Positions 1-64,000 of a stretch of 64,000 bases of DNA are shown one piece after another. A model generated the notes under the pieces. The model had not been told where the DNA came from. It did not search any database and was given only the letters and a program-made list of their open reading frames with translations. The position numbers and the translations under genes were made by a program. Position 1 is the stretch's first letter; each line of letters opens with the position of its first letter. Source of the DNA: Membranipora membranacea (lineage: Eukaryota; Bryozoa; Gymnolaemata; Cheilostomatida; Membraniporidae); NCBI GenBank assembly GCA_914767715.1, contig OU612069.1, positions 1,736,001 to 1,800,000 on the forward strand, in the 5' to 3' direction.

Positions 1-124
1 TGATTCATTGCCCTTGCAGTCGAGATGCCACAGTTGACTGAGTTGACAAATACCAGCTGGGATTGAGGGAAGTGAAGTGTTGTAACTAATATCTAGTTGC
101 TCCAGCCGCGTACAGCCTGATATG
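1..124 (-). CDS. Gene A exon: LRR exon, cut by the window edge
   Basis: Acceptor TTTTTAAAG|C with the same phase 2 entry. It reads TRLEQLDISYN, SIPAGICQLSQLWHLDC. It is much more diverged from the array than 1644-1784 and probably represents the older, C-terminal LRR region that continues beyond position 1. Confidence 0.75.
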
Positions 125-3100
125 CTTTAAAAAGAAGAATGGATTCAGTTACGTTACAGTTAGATGAATATCGCATGAATGTTATTCTGCTGCTGATCTT
201 TTATGAATGAGAGGACCATTTGAAAAGGATCAATATATACATAGTGTACAATGTATGTGGTTTCATTGAACTTTTTCTTTGTCTTTAGACACCCTTATAA
301 AATCATATCATTATAATTTTTTCTAATCCCTTTTGAACTGATGAGTGGTGAGCTTTATGTAAGCATACTCAACATATTTTAGAAATTAACAGGAGACCGT
401 TGGGGGTACTTGGATGAGTGTAGAGAAATATAGCATAAGAGGCAATGAATATCTGATTTGGCCTCACGTATTACAGGTCTGTACAATTTTGTGCTGTAAA
501 AGCTTACAACCTTGACTGGATCAACCTTTTTTAGAGTAAAACAAAGTGCTAGGAATATTTGTGTGTTTTGCAGTCAGTGCCTAGCTGTAGTCAAGGAACC
601 AACCTGGTTGGAGGAACGCACCGACCCATATGGCCTCAGGTTTGAAAGATGTTAGCAGATAATGTATTGGCAGAAATTTCAGTTATTTTGAAGCGCATAC
701 GCCATACAAGTTGCTATTGATCATGTTGAGTCTCGAAATATCAAATCATTCTGATCGAATACCTGCTTCTGTGGAGTATGGATCATTTTTCCTTATCTTA
801 CCGATATTTGTGGAGTTGCATAAATCCACTTGTAGTTAGTGAATTGGCAATGATTAGACACGTGTTTAGTAAAATCGAAGAACAAATAAAACTGCAAGGT
901 TCGCATTTTCTAACTAATGTAAACAAAGAAATAACCAACCAAATCACATCACTTTAAAAATGCTTATTTCTTCGGTATTTAATACAATTTTTAGCCGATC
1001 TACTTCTATCCATTGATGAATAAACTATTGCAAAAAATTGATTGTCTAATTATGGGTGTATATTCAGTCAGTCTATATGCCTGCTAATTATTACACAACT
1101 GTGAGTTATTATTATTCATGCTTTTCTGCCGATTTCTATTTCCTATAAGATACGACCAATATGATATAACATCTTTCTCTTTTTTTTACTTTGTGTATGA
1201 TATACTCCTTTTTAGTCATTGTTTCACAAATAGAGAAGTACTAGCACTCTGTTTTAACACATTCTTCAGGTTTATATTTTTTGATAGATATAGATCCTCT
1301 AGATTGGTGAGTGAAATCATGCTGTAAAGTGGGTTTCCATATTAAATACCACCCTCAGAAAAAGGAAATCTGCCGCTGCCCTTGCAGTTGTGGTTTACTG
1401 TGGTTCAATATTAATGAATGTTTCTATTGAGAGGAAAGATATGCATAATATCATGAAGTTTGATAGGCGATCTAGTTTCCAATTAAGGATATATGATGCA
1501 ACACTTGTCCTCAATAAACTTGAACGAATATTGACCTAGAGTAAGGAGGGCTGGTTATATTTCATCCATATATATCTGTTCCAGGTCCTTGTTTTCATCT
1601 ATCACATTCATTTCCCTAGGTGATAAAAAAGAAGCTCACCCACCTCCCAGATAGCTGAGTAAGACCACAGTGTGACATCTTTAGACTCTTCAGACTCCTT
1701 AGCTCTCCAATCCAATCAGGTAGTGTCGCCAATTTGTTATTATCAGATATATTTAGTTCCTCTAGACAGTAAAGTTGTCCTATGCTGTAATGGTAATATC
1801 TGATGAAATAAGAAAGAACCTCAAATGTTCCTCTCAAAGTGTGCTTTCTTTCTTAAACAATGAGAACAGGATCGAAATCTGCGTAAATATTATTACATTG
1901 TTAGTCACTCAATTCAGAAGAGGAAGAAGATGGTTCTAACTATGAATTGTTCTAGTTATAAAAGCGGCCATTTGCGGGCATTTTCAACGGATGTGGTGCG
2001 TATTTCAGAAAATCCAGAAGCAGAAATTCTTTTCAACATGAAGAAACATTCTATTTGTTGTATTGCGCTATGAAAGTGGTAATGGAAATAGAAATCTGAT
2101 GGCTGAGAGAACAGTTGAATTGGATTGGATTGAATCGCATAAGCAGGCAGGGTTGACAGCTTTGTTTATGGGTTCTAAATCCAGATCATGATCACTCCCT
2201 TTGTCTGCTTTGTCCAAAACAAACAACTGAACAAGGAGTTACATTCTTTCTTGATGAGAAGACGCAACTTCGAATCATGAACCCTCTTTATGTGGAGTTA
2301 CTTTCTTCCTTGGTCAGAGAAGACAACTCCGAATAACAGTCACAATCTCGCATAAACATGGTGTAGAAACCATTGGCTGAGCTGGGACCACACTCAGGAG
2401 TCTGAATTGACAGGAATTTCGCATTAACAGGATTAGAATTAACTAGCTTACACTGTATTGATATGAATAGGTTATATAGTTAACCAACCTCCAAGGTATC
2501 TCAGTGAGGTCACATCCAGACACATTTAGACTCTTCAGACTCTTAAGCTCCCCAATCCTATCGGGTAGTGTCGCCAATTTGTTATTATCAGATATATTCA
2601 GTTCCTCTAGACGGGTAAGTAGTCTTAAGCTGTAATGTAAATATCTGATGAAATAACATAACCTCAAATGTTCCTCTCAAAGTGTGCTTTCTTTTATAAA
2701 CACTGAGAACAGGATCGCAATCTGAGTAACTATAATTATAGATATGAATAGGTGATAACAGTTAACAAACCTCTCAGATAGCTGAGTAAGACCGCAGTGT
2801 GACACGTCTAACTTCTTCAGACTCGCCAGGTCCCCAATGTCATCAGATAATGTCACCAGGTTGTTATTCCCGGATATATTCAGTTCCTCTAGACAGGTAA
2901 GTAGTCCTATCCTGTAATGTAAGTATCTGATGAAATAACATAACCTCAAATGTTCCTCTCAAAGTGTGCTTTCTTTTATAAACACTGAGAACAGGATCAC
3001 AGTCTGAGTAATTATAATTATAGATATGAATAGGTGATAAAAGTTAACCAACCTCCAAGGTATCTCAGTGAGGTCACATCCAGACACATTTAGACTCTTC

Positions 3101-6100
3101 AGACTCTTAAGCTCCCCAATCCTATCGGGTAGTGTCGCCAATTTGTTATTATCGGATATATTCAGTTCCACTAGACAGGTAAGTGCTGCTATGCTGTAAT
3201 GGTAATATCTGATGAAATATCAAAACCTCAAATGTTCCTCTCAAAGTGTGCTTTCTTTTATAAACACTGAGAACAGGATCGCAATCTGAGTTACTATAAT
3301 TATAGATATGAATGGGTGATAAAAGTTAACAAACCTCTCAGGTAGCTGAGTAAGACCGCAGTGTGACACGTCTAACTTCTTCAGACTCGCCAGGTCCCCA
3401 ATCGCATCAGGTAATGTCACCAGGTTGTTATTCCCGGATAAATTCAGTTCCTCTAGACGGGTAAGTGGTGCTATGCTGTAATGGTAATATCTGATGAAAT
3501 ATCAAAACCTCAAATGTTCCTCTCAAAGTGTGCTTTCTTTTATAAACACTGAGAACAGGATCACAGTCTGAGTAATTATAATTATAGATATGAATAGGTG
3601 ATAAAAGTTAACCAACCTCCAAGGTATCTCAGTGAGGTCACATCCCAACACATTTAGACTCTTCAGACTCTTAAGCTCCCCAATCCAATCAGGTAATGTC
3701 ACCAGGTTGTTATTCCCGGATAAATTCAGTTCCTCTAGACGGGTAAGTGGTGCTATGCTGTAATGGTAATATCTGATGAAATATCAAAACCTCAAATGTT
3801 CCTCTCAAAGTGTGCTTTCTTTTATAAACACTGAGAACAGGATCACAGTCTGAGTAATTATAATTATAGATATGAATAGGTGATAAAAGTTAACCAACCT
3901 CCAAGGTATCTCAGTGAGGTCACATCCCAACACATTTAGACTCTTCAGACTCTTAAGCTCCCCAATCGCATCAGGTAATGTCACCAGGTTGTTATTCCCG
4001 GATATATTCAGTTCCACTAGACAGGTAAGTGCTGCTATGCTGTAATGGTAATATCTGATGAAATATCAAAACCTCAAATGTTCCTCTCAAAGTGTGCTTT
4101 CTTTTATAAACACTGAGAACAGGATCACAGTCAGAGTAATTATAATTATAGATATGAATAGGTGATAAAAGTTAACCAACCTCCAAGGTATCTCAGTGAG
4201 GTCACATCCCAACACATTTAGACTCTTCAGACTCTTAAGCTCCCCAATCCAATCAGGTAATGTCACCAGGTTGTTATTCCCAGATAAATTCAGTTCCTCT
4301 AGACGGGTAAGTTGTCTTATGCTGTAATGTAAATATCTGATGAAATATCAAAACCTCGAATGTTCCTCTCAAAGTGTGCTTTCTTTTATAAACACTGAGA
4401 ACAGGATCACAGTCTGAGTAATTATAATTATAGATATGAATAGGTGATAAAAGTTAACCAACCTCCAAGGTATCTCAGTGAGGTCACATCCCAACACATT
4501 TAGACTCTTCAGACTCTTAAGCTCCCCAATCGCATCAGGTAATGTCACCAGGTTGTTATTCCCGGATAAATTCAGTTCCTCTAGACGGGTAAGTGGTGCT
4601 ATGCTGTAATGGTAATATCTGATGAAATATCAAAACCTCAAATGTTCCTCTCAAAGTGTGCTTTCTTTTATAAACACTGAGAACAGGATCACAGTCTGAG
4701 TAATTATAATTATAGATATGAATAGGTGATAAAAGTTAACCAACCTCCAAGGTATCTCAGTGAGGTCACATCCAGACACATTTAGACTCTTCAGACTCTT
4801 AAGCTCCCCAATCCTATCGGGTAGTGTCGCCAATTTGTTATTATCAGATATATTCAGTTCCACTAGACAGGTAAGTGCTGCTATGCTGTAATGGTAATAT
4901 CTGATGAAATATCAAAACCTCAAATGTTCCTCTCAAAGTGTGCTTTCTTTTATAAACACTGAGAACAGGATCACAGTCAGAGTAATTATAATTATAGATA
5001 TGAATAGGTGATAAAAGTTAACCAACCTCCAAGGTATCTCAGTGAGGTCACATCCCAACACATTTAGACTCTTCAGACTCTTAAGCTCCCCAATCCAATC
5101 AGGTAATGTCACCAGGTTGTTATTCCCAGATAAATTCAGTTCCTCTAGACGGGTAAGTTGTCTTATGCTGTAATGTAAATATCTGATGAAATATCAAAAC
5201 CTCAAATGTTCCTCTCAAAGTGTGCTTTCTTTTATAAACACTGAGAACAGGATCACAGTCTGAGTAATTATAATTATAGATATGAATAGGTGATAAAAGT
5301 TAACCAACCTCCAAGGTATCTCAGTGAGGTCACATCCCAACACATTTAGACTCTTCAGACTCTTAAGCTCCCCAATCGCATCAGGTAATGTCACCAGGTT
5401 GTTATTCCCGGATAAATTCAGTTCCTCTAGACGGGTAAGTGGTGCTATGCTGTAATGGTAATATCTGATGAAATATCAAAACCTCAAATGTTCCTCTCAA
5501 AGTGTGCTTTCTTTTATAAACACTGAGAACAGGATCACAGTCTGAGTAATTATAATTATAGATATGAATAGGTGATAAAAGTTAACCAACCTCCAAGGTA
5601 TCTCAGTGAGGTCACATCCAGACACATTTAGACTCTTCAGACTCTTAAGCTCCCCAATCCTATCGGGTAGTGTCGCCAATTTGTTATTATCGGATATATT
5701 CAGTTCCACTAGACAGGTAAGTGCTGCTATGCTGTAATGGTAATATCTGATGAAATATCAAAACCTCAAATGTTCCTCTCAAACTGCGCTTTCTTTTATA
5801 AACACTGAGAACAGGATCACAGTCTGAGTAATTATAATTATAGATATGAATAGGTGATAAAAGTTAACCAACCTCCAAGGTATCTCAGTGAGGTCACATC
5901 CCAACACATTTAGACTCTTCAGACTCTTAAGCTCCCCAATCCAATCAGGTAATGTCATCAGGTTGTTATTCCCGGATAAATTCAGTTCCTCTAGACGGGT
6001 AAGTGGTGCTATGCTGTAATGGTAATATCTGATGAAATATCAAAACCTCAAATGTTCCTCTCAAACTGCGCTTTCTTTTATAAACACTGAGAACAGGATC

Positions 6101-9100
6101 ACAGTCTGAGTAATTATAATTATAGATATGAATAGGTGATAAAAGTTAACCAACCTCCAAGGTATCTCAGTGAGGTCACATCCCAACACATTTAGACTCT
6201 TCAGACTCTTAAGCTCCCCAATCCAATCAGGTAATGTCACCAGGTTGTTATTCCCGGATAAATTCAGTTCCTCTAGACGGGTAAGTGGTGCTATGCTGTA
6301 ATGGTAATATCTGATGAAATATCAAAACCTCAAATGTTCCTCTCAAACTGCGCTTTCTTTTATAAACACTGAGAACAGGATCACAGTCTGAGTAATTATA
6401 ATTATAGATATGAATAGGTGATAAAAGTTAACCAACCTCCAAGGTATCTCAGTGAGGTCACATCCAGACACATTTAGACTCTTCAGACTCTTAAGCTCCC
6501 CAATCCTATCGGGTAGTGTCGCCAATTTGTTATTATCGGATATATTCAGTTCCACTAGACAGGTAAGTGCTGCTATGCTGTAATGGTAATATCTGATGAA
6601 ATATCAAAACCTCAAATGTTCCTCTCAAACTGCGCTTTCTTTTATAAACACTGAGAACAGGATCACAGTCTGAGTAATTATAATTATAGATATGAATAGG
6701 TGATAAAAGTTAACCAACCTCCAAGGTATCTCAGTGAGGTCACATCCAGACACATTTAGACTCTTCAGACTCTTAAGCTCCCCAATCCTATCGGGTAGTG
6801 TCGCCAATTTGTTATTCCCGGATATATTCAGTTCCTCTAGACGGGTAAGTGGTGCTATGCTGTAATGGTAATATCTGATGAAATATCAAAACCTCAAATG
6901 TTCCTCTCAAAGTGTGCTTTCTTTTATAAACACTGAGAACAGGATCACAGTCAGAGTAATTATAATTATAGATATGAATAGGTGATAAAAGTTAACCAAC
7001 CTCCAAGGTATCTCAGTGAGGTCACATCCAGACACATTTAGACTCTTCAGACTCTTAAGCTCCCCAATCCTATCAGGTAATGTCACCAGGTTGTTATTCC
7101 CGGATAAATTCAGTTCCTCTAGACGGGTAAGTGGTGCTATGCTGTAATGGTAATATCTGATGAAATATCAAAACCTCAAATGTTCCTCTCAAAGTGTGCT
7201 TTCTTTTATAAACACTGAGAACAGGATCACAGTCTGAGTAATTATAATTATAGATATGAATAGGTGATAAAAGTTAACCAACCTCCAAGGTATCTCAGTG
7301 AGGTCACATCCAGACACATTTAGACTCTTCAGACTCTTAAGCTCCCCAATCCTATCAGGTAATGTCACCAGGTTGTTATTCCCGGATAAATTCAGTTCCT
7401 CTAGACGGGTAAGTGGTGCTATGCTGTAATGGTAATATCTGATGAAATATCAAAACCTCAAATGTTCCTCTCAAAGTGTGCTTTCTTTTATGAACACTGA
7501 GAACAGGATCACAGTCTGAGTAATTATAATTATAGATATGAATAGGTGATAAAAGTTAACCAACCTCCAAGGTATCTCAGTGAGGTCACATCCAGACACA
7601 TTTAGACTCTTCAGACTCTTAAGCTCCCCAATCCTATCGGGTAGTGTCGCCAATTTGTTATTATCGGATATATTCAGTTCCACTAGACAGGTAAGTGCTG
7701 CTATGCTGTAATGGTAATATCTGATGAAATATCAAAACCTCAAATGTTCCTCTCAAAGTGTGCTTTCTTTTATAAACACTGAGAACAGGATCACAGTCTG
7801 AGTAATTATAATTATAGATATGAATAGGTGATAAAAGTTAACCAACCTCCAAGGTATCTCAGTGAGGTCACATCCCAACACATTTAGACTCTTCAGACTC
7901 TTAAGCTCCCCAATCCTATCGGGTAGTGTCGCCAATTTGTTATTATCAGATATATTCAGTTCCACTAGACAGGTAAGTGCTGCTATGCTGTAATGGTAAT
8001 ATCTGATGAAATATCAAAACCTCAAATGTTCCTCTCAAAGTGTGCTTTCTTTTATAAACACTGAGAACAGGATCACAGTCTGAGTAATTATAATTATAGA
8101 TATGAATAGGTGATAAAAGTTAACCAACCTCCAAGGTATCTCAGTGAGGTCACATCCAGACACATTTAGACTCTTCAGACTCTTAAGCTCCCCAATCCTA
8201 TCGGGTAGTGTCGCCAATTTGTTATTATCGGATATATTCAGTTCCTCTAGACAGGTAAGTAGTCCTATCCTGTAATGTAAGTATCTGATGAAATATCAAA
8301 ACCTCGAATGTTCCTCTCAAACTGCGCTTTCTTTTATAAACACTGAGAACAGGATCGCAATCTAAGTAATTATAATTATTGATATGAATAGGTGATAAAA
8401 GTTAACAAACCCCCAAGGTAGCTGAGTAAGACCGCAGTGTGACACGTCTAACTTCTTCAGACTCGCCAAGCACCTAATGTCATCAGGTAATGTTACCAGG
8501 TTGTTATTCCCAGATAAATTCAGTTCCTCTAGACGGGTAAGTTGTCTTATGCTGTAATGTAAATATCTGATGAAATAACATAACCTCAAATGTTCCTCTC
8601 AAAGTGTGCTTTCTTTTATAAACACTGAAAACAGGATTGAAATCTGAGTAATTATAATTATAGATATGAATAGGTGATAAAAGTTAACAAACCCCCAAGG
8701 TAGCTGAGTAAGACCGCAGTGTGACACGTCTAACTTCTTCAGACTCGCCAAGCACCTAATGTCATCAGGTAATGTTACCAGGTTGTTATTCCCAGATAAA
8801 TTCAGTTCCTCTAGACGGGTAAGTTGTCTTATGCTGTAATGTAAATATCTGATGAAATAACATAACCTCAAATGTTCCTCTCAAAGTGTGCTTTCTTTTA
8901 TAAACACTGAAAACAGGATTGAAATCTGAGTAATTATAATTATAGATATGAATAGGTGATAAAAGTTAACAAACCCCCAAGGTAGCTGAGTAAGACCGCA
9001 GTGTGACACGTCTAACTTCTTCAGACTCGCCAAGCACCTAATGTCATCAGGTAATGTTACCAGGTTGTTATTCCCAGATAAATTCAGTTCCTCTAGACAG

Positions 9101-12100
9101 GTAAGTAGTCTTATGCTGTAATGTAAATATCTGATGAAATAACATAACCTCAAATGTTCCTCTCAAAGTGTGCTTTCTTTTATAAACACTGAGAACAGGA
9201 TCACAGTCTGAGTAATTATAATTATAGATATGAATAGGTGATAAAAGTTAACAAACCCCCAAGGTAGCTGAGTAAGACCGCAGTGTGACACGTCTAACTT
9301 CTTCAGACTCGACAAGCACCTAATGTCATCAGGTAATGTTACCAGGTTGTTATTCCCAGATAAATTCAGTTCCTCTAGACAGGTAAGTAGTCTTATGCTG
9401 TAACATGGATATACAAATTAATCACATTTAAGCAGAACTCAGCTAACGCAGAGAAAAGAAAAGCGTACATATCAAAGGCCTATGGGGGATGAGGTGTGGG
9501 TGATAACACAAATCAATGAGCAATCCATTTTATGGTCATGATAGTTTTAATATTAAAGCGACAGTCCTACTAGGCCATGTTTGGTATGGTTTTAAAGATC
9601 TCAGGCTGAAAAGTCATTAGGCCATATGAAATAAAACAGCCTGTGAACCTAGTTGCAGTAAAAATGCTGCAAAGTCTGAAAATTGGGATCATAGTGGATC
9701 ATAGTGATTTATTGCCTCCCCTGACCACTATGATCCACTATGATCCTTGCTAAAATAATTAAAAAAAACTAAAATGCTATTATCCACAATTTTAATTTTT
9801 TATAATTTTTTTTGCTTTATGAACTCACAATATTCAAGTTACTGGGGTTATATATCAACTTTTCTAATAGGACTGTCACTTTAAAAAACTGTGTGGTAAA
9901 TAACTCATTTATAGACTGCTACAAACTGATTGATACGTGGAAAATCAGTTCTGGTATTGCTATCATATAACCGAGGTCACCATGTCGGAATTCTACAAAT
10001 CAAATTTATTCCTCTATTTACAATGCTGGACAACAACAGACGTGTTCTGTTTTCTGACCATCGCCATGAACTAGAGGCTATTCCAATTGTGACTTATTTC
10101 ATCAAATGAGAGTCAGACATGTATCCCTATGAGTTCTTTTAATGTCTGGGCATGCTTGAAATTTGCAAAACACTCAAAGTTACTATGATGTAATAAATTA
10201 TTCATTTGAGGTCAAACACAGCTGGTTACACAAAACTTTTAACTGTCACCTCTCAAACTGATCTGTATCTTGTGTCTTGTTTAACCAAAGAGCTTTAAGA
10301 AAAGGTGCCATCTCTGCTATAAATGGTGGAATGTCCCCATCAATAGCCATATGTGTTACGGTAAGACCTGCTGTAGCTGACAATAACTCTTCAGCTGTGA
10401 ACATCCTCAGATTAAATAAGAGCGGGATACCATCAATATCTGGTTCACCTGTATGTCGGTACCAGACACGATACCCTGTTAACAAAAACATAGTATTATA
10501 AGCTGCTTTGCTCAGTTAATGTGACATAACACATTTGACCGATGTTATAGTAGTAGTAGTTTTAATCATAGACCTACTAATAATAAACCTAGACAGGTGA
10601 CCTGCGCAGCTGAAGTGAGGCCTATAATAACCGGAATTCCCCAATGACATAACGTGACTGTGTTGTGCACAGTGAGCGCTGCAATGAATGGTTTTACTAT
10701 ATTATGAGCGTGACTGATTATTAGCTATAATGTCATTTTTCTCATAGAGATATCGAAGACTGATGCCTACAAGTTAATTTTATCTGGAGGGTGATGTAAC
10801 AAGCAACGTCATAGTCTCTGAATTTTTTCTCTAGCTCAGATATTGAATGAGATACGACCATTAGAAGCCAGCAATATCTGTAAACAGTGATACATTATTT
10901 AAGCATTGCAGCAAGAAAATAGCATTTTTCTCACAGATTCATCGAGAAATTATGTAAGCAAGTTAATTTTATGTGAAATGTGATGGACCAAGCCAGCTGT
11001 AAGTCTTTGAATTTTGTATCTGACTCAACTATTGAGTGAGTTACGTCCATTAGAAGTCGGAAATATCATGACTCAATGACTGACTGTTGCGTGAAAATAT
11101 TTGTTTATGCATCCTGAAAGACACAGGCCTTACCATGTGGGTTTGCTGCAATCAGTTGATGACTCAAAGCATGGCTAGCTAAAAATAGCTATAACCTTGG
11201 TCAACCTTGCACATGCTGTGTCCATCTGTATTGTAGCTCAAGGGGTTTGTGACACGTCCCCATAAGTAGCATGATCTTGAAAGTTATCGCTGTAGGACTA
11301 GCTTAATTTTTTATATACTCTTCATTGGTGGGCTTTGCCTTATTGAGACTAAACTGTCCAGTTGCTCAGTGGATTTCTTGCACACCTGACATCGCATCAA
11401 CATTGCAATCGGTAAGATTCATAACTATCCTTGTGTTTTAATTTGTTTCAGTTCCATGGTATGGTATGCTCTACTTTTCAATACTGTCAGGTAAAGGTGG
11501 CAATGACAGGCGCGACATTATGCTCTTTTTTCACTTTCGCAAAGTAGGAGAAAGATTGATGTCATGTTTATGAGTTTCTCAATTTTACAGGCCAGTAAAA
11601 GTAGTCGACACTGCTGCTGTGCTTTTGGCTGTAGCAACACACCAATTAAGGATGCAAGCCTCACCTTCCACCGTTTTCCGCCTCAGCAGGAACGCCGTGA
11701 CAAATGGATCGAAGCAGTGTCCCATAAAGATTGGAAACCGAGCACAAACTCTGTTCTATGCAGCAAGCATTTTGGAAAGGGTGCATACAGAGTGCCTCCT
11801 AACCTTCCAGGGAGACGGGCTATGCTCTACCCGAATGCAGTGCCTACTATGTTTCCGGAGTATTCTGCGTATCTACGACCCCCACAACCCAAAAAACGTA
11901 GAGTGTTAAGCAGAGACGCTGCAAAACCCCTCCCCTCCGAGTTCCAGCGCAGAAACTAGTGAGTATTTACAAACTGTGCAAACAGATACAGTTGCTGCTG
12001 AAGCAGCAGAACCTGTAGTTCCAGATATACCCTTAATACTGAGTAGCGATGCGCCGCAGGAGGGGCGTGGGCAAAAGAAGACAACTCCTGAAGTTCCGAA

Positions 12101-15100
12101 ACAAAGGAGGCGAATAAAGACATTGCAGCAACGCATACGCAGATTTGAGAAGGAGAGAGTACAACGTAACATGATAGGTATCTTAGACATGTTCAGACTG
12201 TAGAGATTCACTTATAGATACAGACACTAACGACCCGAATGATGATACTACACTGGTGTCCGTCAAGAATAGGGGCGGGCTTGTTGCACTTTCTCCCAAC
12301 ACAAAGAAGCTCTTCGTAGTGAGCGAGCAACTGCTCCGCAATTATATAACATGCAATGGTGTTGACACAAACATACTTATCAAAACCCGAAACAGAGTCC
12401 TCAACCATAGTCTTTTAGGAAATTTGCATGGATTTATGAAATGTGCTGTGCATTCCACTTCAACACTCAGATCCCTTATCCACCGATACATAATGATACG
12501 AGTTCATTACGAAACCCAGAAGATAACATCAGAGAAAAATGAAAACATCCGATCTAAACTCAATAGATTGGTAATATTTCAGCACCAGTAACTGGTCTAT
12601 CTATGCATATCATGATATGAAGTACGCAACTCGTACTTCTAGTGGTACTTCTGGATGTTCAGCTGCATAGTAAGAATAAGACTTCTCATTTATTATTACA
12701 ACCAATACAAGACACATTTTTATCTTCACTGTTGCTCCTTGCTAAAATGTATCAACGTTTACAGATATTGCCGACTTCTAATGGTTGTATCTCATTCAAT
12801 ATTTAAGCTAGAGAAAATATTCAGAGACAACGGCGTTGCTTGGTATATCAACTTTCGGATAAAATTAACTTGTAGGCATCGGTCTACGATATCTCTATGA
12901 GAAAAATGACATTATAGCTAATAATCAGTCATGCTCATATAGTAAAACCATTCATTGCAGCATGCACTGTGCACAGCACAGAAACGTTGTGTCGTTGGGG
13001 CATTCCAGTTATTATAGGCCTCACTGCTCACTGTATAAGCTCTATATCTGTCACTTGTCTAGGTTTATTATTAGTAGGTCTATGGCTTTAATACATCATT
13101 GACCTGGCATCCAAGTTTTTTTACCCAGTATTGGTACGAACCTCTATCTAGCTATATTATAACATTTAGGTACCTAGCTTTGAAAACATGCTTAAACATA
13201 CTTCTGTTGTTGGTCCGAAGCGTTGGCTGTTTGATGCTAAAATAGTGATCTGTATCCGTATCTGTTTGATTGCTGGAATGTGGTATTGGTGCTGTCAGGT
13301 GTGTTGTATGTGATGCCTCTTGTAGAACAGGATATCTCTTATCAGCTCCAACTGTAAATAATTGATGTATCGCAAGGAATTAACCTCTTGATGTGTACAT
13401 TATTTCGTGACAATTTGCATCTGAGTTGTGCTTCCGAGAAGTCATATCTAGGGGGATACATGATACACCGGTGCATTTAGCAAAAAATTCTTCAAATAAT
13501 AACCATGAGTCCAACACTGTTTGGCTTCTTTTCGAGTAGGACTCTTTACATAGTTACATTACATTATCTGTTACCCACAACGGTCAACCCACTACTGCCA
13601 TACGCACAAGCAAAACCAGATGCTTGCTTGCGAGATACTTGCTTTTATCACATCATGTTGTCTTTGTTGCAATCCTCCAGGAACCTGCTACTAACATGGA
13701 ATTCCCTTGGAAGTTGAATGTTTATTTTACCACAATAACTATCAATTGTAGGTACGATATTTTGGTCAAGTTATGTTGCTTCGTTTCATGTAACAATCTC
13801 CATACCATTAGTCTTGATATCATCATTCGTCTTGAATTTCGTATGTATTTATGATGTGACTATTGTTTCATTTTCTTTTAAAGCACACCAAGATCTTTGG
13901 GTTACTTTTTATAGCCATGTTGAAGAATAACGATTCAAGATACGCCAGTTCAAACTGCAGCTAGGTCCGGGAATACCCAATGGTTGTAGTAGAAATTCTC
14001 AAGACAACCATATAGATAATGCAAACATTGTGCGTTAAAATAGTTGGCACGCTCTGAGGCTATTTCTCAAGTATTTCGCAAATGTAGTTTGTGGCCCTTT
14101 CATTTTGAGCTACAGTTCTATTGATTTCACTCAATTTATATTTCGCATGTAACGCTACGTTCTACAATCATTGTTCATGCTCATACTCCTCCCCACAAGA
14201 GAATTATGCAGCAACAAGCCAGCCATCGCGCATCATGATGGTCACTTGCACCTTGACAATAGAGCAACAAGGTTTGCCTGTGAGATGTGAATTACTACAT
14301 ATTTTGCCTCATCCTCAAGTGCAGAGTTCATTTATTCATAGTACATACCATTTTTAAGGCACTTCCTAAACCCGTATTCATAGCTATCCGTCCATTCCTT
14401 ATCATCATCAATTTGCATTGACACTGAAAATAAACCAGATATTCTATACTATTCTTTCAAAGGTGAAACATCACTAACAGGCACCAATCAATTATTATCA
14501 TGGAGGTTTCCAACCATTGGGGTTTGTAAAGTAAACAAACTGAAATATGCTAGCGATCAGTGTCTATCCACAGAACACAACATGTCAAAAACCGGCCTGT
14601 TAGCCCATAAATAAGTCTCAGTAGGGTTCAGAAAACCCTTTGGCTCATATAATTGAGGATATTATTATGGTGTGAACAAAACTCACCCATGAAATAGATT
14701 TTTTCTAAGAACCAACTTCTAATGTTGAATGGAAACACCCCAAGGTTATGCCAATCGGGGAGTTCCTATTCCATAATTTTTTACAATGAATCCAATAGTC
14801 TAATCAGAAAGAATGCAGTACATTTAGCTTACAACCAAGATAAGGATGAGTAGAGGGGAAGCAACTGCAAATACAGGCAGATGTCAAATCTAACACTGGT
14901 GATGATACTGTCGCTTTTATATAAAAAGCTATCTTGAAACTGCCTCAATGAGGGTGGGATGTAGGGGATCAAAGGGAAAGAATTTAAAAACATACTGTCA
15001 TTGTACACCAATTTGGCAATACTAGCACCAATGTCTCTCTGTTTCTCGTCACTGAGTTGAAGTGCAATAGTAATCTCCTTCTTGAGCGAAATTCTGTATG

Positions 15101-18100
15101 CAGATTTTACATATTGACAGAGACTCAGGACCGCACGACGGCATGACTCTACCCTCGTTACATCCTCACCTACAAATTCAAATCGCATACCATTTCACAC
15201 TATTCTGATACAAAGGAACTGTTTTCCGCTCTTATCTCAAGCTTCAAGATTTTCTAAGCGCAATTGTAAGGATTGTTGTAACCTGATAGTGCATAACCCC
15301 CTTTTGTGTCAGAAACTTTTGGATATTCGGATTCGATTCTATAAAAACCTGAGGTTTGGATAATTGTTGAGTCTAATTGATCATAGAGCCGGAAGAAAAC
15401 AAGAGCCAGGATCAACAGTGGATTTGCTAGGAAGACCTTTCTCACAAGACACAGACTAGATTGTCAAAGTGTGAAGATGGTGGACCGAAAAGGTATAGAG
15501 TGGACAATGGAACAATATGTACACATTACTGGAGGCGCAAGAAACAGCTCATTATCATAAACAGCAGGACACCCTATCAACAGACTTACTGCTGAAAGGG
15601 TGTTGTAAAAATGTCCTAGTGTAGTACATCTCGATGAGTAGCTCTGTGATGTAAACTTTTCCAAGCAACTCCTCAGGTAGTATCATTTTCCTGGCTACGA
15701 GCTCTGCATAGTATCTGGAAATAAATGCAAAGGGATCAGAATAAAAGAAAACACTCTACATGTTTTAGTTTCTCAACACCATAATCTTCTTCGGCAGGAC
15801 CACAGCAATATAGTCAGCAGCTAGTTATGCAATAATTTCACATTGAGAAAATTCAGAGCACTTCCGGGTATAACTTATGTGGAGTGTTAGAAATTGTCCT
15901 CCCTTCTCATCTATGAGGTATCGAGGCCAAGTGCTGTGCCAACCCAATAAGCTACCACGTCAAAATACATTGAATTACTATTCTTTTCTACATAAGTTCA
16001 AAATGAATATAGTTCCATTGTCAGGAGACTACAATAGTAGATAATCTTCATTTATTAAGTAATACAGCTCTCTGAAGTAGATAGAAGTATATGGAGCTGG
16101 TACAGCACTAGACCTCACAGATGAGAAGGGAAGACAACTAACACTATACATAATTTTTTACCCTGAACTGCTCTGAATTTTCTGAGTGTGAAAATATTGC
16201 ATTACTACTGTAGAACTAGCTGCCAGTGCTATTGCAGGGGTCCTTCTGAAGTCTTTAAGTTAAGAGCTCCAGCATACCCTGCAAGGTTTTGCACACTTTT
16301 GCAATGCATTTTTGTTTTAGTCATAACAGATCAAAGCAGGGTACACCGCACAGCTTTCGCTGAGCGTTGGATCGAAATTATGCACACAAAACCAATTACC
16401 CATCAGTCAGGTGTTCATTCTCCAGGGATTGCTTTGAGCTACAGGTCTCTTCAGAAATTGCCATGTGACGTAGGTCAGCATCAGTCAAACGTTGAAATCG
16501 ACAGAGCTCACTGATGACCTTTTTGTAATCTCTATTGTCCAACAGGGGGTGCTTTGCAGATTTAGTGAACAACCTTTCTGCTGGCGTTTCATCTAAATCA
16601 CCGAATGTGCTGGAAATGGTTGAAAAAAATTTCAAATTGAATCTTATGTATAAAAAACTTAACTATACTAGATGATATTTTTTCTTGAGTGCCTACAGTA
16701 TACAATTATAATTCATTAATATCATCTTTCTCAGAAGATTTAGTTGGGAGATGAGAAAGTGAATAAAATTGCCAGGATGACCTGAGACGCTTTCTAGGGT
16801 TAAAAGAATTTATAATGAACTATATATTGATGAAATGTATATAATATATTACAGATATATATATACATAATTATTTAATATAATCTCACGATTTATCCCT
16901 ATATAACAAAAATTCATGATCAAGGACGGCTTCAGACCAGGGTATTGTTACTGTGGCATAACTGATTGATATAAATTGCGAGAAATTTGGGTGTGGTTGA
17001 GATATTGTTGAAATACAAATGTTGTCCCATTTACATCAATTGCCAAGTTATACTTTTTTCTCTATATATTAACAAAATTTTGACAATTGTGTCTAAGTTC
17101 TATGATGACATAGAATGTCGAGAGCTAAGCAGTACGACAAATATAATAACAGCTAAATTTACCTTAAAATAACTAAGGAGGGGAAGGTGCAGGGACACAG
17201 TGACTTAGTTTACATGAAAACACTAGACTTGCATAAGCTCTACTTACGTTTGAAGCATTTTGTACCCTTTGCCAGTCACTGTTAAAGAATACACGTTGAG
17301 GGCCTCATCCAGCAGCCCACTAGATTTGTGAGAATGCTCTCTGTGTGCCTGATGATAAGACGCCAGGGAGGTCAATAGGCTTGAATACAAAAGCTGCAAC
17401 ACATAAAACCCATGTTGCATTTGAATAAAATATGGCACTGAGGTGAGCTGTAAATACATCCCTACACTAAAATTCTTTATAAAGGAGTGAACTTGGAAGA
17501 TGCAACCTCAAAGGATCACAGAAATGACAATATATCTGTATATACTGTAGTAATGTATATACTGTAGTAATGGTAGATCAAGTTTAGTCTGATGAGGTTG
17601 TCTCAGGAGTTGTCCCTCACTTATTTGAATGATTATGAATGTCTAATTCATGATACAAAAGGAGCAGCTCAAATTTTTTGCTTACTTTGAGCTACTGAAA
17701 ATATGAGAGAAACGAAATGCAAAAATAGTCTTAGGCATATTATGCTTACATACATTATGGGACTATAATTTACAATAAATTCAATTTTACATATAGAATA
17801 CTACATATATATTGAACATACCCTATAGGAGTTTAATTTAGCTAGAGTTTAATTTCGCTATCTGGACCTGGTACTAAATTTCGCTAGTAGGCTTACTAGC
17901 GAAAATTAAATAAAATTTCCAAGCTGGGATTCGAACCCAGGGCATAATCCTCCATCTGGTTGCAAGGCAGACACTACCTTGCATGCGTAGGTAGGGTGTA
18001 TTCCTGTATAATTGTACATTGTTTATGAAACTAGCATTGCTTAGGAAGTAGTTTCCGCTATCATAAAATTTTGCTACTTAGGCAAAACCGCGAAAAGCGA

Positions 18101-21100
18101 ATCCTAAATGCCGCGAAAACTAAACTCCTATAGGGTATTAATAAACTAGAGACGAAGAATATGATCTACATTGAATTTAAGTTATTATACATATCTCTGC
18201 TGAATCGAATATAACAAAACACCATATACAACGACTACATTTAGCTCTAGTCTACTTCTACGTGATAAGTTCTCAGTTATGCTGAAAGCGCAAAATAACA
18301 AGCTGTTGCCAAGCCCAGAGAATATGGCGTATCAATTTAGTTTCTTGAAGTCTGCCGACATTAAATGGTATTGCAATAGGGAATTACTTCTACCTGCTAT
18401 TTATCAATTTCAAAATTTCCCACACCTGAACTGACACTACTGTCAACTCCACAAATGCCAGTCAAGAAGCATGTTAAAAACTGTTATTCATTATGAAATG
18501 TCAACTCATTATTTACATGTGTGCACTTTGAGACTTTTACCTTCAGTTCAATTGGTAAACAAGAGCAAGAGATTAAACTTGCTTGATGATTAGCACTCAC
18601 ATTTCTCTATGCCATTTGACAAAGCAGCAGCATCTACCATTGGCCTTATCATTACAGATGAAATAATGCCAGAATATCAATAAGCATATCTCACTAGAAT
18701 GGATTTTTAACGTAATATAATCGAGATATCCTTGCTGCCAGTTAGTGTGCTTTTTAGATACTAAGGTCTCAATAGTACCTCAGCGTTTTAGGTGGATTGT
18801 TCGACCCCAACTACCTCGATGGGTTTCTATTTCATCTCTTAACAAACAGGAGATACACAACAGTTTTTAGTACTTAGCCCACTCACTAGTATGACAGGTG
18901 TGTTCTCGTGGTTTACTGTACCGTCAGTTATGAGCTCCTGTATGTTGTTGGACAAAGTCTCCAAGTGTCTATACAAATAACTTGGAGCATTATGGGTACT
19001 TTGATGTCTCTCATACTTTGGAATGATTCTTGTCAGTGCAACCAGACACATTCTAAAATTAAAACACAAAATGATGAGGCTGCCCATGTCGGGATGGGGT
19101 ATCATTGTGAAATTACTTAATCTAATGGGATAATATTTACTGCATAGTAAAGAGTAACCGGGTTTAAAACAATACCTCATTGCTCAATAGAAGATTGCAT
19201 CTTTTGCATGGTGAAAATGATTTGATCTGAACGGGATTATTCAGTGAGTAATTTCAAGATACATTTTAAAAGCTGCTAAGACCCAGCTGAATTAGAATCA
19301 GACAGAGCAGTTTTCTGTCTCTTTTTATGCACTATGTAACTATTACTGCTATGTCTTTGAGCGTCGCCGAAACTGAAACAGACACAAATGAAAATGGCTA
19401 CATGAAACGTTGACGATGAGAAATCTGATAGCCTGGAGAGACGCTCGGCTATTATAGAATTAGAACTGAGAAGAATGGATGTGGAGATAGCTGCTCTTCA
19501 AGAAACACGTCTGCAAGATAATGGTCAATGAGGATGGAGAAGGCCAAACTCTTTCCTGGAAGGGTACAAACATCCTGAAAGAAGGATAAAGGGCATTGGA
19601 TTTGCTATCACGAATGAGATGGTGAAGAAGTTGGACCAACTACCAGTGGGTATGAATGACGAACTGATGAGTCTGCAACTAAATCTATGAAAAAACAACC
19701 GCAGAAGCAACAATATTCTGAGCTTACGCTCCTACACTCCAAGCCGATCAACATGAGCAGGAAGAGTTCTACCATGGAAAAGATGCTATTCTATTGCTGC
19801 TAACCAAAATATGCTGAGCGCAATCTGACAATTACCAACACACGCTTCAGGCAGAAAGATAGAAGGAAGAAATCTTGGAGACACCCAAGATCTGGTCACT
19901 GGCATCTCATTGACTTTATTAAAGTGAAGGTGACGCTCATGACGTTGTAATTGTAATTGTATTGTATTACATTCTGCCATACTCAATATACATGTATACG
20001 AGATGATATCGAATGTACGTAAGTGTGGGTTAAAAAACTGGTAGCTGCAAAAATAAAAATACATAACTAAAAGGATATACTGCAGTTAGGTACGGTTAAG
20101 TACGATACACAAGACCATTATCATGATAGGTCATAAAATAGTTAAAAAAGCTGTTAGACCTCTTTGTGGTTCTGCATCGTTTTGGACGGAATACTTGTTT
20201 GGCTCGAGAGGAAGTTCTGTTACTGTTAAAACTTAGCGACTATAAAGTGGATGGGATTCATCCTTTAAAATCTTTGTGAAGTGACTGTATGAGCTATCAA
20301 AGAGAAAATTGCAAAGATAGGGAATGCGTAACATTCCTAGCAGATCTTCATAGTCATGATCAGGCAGTATAATCTTTGAGGCTGAGCGCTGGAGACGCTG
20401 GAGACGCTGGAGACGCTCTAATCTTTCACAGTTTGTGTCACCAATGAGGGAAAACCATGCAGGCGAGGCATAACAGATAATGGGACAGATGTTGCTAAGA
20501 TAAAAAGTCCTCAAGCCATCGCTGTCAAGTCCTATGGATTTCAATTTACGCATTAAAAACAATCGTGTGTTACATTTTGTTACTAATGTATCGATATGCA
20601 TATTAAAAGAGAGTTTATCATCAATAAAAATTCCCAAGAATTTGGTGAAAGCATTAGGTTGCATCAATGCATCATCAACAACAACATCATAACTATAGTT
20701 GTGCTTATAATTTAGGCAGGTGTTCATCAACTCTGACATCTCAGCGTTTAGCAGCATATTATTTTCATCAGCCCATTTTTGGGTAGATAATATAGCTCTA
20801 GCAATAGCAGACGACTCGAAGTTGGAAGTAACTGTGGTGTAGAATGTTACATCGTCTGCATAATTAATGTGTTCAAAGCCCGGTACTGCAAGGCCATTTG
20901 AATAGATGAGCCACAGTATTGGCCCAGCTTAGTACCTTGGGGTGCTCCGACATTACTCTCTGTGTAGCTAGATTTCTGGTAACCATATTTGACACACTGT
21001 ACCCTGTCTTTGAGGAAGCTGGATACCAGAGCTGTTATTTTAGTGTTGAATTGATATTTGTGCATCTTGTCTATGAGGATAGCTGGCTGTAACCTGTCAA

Positions 21101-24100
21101 AGGCCTTAGAAAAGTCGAATGCAGCACTTTGAATTAATTTAGAGTTGGGTTGTCTAGTTCAGATGAGTAATCATCTAAAAGTTTTATCAATGCATCCACT
21201 GTGCCTTTATTAGGCTGGTATGCGAACTGCGAGGGCTCTATGATCTCCTCTAATTTACTTCTCATTTTTCCAATAATAGCGGCTTCGTACACCTTACCAA
21301 GATGGAAAAGAAGTTGATACTAACCAATAGTCCTTGAACTTAGTAGGGCAGGACACTTTCGGGAGGGGGCTAATCTGAGATTTTTTCCATTTCATTGGAA
21401 ATTCATTTGAGCGTGGCATACAGTTTATGATGTCAGTGAGGGGAATGCACATATCCTCACGACCTTCAAGGGAGACCCAGGTTGGAAAGTCCTCTTCAGT
21501 TGTAGCTTTAGTTGGAGCTAGTCTGTTCAATAAAAGTTTTACTTCCCCGATACTTAATGTGTCAAGAGCGTGAGATGGTACATCATCATATTCAGGAGTT
21601 GTCTTTTCAAGCACAGCGTTCCCACCTACCGTAGAGTAATAATCAATGAGTTTATCACAGAATGTTGAAGCTGTCATTGGGTTACCTTCTATTGTTGGTA
21701 TAGTTTCCAAAGCTGTCTTGTTTGGTTGTGTGATCGACTTTAGTGTGGCCCACCATTCTTTGGTGTTTTGATTAGTATTTAGTTTTGGTTTGTAATAAAT
21801 GCCCTCTTGCTAGCTCTTATTCTCCTTTACACCAGAGCCCTCAATACTTTCCATGATTTGCATTTCATTTTATGAGCTTTTTCACGTGCTCTGATTAGCT
21901 TTTCTATACCAGGCGTTATCCAGTGTGGACGATCACGTCTGAGTTTGCGAACTTTATATGGGCAATCTGTATCCAGTGCTCTGGTGATAATGGAATGAAG
22001 TGCCTCAACTTTCTGAGCCTCACCTGTGCAGTAGAGTCATCAGATGACGGAGGGACGGATCAACAAATCATTTCGCCTGTATTGAACATCCAACTCAAGC
22101 CAAAGCGACAAACATCAATGAAGAAAAATCCAAAAAAATACAATGTGAAGAAAAGTTCCAAACAGAAGTTCCTGCGAGTCTCAAAGAAATAATGAAAACA
22201 ATATTGACAAAACCTGGAATGACCTAAAGGGAGCCATTACACAAACATGCGGGAATGAACTTGGAAAGCTGAAAGGGCATAATGAGGACTGGTTTGGCGA
22301 CAAATGACATTGGGAATCAAGAGCTAATAGCTGCAAAGCAGGTGTCCTTCAGAAAGGATTACAGTGATAATCAGCAAAAAGAATAACTACCATTAAGTGA
22401 GATCCAAATCACAGCTGAAGATAAGAAAACTGCAAAATGACTGGTGGATAGGCAAATCAGAAGAGCTGAAAGGAGAGGCTATTGTGGATGAAGATGTCAC
22501 AGATGTTCTTCCACAGAATAAGATACTGAATCATCTAGCTGCCCTCAAAGAGGTGTTTAAGAACAGAGGAGACAATCTCACACAGGCGCTATTTGAACTA
22601 TTCATCCGAATATGGGAGAGCAAAGTCATACTTGCAGATCTCCGGGATGCCAACAGTGTGACAGTATTAAAGAAAAGGAATAAATCAGAGTGTGGGGACT
22701 ACAGTGGAATGTCTCTGTCCATTGCAGGAAATATACTGGCACGGTTAGTCAGCTATCGGCTCAGCAAACTAACAGAAGTGTGTCTGCCGGAGAGTCAAAG
22801 TGGTTTTATGCTGAGTCATGGAACAGTAGACATGCTATTTGCTGCTAGACAGATACAAGAAAAATTTTGAGAGCAGAACAGACACCTATTTATGACTTTC
22901 ATTGACTTAACCAAGGCATTTGACACTGTACATCGATCTACACTATGGAAAATACTGCAGAAGATTGGATATCCCAAAAAGCTTATCGACATTGTGGGTA
23001 ACATCCATGATAAAATGACGGCCTATATGCTAGTGAGTGGTGGGGAGTTCGGAGTGAAAACTGGGGTGATGCAAGGATATTCTTGGCTGCTGTTCTCCAT
23101 CTAGTCAGACAGAACATGCCAGATGGAATAAAATTTGATTCTGTTTAGTGATTCGTTGACAAATAAAATATCCGCTGCCCTAAGGCCAAGACAAAAATAT
23201 GTCAAGCAACAATCAGTGAGCTGCAGCCGAGTGACAATGACATGGTTGCCGACAGCGCAGAAAACATCCATCATGTTATGGATCCTTTTAACAATGAATA
23301 CACTGCACTAGAACTAAAGCTGAACTAAACTAACACAAGCTCGGTATCAACCTCGACCATGTGCCTGCCACCAAGAACAGCCTGAGAATATCACAGCAGA
23401 AACTAGAAAATGTGGAGATTCAATTACCTTCGAAGCAGTCTGTCAGCAAAAGCTAATATTGATGCAGATATATCTCGTAGATTCCAGGCCGCAGGTACGG
23501 CGACTGGAAAACTACTGACACTTGTATTCAACATTAAAGACATCAACATACAAACAGAAATGAAAGTCTATACAACCTACACTGCTATAATATACATATT
23601 ATGGCTCAGAAGCATTGGTGACCTACGGTCATAATATGAAAGCACTAGAGAAGTTCCACAAACGCAGTGTCAGAATACTAGGTGTCAAGTTTCAGGATTG
23701 TGAAGCAACAAACAGCGGGTTTGAGCGGACCAGAACAAAATGTTGAGGCAACAATTATCAAGAACCAGCTTCAGTGGTTAGGCCATGTTGTTCGCTTGTC
23801 CTCTAACCCAAGCATATGATGTACACTGAGCTTCAAACTGGTAAGCGCACCACGTGTGGACAGAGGAAAAGAAACGAAGACAAGCTGAATTGTAGCTTGA
23901 AGCAGTGCTGCATTGTTACAAGGAGCTGGGAGAGTCTGGCAAGAGACAGGAAACCTGGCGTGATACAATACACCATGGTTTCCGACTCTTTGAAAACAAC
24001 GGAATACGGAAAGGAGTAAAAAGAGAGCAGCCCGTAAGGCTAGCCAAGGATAATGCACTCCTACAAATGATCAGGGCTACAACTGCTCTTATTGTGACGA

Positions 24101-26776
24101 GATATGTCGATCTCAGATAGGCCACATAAGCCATCTGAGAGTTCATAACTAGCAACCAGACTCATGTTGAAGTCGAATTTCTGGCCACATGTTGCATAGG
24201 CTGCCACTTGACTAGTATGGTATACCTCGTTAACACACAGCCCGTCAGCATTTTTCATGAGAAGAGCTAAAGTATCGAAAGCTATACGTCCGCGTCTCAT
24301 TCCATCTATCATCCAACAGAGGAGGATACTGACCGGAAATTACTAGCGACGAATGAGAAAAGAAGTTACTAAGGGTACCTACTGTACATAAATAAAAGTT
24401 GGTTATGTCTTGCAAGCACTGCTTTATGTCTTTTGTTCGTTGTTAGAGGGATTTTTAGATAGCATCTTACATCCTACATCCTGTACAATAGTGGTGAGTA
24501 AAACTCAAAATTCTGCTATTATGAGAATAAAGTTGTTTATTTGGCTCAATAATTTTGTTTACCTGACAATTCGTCTCTGCTCTGACTCTGGGTCTCCATA
24601 ATCGAACAGCCTCAAACACTCTTTGACAGGTGCATAGAAAGTGAAGGTTCGCCTCTCATCATCAACAACATCACATAACATCCCATCCACTAGCCCTTCT
24701 AAGATATCTGTACTCAGTTTTTCTGCAGTAATATTTGTCTGAAATGTAAAACTTAAGTAAGAAATTCCTATGATATGTTGTAACCATACGTTTGGAAAAA
24801 TGGATGATAAATGTGGGTCATGAATGTGAAGAGCATTACACAAGGTTTCAGGAAATAGGGTAGATTAACTGGTGATAAATTGCGAAAACAATGTATTTCC
24901 GATCATCCTATTGGATAAGTGTCCAGCTATGCTACATTGATTCGCTAATTGTTGAAAGCCTAACTGAGATAAGATCGAACCCTGAGATTAGAATTAATAT
25001 TCCAAGTGAGGATGATATATTTACTTAAATTACTCACAGGCTCTGGTGAGTATGAGACTGCAACTTCAGCTAATGATATTAAGATTTCTGATGTTATATT
25101 CTTTTCATCCAGTAGACCGAGCATCTTGAAAACAGCTTTGCACAACTCAGGGTTTTTGAACGAGGAAACCAGCCGCTTCAGCATGAAACTAAATATGTTT
25201 GGTGATCCCTGGACATCCATACCCTTCACCAGTAAAGCTAAGGAGTCAGTAGTGCTGAATAGCTACAAACGTATAGAAATGAGCTGTTTACGTAAGTAAA
25301 CTGTGAATGATTGAAAAGACTGATCTTATCAGGAATTAAGTAACTGCGTAAGTGGTGATTCCCCGACAGATGAAAACATTTAGTAGGCCTGCTATAAATA
25401 ATAATAAAACTATAGGACTAGTAGTATTTAATCTAAAGCTTTAACCAAATGGAGTTTTATGCACATGGATATCTTATGGTGACTTTGGGAGGCCAGGATA
25501 AATAAGATGGGTTAATCCTAAATATTTAGGCAGCTGTGTTGGATGAGTCCCAGTAGACTTATGGGTCAGTGTTTGATCCATAGCATTTTTGTTGTGATAT
25601 TTGATCATCAGAATCTTCTTGTTTGTATATATTCTACTCACATCATTTGATAGTACATAACGCCTTGCAATTAGCAATGCCAATGGCATTCCAGTGAGCA
25701 GTTCATGTAGCGTGTCTAGTTGGTCTCTTTGCAAAGTTGAAAGTTCGCTCATGAAGTGTCTGGTTTCGTCCTTAGAGAAAACTTCTATATGTTTGAAATT
25801 ATCCTGACTAAGATGAAGACACTGTTCAAGCCATTTCTCAGGTTGAACATTTCTTGTCGTTACAACAATTTTCCACTTCTTCCCATTAATATGCTTCATT
25901 GCAGATAAATGTTGATCAATACACTGGATGACAGACGTATCCAGTTCAGCGTCATCAAATATGAGAAATTTAGTCACATTTTGATATTTTCCACTGTTCA
26001 GACTAATGAATAGTTCCCCCAGAATTTTCCCGATAATGATGTCATCGTATGTTTTCTCTTCATTCAATGATTGGAGATTGAGATCATGCTCAAGTGCAAA
26101 CTTTTTGAGGTCACCTAATAAAACACCAGTCTGAAAACTGCGAAAACATCCAGATATATAAGGGCAGTCATCAAGGGCCTCTACCTCCCGAGCTATTTGT
26201 ACAGCTGTCTCTGTCTTTCCAACACCACTCCTTCCTGTAAAAGGGTAATCAAACTTATATCTATAATGACGGTGGGGAACAATTAAACTTGGCTTTAAAA
26301 ATAGAAATAACCAGCTCACATTGTACCCGCAAAAAGGATGGAATTCACAGAATTTTGAGATTGAACCAATTTTTATAGATTGTATTTGTAATGAGATGTT
26401 ACTCATGCCATTCCCAAACTCCAATCCTATCCTTGAACTTTCCTAGTTCCTACCCAACTAATGAATTTACTTTCCCCAATGTCAATCTGGCAGAACATCT
26501 CTCAAATCAGGTAAATCAATACAGCATACAATCAAGCTCATAGCACAAATTTGTACATCTTCAATAGGTATGGATGGATGGTATGGATGGTTCCTGGCCC
26601 AAGCCTAATATATTACCAGTAAGAATAATGACAGCAGGAGCATATTCATTGCTAGGAATTGCGGGAGTGTCCAACAGTGAACTCCTGACATCATTATAGT
26701 GAGCTCTTCGCAGAAACTCAGTCCTCCGCAACAAAGCTCTATTCATTGCAGGCAGTAGTAAACGTACATATAATTG
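1..26776 (-). CDS. Gene A: NB-ARC/winged-helix/LRR immune-type receptor (NLR-like), partial at both ends
   Basis: This is a multi-exon gene read on the minus strand. Exon order is 26617-26776, 25642-26234, 25038-25262, 24563-24738, 18887-19052, 17248-17393, 16400-16609, 15590-15714, 14897-15169, 10250-10475, then 25 LRR exons (9257-9397 down to 2489-2629), 1644-1784 and 1-124. Every junction has GT/AG sites and matching phase. The protein so far is about 2,030 residues: an NB-ARC ATPase with P-loop GRSGVGKT, Walker B FLIFDDAELD, sensor-type VVTTRN and GMPLAL; a winged-helix-like region; about 500 residues of helical exons; then more than 50 LRRs. NB-ARC proteins are STAND ATPase switches, and LRRs usually sense ligand, so an intracellular immune receptor is the likely role (inference). 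The N-terminal signalling domain was not found and the C-terminus lies beyond position 1. Gene B is a head-to-head paralogue. Confidence 0.85.
125..1643. other. Gene A intron, 1.5 kb, mostly featureless
   Basis: AT-rich intronic sequence. Around 1368-1385 the string CTGCCCTTGCAGT recurs from positions 10-20, so it may be a relic of an LRR exon end, but no open splice-bounded exon could be built there. Nothing else was recognised. Confidence 0.4.
1644..1784 (-). CDS. Gene A exon: diverged LRR exon (2 LRRs)
   Basis: Again exactly 141 bp with phase 2-2 (acceptor CATTACAG|C, donor GGGAG|GTGGGT). It reads CLEELNISDNNKLATLP then LKSLKMSHCGLTQLS. It is a further copy of the array exon outside the uniform 282-bp block and more diverged. 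The distance from its 3' end to that of the next array exon is 845 bp, close to three units, but no LRR remains in between. Confidence 0.85.
1785..2488. other. Gene A intron of about 700 bp between array and diverged LRR exon
   Basis: Both ends resemble the array intron (for example GTGCTTTCTTTCTTAAACA near 1841), but about 1900-2440 is unrelated sequence. It probably results from insertion into, or decay of, array units. No coding segment was seen. Confidence 0.4.
2489..9397 (-). repeat. Tandem array of 25 LRR exons in gene A (282-bp unit: 141-bp exon + 141-bp intron)
   Basis: Coding segments of 141 bp start at 9397 and recur every 282 bp down to 2629 (for example 9257-9397, 8975-9115, 3053-3193, 2771-2911, 2489-2629), 25 in all. 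In the minus reading each has an acceptor TTACAG|, opens with C ATA or a variant, runs 46 codons and ends TGG AG or GAG AG before GTTGGT/GTTTGT. Entry and exit are both phase 2, so exons join to each other in any combination. Each encodes two LRRs, for example LEELNLSGNNNLVTLP followed by LKSLNVSGCDLTEIP. At least three exon types are visible (SDNNKLATLPDRIG, GNNNLVTLPDAIG, and GNNNLVTLPDDIRCLASLKK), partly in a three-unit (846-bp) higher-order order between about 3053 and 6577. Introns are as similar as exons, which points to recent duplication or gene conversion. No stop was noticed in the copies I translated; not every copy was checked base by base. Confidence 0.92.
9557..9880. mobile_element. 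TTAA-flanked MITE, 324 bp
   Basis: The ends AGCGACAGTCCTA and TAGGACTGTCACT are inverted repeats, and TTAA directly flanks both (9553-9556 and 9881-9884). TTAA target duplication is typical of piggyBac and Kolobok elements. No coding capacity. It contains a 21-bp inverted repeat (9686-9706 with 9726-9746). It sits in the intron between the first LRR exon and exon 10250-10475. Confidence 0.8.
10250..10475 (-). CDS. Gene A exon: junction to the LRR region
   Basis: Acceptor TTTGTTAACAG, donor GAGAG|GTGACA, phase 1-2. Its first half (VWYRHTGEPDIDGIP, then TAEELL) aligns with gene B exon 44709-44828 (YWYENG, then EDELL). Its second half already looks LRR-like (PPFIAEMAPFLKALWLN). The terminal AG plus the C that opens every array exon makes a Ser codon, so it splices in frame into the first LRR exon at 9397. 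This is the point where genes A and B diverge in architecture. Confidence 0.75.
11594..11959 (+). pseudogene. THAP domain (N-terminus of P-type transposase), frameshifted
   Basis: The reading has the THAP zinc-finger pattern: CCAFGCSN at the start, the conserved W of DKWIEAV, CSKHF about 50 residues later, and AVPTMF at the end. A good acceptor (CTCAATTTTACAG) at 11592 suggests that a 5' exon existed upstream. The frame stops at 11959, while a neighbouring frame that opens just before it continues, so there is a frameshift around 11910-11959. THAP domains are the sequence-specific DNA-binding part of P-like transposases. Confidence 0.85.
11955..12591 (+). pseudogene. Remnant transposase coiled coil and C-terminus
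   Basis: From 11955 to 12203 the frame encodes QRRRIKTLQQRIRRFEKERV, a basic leucine-zipper-like helix of the kind that follows THAP in P transposases. After a stop and frame change, 12256-12591 reads KNRGGLVALSPNTKKLFVV and ends SKLNRLVIFQHQ, resembling the C-terminal end of THAP9/P transposases. The RNase-H-like catalytic core that should lie between is absent. Confidence 0.65.
13093..14896. other. Gene A intron remainder, 1.8 kb
   Basis: No exon or element with clear ends was recognised. Short reading frames here lack splice context and recognisable motifs. Confidence 0.4.
14897..15169 (-). CDS. Gene A exon: helical segment
   Basis: Acceptor TTTGTAG|GTGAGG, donor CCA|GTGTTA, phase 1-1, 273 bp, open throughout. 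It encodes SCRRAVLSLCQYVKSAY and KQRDIGASIAKLVYND. The donor is weak and was chosen because its phase joins cleanly to exon 10250-10475, so the 3' boundary is less certain than the rest. The gene B equivalent is 39553-39738. Confidence 0.6.
15590..15714 (-). CDS. Gene A exon: helical segment, 125 bp
   Basis: Acceptor TTTATTTCCAG, donor CA|GTAAGT, phase 2-1. It encodes YYAELVARKM and GKVYITELLIEMYY. Gene B exon 39291-39415 is also exactly 125 bp with the same phases (ENPYLIYVFEKLIKFYI). Confidence 0.75.
15788..16250. mobile_element. Long-inverted-repeat MITE (family shared with 45420-45830)
   Basis: The left arm, about CGGCAGGACCACAGCAATAT onward, is matched in reverse complement by the right arm ending GGGGTCCTTCTGAAG. 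Similarity extends through blocks such as GGCAGCTAGTT, AAAATTCAGAGCA and CTTCTCATCTRTGAGGT. No coding content. It sits in the gene A intron between exons 15590-15714 and 16400-16609. Confidence 0.65.
16400..16609 (-). CDS. Gene A exon: helical segment with DxRDYKKV motif
   Basis: A 210-bp exon (acceptor CCATTTCCAG, donor GG|GTAATT), phase 2-2. The stretch HPLLDNRDYKKVISELCRF aligns with VQLVDDPDYKYVVKLLQNL of gene B exon 38904-39101, which is the clearest protein-level link between the two genes outside the NB-ARC. Confidence 0.8.
17248..17393 (-). CDS. Gene A exon: helical repeat segment
   Basis: Acceptor ATGTGTTGCAG, donor AAC|GTAAGT, phase 0-2. It reads LLYSSLLTSLASYH and LLDEALNVYSLTV, two amphipathic helices of TPR/HEAT style. 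Its counterpart in gene B is 38571-38725, with the same phases. Confidence 0.75.
17821..18135. mobile_element. TA-flanked MITE, 315 bp, with embedded tRNA-like sequence
   Basis: Perfect 15-bp terminal inverted repeats (CCCTATAGGAGTTTA), with TA immediately on each side (17819-17820, 18136-18137), as for Tc1/mariner-type elements. The interior, on the minus strand about 17925-17995, is tRNA-like, with TGCAAGGTAGTGTCTGCC and the B box GGGTTCGAATCCC and TGC at the anticodon position. It is not a functional tRNA by inspection. It lies in a gene A intron. Confidence 0.8.
18887..19052 (-). CDS. Gene A exon: helical segment (C-terminal to winged helix)
   Basis: A 166-bp exon (acceptor TTAATTTTAG, donor CTA|GTGAGT), phase 2-0, encoding MCLVALTRIIP and SYLYRHLETLSNNIQELI. 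It aligns with gene B exon 37889-38045 (LALIVLTQTMP, SYFLSHGRSLRRHIERLL). The 5.5-kb intron upstream of it holds the nested LINEs. Confidence 0.8.
19377..24350 (+). mobile_element. Non-LTR retrotransposon (LINE), degenerate, interrupted by another LINE
   Basis: Parts in order on the plus strand: an apurinic endonuclease domain about 19394-19940 (MDVEIAALQETRLQ, then GHWHLIDFI); after the inserted element, GGTDQQIISPVLNIQLKPKR near 22050; reverse transcriptase about 22490-23100 (CGDYSGMSL, LPESQSGF, FIDLTKAFDTVH, GVMQG); the thumb region about 23400-23640 (KVYTTYTAI); and a C-terminal zinc-finger-like CSYCDEICRSQIGHISHLRVH near 24090-24150. Many stops and frameshifts show it is dead. The 3' boundary is approximate. 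It sits in the gene A intron between exons 18887-19052 and 24563-24738. Confidence 0.8.
19945..22031 (-). mobile_element. 5'-truncated LINE inserted antisense into the LINE at 19377-24350
   Basis: The minus reading contains WITPGIEKLIRAREKAHK (about 21920), NEFPMKWKKSQISPLPK, the RT motif VGAPQGTKLG (about 20940), the catalytic NYADDVTFYTT (about 20860) and the thumb FLGIFIDDKLSFN (about 20640). The 3' tail toward 19945 is a short AATAC/AATTAC repeat, as in several LINE clades. The flanking LINE reads smoothly when this segment is removed (VTLMT then ESSDDGGTDQQ). Frames are broken in several places. The clade was not assigned. Confidence 0.8.
24563..24738 (-). CDS. Gene A exon: winged-helix (ARC2-like) segment
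   Basis: A 176-bp exon (acceptor ACATTTCAG, donor GTCAG|GTAAAC), phase 0-2. The order helix (ILEGLVDGMLCDVVDD), strand (RTFTFYAP) and helix (VKECLRLF) is that of the winged-helix domain of NLR/Apaf-1-type proteins. The position of the MHD motif appears to read FYAPVKE, without the His-Asp pair. Gene B has a 194-bp phase 0-2 exon at the same place. Confidence 0.75.
25038..25262 (-). CDS. Gene A exon: ARC helical subdomain
   Basis: This phase 0-0 exon of 75 codons (acceptor CGTTTGTAG, donor CCT|GTGAGT) follows the NB-ARC core directly. Motifs such as LCKAVFKMLGLLDEKNIT and ILISLAEVAV fit the helical ARC/winged-helix transition where STAND proteins usually read 'hhxhLsfL..pI'. It corresponds to the 231-bp exon 35817-36047 of gene B. 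Confidence 0.8.
25642..26234 (-). CDS. Gene A exon: NB-ARC nucleotide-binding core
   Basis: This 593-bp exon (acceptor TTTTACAG|GA, donor GAT|GTGAGT) encodes the whole nucleotide-binding core in order: Walker A GRSGVGKTETA, Walker B KFLIFDDAELD with both acidic residues, the sensor-1/RNBS-B strand KWKIVVTTRN with its arginine, and the GLPL-type motif GMPLAL. All expected functional residues are present, so it should bind and probably hydrolyse ATP. By motif order it is NB-ARC rather than NACHT. Confidence 0.9.
26617..26776 (-). CDS. Gene A exon: linker before the P-loop
   Basis: The acceptor is ATTTTTGTAG and the donor ACTG|GTAATA. The reading ends in AVIILTG, and the split Gly codon (G|GA) joins it to RSGVGKT of the next exon. 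The stretch FLRRAHYNDVRSSLL resembles the pre-P-loop helix of NB-ARC proteins and matches the 34252-34389 exon of gene B. An in-frame ATG at 26746 could be a start, but the good acceptor and the gene B parallel favour an internal exon. No upstream exon was recognised. Confidence 0.7.
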
Positions 26777-27719
26777 CTACAAAAATCGGATTGGATTATT
26801 GGTGTTAGACAAGGAGTAACTTGCATCAAATAAAGAGAGCAACTCTGTGATATCAAATTTTTAACAGACTCTAGACTGTCGGTTGACAAAATTCTTTGTT
26901 GTTATTGCAACGGTCTTGAGTTCCTTGTGCAGAGGGTGCAATTGCATAAGAACCACTGCAATACGAGGCTGCAGCAAATAAATCTTTTGGCATTTTCTTC
27001 TTTCTTTGAATGGTTTGTGCTCCACTACCACACCACCTAAGATGGTATGTTCACAATGGCAGCGCTGGATGGATTATGAGGGAGGTCAAAGAGACTTATA
27101 TATGCCAGTAATTGACCTTTCTTCTGTGCCACATGGAAGAAATATTTGATACAGTCAAGAACACAGTACTGAAGCAAAATTGTCTGTTGAAAGGGCTCAA
27201 CGCACAAATACCCTTTGGCTTCCCTACAATTTAGTTTGCAAAACAGGAATTATTTCACTGGTTGGCAAATCGTTTCCACAAGAAAGTTGTGTGTACCAAA
27301 TTCCTTGCTGAAGTTGCAGACCATCCAGTACACAGGAAAGCTCTTTGCTACGGCCTATGTCATGACATGGTAGGAATCACATCTGAGTCTCCAGCCATGC
27401 CCTTTGCTTAAGCCATGCAGCCATCTTTGACTGCCCCTGTTTTTTTTTTGTGATTCAAGGTTCAGAAAATACCTTATCATGGTCACTCTGGAACCTAGAA
27501 GTTAGGACAACAGCGTCGGTGAAGGTCAACCACCAAGGGCACCACTCCAATTATGGTGGCCTCACATCAAGTGACCCCTGGGCTCATTGATCGCACCATC
27601 ACTCTTCCTTACTGACTCACTTCCAAAGACTTGAATTATGAGATTGCTCGCCTTTGATACTATAATCCACTCTATACCACCGGCAACAATAATACAACTT
27701 GAACCGACCACCCGAGCCG

Positions 27720-28280
27720 AAGGCATCACAAGACTGGAAATCAATATAGGGAAATGGAATTCAACCCAATGAGTTACAGCAGAAAGGTCTAAAAGAGCAG
27801 ACTAGAAAGTTTCTAAACACTCCTTAAAACCAATATCCCAAAATTACAGGCAACAAAATACCTGGCTTGTAGTGAAAGTTGAATGTACACCTGTTGCTGG
27901 AAGAGTCATGTCAACTACCTGACTCAGTAGCAAGGCCTGTGAAATAGTTGGCATCATCAGAATAACAATCCCTACTCTGCTGATAGACAGGGCATACTGT
28001 GAACTGGTGACACCAAGTTTGAAGTACTCCTCTGCAGTATGGGACTCGTCCCTGACATGCACTCAATTTCAACAAATAAAATAAGTACAGCGCAATTCTG
28101 CCGCTTGGTTCACAACATTCAAAGATCAGACCACTTGACTAGTACGTCCTCCATCATTACAGAGCATTGGCGCAGAGCTAAAATGACATTATCTCATATC
28201 TATCATATATCTTCAAAGCAATGGTTGTTACAAATCCCAGAGAGTCCACATACTGCAAGATAATTTCAGGACAGCACTTA
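27720..28280 (+). mobile_element. Degraded LINE reverse-transcriptase C-terminal fragment
   Basis: Broken plus-strand reading frames give WEMEFNP (about 27750), then AYCELVTPSLKYSSAVWDSS and VQRNSAAWF (about 27980-28120), the typical pattern after the RT catalytic motif in CR1/L2-type LINEs (IxxSLEYssxVWdP, LExVQRrAAR). Stops interrupt the frame. The 5' limit is not defined and may reach 27000. Confidence 0.6.
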
Positions 28281-28435
28281 CTGCAGTACATTATTCTTCA
28301 TCACAACTCCAAGTCACATCAGAAGAGTATCAGTTGAAGTATAGAACAACATCTCAACAAGTGGCCATTACAAATTATAGTACAGTTATCTGAATGTATA
28401 CAAAGGTGTAGTGAAAGATATTTGAATTGCATTAT

Positions 28436-28774
28436 CACTATGGTTCCATGGATCGATTATGTAAGGATTTCGTTAGTAATCGCCCCATGGAAATGGCATT
28501 AAAGTCAAATTCCGATTGTGACGAATGACTTTTTGGACGCGAATATCCAAACCGTGTTTATTCCACCCATTTCCTTATTGGCGTCGTGGCCGAATGGTTA
28601 GCGCGCTTGCACACAATGCTTTCCAAGGGTTTTAATGCGGGAGGCCGGGGTTCAAGTCTCGGCCGCGGCAGATTCTTTTCATGTTTTTCCCATTATGGGA
28701 ATGGTTAGAATCCACTGGATTCTAACCATTCGAAAGTGGAGTGAACCACAAAATCGACCCATGGAACCATAGTG
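28436..28774. mobile_element. TIR element (339 bp) carrying a tRNA-like sequence
   Basis: The ends CACTATGGTTCCATGG and CCATGGAACCATAGTG are inverted repeats that extend to about 22 bp (...TCGATT). The flanks share TAT on both sides. The interior holds a tRNA-Ser-like segment (28580-28671). Another end of this family (CACTATGTTTCCATGGG) occurs at about 52137. Confidence 0.75.
28580..28671 (+). tRNA. tRNA-like sequence (type II/Ser-like), probably a pseudogene inside a mobile element
   Basis: The A-box-like GTGGCCGAATGGTTAGCGC and B-box GGGTTCAAGTCTC are well spaced, with a long variable region and a good T-stem (GGCCGGGG/CTCGGCC). The acceptor stem pairs poorly by eye and no clean anticodon stem was found. 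Because it lies inside a TIR element, a captured or SINE-derived tRNA relic is more likely than a working gene. Confidence 0.45.
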
Positions 28775-29421
28775 TATGACTGTCGATTAGTTGTGGTTTG
28801 GTTTGTAGTGATCCTGTGTAACCCACCAGCTTGCAAGCTCAGGTATCAGGAGTTTACAAATGAAATTTATTCTATAATTGATCACTGCTATACATACATG
28901 GTGGGTACCTTAGCTAATGTGTTGGCTCTGATTGGTGGAGTGAGAAAGGCAATGACCAATTAAGCCAAATTGCCAGCATATTCAGCAGTGAAATTGGTTA
29001 ATCAAAGGTACAGGCAATGTCCAGGTTAAGGTACTTTCCTGGGAGTACCATAATGAGCTGGCATCAATGAACTCCCTCTCACTGGCATTGGGTCTCTCCC
29101 CAACCAATCCGAGTCAACACATTGGTTAGCTCCTCTAGTGCCTCTCTGTTAGCATTATGATATTGTATAAATTATGTTCAGTAAATGAATAATAATGCTT
29201 TATCAAGTTTCATCAACATCAAGGTATAATAATTATAATATCATATATGGATTTAGTTATTATTATTATTATATATATATTTATCATATGACCATATATA
29301 AACGGTACAATTTGCAATTGCATATTTACCATGACTCTAGTCTATTGAATAAATTATGTATAAAGCACCCTTGTATTTACGGTCACCCACATTTCATTTG
29401 TGTAACTGGCAGTGTAAGTCT

Positions 29422-30015
29422 TACCCTGACCCCAGACAGCAGGTCACTGACAGTTGGTTTGATGAGTTGCAGCCATGTGTGTGTGTGGTTTGTGTTTGTT
29501 GTGGTGAAGATGGGAAGCTTGCATGAACCAAGTTATCGCGGCTGTGGAGCTTCTGTACCCGCCAATTACGTTTCTCAGATGAGTCACTTCTCTCTCATTG
29601 GTCAGAAGTTAATATTCTGACCAATGAGAGAGAAGTGACTCATCTGAGCAACGTAATTGGCGGGTACAGAAGCTCCACAGCCGCGATAACTTGGTTCATG
29701 CATGTCGTGTATTCAACTTACATGAGATATGCTGAGGCGTCCAGTATTGGTACAACTCCTTTGTCTTCTCTCATTCTCTTCTCCTCTCTAAGCCAGTGTC
29801 ATTATTAATGCCTCTTTCCTGCGCATTCCCGGATGTAGCCTGAGTTCTTATGCAGCACTCTTATCTGTCTTTCCCTATTTACTACCTGCAGTCTATTATA
29901 CCTTGCACTACAATACACAGCTTCCCATCTTTACCACAACAAATACAAACCACACACACACGAGGCTGCAACTCATCAAATCAACTGTCAGTGACCTGCT
30001 GTCTGTGCCCTGACG
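29422..30015. mobile_element. Nested foldback element: near-perfect inner hairpin plus outer inverted arms
   Basis: The inner arms, about 29523-29609 and 29617-29703, are inverted copies with one or two mismatches around a 7-bp loop (GTTAATA); the palindrome begins CATGAACCAAGTTATCGCGG. Outer arms, about 29425-29517 and 29926-30012, form a second inverted pair (AGACAGCAGGTCACTGACAG and its complement; TTTGTTGTGGTRAAGATGGG). A spacer of about 220 bp separates the right inner and right outer arm. No coding content. Confidence 0.8.
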
Positions 30016-31621
30016 GAAAACTAGAATAGTAGAATATGCCCGCTCCAATGTAACTTGATAGTCACGCTGAGATCTACATTATTCTGGATGTTGGTTAAAG
30101 TGAAAATGAAACTTATTGAAAAGATCTCATTAAACATGCTACTTGATTGGTTGATATGGGGTTTTCCAAATTTCGTGGAATTTGGTTTTCCTGTGGTTGG
30201 TAATCCCAAAGGTTTTTCCAAAATAGACATGGATAGTACACAGACAGAATTGTTCAGATAACTCTACTGGAAAATGATGAGACCGCCCAAATGCTCAGGC
30301 CGTTTGGACGGCATGATTACTGGCAGTGGAGGCAGTACACTTCTATACTTGGATTTCAACGGTGAAGGAGGCTCTTCATATGATTAAGAGAAAAGAAGTA
30401 AAACACCGAGCGCTCATGTCATATATATTCATATATAATACTCGAACTACCAAAAGACAACTAGAAATTTTTTCGAGTTCATCTTAGCAAGGAGTAACCT
30501 CCTTGATCTTACTCTTAGTGGACAACAATCAGTCTCAGCAAGGAGTTACTCCTTGGTCTCAGGCACACCAAGGATCCCTCCTTGCTCACACTGTGAATTC
30601 TGGGAGCATGCATGTCTGTCTCCCACTCACTCACCAATGAACTAAACCTTTGCACTCACTGTAATAGTACAGTAATATATCCCATAGGAATACTGCATTT
30701 TTGATTTTTAGGCATTGTTGGCCTAGGGTAGGAAGGATTCATGGGCCCCTGTGACTGACAGTCTTTACTTTTAAGTAACTTTGCCAATGTCCAGTATCAA
30801 CTGATACTTGACATTTGCAAGGTAAATACATGTAAGTCCCAAGTGCCCATGGTAGGACTGAGAAGCTCCCCTCCCCCTATATCACAAAGCCAACTCATTG
30901 AGGTGGGAAGAGTCCAGTAGACTTTATATAGCCTGTCTCTACAACAATTAAACAAAGCTTGTCAAGACAGAGTACAGCCTCACTACTACTGACCGTGACC
31001 GCAACCCAGAAGAGGCCCACTTAATTCATTTGATGAGAGTTTCCAGATCACCTAAAGAAAGTCCTCTATCAAGAGGGATATACAAAATGAAACTGAGTTA
31101 CACTCCCAGTCACTATTCTAGATCTCAACAGATAAGTTCTTCTCGGAAAGTAACATCTGACCTCTGGTATTAGCGTTCCAATCTCTCATGAGTTCCTTTG
31201 AAAAACAAGTGTGTTTTGCCAATGTGAGTCAGTAGTAGTGGTTGATACTAGATATTGGCCTCAGAAACAGAGTGTGTAAAATGGTAGTATCATACCAATT
31301 TTACATGCTTATTGCTTTACTGACATACTTCATGATTTATTGCCTTACATCAGAGCTTAGTAAGTGAGTTATTTTTTTTTCATGTGTTTATTGCTTACTA
31401 TAAAAACTAGAATAAGTAGAACGGTATTAAAGGTACATAAAAAGTTAAAAGGCAATGGGTCAGTCAGATAGCACAAAGCTAGAACAGAGACTGCCCGACT
31501 TGTGCGCTCGATGTTGCCCCGGTTGCTGGTATTGGCGTGTCCTTATCAACCACAATTTATTGCTATGATGAAATAACTGATGTTGTACAAAATAAAAAAA
31601 AACTCACGTCCATTTATGGTC

Positions 31622-31832
31622 TCAATACCCTGTGATACCGTGTGAGAAACCAGGATGTTGCTTGGTTTTTTGTCTTGGTATCAGTACGGGTCTATGGACT
31701 GGATCCTGATGGGGCACAGGAGCATTTGAGGCCGGATGCTCTTCCTGACACCACCGTGACACGCCGGGAATCGAACACGAGACCTCACGATTGAAAGACC
31801 CATGCCTTACCCATTGCGCCACGGCCGCTCCC
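31622..31832 (-). mobile_element. tRNA-derived SINE
   Basis: In the minus reading a poly-A/T-rich flank is followed by GGCCGTGGCGCAATGGGTAA (A-box-like) and TCGTGTTCGATTCCCGG (B box), then a non-tRNA body with GGTGTCAGGAAGAGCATCC. The tRNA head resembles Glu. Long frames across it are accidental. Confidence 0.7.
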
Positions 31833-32131
31833 TAAAAATAAAAAAAAAAATAAAAAGGTACTAGTATAATATGATATCAAAAATATTAACCTGTTCACAA
31901 AAGTGAGGCTTTATGCCCAGAACAGAATTCTCTATGGTTTGCTTTGCAAAATGAAATATGAATAAAATACAGTGTCCTGAGGGGTAGGCCTACTGGTCTA
32001 AAGTCATGAATCATGCAAAGCATTTTGTTTTGAGTAGAGATTAAATACATGCAACTTTGCCACTTAGGTTTTTGGCTAAAAAGACCTGACGATTTTCTTA
32101 GATCATCAGCCCTGAGATGATTAAAGCTTAA

Positions 32132-32495
32132 ACCACTGCTGCCACACAGCCAAATGTGTGCTTATAGAATTCTGTATAGCTCAAAACTAATAAAATGAGG
32201 CTGCAATCTCAGAATTGTCACCTAATGAGCAAATAATTTGCACAAACCGATCGTCAAACTTAGAGTATGAAATTAATTATCTACCGGCACGCACGGGTGA
32301 CGTAGTTACCGTCTTACTAATGCATACTGTACACACCATTAGCTGGTGCGTAGATTTCATGCCCTGATTTTGAAGATCAGTTTGTGCAAATTATTTGCCC
32401 ATCAGGTGACAATTATGAGATTTAAGTCTCAATTAATTATCGTGGAGCTAAGCAGAATTCAATGAGCACAAATTTGCATGAGTGGCAGCAGTGGT
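32132..32495. mobile_element. TTAA-flanked MITE with long inverted arms, 364 bp
   Basis: The ends ACCACTGCTGCCAC and GTGGCAGCAGTGGT are perfect inverted repeats flanked on both sides by TTAA (32128-32131, 32496-32499). Inverted similarity continues inward for about 150 bp (GCAAATAATTTGCACAAAC and its complement). Confidence 0.85.
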
Positions 32496-32864
32496 TTAAA
32501 GGTTATGACCAGATGGGAAAAGATGACGTTCTCAATGAAATCGTTGTAGGCAAGCTAGATTGTCATTGATTGTTCTATGGCATCCTGCTTGATTGCGATG
32601 ATACATCTCCATCATAGGTTACGATTTGTGTTCATTGTCATTTGAAAATTGAAACTCAATGTAGTGATGTTATATATACAGTTTTATTGCAACAACCATC
32701 ATCTGAAGATGTTCTCCCTGATGTGCAAAGAAACCAAACAAAAAAACAATCGAAATAAAATCAAGGGAATAAAACTCAATTCAATGAAAACATTTGTTTT
32801 GACAATGCAAATTTAAGTGTATGTAGAGTTGTTGATGAACGAAGATGTTGATGAAGGTTGTTAA

Positions 32865-33045
32865 AGTAGAAGACAACACTGGCACCACTAAATACGTATC
32901 AAGATGCAATTAACCTTCACCAGTAGGCAACATACTCAACAATAGAAATCCTAGATATAAGCTTTGGATCTGCCCCTCCAACCCATCCCATGGCTGCAAT
33001 AAAATGAATTAAGTTGAGAAGCTATTATGATCTCAAAGATGTAAG
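32865..33045. mobile_element. Partial copy of the 37009-37531 MITE family
   Basis: It begins TTAA AGTAGAAGACAAC and then follows the 37009 element closely (CACTAAATACGTATCAAGAT, TTAAGTTGAGAAGCTATTA). The other terminus was not found, so it is truncated. Confidence 0.65.
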
Positions 33046-33479
33046 ATGTGGGTATCACGAAAACAAAAGCAATGTCCAGTGCATGAAAAATCATTGATTA
33101 TTTAGCTTGGGCTTAGACCATGAAGTATTTTATAGCAAAAAACAGACAATCAGTATAATCACTTCATAATCCCTACCAATAAGCAGCACACATAAATAAT
33201 AAACATGCACAGAGTCACAAATAGGGGTTTGTTTCAAAATTGACCTGCTATGAAAGTGGTAAAAGCCCTATGAAATCACCACTGAATTCGAGCAACTTTC
33301 AGCACTTTTGCTAATTAATTCATTCATCTCAGCAAACATAAAACACATTGAGCTGCACTTGTCATTGTCAAATACCTCATACATTACCTAGGAGTCATTC
33401 CACATTGGATGAAATAAAGTGGTGACACTATTAAATCAATCATTTTTCAAGTGAATATTTCCAAACTTTTTGTCTGCGG

Positions 33480-33860
33480 GAAGTCAGGATTAGTCCGATG
33501 GTAAAGGGTACGGGCTTGTGATCTTTGAGGTCCAGGTTCAATTCCCGGTGCCTGCTGTCATTTCTGATTTGGTACTGGCACACCATTCATCCTAGCCAGG
33601 TCCTTGCGAAATGGACAAAAAAAGGAAGTCCAGTGTGTGTTTGCACACCCCACGCACAGTAAAAAGAATCCCCTCTGCCTCGTCGATATAAAGAGTGGCC
33701 GGGTTTCCGGCGGGCTTGGGTATCAAGTGCGGAACGATGTTCTATGGGTCCCAGTTCTTGTACCCAAGAGAGGATTACTGTGGAGATATGCCTGTGCAAA
33801 AGTGCCTAGATGGATATCTGCATTGATCCAAACAATTCAAATTTTTCAAGATCAAAAGAG
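33480..33860 (+). mobile_element. tRNA-derived SINE
   Basis: The head has TTAGTCCGATGGTAAAGG (A box) and GTCCAGGTTCAATTCCCGG (B box), followed by a conserved-looking body (about 33640-33720, AAAAAGAATCCCCTCTGCC). It lies just upstream of the first recognised gene B exon. The 3' end is not sharply defined. Confidence 0.65.
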
Positions 33861-34251
33861 TTTATATAGGAATACATAACCTGTTATAAGACTACCATCA
33901 GTTGTACAGTATCCAGCTATAAAATGGCCCAACAGTACTGCCAGAGATGCTAAAATCAGAGCGCTCAGGATATGGCAGAAAACAGGCCATTTGAAAATCA
34001 CACAGTTAGGCCACTTTTGACAGAATGCATATACAAAATAGTTAGAAAGGTATATTCTAGGACTTACAAGCTATGGGGAATTTGTAAAACCTTAGTCATG
34101 TCATATTGTATTATATATTATTATATATAATATTGCTTATATTGGCTTTATGTGACAAGGTACGGAAGGTTGTCTATGAATTCAAGGATGAGTTATTTTA
34201 TACAACATCAAACTTTGACTTTGTCCTCACTGCAGCTATTTTCTTATGTAG

Positions 34252-34389
34252 GCGACCAGAAGACCGATCCCAGCATGGATACTGTGATCGGAGATGTGAA
34301 ATGGTTGAACCACAATGAGAGCTTCATTAAGACTGCAGCTTACAATACCCTTTTGCGAAGGGAGCAGAAGACTTTGCTGATACTCCATG
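34252..34389 (+). CDS. Gene B exon: linker before the P-loop
   Basis: Acceptor TTCTTATGTAG, donor CATG|GTAAGT, phase 1-1. It reads VKWLNHNESFIKTAAYNTLL and ends TLLILHG across the junction, the strand that precedes the P-loop. It matches the 26617-26776 exon of gene A. The phase 1 entry shows that an upstream exon exists. Confidence 0.8.
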
Positions 34390-37300
34390 GTAAGTTACAG
34401 AATTTAGATTGAGGTATAAATTAAGAAGGTGCATGTAATTTGGAATGATGGCAATACCTCCTACCACTGACTTCACCATATTATGGTGAAGTCAGTGGTA
34501 GGAGGTATCAATAAATTAACCCAACTGTGTTTTTCATTACACACCAATTTGGCTTTCAACAACTACTCAGAATGCGGCATTGGTTCTCAAACCTCTATGT
34601 ACAAATATAATTTTGATATGTGTTAAAACTACTTTACATTGTTTTGAAAAAGTTGTTAGTGATAGCCTACTGAATAAATTCCTATTTAAAATTTTTTAAT
34701 TTTTCAATATCATTACAAAAAAAAAACAAGTAAGTTGGGACTATACCCTACAAGAAATCAAACCTAGCAACCTTTTTTTGAGAAGGGGCTGGCCAATGTT
34801 AACCAAACCAGCATGGGCTCAGGTGTCTGTGACCCAAGGAATTCTTCAAAATAGGAATGAATTGAGGCATATCTCAAATACTTGACTTTTATATCATTTA
34901 GGCAGGGGAGGTGTTGGTAAGACCCAACTGGCTGTGCAAGTGCAAGCTGCTTTGCAAGTTGAGCATGAACGATCTGCAAAACCCCTATGCCTCGCTTTCA
35001 ACTGTGAGTCTATTGAGAAATTCTACAACAGTGTTGAAAGTTACAACAAAGAATTCCATCTTGGCCTCGTTCCAAATACAGGTCAACCAATTAGTGTCAG
35101 AACTCTACTCAATGCATTTGAGAAATTGGTGGACATACTACGCCATGATGTCAATGCCCAACAATTCAAATGCCTGCTATTTGATGGTGCCGATCCAAAG
35201 GGTCCTGATGGACGTTATGGGTATGTCTTGGAATGTATTGAGAAATTGATCATACATAAGATCAAGCGCGGTGGCAAGAGAAATGAGCTTCGGTCCAAGT
35301 GGAAAATTCTGGTCACCACCAGTAAGACATTAAACGAGTGGCTGCAAACATGCAGGGACGCAGATATAGATGAAACCAACTTCTGCGAGGTTAAGGAATT
35401 TGATAGAGAACAGACTTGTCAGTATTTGGACATAGCTGATTTGGAAAGGGAGACAAAGGAAAATTTACATGATACGGTTGATGGACTCCAATATGCACTT
35501 ACTGTCATCAAAGCCACCTTGGTAGACTCAACAGTGAGTATTAATGTAGTTCAACATATAGCCTACTGCTTTTTGTCAACATCATATTGTTATACCCATC
35601 TAAACACGAAAACAGAACGGCCCTGAAAGGCTGTAAATGAAATCAATCAAGGTTTACATTCTTGGTTACAGTATACTAAATTACTTTATATAGTTAGAAT
35701 CAAGGCTCCATAGATAGGCTATTAGATATAACGATGATAGTAGTTGACAACTATCAGCAACAAAAAGATAAAGACACTGCATGCACCAATTATGTTGGAT
35801 TATGTTATTATTGTAGGTGGTTTGCCCGAAAAGCAGAATAGAGATGTTTATACAAGCATTGCGGAGAGATGATCAGACAGCCATCATTTCAAGAATTCTA
35901 CTGAAAGTACAACCAAAGATAGATAGCAAGCACGAGAGGCTGATGAAACTGATTAGCTTGTATGATGAGAAGTATCTGTTTTCTTGCTTGCTACGGGAGG
36001 GTGCTGCAGTGGTGCTTGATAAAGCAGATGACAGGAAATTTGAGGCGGTAATATTTTGTTGTCAACATACATTATGCCCGCTTTATGAATTTTGTACCTC
36101 TTGGTAATGTCTATCAATCTTGAAGATGGTCTCAAAGAACTTACAGTGTTATTTGGTTTGGTATATTCTTCAAGATGAGATGTGAGTCAGCATATCGAAA
36201 AGTAGTCAGGTGATGGAGCTTCTCATGCTCATTCACATGCGCATCTGACTTGCTATTCGAGGTTCAAAGCCAGATTGGCCTGTAGGTAGCGTAAGTACAT
36301 GAGGATGAGATGATCAAAAACACCTACTTACATTGAATCTACAAGTTCCAATTATTAGATACCTCGTAGTTCAGCTGGCAATGGCCACAGGGAGATGAAG
36401 TTATGGGCACAGGGAGATTTATTTTGAAATTTTTGGGATTGTAGGGCTTGTTAGCAGGTTAGGGGAATAACTGTAGATGGAATAAGCCAAAAGGCAGATC
36501 CAACTGATTAGATTCAAAAGGGTAGTTTGGCAAAACTCCTAGATTTATATTCAATCAAACTCATTCAATATACAGTGCTGGTGCTGGTTTACCAGGCAGC
36601 TCGAGCTTTATCGATCGAACAACAAAATCAAACTTGTCATTTGTAGGCTGATAGAAGCATTCCAGATGACCCAGCTGACGAAGCTCATTTAATCAGTAAA
36701 GCTCTGAAAAACCAAGGGCTTGCTACTATAATTGGAGAGTGTACTAAGCAAAGGATAGTTGATGTCTCAAAGCTGATTCTACCTAGTGTGCGTGTTGAGT
36801 TCAAGAAACACAGCCCTGAAGAAAAACAGGAACTTATCATGTGGGTATATGCAGGCTCTTTGGTATACTGATGCTCATATGTTTGATATCATTGATGACT
36901 TAATATAGCTATATTCTGTGCACATAGCATGATATCACATTCAATAATTCACAACTTTGCCTTTATTTAGCTTTCTTTTGACAAACCTGTAAAATTGCCT
37001 GTCCTTAAAGTAGCAGACAACCCTGGCACCACTAAATACGTATCAAGATGCAATCAGCCTTCAACCAGTAGACAACATACTCAACAATGGAAATCCAAGG
37101 TATAAGTTTTGGATCTGCACCACAGGGCAGTCAGTAGCCCCTCCACCCCATGGCTGCAATGAACTGAATTAAGTTGAGAAGCTATTAAAACTCTCAAAGA
37201 AAATGCTTATTTCTTGTTATTGAAAGCAATAATATTGAATTTGTAGATGATTTTGTATTAGAGATGACAGTTTATGTATTAACATTGACACAACAAAAGA

Positions 37301-40300
37301 TAACTGTTACAATTCTAGAAACAAATTCTTTTAAACACCATTTTTTTCCAATAATATATTTATTTTGAGAGTATGGGTATTTGTGTTACTGAAACAAAAT
37401 GGTGGCGAGAGTTTTTAATTGAAATAATTAAAATTTTCAAATTTAACATTTATTTACAACGTCCAAATTTAGAAGGAGTACATCATTACGCATCAAATAT
37501 CAAAATATAACTTTTGTGGTTGTCTGCCACTTTAATAGTGAGGCGAGCCCAAATTCTTGACACTGATTTACTGTTTGCAACTTTGTAAACAAAGCACTTT
37601 CTTATAGGTTTTCTAGTCTAGGGATAGCTGAAGAAGTATACACCCGAGGGTGCTGGGGGCTGGAACAATCAACTTTGAAAGCTCCCCCAATGGGTTTCAA
37701 ACCCACAACTCTTGCGGCACTAATTGCCTGGCAGTGAATATCTCATCTCACCATCCCCACCTAATAAGAACACTAATAAGGGGAAATTATCTGACCCTGA
37801 ACAAGCACAGATATTAAAATGTTAACAACAGCTTTTTCTGCTAAATAATATTGCTGTATTCTTGATGCAAAACTTATTCTTTCTTTAGCTTGGCTCTTAT
37901 CGTGCTAACTCAGACCATGCCTGCTGAAGGAAGGGTAAGACTGTCAATGGATGCCTACAGCTACTTCTTATCGCATGGCCGATCACTAAGAAGACATATT
38001 GAGAGGCTACTGCTTGAGTTAGAACCCGTTTCTCCTCTTCTTATGGTAATGACACCTGATTTTCGGGTTTTATTTTGCTACATTTTTGTTGTTGATGGTA
38101 CCGAGAGTAGAGGACACTTCTTGCTGTAGTTTTCTCCTTCTTGCAATTGTTATCTTCATTTGGTAGAATTTAACTTATATTCTGAAAGAAAAATATATGG
38201 TGAAAACATTATAAACTACTGTCAAATTCTAGGTGACGAAGGAAGGTGCCATGAATTAATCCTAATTTTGATCAGACTAAAATCCTTTCTCAAAAATCTA
38301 GTTTACATCTTAATTTCATTGCTAACTTCAAACTGTGGAGGTTGAGCTTTTTTGTGCTATTCATAGAGTTTATAATACCAACAGCATCAATGATGGTGAC
38401 TAGACTAGACCAGAGTGAACGGTCCTTTTGATCTATTCTACTGACTGACCATCATGCTCTCTAGGCAATCTTCTAAATTAAAGATACTTTGGCGTAATAA
38501 GCGCAAGTTTAAAAACCCTGTGAAAGTGACAAACATTGATAGTGTGTATACTTAATTTTAATGCTTTCAGTTTCTCAACGCTGTTCTGTTGGACTCAATG
38601 GCTTACTGTCAGATGGTAAGAAGAGAGCCCTTGGAGGCCATAGAAAAGGACAGTTTCACCTCAGAAGCTCTTGACAAGTTTTCATTAGCCCTGTGTGGGG
38701 AAAATTACAAGAATTTAGTACCCAGGTGAGACAACATTAATAATGTCAACAGTCCTCATAGACTGTGAGTGAATTCCTATAGTATGGTAGAGATTTCTTT
38801 TGTGATATTACCTCTGAAGTGTTCCAGGACCTCGATACTTGAGTTAAGAAAAACACAATATCGTCTACAGTTTGTGTGATTGTTTAATAATTTGTAATCA
38901 CAGCCACCCATTAGACGACACGAAGAAAGCTAGTTATCTAGCTGAGAAAGTGCAGGATTGTGTCCAGCTGGTTGATGATCCAGACTACAAGTATGTAGTA
39001 AAGCTTTTACAGAATCTTCCAATGTCTGCCAGAGAAACCAATCAAATGTTTCCTGGAGAACCAAAAGCAGAGGTGAACATAGATGATTGCCTTACAGAGC
39101 AGTAAGTCATTATTTTACTTTCATAGTACTTCGGCATGTCATAACAATGAGACACTTCCAAGTTACGTAGGTTGCCCCCTTATTCCAGTGCAGCACTGTC
39201 ATTACACTCCCAAAATAATAACAATTCCTGGCGGTTATCAATTTATGAATGAATGATTATAAGAATATCTATTTCTCCTGATTATGACAGAAGCAGAATC
39301 AGGCTTGATCGCAAACACAGGAAAATGGAGAACCCATATCTTATCTATGTGTTTGAGAAGTTGATCAAGTTCTACATTACTGGTGCTATGGTTCCACATT
39401 TCTATTGGTCTTCAGGTGAGTTGCTCTTGTTTCTGACCTCACTGCTAACTTAGATGTAAGCAACCAAGGACAATCGGTAATTGTGAACATGTTCATGGTG
39501 GTTGGGATTTCCAAGAAATTTCAGTTAACTTTGTATCTTGATGTTTTTTTAGAGACCAATGGTTCCAGGCTGTTTCAACCTAAGTCCTATGCAGACGCAG
39601 CCATAGTACTTTGTGAGCTAGTGACCGCGAAATACAGTATACCACTGAGACTTCAGCCTATGGCTGAGAGACTGAAAATAGGCATGCAAGCTCAACAGGA
39701 GCCTCTAAAAATCGGTGAACATCGAGCTGCATACAAGGGTAGGAACAGGATATCTATAATATATTATTACTGCACTAACTTACAAGTGTTTATATTGGAG
39801 AATAGGCTATTTCAAAAAAATTGTTTCTTCATGCATAAGTTAGGAAAGAGATGCTCATCAAGCCTAGTTCACTGGGGGATTTCCAATTCCTTGTTTCACT
39901 AGAGTGTATGGTTTTCAGGTTACCTGTCTTCGCATCACAATCGTCCACTGGTAAACTTTTTATGGGTGCATGAGCAGTTCACTTTCAGTGATATTCCTCA
40001 AAAATGAACATGTGTTCGGCTGCCTAAATTAATTTACAGGTCCAGGTCACAAGATTCATTTTAAGGTATTGTAAAGGGTTGCAAATGATTTTGGTTGATT
40101 GCGTTGTTATGTATTCCATCGGAAAGATCTTGATAAATGATCACAGGAAACCAATTTTGAACGTCATGTCACATGATATAATGTTATCATTCTACATAAT
40201 TTGACTGTTCTAGGGATAACTTTTATACAAATGAAGATATAATCAAAATTTTTGTTACTGGCTTTCAATATTCTCCTAGTATCGATTTCATTTTGAATAT

Positions 40301-43300
40301 TTATAAAATGCACAGCCTTAGACCGTTTCGTTCGTCCAAAAATAGAAATTTGTGCAAAAAGAAATTTCATGTAAACATTTGGTAATATGAAATGTGTTTG
40401 GGTTGCAACTCTCATATTTTCAAGCCGTATATATGTTTATATTGTTCTTCCAATAATCATGATAGCAATCAAGGGTGGTTTATCAGTTTCATAATCTTAG
40501 TCGGTTACACCTTGTCATAGTGGGGTGATCAATTTTTGATACATGTAAAGGGCTAGTTTCAGCTTATTCGTGATTGTTGCATACATATTTTTACTATAAC
40601 ATAGTTATGATATCCCAATTTCGCAAAATCAATAAGAATATACCTAGATATATCCCTATAATAACCTATATAACCCTAGAATAATGAAATTCTAGTCAAA
40701 TGTATTTTAACAAGATCGCATCTTCAAAATTTATGTTGGCCATAACACCGCGTCACGTGACGTACACAAAAGTAAGGTTTTAGAGAACGTGGGGCTGGGA
40801 GCTTTCCAATGATATATTAAACAACATACACGTAATTGGTTGATGCTATTACTATACCTAAAGATACACCCTATCACACATAAGGCTTTGATATAGATCC
40901 TGGGTGCCCAACCTTTGTTATGCAAAGAGCTAATTTCAAATTTCCAAATGAAATAGAAAGAAGCCTGGCTTATTGGTTATTGAGGGCCGGAACAGGCCTG
41001 CGGAGAGTGGGCGGGAGGGTGTCATCAGAGGGACCTGCTGCTAGCGGGGTCCGGGAAAATTTTTAGGTTAAGATTTAGGTTGTATAATTGAGGCATCGGG
41101 TGTATGCTTGTGATGAAATCATCAATTAAGATTCGATGATGATTATTATTATAAAAGAGTAATAAAACTACCAAAATGTGCGCAAAAATTAAACAAAATA
41201 TTTTAAACAAAGGCTTTACTGAAAGAAAAAGATTGAATGGTATAGAGTAGAGATACTATATCCATCCAATGTACTATTGATAATAATAATAATAATGAGT
41301 TTTTTTATATACCACTTAATGTAAGCCACAATGGGTACTTCTAAGCGGTGAACATTGCATCATTACCGCCCGGTCACTGGGTCCAAGCACTCCATAGCCA
41401 ACCCTGACTAATGAGAACCTACATCGCATGAAGCGCTGGTACTCATTGGAACACCCTACCGAACTCGGCTTCTCAGGTAAAACCAGTGGACATGCACGGG
41501 AATCGAACCCCGGTCGTCAGATCGATGATCCAACCCGCTAACCACTAGGATAACCTGATAACCTAAATAAACTAGGCTAACCTAACCTGATGATTAATAA
41601 CGACCCACATGTCAGTTTCGTGTAGTGTAAGGCGAAAGATTGTCAAACAAGGAAACAAGTCACCAATATTTTAAATTAGCCATTCGCACTCATGAGCCAT
41701 AGGTTGGGCACTAGATATATAGATGTAGCAGATTAAATATATTGTCTTATTTGCTTTATACTCTAGTCTGCATTGTTTGATATGGCTTTTTGTTTTTTGT
41801 CTGCTGAAGAGACGTTTTTCACTCTCTTAAAGGACTCCTGACACCTTGGACACCTTTTAACCTCTTAGTCTAACTAATAGAACACTGGCAAGGTCTGAAT
41901 TAGACTGTGGCCTCATTTCAAGGAATGAGCCATTGAGGGAGCTAAATTCTTCTCATATACTCTCATATACTCATATTGTCTCCCCTCACAGATCTTAGAG
42001 AAGAAAAGTCATCTAGTAAATCCCTTATGAGCAGTAGCCTCATTTCCTAAATTCTCAAATACACACCCCCATCTAAATGTTTATAATTCAAATTGAAGAC
42101 TATGACTGTGTAAACAAAGGCACGCTTAACCCAATGAACTTCCTCTCCCTCAGGAATAACAACACATATGAGTTGTGTGGATAGTGTGATGTCCTAGACA
42201 ATTGGCCTATTTAGTGTCCCTTATAATATAGGCTTAATAGATTAGGTCTATATAGGAATATTCAGCTTTCCATTGTGTATGCCACTAAACAATAGAAAAT
42301 AAACAATAGACTCACTGCATCAAATAATGTCAGGGCTTTCATTGGCTTAGTAGTTCACTGCCACCAATTCAGAGCAGAGCAGATCATGTTTCTAGGACTA
42401 TTGAGGGGTAGTAAGCTGTATTTGATTCATAGTTGATCTCAATTAAATGGGTGTTTACCTGATAAAAAACCCACATGTCTCTAAGTGCACTATGACTGAA
42501 GATATTTATTGTGAAATTGTATCATTCGTGAAGTATTTTGAAGACACATTTTTGCTTTTGTGGCTTGCTACCCCCTCACATGGACAATGTTTTCGTAAAG
42601 TTAAACAAAGTTGATTACCTACAACATGTGTTCTATCCAATGAGCATAGTTTGGGGCCCAAGAGACCACCCCAACTATATTTTTGAGCCAACAAAGAAAT
42701 AAGCAACAAAATACACACGTGTGTTGATGTTCACAGTTTTTCTGAGTTCTTATTTATGCCCCAATTCGGAGTTGTCCTCGCTCCAGTTTGGTACTTTTAA
42801 CCCGCGCCGCATAGGAAAAACCTGCTGAAAGAGGGTTTTATTGAAAACCGCTGATGCTAGGATAAAAATGATTTTTGATTCAGAGTCTGCACCATTGAAA
42901 ACCTTGAGAGACAGGGTTTCCAAATCATTGGAGGCTTGACTGTTGATAAGTCTTCATTTTAGTGACGAAACTCATGAAAGATTCTGCCAAATTGTCCGCA
43001 AAACTGGCAGAAAATGCTATAATTGACTATCCAAATACTCAAATTATTTACCAAACATTGTTCATTATGAGTTTTCAATGATGCAGATTCTGAATCAAAA
43101 ACAATTTTCATCTTATTATAAGCGGTTTTCAAGATAACCCTCTTTTCAGCACGTTTTTCCTATGCGGCGTGGGTTAAAAGTACCAAACTGGAGAGAGGAC
43201 AATTCCAAATTGAGGCCTAAATCAGAACTCAGAAAACTGTCTATTCATTTCCATTTCAAAATTTGGTGCGCTTACCAAAATTTCACCAAAACTCACACAA

Positions 43301-46300
43301 AACTTCTTGCACTAGAATTCTCAACTAAGTTCTGCTGACTATATCATGCCATCAGACAGTGAAGAGGATTATTTGTCAGCAGAGGAGAGTTTTGAAACGA
43401 GCCTTTGGAAAAATAATGTTTATGACACAGATATGTATATATATATATATATTCCTGTATTGTCTTAGTAGGAAAATTTGTGTAAACAAATGCAGTCCAT
43501 TTCTGATGTTATTCTGGATTTTGTGGCCGAGGATATGCCGGGAATCCTCGACAGAGCATGCAAATTCTAGATGGTCCCATCACTAATTTTATGTGTGTTC
43601 AGGCCAAAATTTACAAGGCAAATGAGAATATAAAGCGATGGTCGTCAGATCATTCTGCAGTGCTCCTGATAGTGGCCGATACCAAAGCTCATAACATGCA
43701 AACATCAAAACTTTTGGATCATCCCACTATTGTTTCCTTCAGCTGGCTTTGCCTCGAGTTATTCAGCGAGTTATTCAGTGGGCATGATTATTCTAGCTAA
43801 CCAACAATAACACCAGTTTGCAACTACAGTCTATACAATGATGATCATGCTATTGAATAGGGTCCTTTGATGTAGGATTAATTGGAATAGTTACCTAACC
43901 ACAACCTAATGATTGTTTTACAAACATTGATATTTATTAGCGAGAGCATCATATTAGCTGGCAAACTCATTCATGGTTATCAAGTTGGCCCTCAGACTTG
44001 ACTCATGACTGAGCTGGCTCTTGACTGAGAGGGCAACTTCCATTTTAATTTTAAAATGTGCTGCATTCAGCAGGTTTTCAGTTTATGGCCAACTCAGAAA
44101 CTGGTGCTACATCCAAAAAAATGCTATTTTTCATCATTTTTGTCATATTTTTTACCCCTGCAAAGTCCTCAACCTCCAAGGTGTCAGGAATCCTTTAATA
44201 CCCGAAGCTGATCAAATTCGAATGCCCATAAATTGGAGTAAAGTCTAAAGCGGTCCACACACCAGCTAGAAAACCTGAGCTAGTAAAAATAAAATAGAGC
44301 TTGAAATTCTAGCTTTGCTTATTATCTCCTCATTTTTCACTGCAGACACAAAGCGTATTTACAAGCTGCGATATAATCATAAGGTTAGCTTTCAGCCAAT
44401 GATGTTCCATAAACAAAGCCTTTTAATGATACCCGTCATAAACGTCATGAAAAATACAACTGGTAACTGTTAATTAACCAATGAGACTATTCACTTGTAA
44501 TTATAAGACGCTTACTACAAGGGGCGGAACTTAGACCACTAAACAAACAGTTTTCCCTCGCGAAGCTGTAAATAACCGCACATGTGCAGTCCCTCTTAGA
44601 TGGACAAAAGTAGCTGATAACCTTCTAGCAGATGTATTGGCTTATACTCATATATCTGTGCTAGCTTTAGTTCACTGATAATTTAATTTTTTTGATATTT
44701 TACTACAGCGCTGAGAGAAAAAGAGGTAGATGGTGAATACTGGTATGAGAATGGACTCGGTACGACAAACTTTAGTACAGACCCCATGTTTCAATATGTC
44801 TGCAGTGAGGATGAGTTGTTATGCCAAGGTTAGAAAGTTTTGTTGACATTTGATTGGAAATGCGTACCACATTTCCACATCAGATTCAGTGTTGTCAAAG
44901 GATTTTTCCATGAGATAATAGCATATGAATGCACTGGGAAATCTTTTTATTGGCTCGTTTCAGTATTCAATTTGTAGTCAAGCTCAGTGTGTTTATACCA
45001 CATATGATCACTTACGTTCCAAAAAGTTTCTAGTGGATATATTTATTATTGTCATAACTAAGTGTGAATATTATTGTTTTGTTACAAGTATTCCATGTGC
45101 CCACTATTCTTAGTGTGACAGAATGGGTGTTTTACTTACCTAGACAGGACACTATAAATATAAATCATTACCATTGAAAGACTAATTGGCATCACTGAGG
45201 CGGCCAATAGTGTCATGTCTAAGTTTGTTATTATCAAAAACCTGGGTGATTACTTAACTACTAGGCCACCAAATACAAGTTGTTCTGCACATCTAGATTT
45301 AAAAGCCTCTATGCATGGTGAAAATTCAGAAAATTATGGAGAAGTTCTTGCTGATTTAGATATATTAGGCAAAAGCACCGGGCATATAGGCTACGTGTGA
45401 AAGAAAATTGGTTAATAAAGACAACAGAAATACCAGAGCAATATATAGTCTGGCAGCTTGGACTACAGTAGCTATGCAATATGTTGACCCCTTTTTTCAT
45501 CAATGGCACCTATGAGGTTTTAAAACCTACCACTTCCAAATATTTTTAATATTTCCACATAAGTTGAAAATAAATATATTTTCTGTGTCAGGAACATCGT
45601 ACAATAGTAGTCCATTGACCTTTACAGTTCTCTAAAATGAACACTAGTGGAAGCGTATTGCGCTGGTACAGCACTAGGCGCCATTGATGAAAATGGGGGG
45701 GGGGGGGCAATTTATAGCACTAGATATAGTTTTTATTAAGTAGTGCTATGCATTTTTTTAGTGTGAAGACATCGCATAGCTCATGCAGAACTAGCTGCCA
45801 GACTATATATTGCTTTGGTCCTTCTGGCAGTCCAATAATCCATGGAAAATACCATAAATCGTGGTAACTCCCCTACACCATTGGTGTGCAACCTTTTTTG
45901 GAAAAAGGCATCGTTTTACACAGGCTCAACTCAGAAGGCCGTAGCATATCTTCTGGGCATAAAATTGGAACCCGAGTGAAGATTTTGGCATCCTGATTTT
46001 GTACAATTTACAACAGATTTATGTTTAAAAACTGTGGTATGTCGCAAGAAACATCAGCTGAACAAAGATACTGGTTTAACTAAGCACTGAATAATTGTGA
46101 CATCTGTTTATGTAAATTTATGTGACATTTGCTTGTGTAAATTATTGTATCCCTATGTTTTTATAAGTATTGGATAGGGTAGTGCAGGAGGGGTGCTGTA
46201 GCGCCCTCCCGTAGGGGAAACTTTTGCAAATGATTGTGAAATGAGAGGCAATCTGGGAAATTTCAGCCAAAATATAGGAGCACTTGTAACATGGGAACTT

Positions 46301-49300
46301 TTTGACACAAATCTGCCTATCTCGCTCAAAATGACAGTTTCGCTACAAATAATCATTTCTCTCATATTATAGAACGTTATATATGGATATCCACATAACA
46401 AAATTGGAATCAAAGTTTTATAATAATTTTTGAAAATTAAAGATTTTAAACAACTAGGTGGCTCAATTTTATTCATGCATCAAATTATTCTCTGATTCTT
46501 CAGCTCCGTAATGATGTGCTTCTTTAGAAAATTGGTCCACTCTTAGTGCATTTTATATCTATCCCAGTAGAGGCCTTCCCGAAAACGCTCACATCAAGCC
46601 AGACTAACGTTTTGTGACGTCAGAGAGCTGTTTGAGTGACCAGCCTATTGTAAAATCAAAACAAACAGAGCTATCTTGTATTCAATACAGCAGAAAATCC
46701 ATGGTGCTGATTTTCATCTTCCACTATGAGCCTTTGCATCCACATCTCAATTGCAACCTCATGGAAGGGCACTGGCATCCCCATCCCCAAATTTGAGATA
46801 TGATGGTCTAAAAAGTCAGCTTATTTGTGTGATTTCTGCAAATGTAGGTCAACACAGAGCACTGAACTAAGGCTATATTGTGTAGTAAGGTATTCTATGA
46901 AAGGCCCCCATTGGGTACAATACTCCACTGAAATCCACTGGCTAAGTAAACAAACTTGGAATTTTATACTACAACAAGCACGGCGGTGTGTGTGTTCGAT
47001 TGAGAATAAATGACACATGCTATAAACTGAGGTAAGATGCAGGTCAGATAATAAAATAATCGAGCGATAGCTGAGTCATCGGCTGCACAAAGTTGGTGAA
47101 AATAGGGCGACGACGGAAAGGAGATCAAGAATTTTTAGACCTTAGCATTCCAATTTGTTTTAGCTTTAGACTTTAGATCAAGCTTTAGACATTAACTGTG
47201 TTACTGTTCTCACATTCTTGAAACTGACAAGCTTATCAGTATGCCTGCGTGCCGTTATGTATAATAATGTGAACTTTACTAGAAACTTTCGGTGAGGACC
47301 TGCTGTTTGCCATCCATTGTATATTTATATTTGGAGATTTTTAATTGATCCAACTTTATCAGCAGACAAATATTCTATGTGATGATAAAGTTCTAAATAA
47401 TGTTCTGGGTAGATGGCGTGCCGAGGTAAATCCAAAAAATACTGTGCTGCGGCTAACTGTGACAAAGATTCTTTTTATTTGTTTAAATAGCCAGAAAGTC
47501 AACCACATTTTTATTTACACAAATTTTTGCTGATTATGTAAATCAAAATCCATTTGTCATCAATTATTGTAATGTCCATTGAAATATTATTGTCTTTCTG
47601 CTTGAGAAACAAGCCTACCTCTACATGCATGTCTTCCACGGTCAGTTCTTGGGAAGAAACCTATTCCTTCACCATCAGTTGCCTGCCCTATTCCTCTAGA
47701 ATGGCCCCAGAAGCTTCATTCTCTGAATCAACAGATCTGTCACTTAGATAACATCAGTTATCTGACGACATTGCCATTGAAATATTTTGCACAAAACTAA
47801 GGATCGTGAATTTAATAATGTGTGTTGAATAATGTTAGACAAATTGATCGTAGCTAATAAACTCTGGCTTTGGCTCTGGCTCTGTGAATTGGGGCTTGTA
47901 TCATTCCTGTTATGGATGTTTATACGATGAGCATATTTTGCAATCATCGATGAGGTAATTTATCATGAGCCCCAATAATGTTTGTTTTGACAGCAATGTG
48001 ATTATTTATGTGGGGAGAGCCTTGTCAAAGATTATAAAACATTGGCCATGTAGACAAAACCGCATCCACTAGGATACTGTGTGTAGTCAACAAAGATGTT
48101 GATGCGTGACCTATTTAGCTAAAGTTGTTGAATAATTTCTATCAACTCAGCGCACTAACAGCTCTGTGACGTCAAATATCACACCCTTTTCAGCGTTAAT
48201 TTTATGCGAGCGTTTTTAGGAAGGCCTCTACTGCGATAGATATATAATGCACTTAGAGTGGATCAATTTTTTTAAGAAGCATATCATTACGGAGGTAAAG
48301 AATCAGAGAATAATGTGATGCATAAGTAATATTGAGCCACCTAGTGGTTTAAGGCCCTAATTAGGCCGCAAAAAAGCCTCAGGTTGCCCACAGCTGCCCT
48401 ACACTGTTGAGCGCAACATTCATGCATTGGGAACATAGTCAATAACCATGAATTATGAGACAATGATTTACCAGTTTTTATGTTGATTATTGATAATCAA
48501 ATTTCTTTCACCTCTCTCGCCTATTTTGGTTTGGCAAAAGTACAGGGGTACTTTGACATGGGACATCGTTTGAACTAAATAGACAAAATCGATTCATTCA
48601 TGAATGATAGATTTCACATCTGTGTTCTGTACTGATATACATCTTTTTCAGGACTGATCTGTCATAACTATCTGCAGTCAGCAAACCAAACTGAAGCCGG
48701 ACAGCATATCCAGGCTGGGAAACTGAAGATTGAGGTACTTCTGGGGAAGTGTAAAGAATTCAAAGATCACAAAACGCTCGCAAAGTTAAGGATGTAAGTA
48801 TTTATGCCCGATATCAGCTTTATATTTGATAGAAGTAATTTGATATAGGCAGGCATCATTTGTATGATTCAATGCTGCATAAAGGATTGACTTATCATGC
48901 TACCGTCAAATAATGTTGTAATGCTAATCAAAATGTTTTAGGAAAGAAGCTATGTTCCTCTACTGGGCTAAGGACTTGGAAACAGCAATAAGGAGTGTTT
49001 TGGATGCTATGATCAGCTACGACTTGTTCCTACAAGAATCAGGATTTAAAAGCAAATCTGAGTACACTTTAGGGCTGTTCAAAAATCTGCATGACATGCT
49101 AAAAGAGTATTGGCTACATTGGCGTCAAGAAAATCGCACAAGGTGGGAACAATTGACAAAAACATAGAACAGATTTAGCAAAAAAATAGTAGGGGAGTCA
49201 AAATCATAATCATATCAAATTCATAACAACAGAAGGGGGGCTGTTATCACCTCCTGCGAGGTCTTGGGGGTATTTTATAAGGTATATAAATTTTCACTGT

Positions 49301-50491
49301 AAATCTATGTCCGACTAAAACTATGTGAACTCAATCCCGCATTATTCATTTTTGTGTACTGTCTTCAACTCTTTACCATCATTAAAGGCCAAGCCCAATG
49401 AAGTTCTAACTTACTATATTATGTTTTTCATGAGGTTCTAAGCTCTCATTTGAGCCATTGGACAAAACTCTACACCTACGACAGGCAGATCTGTTGATGC
49501 TCAAAGCTGATGCTTCATGAAAACAGTCATCGTCCCAGCTCATGACGTCACAAGCAGTGTTTTCTTAAATTTCTGTGATAACGGATGTGAATAAAGCAAT
49601 CCAAATATTAGGGGAGTGATGGTACAGATCCCCTCAAAAACTTTGGAATGAGTGAATAATGTATCAGGCTTCAATCACCTTAATTTTTATTGGATATTTT
49701 TGTTAGGAACAATCAAATCACAATGGATAATACAAACAGTAAAAACCATTAGTGGCAAATGTTAAACACTGTCTTTGACGTCAGAAGGTGAAGGACATTT
49801 AAATGGTTTCTCAATGTGACTGAATTTATTGACTGTTTGATGGAGATGTCATCTTTGAGCATCAGCAGATCTGGTTGTGGTAGGTGTAGAATCTTGTCCA
49901 ATAGCTCATCTGGAAGCTCATCACCTAAAGTAAAACATGACAACACTTCATTGGGCTTGGCCTTTAACACTGAATTTCAAGGCATTTATTGTTAATTGAA
50001 ATACAATACAATAATGTGTTTGCGGCTATCGGCTTGTGACGTGTTTTATGAATGTTTTAAAGGTACACAATGTTAGAACGAGGCAGCGATGATGGAGCAC
50101 GTCTGGACTTCATCAAAAAGTTTCTGCAAACCTATGGTAACGCAGACCAGTTTGAAGCTCTCAATTATCTTGGTTCAAAGGTGAGAAGTCACTCAGGGTG
50201 TGCTGTCGCTTCAGAAAAAACGCTAATGGTATGCATCTCTTGTGCTGTATAATAGTGCTTATTAACACACGATACAACATGCACAGTTTTTCCCACAAGT
50301 CTTATTTCTATCATTTTAGTGATTTTCATCACTTTAATACATGGGATAAAGTAAAAGCCACTACATAGTCATAGTTACCACCAAGATTGTGAAATCCTTT
50401 GCTGTAACCATCTTGATTAAACAAAACTCGTTCAACCTGTTCTATTTTATTACCCTTGCAGAAACCAGTTGGCGTGGAGGCAACATCATAA
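34252..50491 (+). CDS. Gene B: NB-ARC protein with helical tail, paralogue of gene A, 5' partial
   Basis: Exons on the plus strand: 34252-34389, 34902-35533, 35817-36047, 36647-36840, 37889-38045, 38571-38725, 38904-39101, 39291-39415, 39553-39738, 44709-44828, 48652-48793, 48942-49142, 50063-50180, 50462-50491 (stop TAA). All junctions are GT/AG and in phase, and through exon ten the phases equal those of gene A. The protein is about 840 residues: pre-P-loop linker, NB-ARC, winged helix, helical region. It then departs from gene A and ends in a helical tail instead of LRRs. The NB-ARC keeps the P-loop (GRGGVGKT), but Walker B reads LLFDGAD, the sensor strand ILVTTSK lacks the arginine, and the GLPL position reads GLQYAL. 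A regulatory or decoy partner of gene A is an inference. The N-terminal exons were not identified. Confidence 0.82.
34454..34508. repeat. Perfect 55-bp palindrome in a gene B intron
   Basis: The arms 34454-34480 and 34482-34508 (27 bp each, starting ATACCTCCTACCACTGACTT) are exact inverted copies around a single T. It could be a minimal MITE or a site-specific hairpin. Confidence 0.9.
34902..35533 (+). CDS. Gene B exon: NB-ARC core with degenerate motifs
   Basis: A 632-bp exon (acceptor ATATCATTTAG, donor ACA|GTGAGT), phase 1-0, homologous to gene A exon 25642-26234. Motifs in order: Walker A GRGGVGKTQLA (intact), Walker B KCLLFDGADPK (second acidic residue replaced by Gly), sensor strand KWKILVTTSKT (Arg replaced by Ser), then FDREQTCQYL and DGLQYALTV (GLPL proline lost). 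Nucleotide binding looks possible; hydrolysis is doubtful. Confidence 0.88.
35817..36047 (+). CDS. Gene B exon: ARC helical subdomain
   Basis: Acceptor TTATTATTGTAG, donor GCG|GTAATA, phase 0-0, 77 codons. It encodes LMKLISLYDEKYLFSCLL, matching the gene A exon 25038-25262 in place and phase. Confidence 0.8.
36647..36840 (+). CDS. Gene B exon: winged-helix-like segment
   Basis: Acceptor TCATTTGTAG, donor ATCAT|GTGGGT, phase 0-2. It reads LISKALKNQGLATIIGE then KQRIVDVSKLILPSVRVEF. The donor is weaker than its neighbours; phase agreement with the next exon and with gene A supports it. Confidence 0.7.
37009..37531. mobile_element. TTAA-flanked MITE, 523 bp
   Basis: The ends AGTAGCAGACAAC and GTTGTCTGCCACT are inverted repeats with TTAA on both sides (37005-37008, 37532-37535). 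It lies in the intron between gene B exons 36647-36840 and 37889-38045. A partial relative is at 32865. Confidence 0.82.
37640..37760 (-). mobile_element. Possible tRNA-like SINE fragment
   Basis: The minus strand has a B-box-like GTGGGTTTGAAACCCATT within a tRNA-like spacing, but no convincing A box. It may be a decayed SINE. Confidence 0.35.
37889..38045 (+). CDS. Gene B exon: helical segment
   Basis: Acceptor ATTCTTTCTTTAG, donor ATG|GTAATG, phase 2-0. It encodes LALIVLTQTMPAEGRVRL and SLRRHIERLLLELEPV, homologous to gene A exon 18887-19052. Confidence 0.82.
38571..38725 (+). CDS. Gene B exon: helical segment
   Basis: Acceptor TTAATGCTTTCAG, donor CCCAG|GTGAGA, phase 0-2. It reads FLNAVLLDSMAYCQMV and SEALDKFSLALCGENYKNL, a TPR-like helix pair matching gene A exon 17248-17393. 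Confidence 0.8.
38904..39101 (+). CDS. Gene B exon: helical segment with DDPDYK motif
   Basis: Acceptor TTGTAATCACAG, donor GAGCA|GTAAGT, phase 2-2. LDDTKKASYLAEKVQDCV followed by DDPDYKYVVKLLQNLP aligns with gene A exon 16400-16609. Confidence 0.82.
39291..39415 (+). CDS. Gene B exon: 125-bp helical segment
   Basis: Acceptor GATTATGACAG, donor TTCAG|GTGAGT, phase 2-1. It has exactly the length and phases of gene A exon 15590-15714. It reads MENPYLIYVFEKLIKFYI. Confidence 0.8.
39553..39738 (+). CDS. Gene B exon: helical segment
   Basis: Acceptor ATGTTTTTTTAG, donor AAGG|GTAGGA, phase 1-1. It reads YADAAIVLCELVTAKYSIP and RLQPMAERLKIGMQAQQEP. It is 87 bp shorter than the gene A equivalent 14897-15169. 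Confidence 0.75.
41275..41570 (-). mobile_element. tRNA-derived SINE with (ATT)n-type tail
   Basis: In the minus reading the head ATCCTAGTGGTTAGCGGGTT (A box) and CGGGGTTCGATTCCCGTGC (B box) at about 41483-41558 leads into a body ending in a run of ATT repeats (about 41279-41296), the 3' tail. It lies in a gene B intron. Confidence 0.75.
42733..43245. mobile_element. Foldback MITE, about 510 bp
   Basis: The left arm (ACAGTTTTTCTGAGTT..., CCAGTTTGGTACTTTTAACC, GCCGCATAGGAAAAAC) is repeated in inverted orientation on the right (GTTTTTCCTATGCGGCGTGG, GGTTAAAAGTACCAAACTGG, AACTCAGAAAACTGT). Arms are about 190 bp with about 90 bp between. No clear target duplication was seen. Confidence 0.75.
43346..43800 (+). 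other. Unidentified short open frames in a gene B intron
   Basis: Beside the foldback element a frame opens MPSDSEEDYLSAEESFETSL, an acidic Ser/Glu-rich N-terminus, and breaks in a TATA run; a second frame (43558-43800) reads AKIYKANENIKRWSSDHSAV. These could be remnants of a gene or transposase carried by the neighbouring element. No family was recognised. Confidence 0.3.
44709..44828 (+). CDS. Gene B exon: last segment shared with gene A
   Basis: Acceptor ATTTTACTACAG, donor CCAAG|GTTAGA, phase 1-1. It reads DGEYWYENGLGTTNFSTDPM and ends SEDELLCQ. The spacing of W, Y, G, D and the terminal EELL/DELL match the first half of gene A exon 10250-10475. Confidence 0.75.
45420..45830. mobile_element. 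Long-inverted-repeat MITE (same family as 15788-16250)
   Basis: The left end (CAGAAATACCAGAGCAATAT, AGTCTGGCAGCT) and the right end (AGCTGCCAGACTATATATTG, GGTCCTTCTGGCAG) are inverted copies. The interior shares GCTGGTACAGCACTAG with 15788-16250. A G13-14 homopolymer near 45695 may be an assembly weak point. Confidence 0.7.
46450..48348. mobile_element. TTAA-flanked DNA transposon, 1.9 kb, about 200-bp TIRs, possible THAP-type N-terminus
   Basis: The ends ACAACTAGGTGGCTCAAT and ATTGAGCCACCTAGTGGT are inverted repeats flanked by TTAA (46446-46449, 48349-48352). The inverted similarity runs about 190 bp (TAATGATRTGCTTCTT, AGTAGAGGCCTTCC). Internally, 47414-47486 (plus) reads MACRGKSKKYCAAANC, a Cys-x4-Cys start reminiscent of THAP, but the rest of the domain was not found. 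TTAA targets occur in piggyBac and Kolobok, and Kolobok encodes THAP proteins, so Kolobok is a guess. Confidence 0.7.
48652..48793 (+). CDS. Gene B exon: TPR-like helical tail
   Basis: Acceptor CATCTTTTTCAG, donor GGAT|GTAAGT, phase 1-2. It reads LICHNYLQSANQTEAGQHI then LKIEVLLGKCKEF, a helix-turn-helix of TPR style. It has no counterpart in gene A. Confidence 0.78.
48942..49142 (+). CDS. Gene B exon: helical tail
   Basis: Acceptor AAAATGTTTTAG. It encodes LYWAKDLETAIRSVLDAMI and YTLGLFKNLHDMLKEYWLHW. The frame continues to a stop at 49167, so an unspliced end there is possible. The internal donor ACAAG|GTGGGA gives phase 2, which fits both exon 50063-50180 and the alternative exon 51107-51162, so splicing at 49142 is preferred. 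Confidence 0.65.
49386..49963. mobile_element. TTAA-flanked MITE with long inverted arms, 578 bp
   Basis: The ends AGGCCAAGCCCAATGAAG and CTTCATTGGGCTTGGCCT are perfect inverted repeats, flanked by TTAA (49382-49385, 49964-49967). Inverted similarity extends about 180 bp inward. It lies in a gene B intron. A further end of the family (AATGGGCTTGGCCTTAA) is at about 51299-51315. Confidence 0.85.
50063..50180 (+). CDS. Gene B exon: C-terminal helical segment
   Basis: Acceptor ATGTTTTAAAG, donor AAAG|GTGAGA, phase 2-0. It reads MLERGSDDGARLDFIKKFL then GNADQFEALNYLGSK. It is open and phase-compatible with 49142. Confidence 0.65.
50462..50491 (+). CDS. Gene B: likely terminal exon
   Basis: Acceptor TTACCCTTGCAG, phase 0, encoding KPVGVEATS and a TAA stop. 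It is short, so support is only the acceptor, phase and stop. An ATTAAA at 51081 could serve as poly(A) signal. Confidence 0.5.
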   Translation, partial: KPVGVEATS

Positions 50492-51106
50492 AACCAACAT
50501 TGTCTTCTTGAAGCAAGGAATTACATATGCTGTTGAACTTTGAACCAGGTTAATGGTACATTGTAATATTTAAACAATTGCCTGTCCTGGAAATTGAGCA
50601 TACTCAGAGCACAATGTTAATGGCTCCTGGCATTTAGAACCATCATTATATCAACCTTATTCCTTGAAAACTAATGAGCTGAGCTCAATGGTTGTCATAT
50701 TTGGAATCTCGGTGCTTCAAATCATGTGTCCACCAATTTTCAGGGCTACACGTATCATGTTCTACAAGTTATTCCAAATAGTGTGCAAAGAAAGTTTGGA
50801 GTTAGGTGGATATAATTTCTTATATCTTAGGAAGTTTATTGAGCTCAATGATGATGTGTGATGATTATTATGAGAGTTTGTTTCAGTTATTTTTGGGAAC
50901 GGAGGCTTTTATAGCTTGCTAAGACACTCGACGCATACTTCTATATTGGATCATGTGAGGGTTTAGAAGTTGTAAGTCTAGATCAAAAGAATGAATAGAT
51001 ACAATTATACTAAAATACCATAATGTTTTTCACCTTGAGGGAATTCCCAATTTATATGTCAAAACTTGGGGGAAAAGCCCATTAAATTTGTTTTTACACC
51101 CCGCAG

Positions 51107-51489
51107 GTATTGCTGCCTAAATCTGGTCACTGGACAGCAGCAGAGTAGTAAAACTGATGGATGTAAGTAATGGAGCATGGGGATTCCAAATTTCATTCCT
51201 TGACCACTAGCATTTAATCAAAATATATCACAATTTACCCTTCTGGAGTGATTCACCATGTACAGCGTTTATATGGAGCCTTAATGGATTAACGGCACAA
51301 TGGGCTTGGCCTTAAAGAATTTATAAAATTCTTAATATGTTCAGGGTATGTTGAAGTGCTTAGATCTCTGCATTATAACCCTTATATGAGGAAGTTATTG
51401 GCTCTTATTAATATCAAGAATCACAGCACCTATTTATATACTTTTTTTTATTTCTTCCAGCACTTGGCACAAAAATCCACAAGAGATGA
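51107..51489 (+). CDS. Gene B: possible alternative terminal exons
   Basis: Segment 51107-51162 (acceptor ACACCCCGCAG, donor GGAT|GTAAGT) is open only in phase 2, the phase left by donor 49142, and reads YCCLNLVTGQQQSSKTDG. It joins in phase to 51461-51489 (acceptor TTTCTTCCAG), which ends KIHKR and TGA. Skipping 50063-50491 would give this alternative tail. No transcript evidence. Confidence 0.35.
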
Positions 51490-54051
51490 TTTTTGCTGCC
51501 AGTAAAGATAGAAAACTGGTAACTAAATGCCATAATCAACCTTAACCGGCAGAATTTTATTTCAGTGGTGTTGCTGAATTTTATCATATTATTACTAATT
51601 TTAGCATATTTCTATTAGATGTTTAACTTTGACATGTAAATACTCTCTTTTGCTATCTTTGTTCTTCAAAACTACTTCCATGAGTGAATCGTAATGAAAC
51701 ATAACCTTCAAATATAAAAACTCTCTTTGAGAAATCTGATCGGCAACAATACATATTCCTATCGCAATACGTGAGTAGTTATAGAACACTGGCAGACACG
51801 GAACAGGGAACCCTTTTCCTGCTGCTATTGTTGTTTGCTTGAAAGGTCGCGGTGACCAGTGTGTCTGTCAAAACCCACTTAGTCACTTAGCTAATACCAA
51901 CAACTTGTCCTAAACTGCATCTTCAGTCACACAAACCATACACATTCACATCTTTCAAACTGCTACAGTTGATCCTGAGGATCATTTGTCTGTCACAGAG
52001 GGAGGTATGGGTTCGATCCGAACATTTCTGGGTTTCTGCATTGGAAATCAATTTTATGAAGTCAAAGTGTTGTTGTTTATTTGATGACCTGTGTCAATTT
52101 GGGCGGAGGGCTGAGAGCGAGCATATGTGGCAATCTCACTATGTTTCCATGGGTCGAATGATACGCGTCAAATCATACTTGCAGCCAGTTTTCCTGCTGC
52201 AGTTTCAGCTTCTTTGACACCAGCTGTGCTTTTGTCATAACAGAACTCCATTTTTATCTGATGTAATGAAACAAGGGGAATGTTGTTGGCCATCGAAATT
52301 GCTTTGTTTGTAAAGGAAAATTCGCCTTGCGTTTTGTGTCTGCTCAAAAATATATCTTGGGTAAACATACAATAGCCAACTCACATGTTCAGCTTCTTGG
52401 CTTATTTATCTAAATCGCAATGCCGTGCCACTAGATGGGCATGGGCAAAATTTAAGTACATTTTGTTGACTTAATGCAATGGTTTGGGGAACTCAGCTTA
52501 CAAATGAAATCTATTGTCGCCGAGTATCCCGGATAATGTTTCAGTGACCTCAATCTTTTATGCCACTACTCCATCTGATGATTATCTATATTATGTTCCA
52601 AATTTGATAACAAAAGCCAAGGTTGAGTAAGCCAGGTTCTGATGGATAATTTTTCTCACCGATGTGAATTTGGTTAGCGAAAGAAGTGTTTTATGTGTAA
52701 TAGATTTATCCACCCTAAGGAACAAAGCGCTGAGTGGGACACCAAACCTTGAAAAGGATCTGAAAAAAATAAAATTCTTAACCATTGAGTCACCAGAGGC
52801 CTACTTGTAAATGAAGACAACTTATACAATGATTCGCATTGTAGCGGCTTTAGATTTTTACTGCCTGGCATTACCTTGAAGTTCAAGACCACAACCGTTC
52901 TCTTCTAACAACATGCATCTAACTGCAACAAACCAAACAACGGACCTTATCATTGTCTACTGAGGAATTCAAGCACAAGCATTGCTCGGGACGCTAAATA
53001 GGTTAACTGATATCAGCTAGAGTGGGGTGATTTTCTCGTTATAGTCATGAAATCGAGTTAACAGGGAGTTTATTTTGGATTGGCTCATATCACATTTTCA
53101 GTACTGCCCCATCTAATGAACACTAAGCAAAAGCGAATTGGCAAAGCAATACGAAACGTTTGCGAATCTAAGCAAACCAGGTTGTTATCATTTGCCACTG
53201 GGCGATTTTGTCCAAATATTAAGATTACCTTGACTAAGTGTAGAAGTACATGAAAATAAGACCACTCAACAGTTGGCCGATCAACAAATGATTTCCAAAT
53301 AGAAAACACGCAATCATCAAGGTTTATATTATGAGCAAAATCACATCTGACTAGTTCCCAACTCCAGTTTTTGCAATGCAAATTAGGTTATAGCCACAAA
53401 TAATAGGTGATAGAAATAGACCGAATTTGGACGGCTTTGTTTATTGAAGACATCATAAAGCATAATATAAGGATCTTTCTCTATTTGTTGATCAAAACAT
53501 AGATATGACTGATGATATCTAAAATAGTTAGAGTTGCAATTCAATATTTACAACGTGCAGGGTCATGTATCTCCGTATGAGCAAAAAATGGTTCTAAAAC
53601 GCCTTGAACTGAAAGCTTAATTAAATATTCAAAATCACAAATTAAGAAAGGCAAGATGTAGATATAATAGTCTGCATAGTGACTTGTATGCAATCTAGGC
53701 TTGTATATAGAATACTACAAGACCACCTTATGGATATACTCTATCTATATCTATGTGGTGTAATAATAGAGAGTGTATGTCTTTTATAAACTTAATTAAC
53801 TCTGAGGGAAATTAGGATATTCAAAATTGAATAATACCATTCTACACAGGGATACTCCTACGTGAAACTTTTAGAGGGCAAATGCTGCATAACGATAATG
53901 TGAGTGGTAAATGGCAGATATAGAGTCAATAAAAGTCTCTTAGTAGGCCTTATGACAGCACAGAATTTGTCCAAAACTCGCTGATGAAAGTCTATTAGTT
54001 GTAGTCTATCATATAAGAGTCGTGTACACTTGTCGTAATTCCTGAAGGTCG
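51490..54051. other. Region between gene B and gene C
   Basis: The 3' ends of the convergent genes B and C face each other here. About 52137 carries one terminus (CACTATGTTTCCATGGG) of the 28436 element family, with no matching second end seen. A minus-strand AATAAA (53440-53445) could end the gene C transcript about 600 bp after its stop. Otherwise nothing was recognised. Confidence 0.4.
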
Positions 54052-54178
54052 TTATTCCTGAAGGTCATCCTCGATCCAGCCGATAATCTTACCCTCCCAC
54101 CCCGGTACGATATCCGAGTCTAAAGTTAACTCCTCTTTGACTGTCCCAAACTCAGGGTCCAAAGCCTTGAACAGAAAT
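54052..54178 (-). CDS. DIXDC1: Gene C terminal exon: second half of DIX domain
   Basis: Acceptor TTTTGTTACAG, phase 2. It encodes [20 protein letters not shown], then [18 protein letters not shown] and TAA. These are the last beta strands of the DIX fold. The stop overlaps a 16-bp tandem duplication (CCTTCAGGAATWACGA). Confidence 0.93.
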
Positions 54179-57100
54179 CTGTAACAAAAAAGTGATCGGA
54201 TGTTTGACTCGACTCCGTGTACCTTGTTTGTTTTTATCTAAACTGCCGAGGCATGTTTCTAAGAGATTAGACCCAAAATCCAAAAGCCAAGCAGGCTATG
54301 ACAGTAAATAAACTTTGTTGATTTACAACATTCACAAGTCTTACGCAACACTCAGTATTTGTGTTGTAAATTCCAGCTTTTTGATAAATTAGTATTTTAT
54401 GATTACATGATTAACCACTGAACTACTGGAATGCTCAAACTTAGTCAGATGAATTAGAGGGTTATCCGATTTTGAAATGACGATCATGCGGCAGGACCTA
54501 GGTTCTTGTACGGTCTTGAGAGATTTACCAAAACCAAAGTAGTCAGAGTAACTTCAACCAACAGATAATAGCTCAAATTCCCACCTCTCACAAATCACAT
54601 TAATTTTAAACAACTGACAACTTATCATGATTACGACTAGGCTGACAAATATACTTTTTTTTACTGACATCAAAGCTGTGCTCTATCAAGAAATGTCCAG
54701 GGGTCTTAGGGTACAAAGGGTGTCAGTCACTTGTTATGTTGAGATTACAGCCTCATACCACTTTTAGATAAGACAAGACACAGCTTTTATCTGTGACAAG
54801 TCTATAAAATAGGCCTGAGTACAGAGTTGGAGTAAAGAGTTGGACATTGATACCGCATCACAGGTTTCAAAACAACAAACACATGACTATATATAGCATT
54901 CCTAACAGAATCACTCACTTTTTCCGTAAGCCCGAGCTATCCTCTCCTTGACTAGAACTGAACACAGACTTATAATCTTGTAGAGTTATATCTCCTAATT
55001 TCTTCTGTATAGTCCTCATAGAGGGCGTTACGGATTTACTTGTAAAACACAGCAGCTGAACAAAAAACAGAGAAGAAATAAATAATGAACAGCATTTATA
55101 TCAGTAGCATGGTGATTTCCAGGCTGCATTTTTGAACATGAGGTTTTATTAGCAAATCCTTGTTCCGTATATGGAAAATCTATATTCTGCGCAAAATATT
55201 CCCATCACAGCATGGAAGAGTAATTATTGTAGGTCTGTCTTTATTGTATTACAACTGTTATATATCTCTGTGTTAATAGATACACAGAGTAAGGATAAGC
55301 AGAGGGGACACTTCAATGATCGTTATAGTGCCTGCGGTTTTTATCCACTGGGGGAAATTCATCAATCTGGCCACCTGCCAATTTCAGAATATATATAAGT
55401 TACAGTGGAGTTTTGTCATGCAGACATAGCCACCTTTGATAGGTCATAATTCATTCTGTATTTATCCTAAAGACTGATTTCTAACTTTTCTGAAATGTCC
55501 AATCTTCGAGCTATACACCATATTATTGTCATTTTTTGCTAGGATACATAGGCTATGAGTAATCAAGGTTTTTAAAATGAGTTTTATCATATAGATTTAC
55601 ATAGGGCTTAGGTCAATGCACGGACATTTCCTAATTTTGATGACCAGCCGTCTATCAATTGTCACATGTAAATCTATATGACAAAACTCATTTCAAAAAC
55701 CTTGATTACTCATAGCCTATGAATCCTAGCAAAAAATGACAACAATAGGGGTGTATAGCTTGAGGCTTGGACATTCCAGCAAAGTTGGAAATCAGTCTTT
55801 AGGATAAATACAGAATGAATTATGGCCCATCAAAGGTAGGGATGTCTGCAAGAAAAATGCCATTATAACATATAGAGATAATGAGTTTTTGGCATCCAGC
55901 TGTGCACAATTTTCCCCCAGTGAATCAAAAACCGCAGGCACTATAACTATCATTGAACTGTCCCCTCTGTATATCCTTACTCTGTGATAGATATCTATCT
56001 AACCTGTCAAAAATACAATGAAATTAGCCAGTCACTGTCAGTGACAACTGCAATGCTTGACAGAAATAAATTCATAAAACAAGCAAGCAGTCATTTGTTG
56101 CTGGTTTAGCAAAGCAATGCCAAATTATACACTGTTAAAGTATTCAAACTTGAAATTCATCATACATCACTCAGAGTGGGTGAGTCATAGACATGTATCT
56201 TTACACTGAAATAATGAATTACACAGAAGCCCTACTAATCATCTTAGCAGTAGTTGAATGTAAATCCATCTCTATCATGAGAAAGCTCACTTGCCAAGAA
56301 CAGTGATCAACTTTGATCAGCTAAAGTGAATGCTTCTCTGAAATCAGCAAGCATATACTGACCTTGATTTCCACTGGTCATTTCATTTTTTAAGACTTTA
56401 GCTTATTCAATAACGAGCACACTGATAACGTGATATACTATTGAATGTATATCTCTGATCGATAGAGAGTGAATTAATTCACTTAGTAAGAGTACCATCA
56501 CAAGGAATTTGGTGTGACGACCCATGTTCAATTTTATTAAGGGATGGGTACATGTTAGGTACTGCTACTAAATTGACTCTAATGATCAGAGATACACATG
56601 TTAATAGTGTAATCTCAATGTCAGTGTGAATAAAGAGGCCACCGAACACAAAAAGATGAATATCTTGGTCTCCCTACAAAAAAAAGAGATACTTGACTGA
56701 CCTTAGTACTATCACCCCTGTTCTGATTTAGTTTACTGTTAAACACTCGATGGTGACCTTTAACCTCCGCTGTAGGTTTGAAATTTGATTTACCGGCAGC
56801 GTCTTTTAGATTATTCACCATGCTGACCAGGGCGGCCTCTAATGATTCGACGGCTACAACAGATCAGGGTCAGGTTATTAGAGTACTACTCAATCATAAG
56901 ATCACTGTCAGGTTATTATCCTCACCTACTACTATATAACAACTCGTTCCTGAGATTGAATAATTATCATGATATGGTGATACCATAGACATAAGATTGA
57001 ATCTGAAAAAAATTAATCTATTGAAATCAGGGGGTCTTATCACATGCCACATCCAGTAGCATGGGCGGAGAGATAACAAAGGGTGATTCTGGTGTGAAGC

Positions 57101-60100
57101 AATATCCGACTGCATTCAGGAGTTCCAACCAAACCGCATCAACTATAGACATGGGTAATAGCCACTGCCAAAGGTAAACGTATCAGTGGTCAAAAGCTCC
57201 AATATCGTGTTTCTAAACTTCCCTCTGACGTTGGAGTCCTGCGCCTCGACTGGTTTTACTACCAGGTATATGGACCATATTCATTGACATAGATACGCAC
57301 TTAATGAAAGGGAACTTAATCAGCAGAATTCTGATGATGTTCGGTGTTTTATTCAGGCACACAAACACTTATGTTTCAGCTAAGCATGATTACAGACTTA
57401 TGGCGATGTTATTTTGTGACTGACCAGAATTAGACGACTCTGTAGGAGGCAGGTGTAGTTTGATTGTTTGTAGAGCTGATTCTACTGTTCTCAGATCAGC
57501 AGAGGTAACAGGATCTGTCAACAACTAAAAATATAGAAAGAGAAGTGACAGCTGACTGTGACCTTCATGAACTGCTACATACTCCTAATCAATCTGCTCT
57601 GTTTTTAGATTTCAATTTTATTACAATAAGATGTAGTCAAGATGAGGATCCCTCAGTTAGGTAATTTAAGACATGAGATGTTAGAAGATAGGGTCTACCA
57701 TAAACAGTTGGGCGAGCGACTCTCAGTCAGTGAAGTCTAAGTGCTCAGGCTCCAAATAGGGGTGCAATCGGTCAGGGGTTTTATATCTTACTATAATGAA
57801 TTCCAAACCTTAACATTCATACTTTTACACTGTTTGGGTAATTGACATAGACATGTATGCCAGCTCACAGCAATCATTCAATGTGACTGAAGGTACTATA
57901 GGATAATTCCTATCCCATGTTCCCTATAATATAGGCATGAGGTTAGCTAAGCTAGTTGGAGCTGACTTAATATCACCAATCTTCGCTAGCTTAGGTGGCA
58001 TTTTCATGTTAAGGCTGAGATAATATTAGCTAGCGAAAAACTTTTCTTCCTACAGATACTTCTCCCCTCAAACGTAAGTGAGACGTACCTTCTGCTCTAG
58101 TTGTTCAGTAAATGGTGGACTGATTTCACTCTCAGACCGAGGAGTACTCGTGTGGGAGGAGCTTGCGTCATGTGACTCCGACCTTGTGTCATGTGACCCC
58201 GATCTCTTCATCTTATCCTCGAGTGACTTTATTATCTGTAATAAAACAAAATTATACTTTCAGAATAAGATATTCACAAATTTTCAGTTACGTGCCAGAA
58301 GTGCCTTATTAATATATTCAGCATTGACACGTTTTTCCGCCTACATGAATTTTTGACGAGTGCTGGGTAAAGTCATAACAACTAAGAGAGAAAACAGACC
58401 GCTAGAATTTGAATTCACATACTGACTCTCGTGATCTGACTGGGCATGTAGATCACTGATAAACTAGGCTATCATTACCACAAAGTGGGTGTGGTAAGGC
58501 TAAGTATGCATCATGCGTGACTTGAATTTGCGCATGTGCAAGAACAATGAGTTTAGTTTGGGTTCTGATTGCAACTTTGGAAAGAGGGAATGGGATACCC
58601 CCTGCATAAACTGCTAATCAAATTTAGCTAATAGTGACAATAGAAGATAACTCTTACTAACAAATCCGCACGCATATGGCAGTGTGCCACCAGAGCAGGT
58701 AGCCAATCAGATGGCTTCGGAATTCCGAGGCTCAATTTTGCAGAGATCAGCTCATGCCCAGAGCTGAGCATGAGAAGAATGCTGAATTCATAGTTGTTAC
58801 CAAGCTACAAATTCTTCTACTGTCATCTTTTGAGACTAAAATGGTACAGAGCCGACAAAGCTTCTATGTAATGAATAGCAGGATAACTAATCAGCCCCAT
58901 CAATCTTCTCTGTCCCCCCCACCACCACATACCTGCTGACTGTGAGTAGACTGAGAGCTGAGCTCACTCTCCCCCCACCACATACCTGCTGACTGTGAGT
59001 AGACTGAGCGCTGAGCTCACTCTCCCCCCACCACATACCTGCTGACTGTGAGTAGACTGAGAGCTGAGCTCACTCTCCCCCCACCACATACCTGCTGACT
59101 GTGAGTAGACTGAGCGCTGAGCTCACTCTCCCCCCACCACATACCTGCTGACTGTGAGTAGACTGAGAGCTGAGCTCACTCTCCCCCCACCACATACCTG
59201 CTGACTGTGAGTAGACTGAGCGCTGAGCTCACTCTCCCCCCACCACATACCTGCTGACTGTGAGTAGACTGAGCGCTGAGCTCACTCTCCCACCACATCA
59301 TACCTGCTGACTGTGAGTAGACTGAGCGCTGAGCTCACTCTCCCCCCACCACATACCTGCTGACTGTGAGTAGACTGAGCGCTGAGCTCACTCTCCCCCC
59401 ACCACATACCTGCTGACTGTGTGTAGACTGAGCGCTGAGCTCACTCTCCCACCACCACATACCTGCTGACTGTGAGTAGACTGAGCGCTGAGCTCACTCT
59501 CCCCCCACCACATACCTGCTGACTGTGAGTAGACTGAGCGCTGAGCTCACTCTCCCCCCACCACATACCTGCTGACTGTGAGTAGACTGAGCGCTGAGCT
59601 CACTCTCCCCCCACCACATACCTGCTGACTGTGAGTAGACTGAGCGCTGAGCTCACTCTCCCCCACCACATACCTGCTGACTGTGAGTAGACTGAGCGCT
59701 GAGCTCACTCTCCCCCCACCACATACCTGCTGACTGTGAGTAGACTGAGCGGTGAGCTCACTCTCTAAGTGAGTTATAGTTTTACTCTTTCTCTCTAGCT
59801 CAGTGTGCATTCTGTTTAGCATAGTCGTCTTCTCTGTCAGCTCATCACGTAACGTCTCTGTCTCTGACTCATCATTCTCCTCCATATCAGCTCGCAGTGC
59901 TGCCGCCTTCATCTGCATATACAGATAAATATCAATATATAGATATATATATCTGCATATATATATATATAGATATACATATACAGTGCAGTTCACTTAA
60001 TTCAAACCTCTGGGGACCACCAAAATATGTCATAATTTTAAGCAGTCTGAATTAAGTGAAATAGCAGGAGCAGGAGATTTTTTTTAACATTGATTGACAA

Positions 60101-63100
60101 ACAATCTTCATCGTTAAAATGATGTTCTTCCGAATGTTCCAAACAAAACAGTAAAGAAATGAAAGAAGAAAATGGGAGACAAAGACGGCTAGACTAAATA
60201 CACAAATTATCATGTCTTAGACATGAAATAGATAAAAGCATGTTGTCTGAATGTCTTCAAATTGTTGTGGAAGGCTATATGAATATATAAAATTATATAT
60301 GGCCGGCCCTGTAACTGTTTGACACAATTGGTTAGCTGGCAGTGGATGGTAACGGAATGGCAGGGACAAGCAAAATGTTTGAGCACTACTAGTGGAGAAC
60401 CAACATATAGTATTATAATCTACTAACCCGTAGCGTTATTAGCTAACCTGGCCTGTGGGGGTGTTAGCTGCTACTTGACCCGTGTCACTATTAGCTACTA
60501 ACCCGCCGCACAATTAGCTACTAACCCGCCGCACTATTAGCTACTAACCCGCCGCACTATTAGCTACTAACCCGCCGCACTATTAGCTACTAACACGCCA
60601 TTCTGCGCATGCTCAGCTCTGGGCATGAGCTGATCTCTGCAAAATTGAGCCTCGGAATTCCGAAGCCATCTGATTGGCTACCTGCTCTGGTGGCACACTC
60701 TCAAATGCGTGCGGAATTGTTAGAAAGAGTTATCTTCTATTGTCACTATTAGCTAAATTTGACTGGCAATTTATGCAGGGGATGTCCTATCTCCCCAGAC
60801 CAAAATTGCAATTAGAACCCAGACTAAACTCATTGTTCTTGCACATGCGCAAATTTAAGTCACGCATGATACATACTTAGCCTTACGACATTCTCTTTGT
60901 GGTAATGATACCCTAGTTTATCAGTGATCTACATGCCCAGTCAGATCACGAGAGTCAGTATGCTAACACGCAGCACTATTAGTTACTAACCTGCCGCACT
61001 ATTAGCTACTAACCCGCCGCACTATTAGCTGCTAACCCGCCGCACTATTAGCTACTAACCCGCTGCACTATTAGCTGCTAACCTGTCGTAATACTAGCTA
61101 CTGACCTGCAGCACTTTTAGCTACTACCCCCATGGTATTTTAAGCTGCTAACCTGTCATAATACTAGCTACTAACCCGCCGCACTACTAGCTACTAACCC
61201 GCCGCACTATTAGCTACTAACCCGCCGCACTATTAGCTACTAACCCGCCGCACTATTAGCTACTAACCCATCGCACTATTAGCTACTAACCCGCCGCACT
61301 ATTAGCTACTAACCCGCCGCACTATTAGCTACTAACCCGCCGCACTATTAGCTACTAACCCGCCGCACTATTAGCTACTAACCCGCCGCACTATTAGCTA
61401 CTAACCCGCCGCACTATTAGCTACTAACCCATCGCACTATTAGCTACTAACCCGTCGCACTATTAGCTACTAACCCGCGGTATTTTCAGCTACTACCCCC
61501 ATGGTATTTTAAGCTGCTAACCTGTCGTAATACTAGCTACTGACTTGCAGCACTTTTAGCTACTGACCTGTAGTATCTCCTGTTGTTGTTCACTTAGTCT
61601 CTGATGTAGTCCTTGTTTCATACCCTGTAACTGCATACACTCCTGTCTAGTTCTACTCAGCTCTTCTCTTAGATGTGTACATGAATCCTCACTCTGCTGT
61701 ATACGCGCCTGGTATATCACCAACTGTATACATAACAATATATATATACATCAACTGTATACATAAACAATATATAAATCTATCATAGACCGTATGTGTA
61801 AACAATATATATATATACATCAACTGTATACATAAACAATATATATACATCAACTGTATACATAAAAAATATATATCTATATATCACCAACTGTATATAT
61901 AAACAATATATAAATCTATCATTGACTGTATATGTATATACAAATATATATCACTAACTATAAACATGTGTAAATAAATACATCACTAACTGTATAGAAA
62001 TACAGAATATATCACTGATGATGTGTGGCAGGTAAGTCAGTCAAGGAAAAGCATAGAGTGTCTGTGAGTCATTGATGAACACATTTTGAAGGCCTACAGA
62101 ACCTATATAGGGTGAGTTAGTTCCAAGAAATTTGAGGTATGAAAATTTAATGAAAAAAAAGTCATTGAAGCAAAACTCAATTCAACTGGACTAGAGTATG
62201 AAACTTAAGTACCGAAAGTAGTGATCATCATTCATCAAAGTAGTTACAACCAGGAGCAGGTGCCCTGACAAAACGTCAAATTTGATTGTAAGAGCGTATA
62301 ACCTAAGCCTACCAATACTTAGATGAGCTGAAAATGTCAGCTGGAACACAAATGTGGTGAAAACCAGTGGTCTGAGATGTCATCAAAGCAAAATGAAGAC
62401 GACACCCAAGGAATAATAAAAAGAGAAGCTTAGGGAGTCAAACGAAAGTGCAATGTTGGGTCGAAAATAATGGTTTAAATTTGTTTTACTTTTAGGAAGT
62501 GGTCTTGAAGCCTTCATGATGAACGTTATCCTGAAGGTGGACAATAAAAAAATACCACTCACTCCATACAAGCTTGGTAATATATGTGGGGTTGTGTGGT
62601 TGAAATTGTAAGCCTGTTTCTGTCCACAGACTGAGAAGTAATGGTACGCAGCCGCCATATTCGGCGCCAAATTGCTCTCAGTTTGCAGGCAGGACGAAGC
62701 ACACCTTGGGCGTCAATTGAGCCCAGTAGCGGGATTCGAACCCGAGACCTCCAACGCTGGCAAGTTTGAGGGCAGGCCCGGAAACAAACTGAGCTACCTC
62801 CTACTCAAATCCTCATGTTTATATTGGCTGAGACATGCAAACTGATCTGGGTGCTATTACCCTGTAAATGACACAAGGGAGGAAGGCACAGGACTTCTGT
62901 ATCTCTGCGCTTTAACGGCCCGACGATCACCGCGGAGTAAAACTAATAAGTGAGTGAGAGGAAAGTGATTACTGTACTCTAACTACTTACAATCCTTAAT
63001 AACTGAGGGACTAACATCTAAACAAAATATACACACATATACATGATATATATATAAAATATATAATATATACATAGACAAACGTATACAATATATATCG

Positions 63101-64000
63101 GCTACAGTGATATATAGTGCTGTGTGATAAGATATTGTTGAGTTTGGGTTCAAAGTCAGTCGTCAACCTAACTTAATCATGTTCACCATATGCTTCTAGA
63201 GATGACTAATATCGCCAATAATCTCAAACTTGGTAGAGTAAACAACATAGATGAAAGATGCAGCAGCCTGCCACTGGTGAAGCACTGTTTTGGACAGATC
63301 GGGTTGTTGCTTAACCATGCTGTTTTTATCATAGAACAACTTTAATTAGACTTCTTTACCACCTTTCAGGTAATTAGACTTGAGAAACATAATTTTGATG
63401 ATGTGAATAAAACAGGTTTTGTGAGTAATAATAGTTGTCTTCTCTCTGAACCAAACTTCCATAAAGTGGACAACTCCAAATTATCATTGCACTTTCCTTT
63501 TTCCTCACCATATAAAACAGAACATATAGTTAACCTTGAAAACCATTTCTGACCTATCGCATCAGATACTGTTCACAGCGAGTTGATATTGGAGCATTTA
63601 GCCGAGGATTTGTGTCAGTTTATTTTCTAATCTATAACAGTATCTCTTACCTGTTCGTAGTTAGTAGCGTTGGCGTTGATCTGTGGGCTATCGTCTGTAT
63701 TAGGGGCGGCGTTCTCCTGCCCGTTTAGTAGTACATTCTGTAGCTCTATGAGCAGATTATGGGCTTGTTTAGTGTCTTCTATCATAACAGATTGTGAATC
63801 CTGCACATCATCTAACAACACAGAGTATCGATCTACCAGATCTCCTGTGAGAGAGAGAGAGAAAAAGGTGGATGTGAATAGTTGATAGTTGAATGATAAG
63901 ATAAGACAACTTTTATTGGTAAACATTGTCTAAGACAAGTTACAGTAGAACGTTTGATTAGCCTGTCCTGATAAGCTTTGATCAACCTCTACTCAATCAA
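54052..64000 (-). CDS. DIXDC1: Gene C: Dixin homologue (DIX domain, coiled coil), 5' partial
   Basis: Minus-strand exons: 63651-63844, 61568-61723, 59727-59912, 58089-58235, 57425-57524, 56702-56853, 54919-55055, 54052-54178 (stop TAA). All junctions are GT/AG and in phase. The C-terminus is a DIX domain: [59 protein letters not shown]. The wording [14 protein letters not shown]...PGWEGKI is characteristic of Dixin rather than Dishevelled or Axin. Upstream exons form a long coiled coil, as in Dixin. In animals Dixin joins Wnt/beta-catenin signalling through DIX-DIX polymerisation with Dishevelled and Axin in the cytoplasm. The N-terminal calponin-homology part of longer isoforms would lie beyond 64000. 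The gene is convergent with gene B and unrelated to the NLR pair. Confidence 0.92.
54919..55055 (-). CDS. DIXDC1: Gene C exon: first half of DIX domain
   Basis: Acceptor TTTTTTGTTCAG, donor AAAAA|GTGAGT, phase 0-2. Joined to the preceding TK it reads [15 protein letters not shown], then [18 protein letters not shown], matching the start of a Dixin DIX domain. Confidence 0.92.
55277..55990. mobile_element. Foldback element, about 710 bp, in a gene C intron
   Basis: The arms are about 330 bp each: left ACAGAGTAAGGATAAGCAGA, GTGCCTGCGGTTTTTATCCA, TAATTCATTCTGTATTTATC; right the inverted copies ending CTTACTCTGTGATAG. The short centre is near 55610-55660. Arms have diverged by substitutions and small indels. 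No coding content. Confidence 0.8.
56702..56853 (-). CDS. DIXDC1: Gene C exon: pre-DIX helical segment
   Basis: Acceptor TCTGTTGTAG, donor CTAAG|GTCAGT, phase 1-0. It reads [19 protein letters not shown], then a polar linker ([11 protein letters not shown]) leading into DIX. Confidence 0.88.
57425..57524 (-). CDS. DIXDC1: Gene C exon: short helical segment
   Basis: Acceptor CTATATTTTTAG, donor TTCTG|GTCAGT, phase 0-1, 100 bp. It reads [20 protein letters not shown]. Confidence 0.85.
58089..58235 (-). CDS. DIXDC1: Gene C exon: Ser-rich linker
   Basis: Acceptor TTTTATTACAG, donor CAGAAG|GTACGT, phase 0-0, 49 codons. [17 protein letters not shown] ends a coiled coil and is followed by a serine/histidine-rich stretch, likely a disordered, phosphorylatable linker. 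Confidence 0.88.
58418..58781 (+). mobile_element. 364-bp MITE, copy 1 (gene C intron)
   Basis: Element CATACTGACTC...AGAAGAATG with 9-bp flanks TTGAATTCA (58409-58417) and CTGAATTCA (58782-58790), 8/9 identical. An inverted copy of the same length lies at 60599-60962. The 8-9 bp target size suggests hAT or MULE-type mobilisation. Confidence 0.85.
58931..59760 (-). repeat. 53-bp minisatellite (16 copies) that repeats a 5' splice site of gene C
   Basis: The core ACCTGCTGACTGTGAGTAGA recurs at 58931, 58984, 59037 and every 53 bp (one 52-bp step) to 59725, 16 copies. On the coding strand each unit carries the end of exon 59727-59912 (...THSQQ) plus its donor CAGCAG|GTATGT. The upstream-most copy is the native exon end; the other 15 are intronic duplicates. 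Since 53 is not a multiple of 3, use of successive donors changes frame. Confidence 0.92.
59727..59912 (-). CDS. DIXDC1: Gene C exon: coiled coil
   Basis: Acceptor CTGTATATGCAG, donor CAGCAG|GTATGT, phase 0-0, 62 codons. It reads [20 protein letters not shown], then [16 protein letters not shown], a heptad coiled coil. Its donor seeds the downstream minisatellite. AT microsatellites (59930-59990) precede the acceptor. Confidence 0.9.
60417..61567. repeat. 23-bp minisatellite, about 34 copies, interrupted by a MITE
   Basis: The unit ACTATTAGCTACTAACCCGCC repeats from 60417 up to the donor of exon 61568-61723, with degenerate units near both ends. It is split by the element 60599-60962. On the coding strand the unit reads GTTAGTAGCTAATAGTGC, close to the exon's own donor GTCAGTAGCTAAAAGTGC, so it appears to have grown from that splice site. 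Confidence 0.88.
60599..60962 (-). mobile_element. 364-bp MITE, copy 2, inverted, inside the 23-bp minisatellite
   Basis: Same length as 58418-58781 and about 90% identical in inverted orientation by eye. Flanked by a perfect 9-bp duplication CTAACACGC (60590-60598, 60963-60971), a variant of the minisatellite unit, which confirms insertion after repeat expansion. Confidence 0.88.
61568..61723 (-). CDS. DIXDC1: Gene C exon: coiled coil
   Basis: Acceptor ATGTATACAG, donor CTACAG|GTCAGT, phase 0-0, 52 codons. It reads [20 protein letters not shown], then [18 protein letters not shown], a coiled coil as in Dixin. Confidence 0.9.
61724..63650. other. Gene C intron, 1.9 kb
   Basis: It contains AT-rich tandem repeats of the type CATCAACTGTATACATAAAC (61730-62000), a tRNA-derived SINE (62650-62805) and an ATATA-rich stretch (63020-63110). 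Nothing coding was recognised. Confidence 0.5.
62650..62805 (-). mobile_element. tRNA-derived SINE
   Basis: The minus reading has GGAGGTAGCTCAGTTTG (A box) and TCTCGGGTTCGAATCCCG (B box), followed by a non-tRNA body with GCCGAATATGGCGGC. Located in a gene C intron. Confidence 0.65.
63651..63844 (-). CDS. DIXDC1: Gene C exon: coiled-coil N-terminal part (first exon in window)
   Basis: Acceptor TCTCTCTCTCACAG, donor GAACAG|GTAAGA, phase 1-0. It reads [35 protein letters not shown], then an Asn-rich linker. The phase 1 entry shows that further exons lie beyond 64000. Confidence 0.85.

Follow-up and report, generated by a model that had tools for sequence, protein, structure and literature searches.

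The tandem LRR exons in a 64,000-nucleotide stretch of Membranipora membranacea DNA (the window) probably code for the LRRs of one gene in a large animal LRR-ROCO family, in which germline exon exchange would diversify receptors. Judged by its predicted domains, the gene is an LRR-ROCO whose front half is NLR-like and whose tail is a caspase.

Gene model and domain architecture

The gene extends outside the window and was modeled with 42 exons, which are joined by 41 phase-consistent junctions and encode 2886 aa with 0 stops. The model opens with a STAND-like P-loop NTPase and a helical region; 26 LRR exons come next, and a Roc-COR GTPase and then a caspase close it. The true terminal exons were not located at either end. 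The exons are listed from 5' to 3', in window coordinates unless a position on C5 is given.

26617..26776, minus strand: first model exon, not the true 5' end; completes Walker A (...VIILTG + RSGVGKT)
25642..26234, minus strand: P-loop NTPase exon, STAND-like by its motifs (GRSGVGKTE, FLIFDDAE, WKIVVTTRN, GMPLAL)
25038..25262, minus strand: follows the P-loop domain; has a paralogue (40%)
24563..24738, minus strand: also follows the P-loop domain and is winged-helix-like in position only; its frame is without a Pfam match
18887..19052, minus strand: helical-region exon; paralogues 44% and 35%
17248..17447, minus strand: helical-region exon; paralogue C5:1703149 (38%)
16400..16609, minus strand: helical-region exon; paralogue C5:1717141 (42%)
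15590..15714, minus strand: helical-region exon
14996..15169, minus strand: helical-region exon
14349..14423, minus strand: helical-region exon with canonical splice sites; the 3' border lies on a GTATGT donor and fits the phase
10250..10475, minus strand: exon directly upstream of the array; its phase fits into LRR 1
2489..9397, minus strand: 25 LRR exons, each 141 bp, spaced at 282 bp from 9257-9397 to 2489-2629; AG/GT borders, open, phase 2 at both ends
1644..1784, minus strand: diverged 26th LRR exon of 141 bp, with phase 2 and a GTGGGT donor
1..124 and on leftward to C5:1734230, minus strand: start of last LRR, Roc and COR in one exon, 1895 bp in total
C5:1733081-1733214, outside the window: linker exon, short, without a known domain; donor GTAGTA not strong
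C5:1732741-1732902, 1730985-1731282 and 1730582-1730755, outside the window: caspase exons

The end of exon 14349-14423 and the borders of the linker and caspase exons were picked visually from the possible sites, with attention to phase. Because phase guided the choice, phase consistency at these borders is not independent evidence. The exon at 10250..10475 has a homologue upstream of two further LRR arrays, L032 and L034, with 45% and 56% of 62 residues identical. The helical region was considered as a TPR candidate, which was rejected since no significant Pfam match was found in the frames scanned, which hold five of its six exons (those other than 17248-17447).

The Roc domain scored above the Pfam cut-off (2e-6), and its matches in the PDB (1.6e-6 to 2.3e-4) include LRRK1 as well as 4wnr and 3dpu, which we take to be Roco structures, the depositors' names on the entries being different. 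COR-A has the right position and a score of 9.7e-5, below its cut-off. The caspase matched Pfam Peptidase_C14 at 1.5e-12 and 141 PDB sequences, the best at 1.2e-11. Its SSHGHEG and QACARG segments align with caspases and contain the predicted catalytic His and Cys, as expected for the caspase family.

The first-pass annotation had called this an NLR gene. The front half does have NLR-like P-loop motifs, but all scores are below the curated cut-offs (NB-ARC E 0.04 for this gene and NACHT 0.0013 for the window paralogue), and the LRRs are not at the C-terminal end as in an animal NLR. Because Roc-COR and a caspase come after the LRRs, the gene is assigned to the ROCO proteins. Roc is followed by COR, and LRRs precede Roc as in the first ROCO group; a single phase chain links the 26 LRR exons to the LRR sequence that opens the Roc exon. 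The P-loop and VTT motifs are kept in four copies, window gene included, and it is on these motifs that we call the front domain STAND-like. A profile of the four copies found no NLR in the PDB, and a search of the genome with Pfam NB-ARC gave 0 matches, with just 3 candidates passing the first look. A neighboring gene on the plus strand (window coordinates -22434 to about -9000) is a STAND-like paralogue. It was not a clean array-free control, with COR found as the C-terminal part only.

Anatomy of the LRR exon array

Tandem Repeats Finder, applied to the window, placed a single tandem array at 2456-9403 with a period of 282, 24.6 copies and 94% matches. All 24 array introns are 141 bp long, TTACAG stands upstream of 25/25 exons, and GTTGGT or GTTTGT follows downstream. 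That all 25 exons are open, measure 141 bp and have conserved borders is far from chance, with the reservation that the units are mutual copies and hence not 25 independent events. The earlier annotation of 25 tandem 141-bp exons, phase 2 on both sides, in a 282-bp unit was exact to the base, and its statement that any subset of exons can be joined in frame agrees with phase 2 at both ends of all 25. It had counted one LRR exon per unit, with correct borders, but each exon encodes two LRRs (46 whole codons and one split codon): two joined units matched Pfam LRR_4, described as 'two copies', at 4.1e-16. The array thus holds about 50 LRRs, and the LRR region extends past it in the same phase, first through exon 1644-1784 and then into the beginning of the exon that runs leftward from 124.

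Turnover and variation of the units

Within the window array, an exact 487-bp repeat occurs at a shift of three units, two units are identical across 282 bp, and at least nine recombination intervals fall within the 282-bp unit. The exons of the array fall into 17 different sequences and its introns into 12, arranged as a mosaic. Exon number differs among paralogous arrays, with 25 in the window and 24 and 18 on C10. Unequal crossing-over that changes LRR number by whole exons, as proposed in the first-pass annotation, is supported by these traces of exchange between units and of duplication of whole units, and by the differing paralogue counts. Germline exon turnover, as read from these sequence patterns, is well supported.

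Divergence was higher in exons than in introns in four out of four arrays (exon/intron.135/.036,.143/.034,.104/.063 and.107/.065). In three of the four, variation was enriched at the predicted binding face (P.028, <.0001 and.0044; combined P over the four.0005). The window array showed no excess of binding-face variability (P.31; pN/pS 0.75), and we do not claim concave-face diversification for this array itself, as it was not significant.

Related genes in the same genome

All 70 Roc-COR exons that were scored, out of 268 candidates, are open; this count is a lower bound and refers to exons, not confirmed genes. For 57 of these 70, a caspase exon lies 1.07-3.33 kb downstream on the same strand, an adjacency that by a simple estimate has a chance probability of about 0.002 each. 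The other 13 have no listed caspase nearby (nine on C3, three on C5 and one on C1). A stop was found inside 53 of 150 scored caspase matches by hand count, and in the caspase of 10 of the 57 paired Roc-COR exons; all 10 are among the first 41, and none was flagged in the other 16. A paralogue on C10 has the same order (Roc-COR 54%, caspase 70%).

LRR exons of 141 bp and phase 2 were found at four more loci, three of which are tandem arrays; on C3 and C1 the sequence read is truncated, which makes the numbers there minimum values:

L034, on C10: tandem array of 24 exons
L032, on C10: tandem array of 18 exons
L033, on C3: tandem array of at least 16 exons, then Roc-COR
L031, on C1: at least 5 LRR exons, dispersed

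Over the five loci, which were chosen for dense matches so that decayed arrays could have been missed, 88/88 LRR exons are open; 86 measure 141 bp and the other two 159 and 135 bp. Intron lengths in L033 and L034 also vary, by 1 and 2 bp. Together, the data suggest that this animal has a recognition family of unusual size and changeability.

Proposed mechanism and alternative explanations

In the predicted protein, a STAND-like NTPase and a helical region would precede a solenoid of about 54 LRRs, and the solenoid would be followed by a Roc-COR GTPase and, at the C-terminal end, a caspase. Because the LRR exons share length and phase, unequal crossing-over and short gene conversion could add, remove and recombine two-LRR modules with the frame intact, and module exchange in the germline would produce many receptors differing in LRR number and surface. 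The solenoid may bind an intracellular ligand, the NTPase and Roc-COR may work as switches or dimerizers, and the caspase might trigger cell death or inflammation.

Diversity could instead arise mainly by splicing, the view of the first-pass annotation, if varying combinations of the 25 exons are skipped in cells and one gene gives many receptors. Any subset stays in frame, and the donor position +3 is T in 25/25 array donors versus 0/17 of the other model donors, which have A or G; a T at this position would favor skipping. Array donors score 2.6-5.1, compared with 4.2-8.9 for 12 of the 17 others on one scoring table, and the acceptor pyrimidine content is 57% versus 68% for 11 others. LRR exons are described as alternatively spliced in brown-algal ROCO genes (Teng et al., 2024; PMC11378527), as is one LRR exon in NLRP3 (PMC6642158). 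However, the two sets of donor scores overlap, and in the C10 and C3 arrays the donors are mostly GTAAGT and GTGGGT, so that weak donors are a property of the window array alone and not a family rule. Intron conservation through RNA structure (docking/selector pairs) was also rejected, since the consensus intron folded no better than 100 shuffles (z = 0.10). We therefore consider splicing as the main source of diversity doubtful; optional exon skipping may add isoforms.

The remaining alternatives are weaker. A neutral, satellite-like expansion within the gene, with the exons riding along, would fit the near-perfect 282-bp period and the recent multi-unit duplications, but all window exons, like those of the other loci, which were selected for dense matches, are open and in frame, the two odd-length exons differ by multiples of three, and an exon divergence above that of introns would not be expected from a neutral array, nor from purifying selection by itself; this explanation is very unlikely. 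We attach similarly little probability to the caspase and the Roc-COR/LRR part being two neighboring genes on the same strand. The short, domainless linker with its modest donor and eye-picked end would allow it, whereas the phases run consistently through Roc-COR, linker and caspase, the closely spaced Roc-COR/caspase order recurs in most copies and at C10, and an amphioxus protein is predicted as a single LRR-Roc-COR-caspase chain. The unit number could also be an artefact of reads collapsed or expanded during assembly, to which repeats such as the two identical units are prone. The mosaic of exon and intron variants and the similar arrays at three other loci make a pure artefact the least probable explanation of all, although the exact unit count may still be off. 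Germline exchange within an LRR-ROCO family is the preferred reading.

A more far-reaching version of it, which we regard as rather improbable, is an anticipatory intracellular repertoire. Dozens of LRR-ROCO-caspase genes, many with arrays, would yield individual-specific, caspase-wired receptors by germline exchange combined with a splicing choice in each cell (or somatic recombination).

Comparison with known systems

The named protein relatives are amphioxus P0052 and bryozoan P0030; together with the type of caspase, they point to an animal gene. P0052 (Branchiostoma belcheri, 'MFHAS1 homolog', 1210 aa) also combines LRR, Roc-COR and caspase in one protein, but no STAND-like family is among its Pfam matches, and identity is 31% over 26% of the query. 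Vertebrate NLRs are not known to carry Roc-COR or long tandem runs of near-identical exons. NLRP3 does share an exon-modular LRR domain, of which one 171-bp exon is described as skipped (PMC6642158). The prokaryotic LRR-AP-GTPase-COR-effector systems likewise place an effector, sometimes a caspase, after LRR-Roc-COR, but they are bacterial, and the account used here describes no STAND front (PMC8195603). In the sponge Dysidea avara, a figure legend includes COR and caspase among the domains of NLR architectures, and LRR number varies from gene to gene; exon arrays are not reported in the main text (PMC12909245). The ciliate T. thermophila is described as having tandem arrays (1-51) of constant-length LRR exons with phase 2 introns and ectopic recombination; its exons are 90 bp long, and Roc-COR or caspase is not mentioned in the account used.

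The closest precedent is the ROCO genes of brown algae, LRR-ROCO genes that were reportedly treated by Zambounis et al. in 2012. As described more recently (Teng et al., 2024; PMC11378527), they share with the family studied here the LRR-Roc-COR order and tandem, constant-length phase-2 LRR exons, together with exon shuffling, a high gene number and variability on the concave face, which here was seen in three of the four arrays and not in that of the window. The algal exons are 72 bp long and encode one LRR, whereas those found here have 141 bp and two LRRs; on this account the array works like the brown-algal type but is not classified as a member. Brown algae have 9-47 such genes per species, compared with at least 70 scored Roc-COR exons here, and their architecture is plain LRR-ROC-COR, with splicing variants seen (PMC11378527).

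Tandem frame-neutral LRR exons in brown-algal ROCO genes have been described as parts of candidate immune receptors (PMC11378527). An animal genome with this anatomy and at least tens of related Roc-COR exons offers a second case for examining whether exon arrays generate diversity. The gene studied here also joins an NLR-like front half and a C-terminal caspase to the array; a sensor, two NTP switches and an executioner would share one chain. An anticipatory repertoire, if true, would be the animal counterpart, separately reached, of the brown-algal proposal.

The array and the gene around it

The window spans C5:1736001-1800000; its coordinates are counted from C5:1736000 (coordinate 0), and negative values lie to the left of it. 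Tandem Repeats Finder returned one array at 2456-9403 with a period of 282, 24.6 copies and 94% matches, which contains the following exons:

2489-9397, minus strand: 25 LRR exons of 141 bp each, all open, phase 2 at both ends

In minus-strand orientation, all 25 exons are flanked by TTACAG upstream and by GTTGGT or GTTTGT downstream, and they are separated by 24 introns, each 141 bp long. Two joined units match the Pfam family LRR_4 ('two copies', 4.1e-16), so each array exon codes for two LRRs. The array is real and was described exactly; the first-pass annotation had its coordinates, exon count, length and phase right.

The same annotation called the locus an NLR gene, which is only partly right; the gene is larger, an LRR-ROCO with an NLR-like front and with Roc-COR and caspase after the LRRs, and it is one among many relatives. 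Upstream on this strand, ten candidate exons with canonical splice sites have phases that chain into LRR exon 1, one border having been shifted by 1 base onto its donor and one further exon added upstream during model building. To the left of the window, the gene goes on with a 26th LRR exon, a 1895-bp exon, a linker and caspase exons. In the 1895-bp exon the final LRR is followed by Roc (Pfam 2e-6) and COR-A (9.7e-5, under its cut-off); Pfam Peptidase_C14 matches one caspase exon at 1.5e-12 and another at 0.0023. The joined model, which starts after the first exons and stops before the last caspase exons, has 42 exons, 2886 residues, no stops and 41 phase-consistent junctions, although phase at the linker and caspase junctions is not independent evidence, since these borders were picked by eye among possible sites with phase in view. 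PDB sequence searches supported the Roc domain, with matches to 4wnr and 3dpu, which we take to be Roco structures, and to LRRK1 (by name), and also the caspase (141 sequences, best 1.2e-11).

The front half carries the P-loop motifs GRSGVGKTE, FLIFDDAE, KIVVTTRN and GMPLAL, typical of STAND NTPases. The GVGK, FD and VTT positions are common to four P-loop copies in the region, including that of the window gene. Pfam scores were under the cut-offs (NB-ARC 0.04 for the window gene, NACHT 0.0013 for a plus-strand paralogue in the window), and no NLR was among the PDB matches of the P-loop profile search. The domain is therefore labelled STAND-like, neither NACHT nor NB-ARC. The frames scanned between the P-loop domain and the LRRs gave no Pfam family match. 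The P-loop frame has one 100% match in a source coded 'lgn', presumably an assembly of public reads; this match is independent support for the P-loop exon and none for the array.

Other features were seen in and around the gene:

11507-11956, plus strand, in one of the gene's introns: possible DNA transposon with a THAP-domain frame (Pfam PF05485, 1.5e-18)
20233-23100, both strands, in one of the gene's introns: frames resembling, by eye, pieces of non-LTR reverse transcriptases
34886-35623, plus strand: the second STAND-like P-loop exon (that with the NACHT score), probably part of an opposite-strand paralogous gene
60486-60599 and 60963-61499: 23-bp repeats (5.0 and 23.3 copies)
about -28335, minus strand: further STAND-like paralogue
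-22434 to about -9000, plus strand: further STAND-like paralogue with only the C-terminal part of COR found; one frame looks caspase-like by eye, and tblastn detected no LRR exon

Pairing of Roc-COR and caspase exons

A search of the genome (339.3 Mb, 18 contigs) with the Roc-COR exon gave 268 candidates. Of these, 70 were scored, and they lie on C1, C3, C5 and C10; all are open, with no stops, at E ≤ 5.5e-167 and 45-100% identity. At least 57 of these 70 are followed on their own strand by a caspase exon, at a distance of 1.07-3.33 kb (median 1405 bp). The figure is a lower bound because the count took in 65 of 150 caspase matches, selected for lying close to Roc-COR loci on these four contigs. 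The remaining 13 lie on C3 (9), C5 (3) and C1 (1). In a C10 paralogue, Roc-COR (54% identity) and caspase exons (70%) follow the array in the same order, and the amphioxus prediction P0052, a Branchiostoma belcheri 'MFHAS1 homolog', is a single LRR-Roc-COR-caspase chain. On the other hand, stops lie inside 53 of the 150 scored caspase matches (hand count) and inside the caspase exon of 10 of the 57 pairs, which counts against intactness.

Further clusters of similar caspase exons, many with an internal stop, occur at C9:0.2-2.5 Mb, C11:0.6-2.8 Mb and C8:18-24.3 Mb; among the 70 Roc-COR exons scored of 268 candidates, none lies on these contigs.

Other arrays in the genome

The LRR exon gave 1846 genome candidates, of which 150 were scored. 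The 125 outside the window gene form 54 clusters on five contigs, 28 of them with two or more matches, which most often lie 274 bp (14 cases) or 293 bp (5 cases) apart. Four further loci were examined; they are not a random sample, since L031 came from DNA matches and the others were chosen for dense, regular matches.

Further loci with LRR exons

L031, contig C1: 5 exons of 141 bp, phase 2, 1.3-1.8 kb apart
L032, contig C10: 18 exons, 17 in register at 274 bp
L033, contig C3: at least 16 exons (the stretch edge cuts the array), period about 293, then a Roc-COR exon at 42%
L034, contig C10: 24 exons, period 274

Several of the related genes carry tandem LRR exons. All 88 exons at the five loci (25 + 18 + 16 + 24 + 5) are open; the counts omit a decayed stretch of LRR sequence in L032 and, in L033, the LRR part that opens the Roc exon. 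Their length is 141 bp in 86 cases, and the two exceptions, in L034 (159 and 135 bp), are in frame. Introns in L033 and L034 deviate from the common length by 1, 2, 3 or 12 bp, and L034 has one GC donor and an altered last exon base in two units.

Diversification of the arrays

The window array has 17 distinct sequences among 25 exons and 12 among 24 introns, and the longest stretch repeated without change, 487 bp, recurs three units away. Among biallelic informative sites, 565 of the 1653 pairs do not fit one tree, giving at least nine recombination intervals inside 282 bp, some of which repeated mutation could explain. Exons diverge more than introns in all four arrays (.135/.036 in the window;.143/.034,.104/.063 and.107/.065 in the others, excluding the two odd-length L034 exons). 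This excess is not due to amino-acid selection alone, because synonymous sites show it too (pS =.166 in the window-array exons). Old exon types seem to have been retained and recombined while introns were homogenised. For 82 of 86 exons the closest other exon belongs to their own array, but the distance between L032 and L034 (.138) is as small as that within L032 (.140).

Overall pN/pS is.75 in the window and 1.09,.64 and 1.34 in the other arrays. With ten LRR positions assumed to form the concave face, permutation on related copies, which is not a likelihood test, showed greater variability there than elsewhere in three of four arrays (P.028, <.0001 and.0044), but not in the window array (P.31); combined, the four arrays gave P.0005, or.017 against non-structural positions only. 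The concave face had higher pN/pS in the C3 array L033 (1.38 vs.26 elsewhere), whereas in L034 (.98 vs 1.40) and the window array (.50 vs.86) its pN/pS was the lower of the two. Modular diversification of LRR exons in the germ line has good support in outline. From the domains, we infer a putative immune function.

Splice sites of the array exons

Donor position +3 is T in all 25 array exons and A or G in all 17 other donors of the model. Array donors scored 2.6-5.1 against 4.2-8.9 for 12 of the 17 others, overlapping ranges, and array acceptors contain 57% pyrimidines against 68% in 11 others. Such weaker sites would ease exon skipping. Splicing may be a source of diversity, as first proposed, but donors of the C10 and C3 arrays are mostly GTAAGT and GTGGGT.

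A separate repeat also involves a splice donor:

58918-59765, minus strand: 53-bp minisatellite, 16 copies

Its unit comprises the final codons of a coding exon of coiled-coil-like type and that exon's GTATGT donor. Since CAGCAG|GTATGTGG is present in 15 exact copies, several duplicate donors seem to stand in a row at this exon end.

Comparison with known systems

The protein search (7993 candidates scored, 50 matches) found 29 ORFs at 41-69% identity to the query on short contigs, then a bryozoan protein at 29% and another protein at 31%; more distant matches were MFHAS1-like or prokaryotic. A second search, with a long query, found P0052 and one mollusc protein. Among the top-listed matches of full-text searches over non-subscription papers, none reports a ROCO family this large or animal ROCO genes with LRR exons in tandem arrays. 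At least 17 ROCO genes are known from Trichoplax (PMC4104024), a figure legend of a sponge NLR survey includes COR and caspase (PMC12909245), and bacterial LRR-AP-GTPase-COR proteins have terminal effectors including caspase (PMC8195603). Also described are a skipped 171-bp LRR exon in NLRP3 (PMC6642158) and arrays of 90-bp phase-2 LRR exons in Tetrahymena (PMC6564038). Brown-algal ROCO genes, 9-47 per species, are described as having 72-bp phase-2 LRR exons that are shuffled and occur in splicing variants, with selection at sites of the concave face (PMC11378527).
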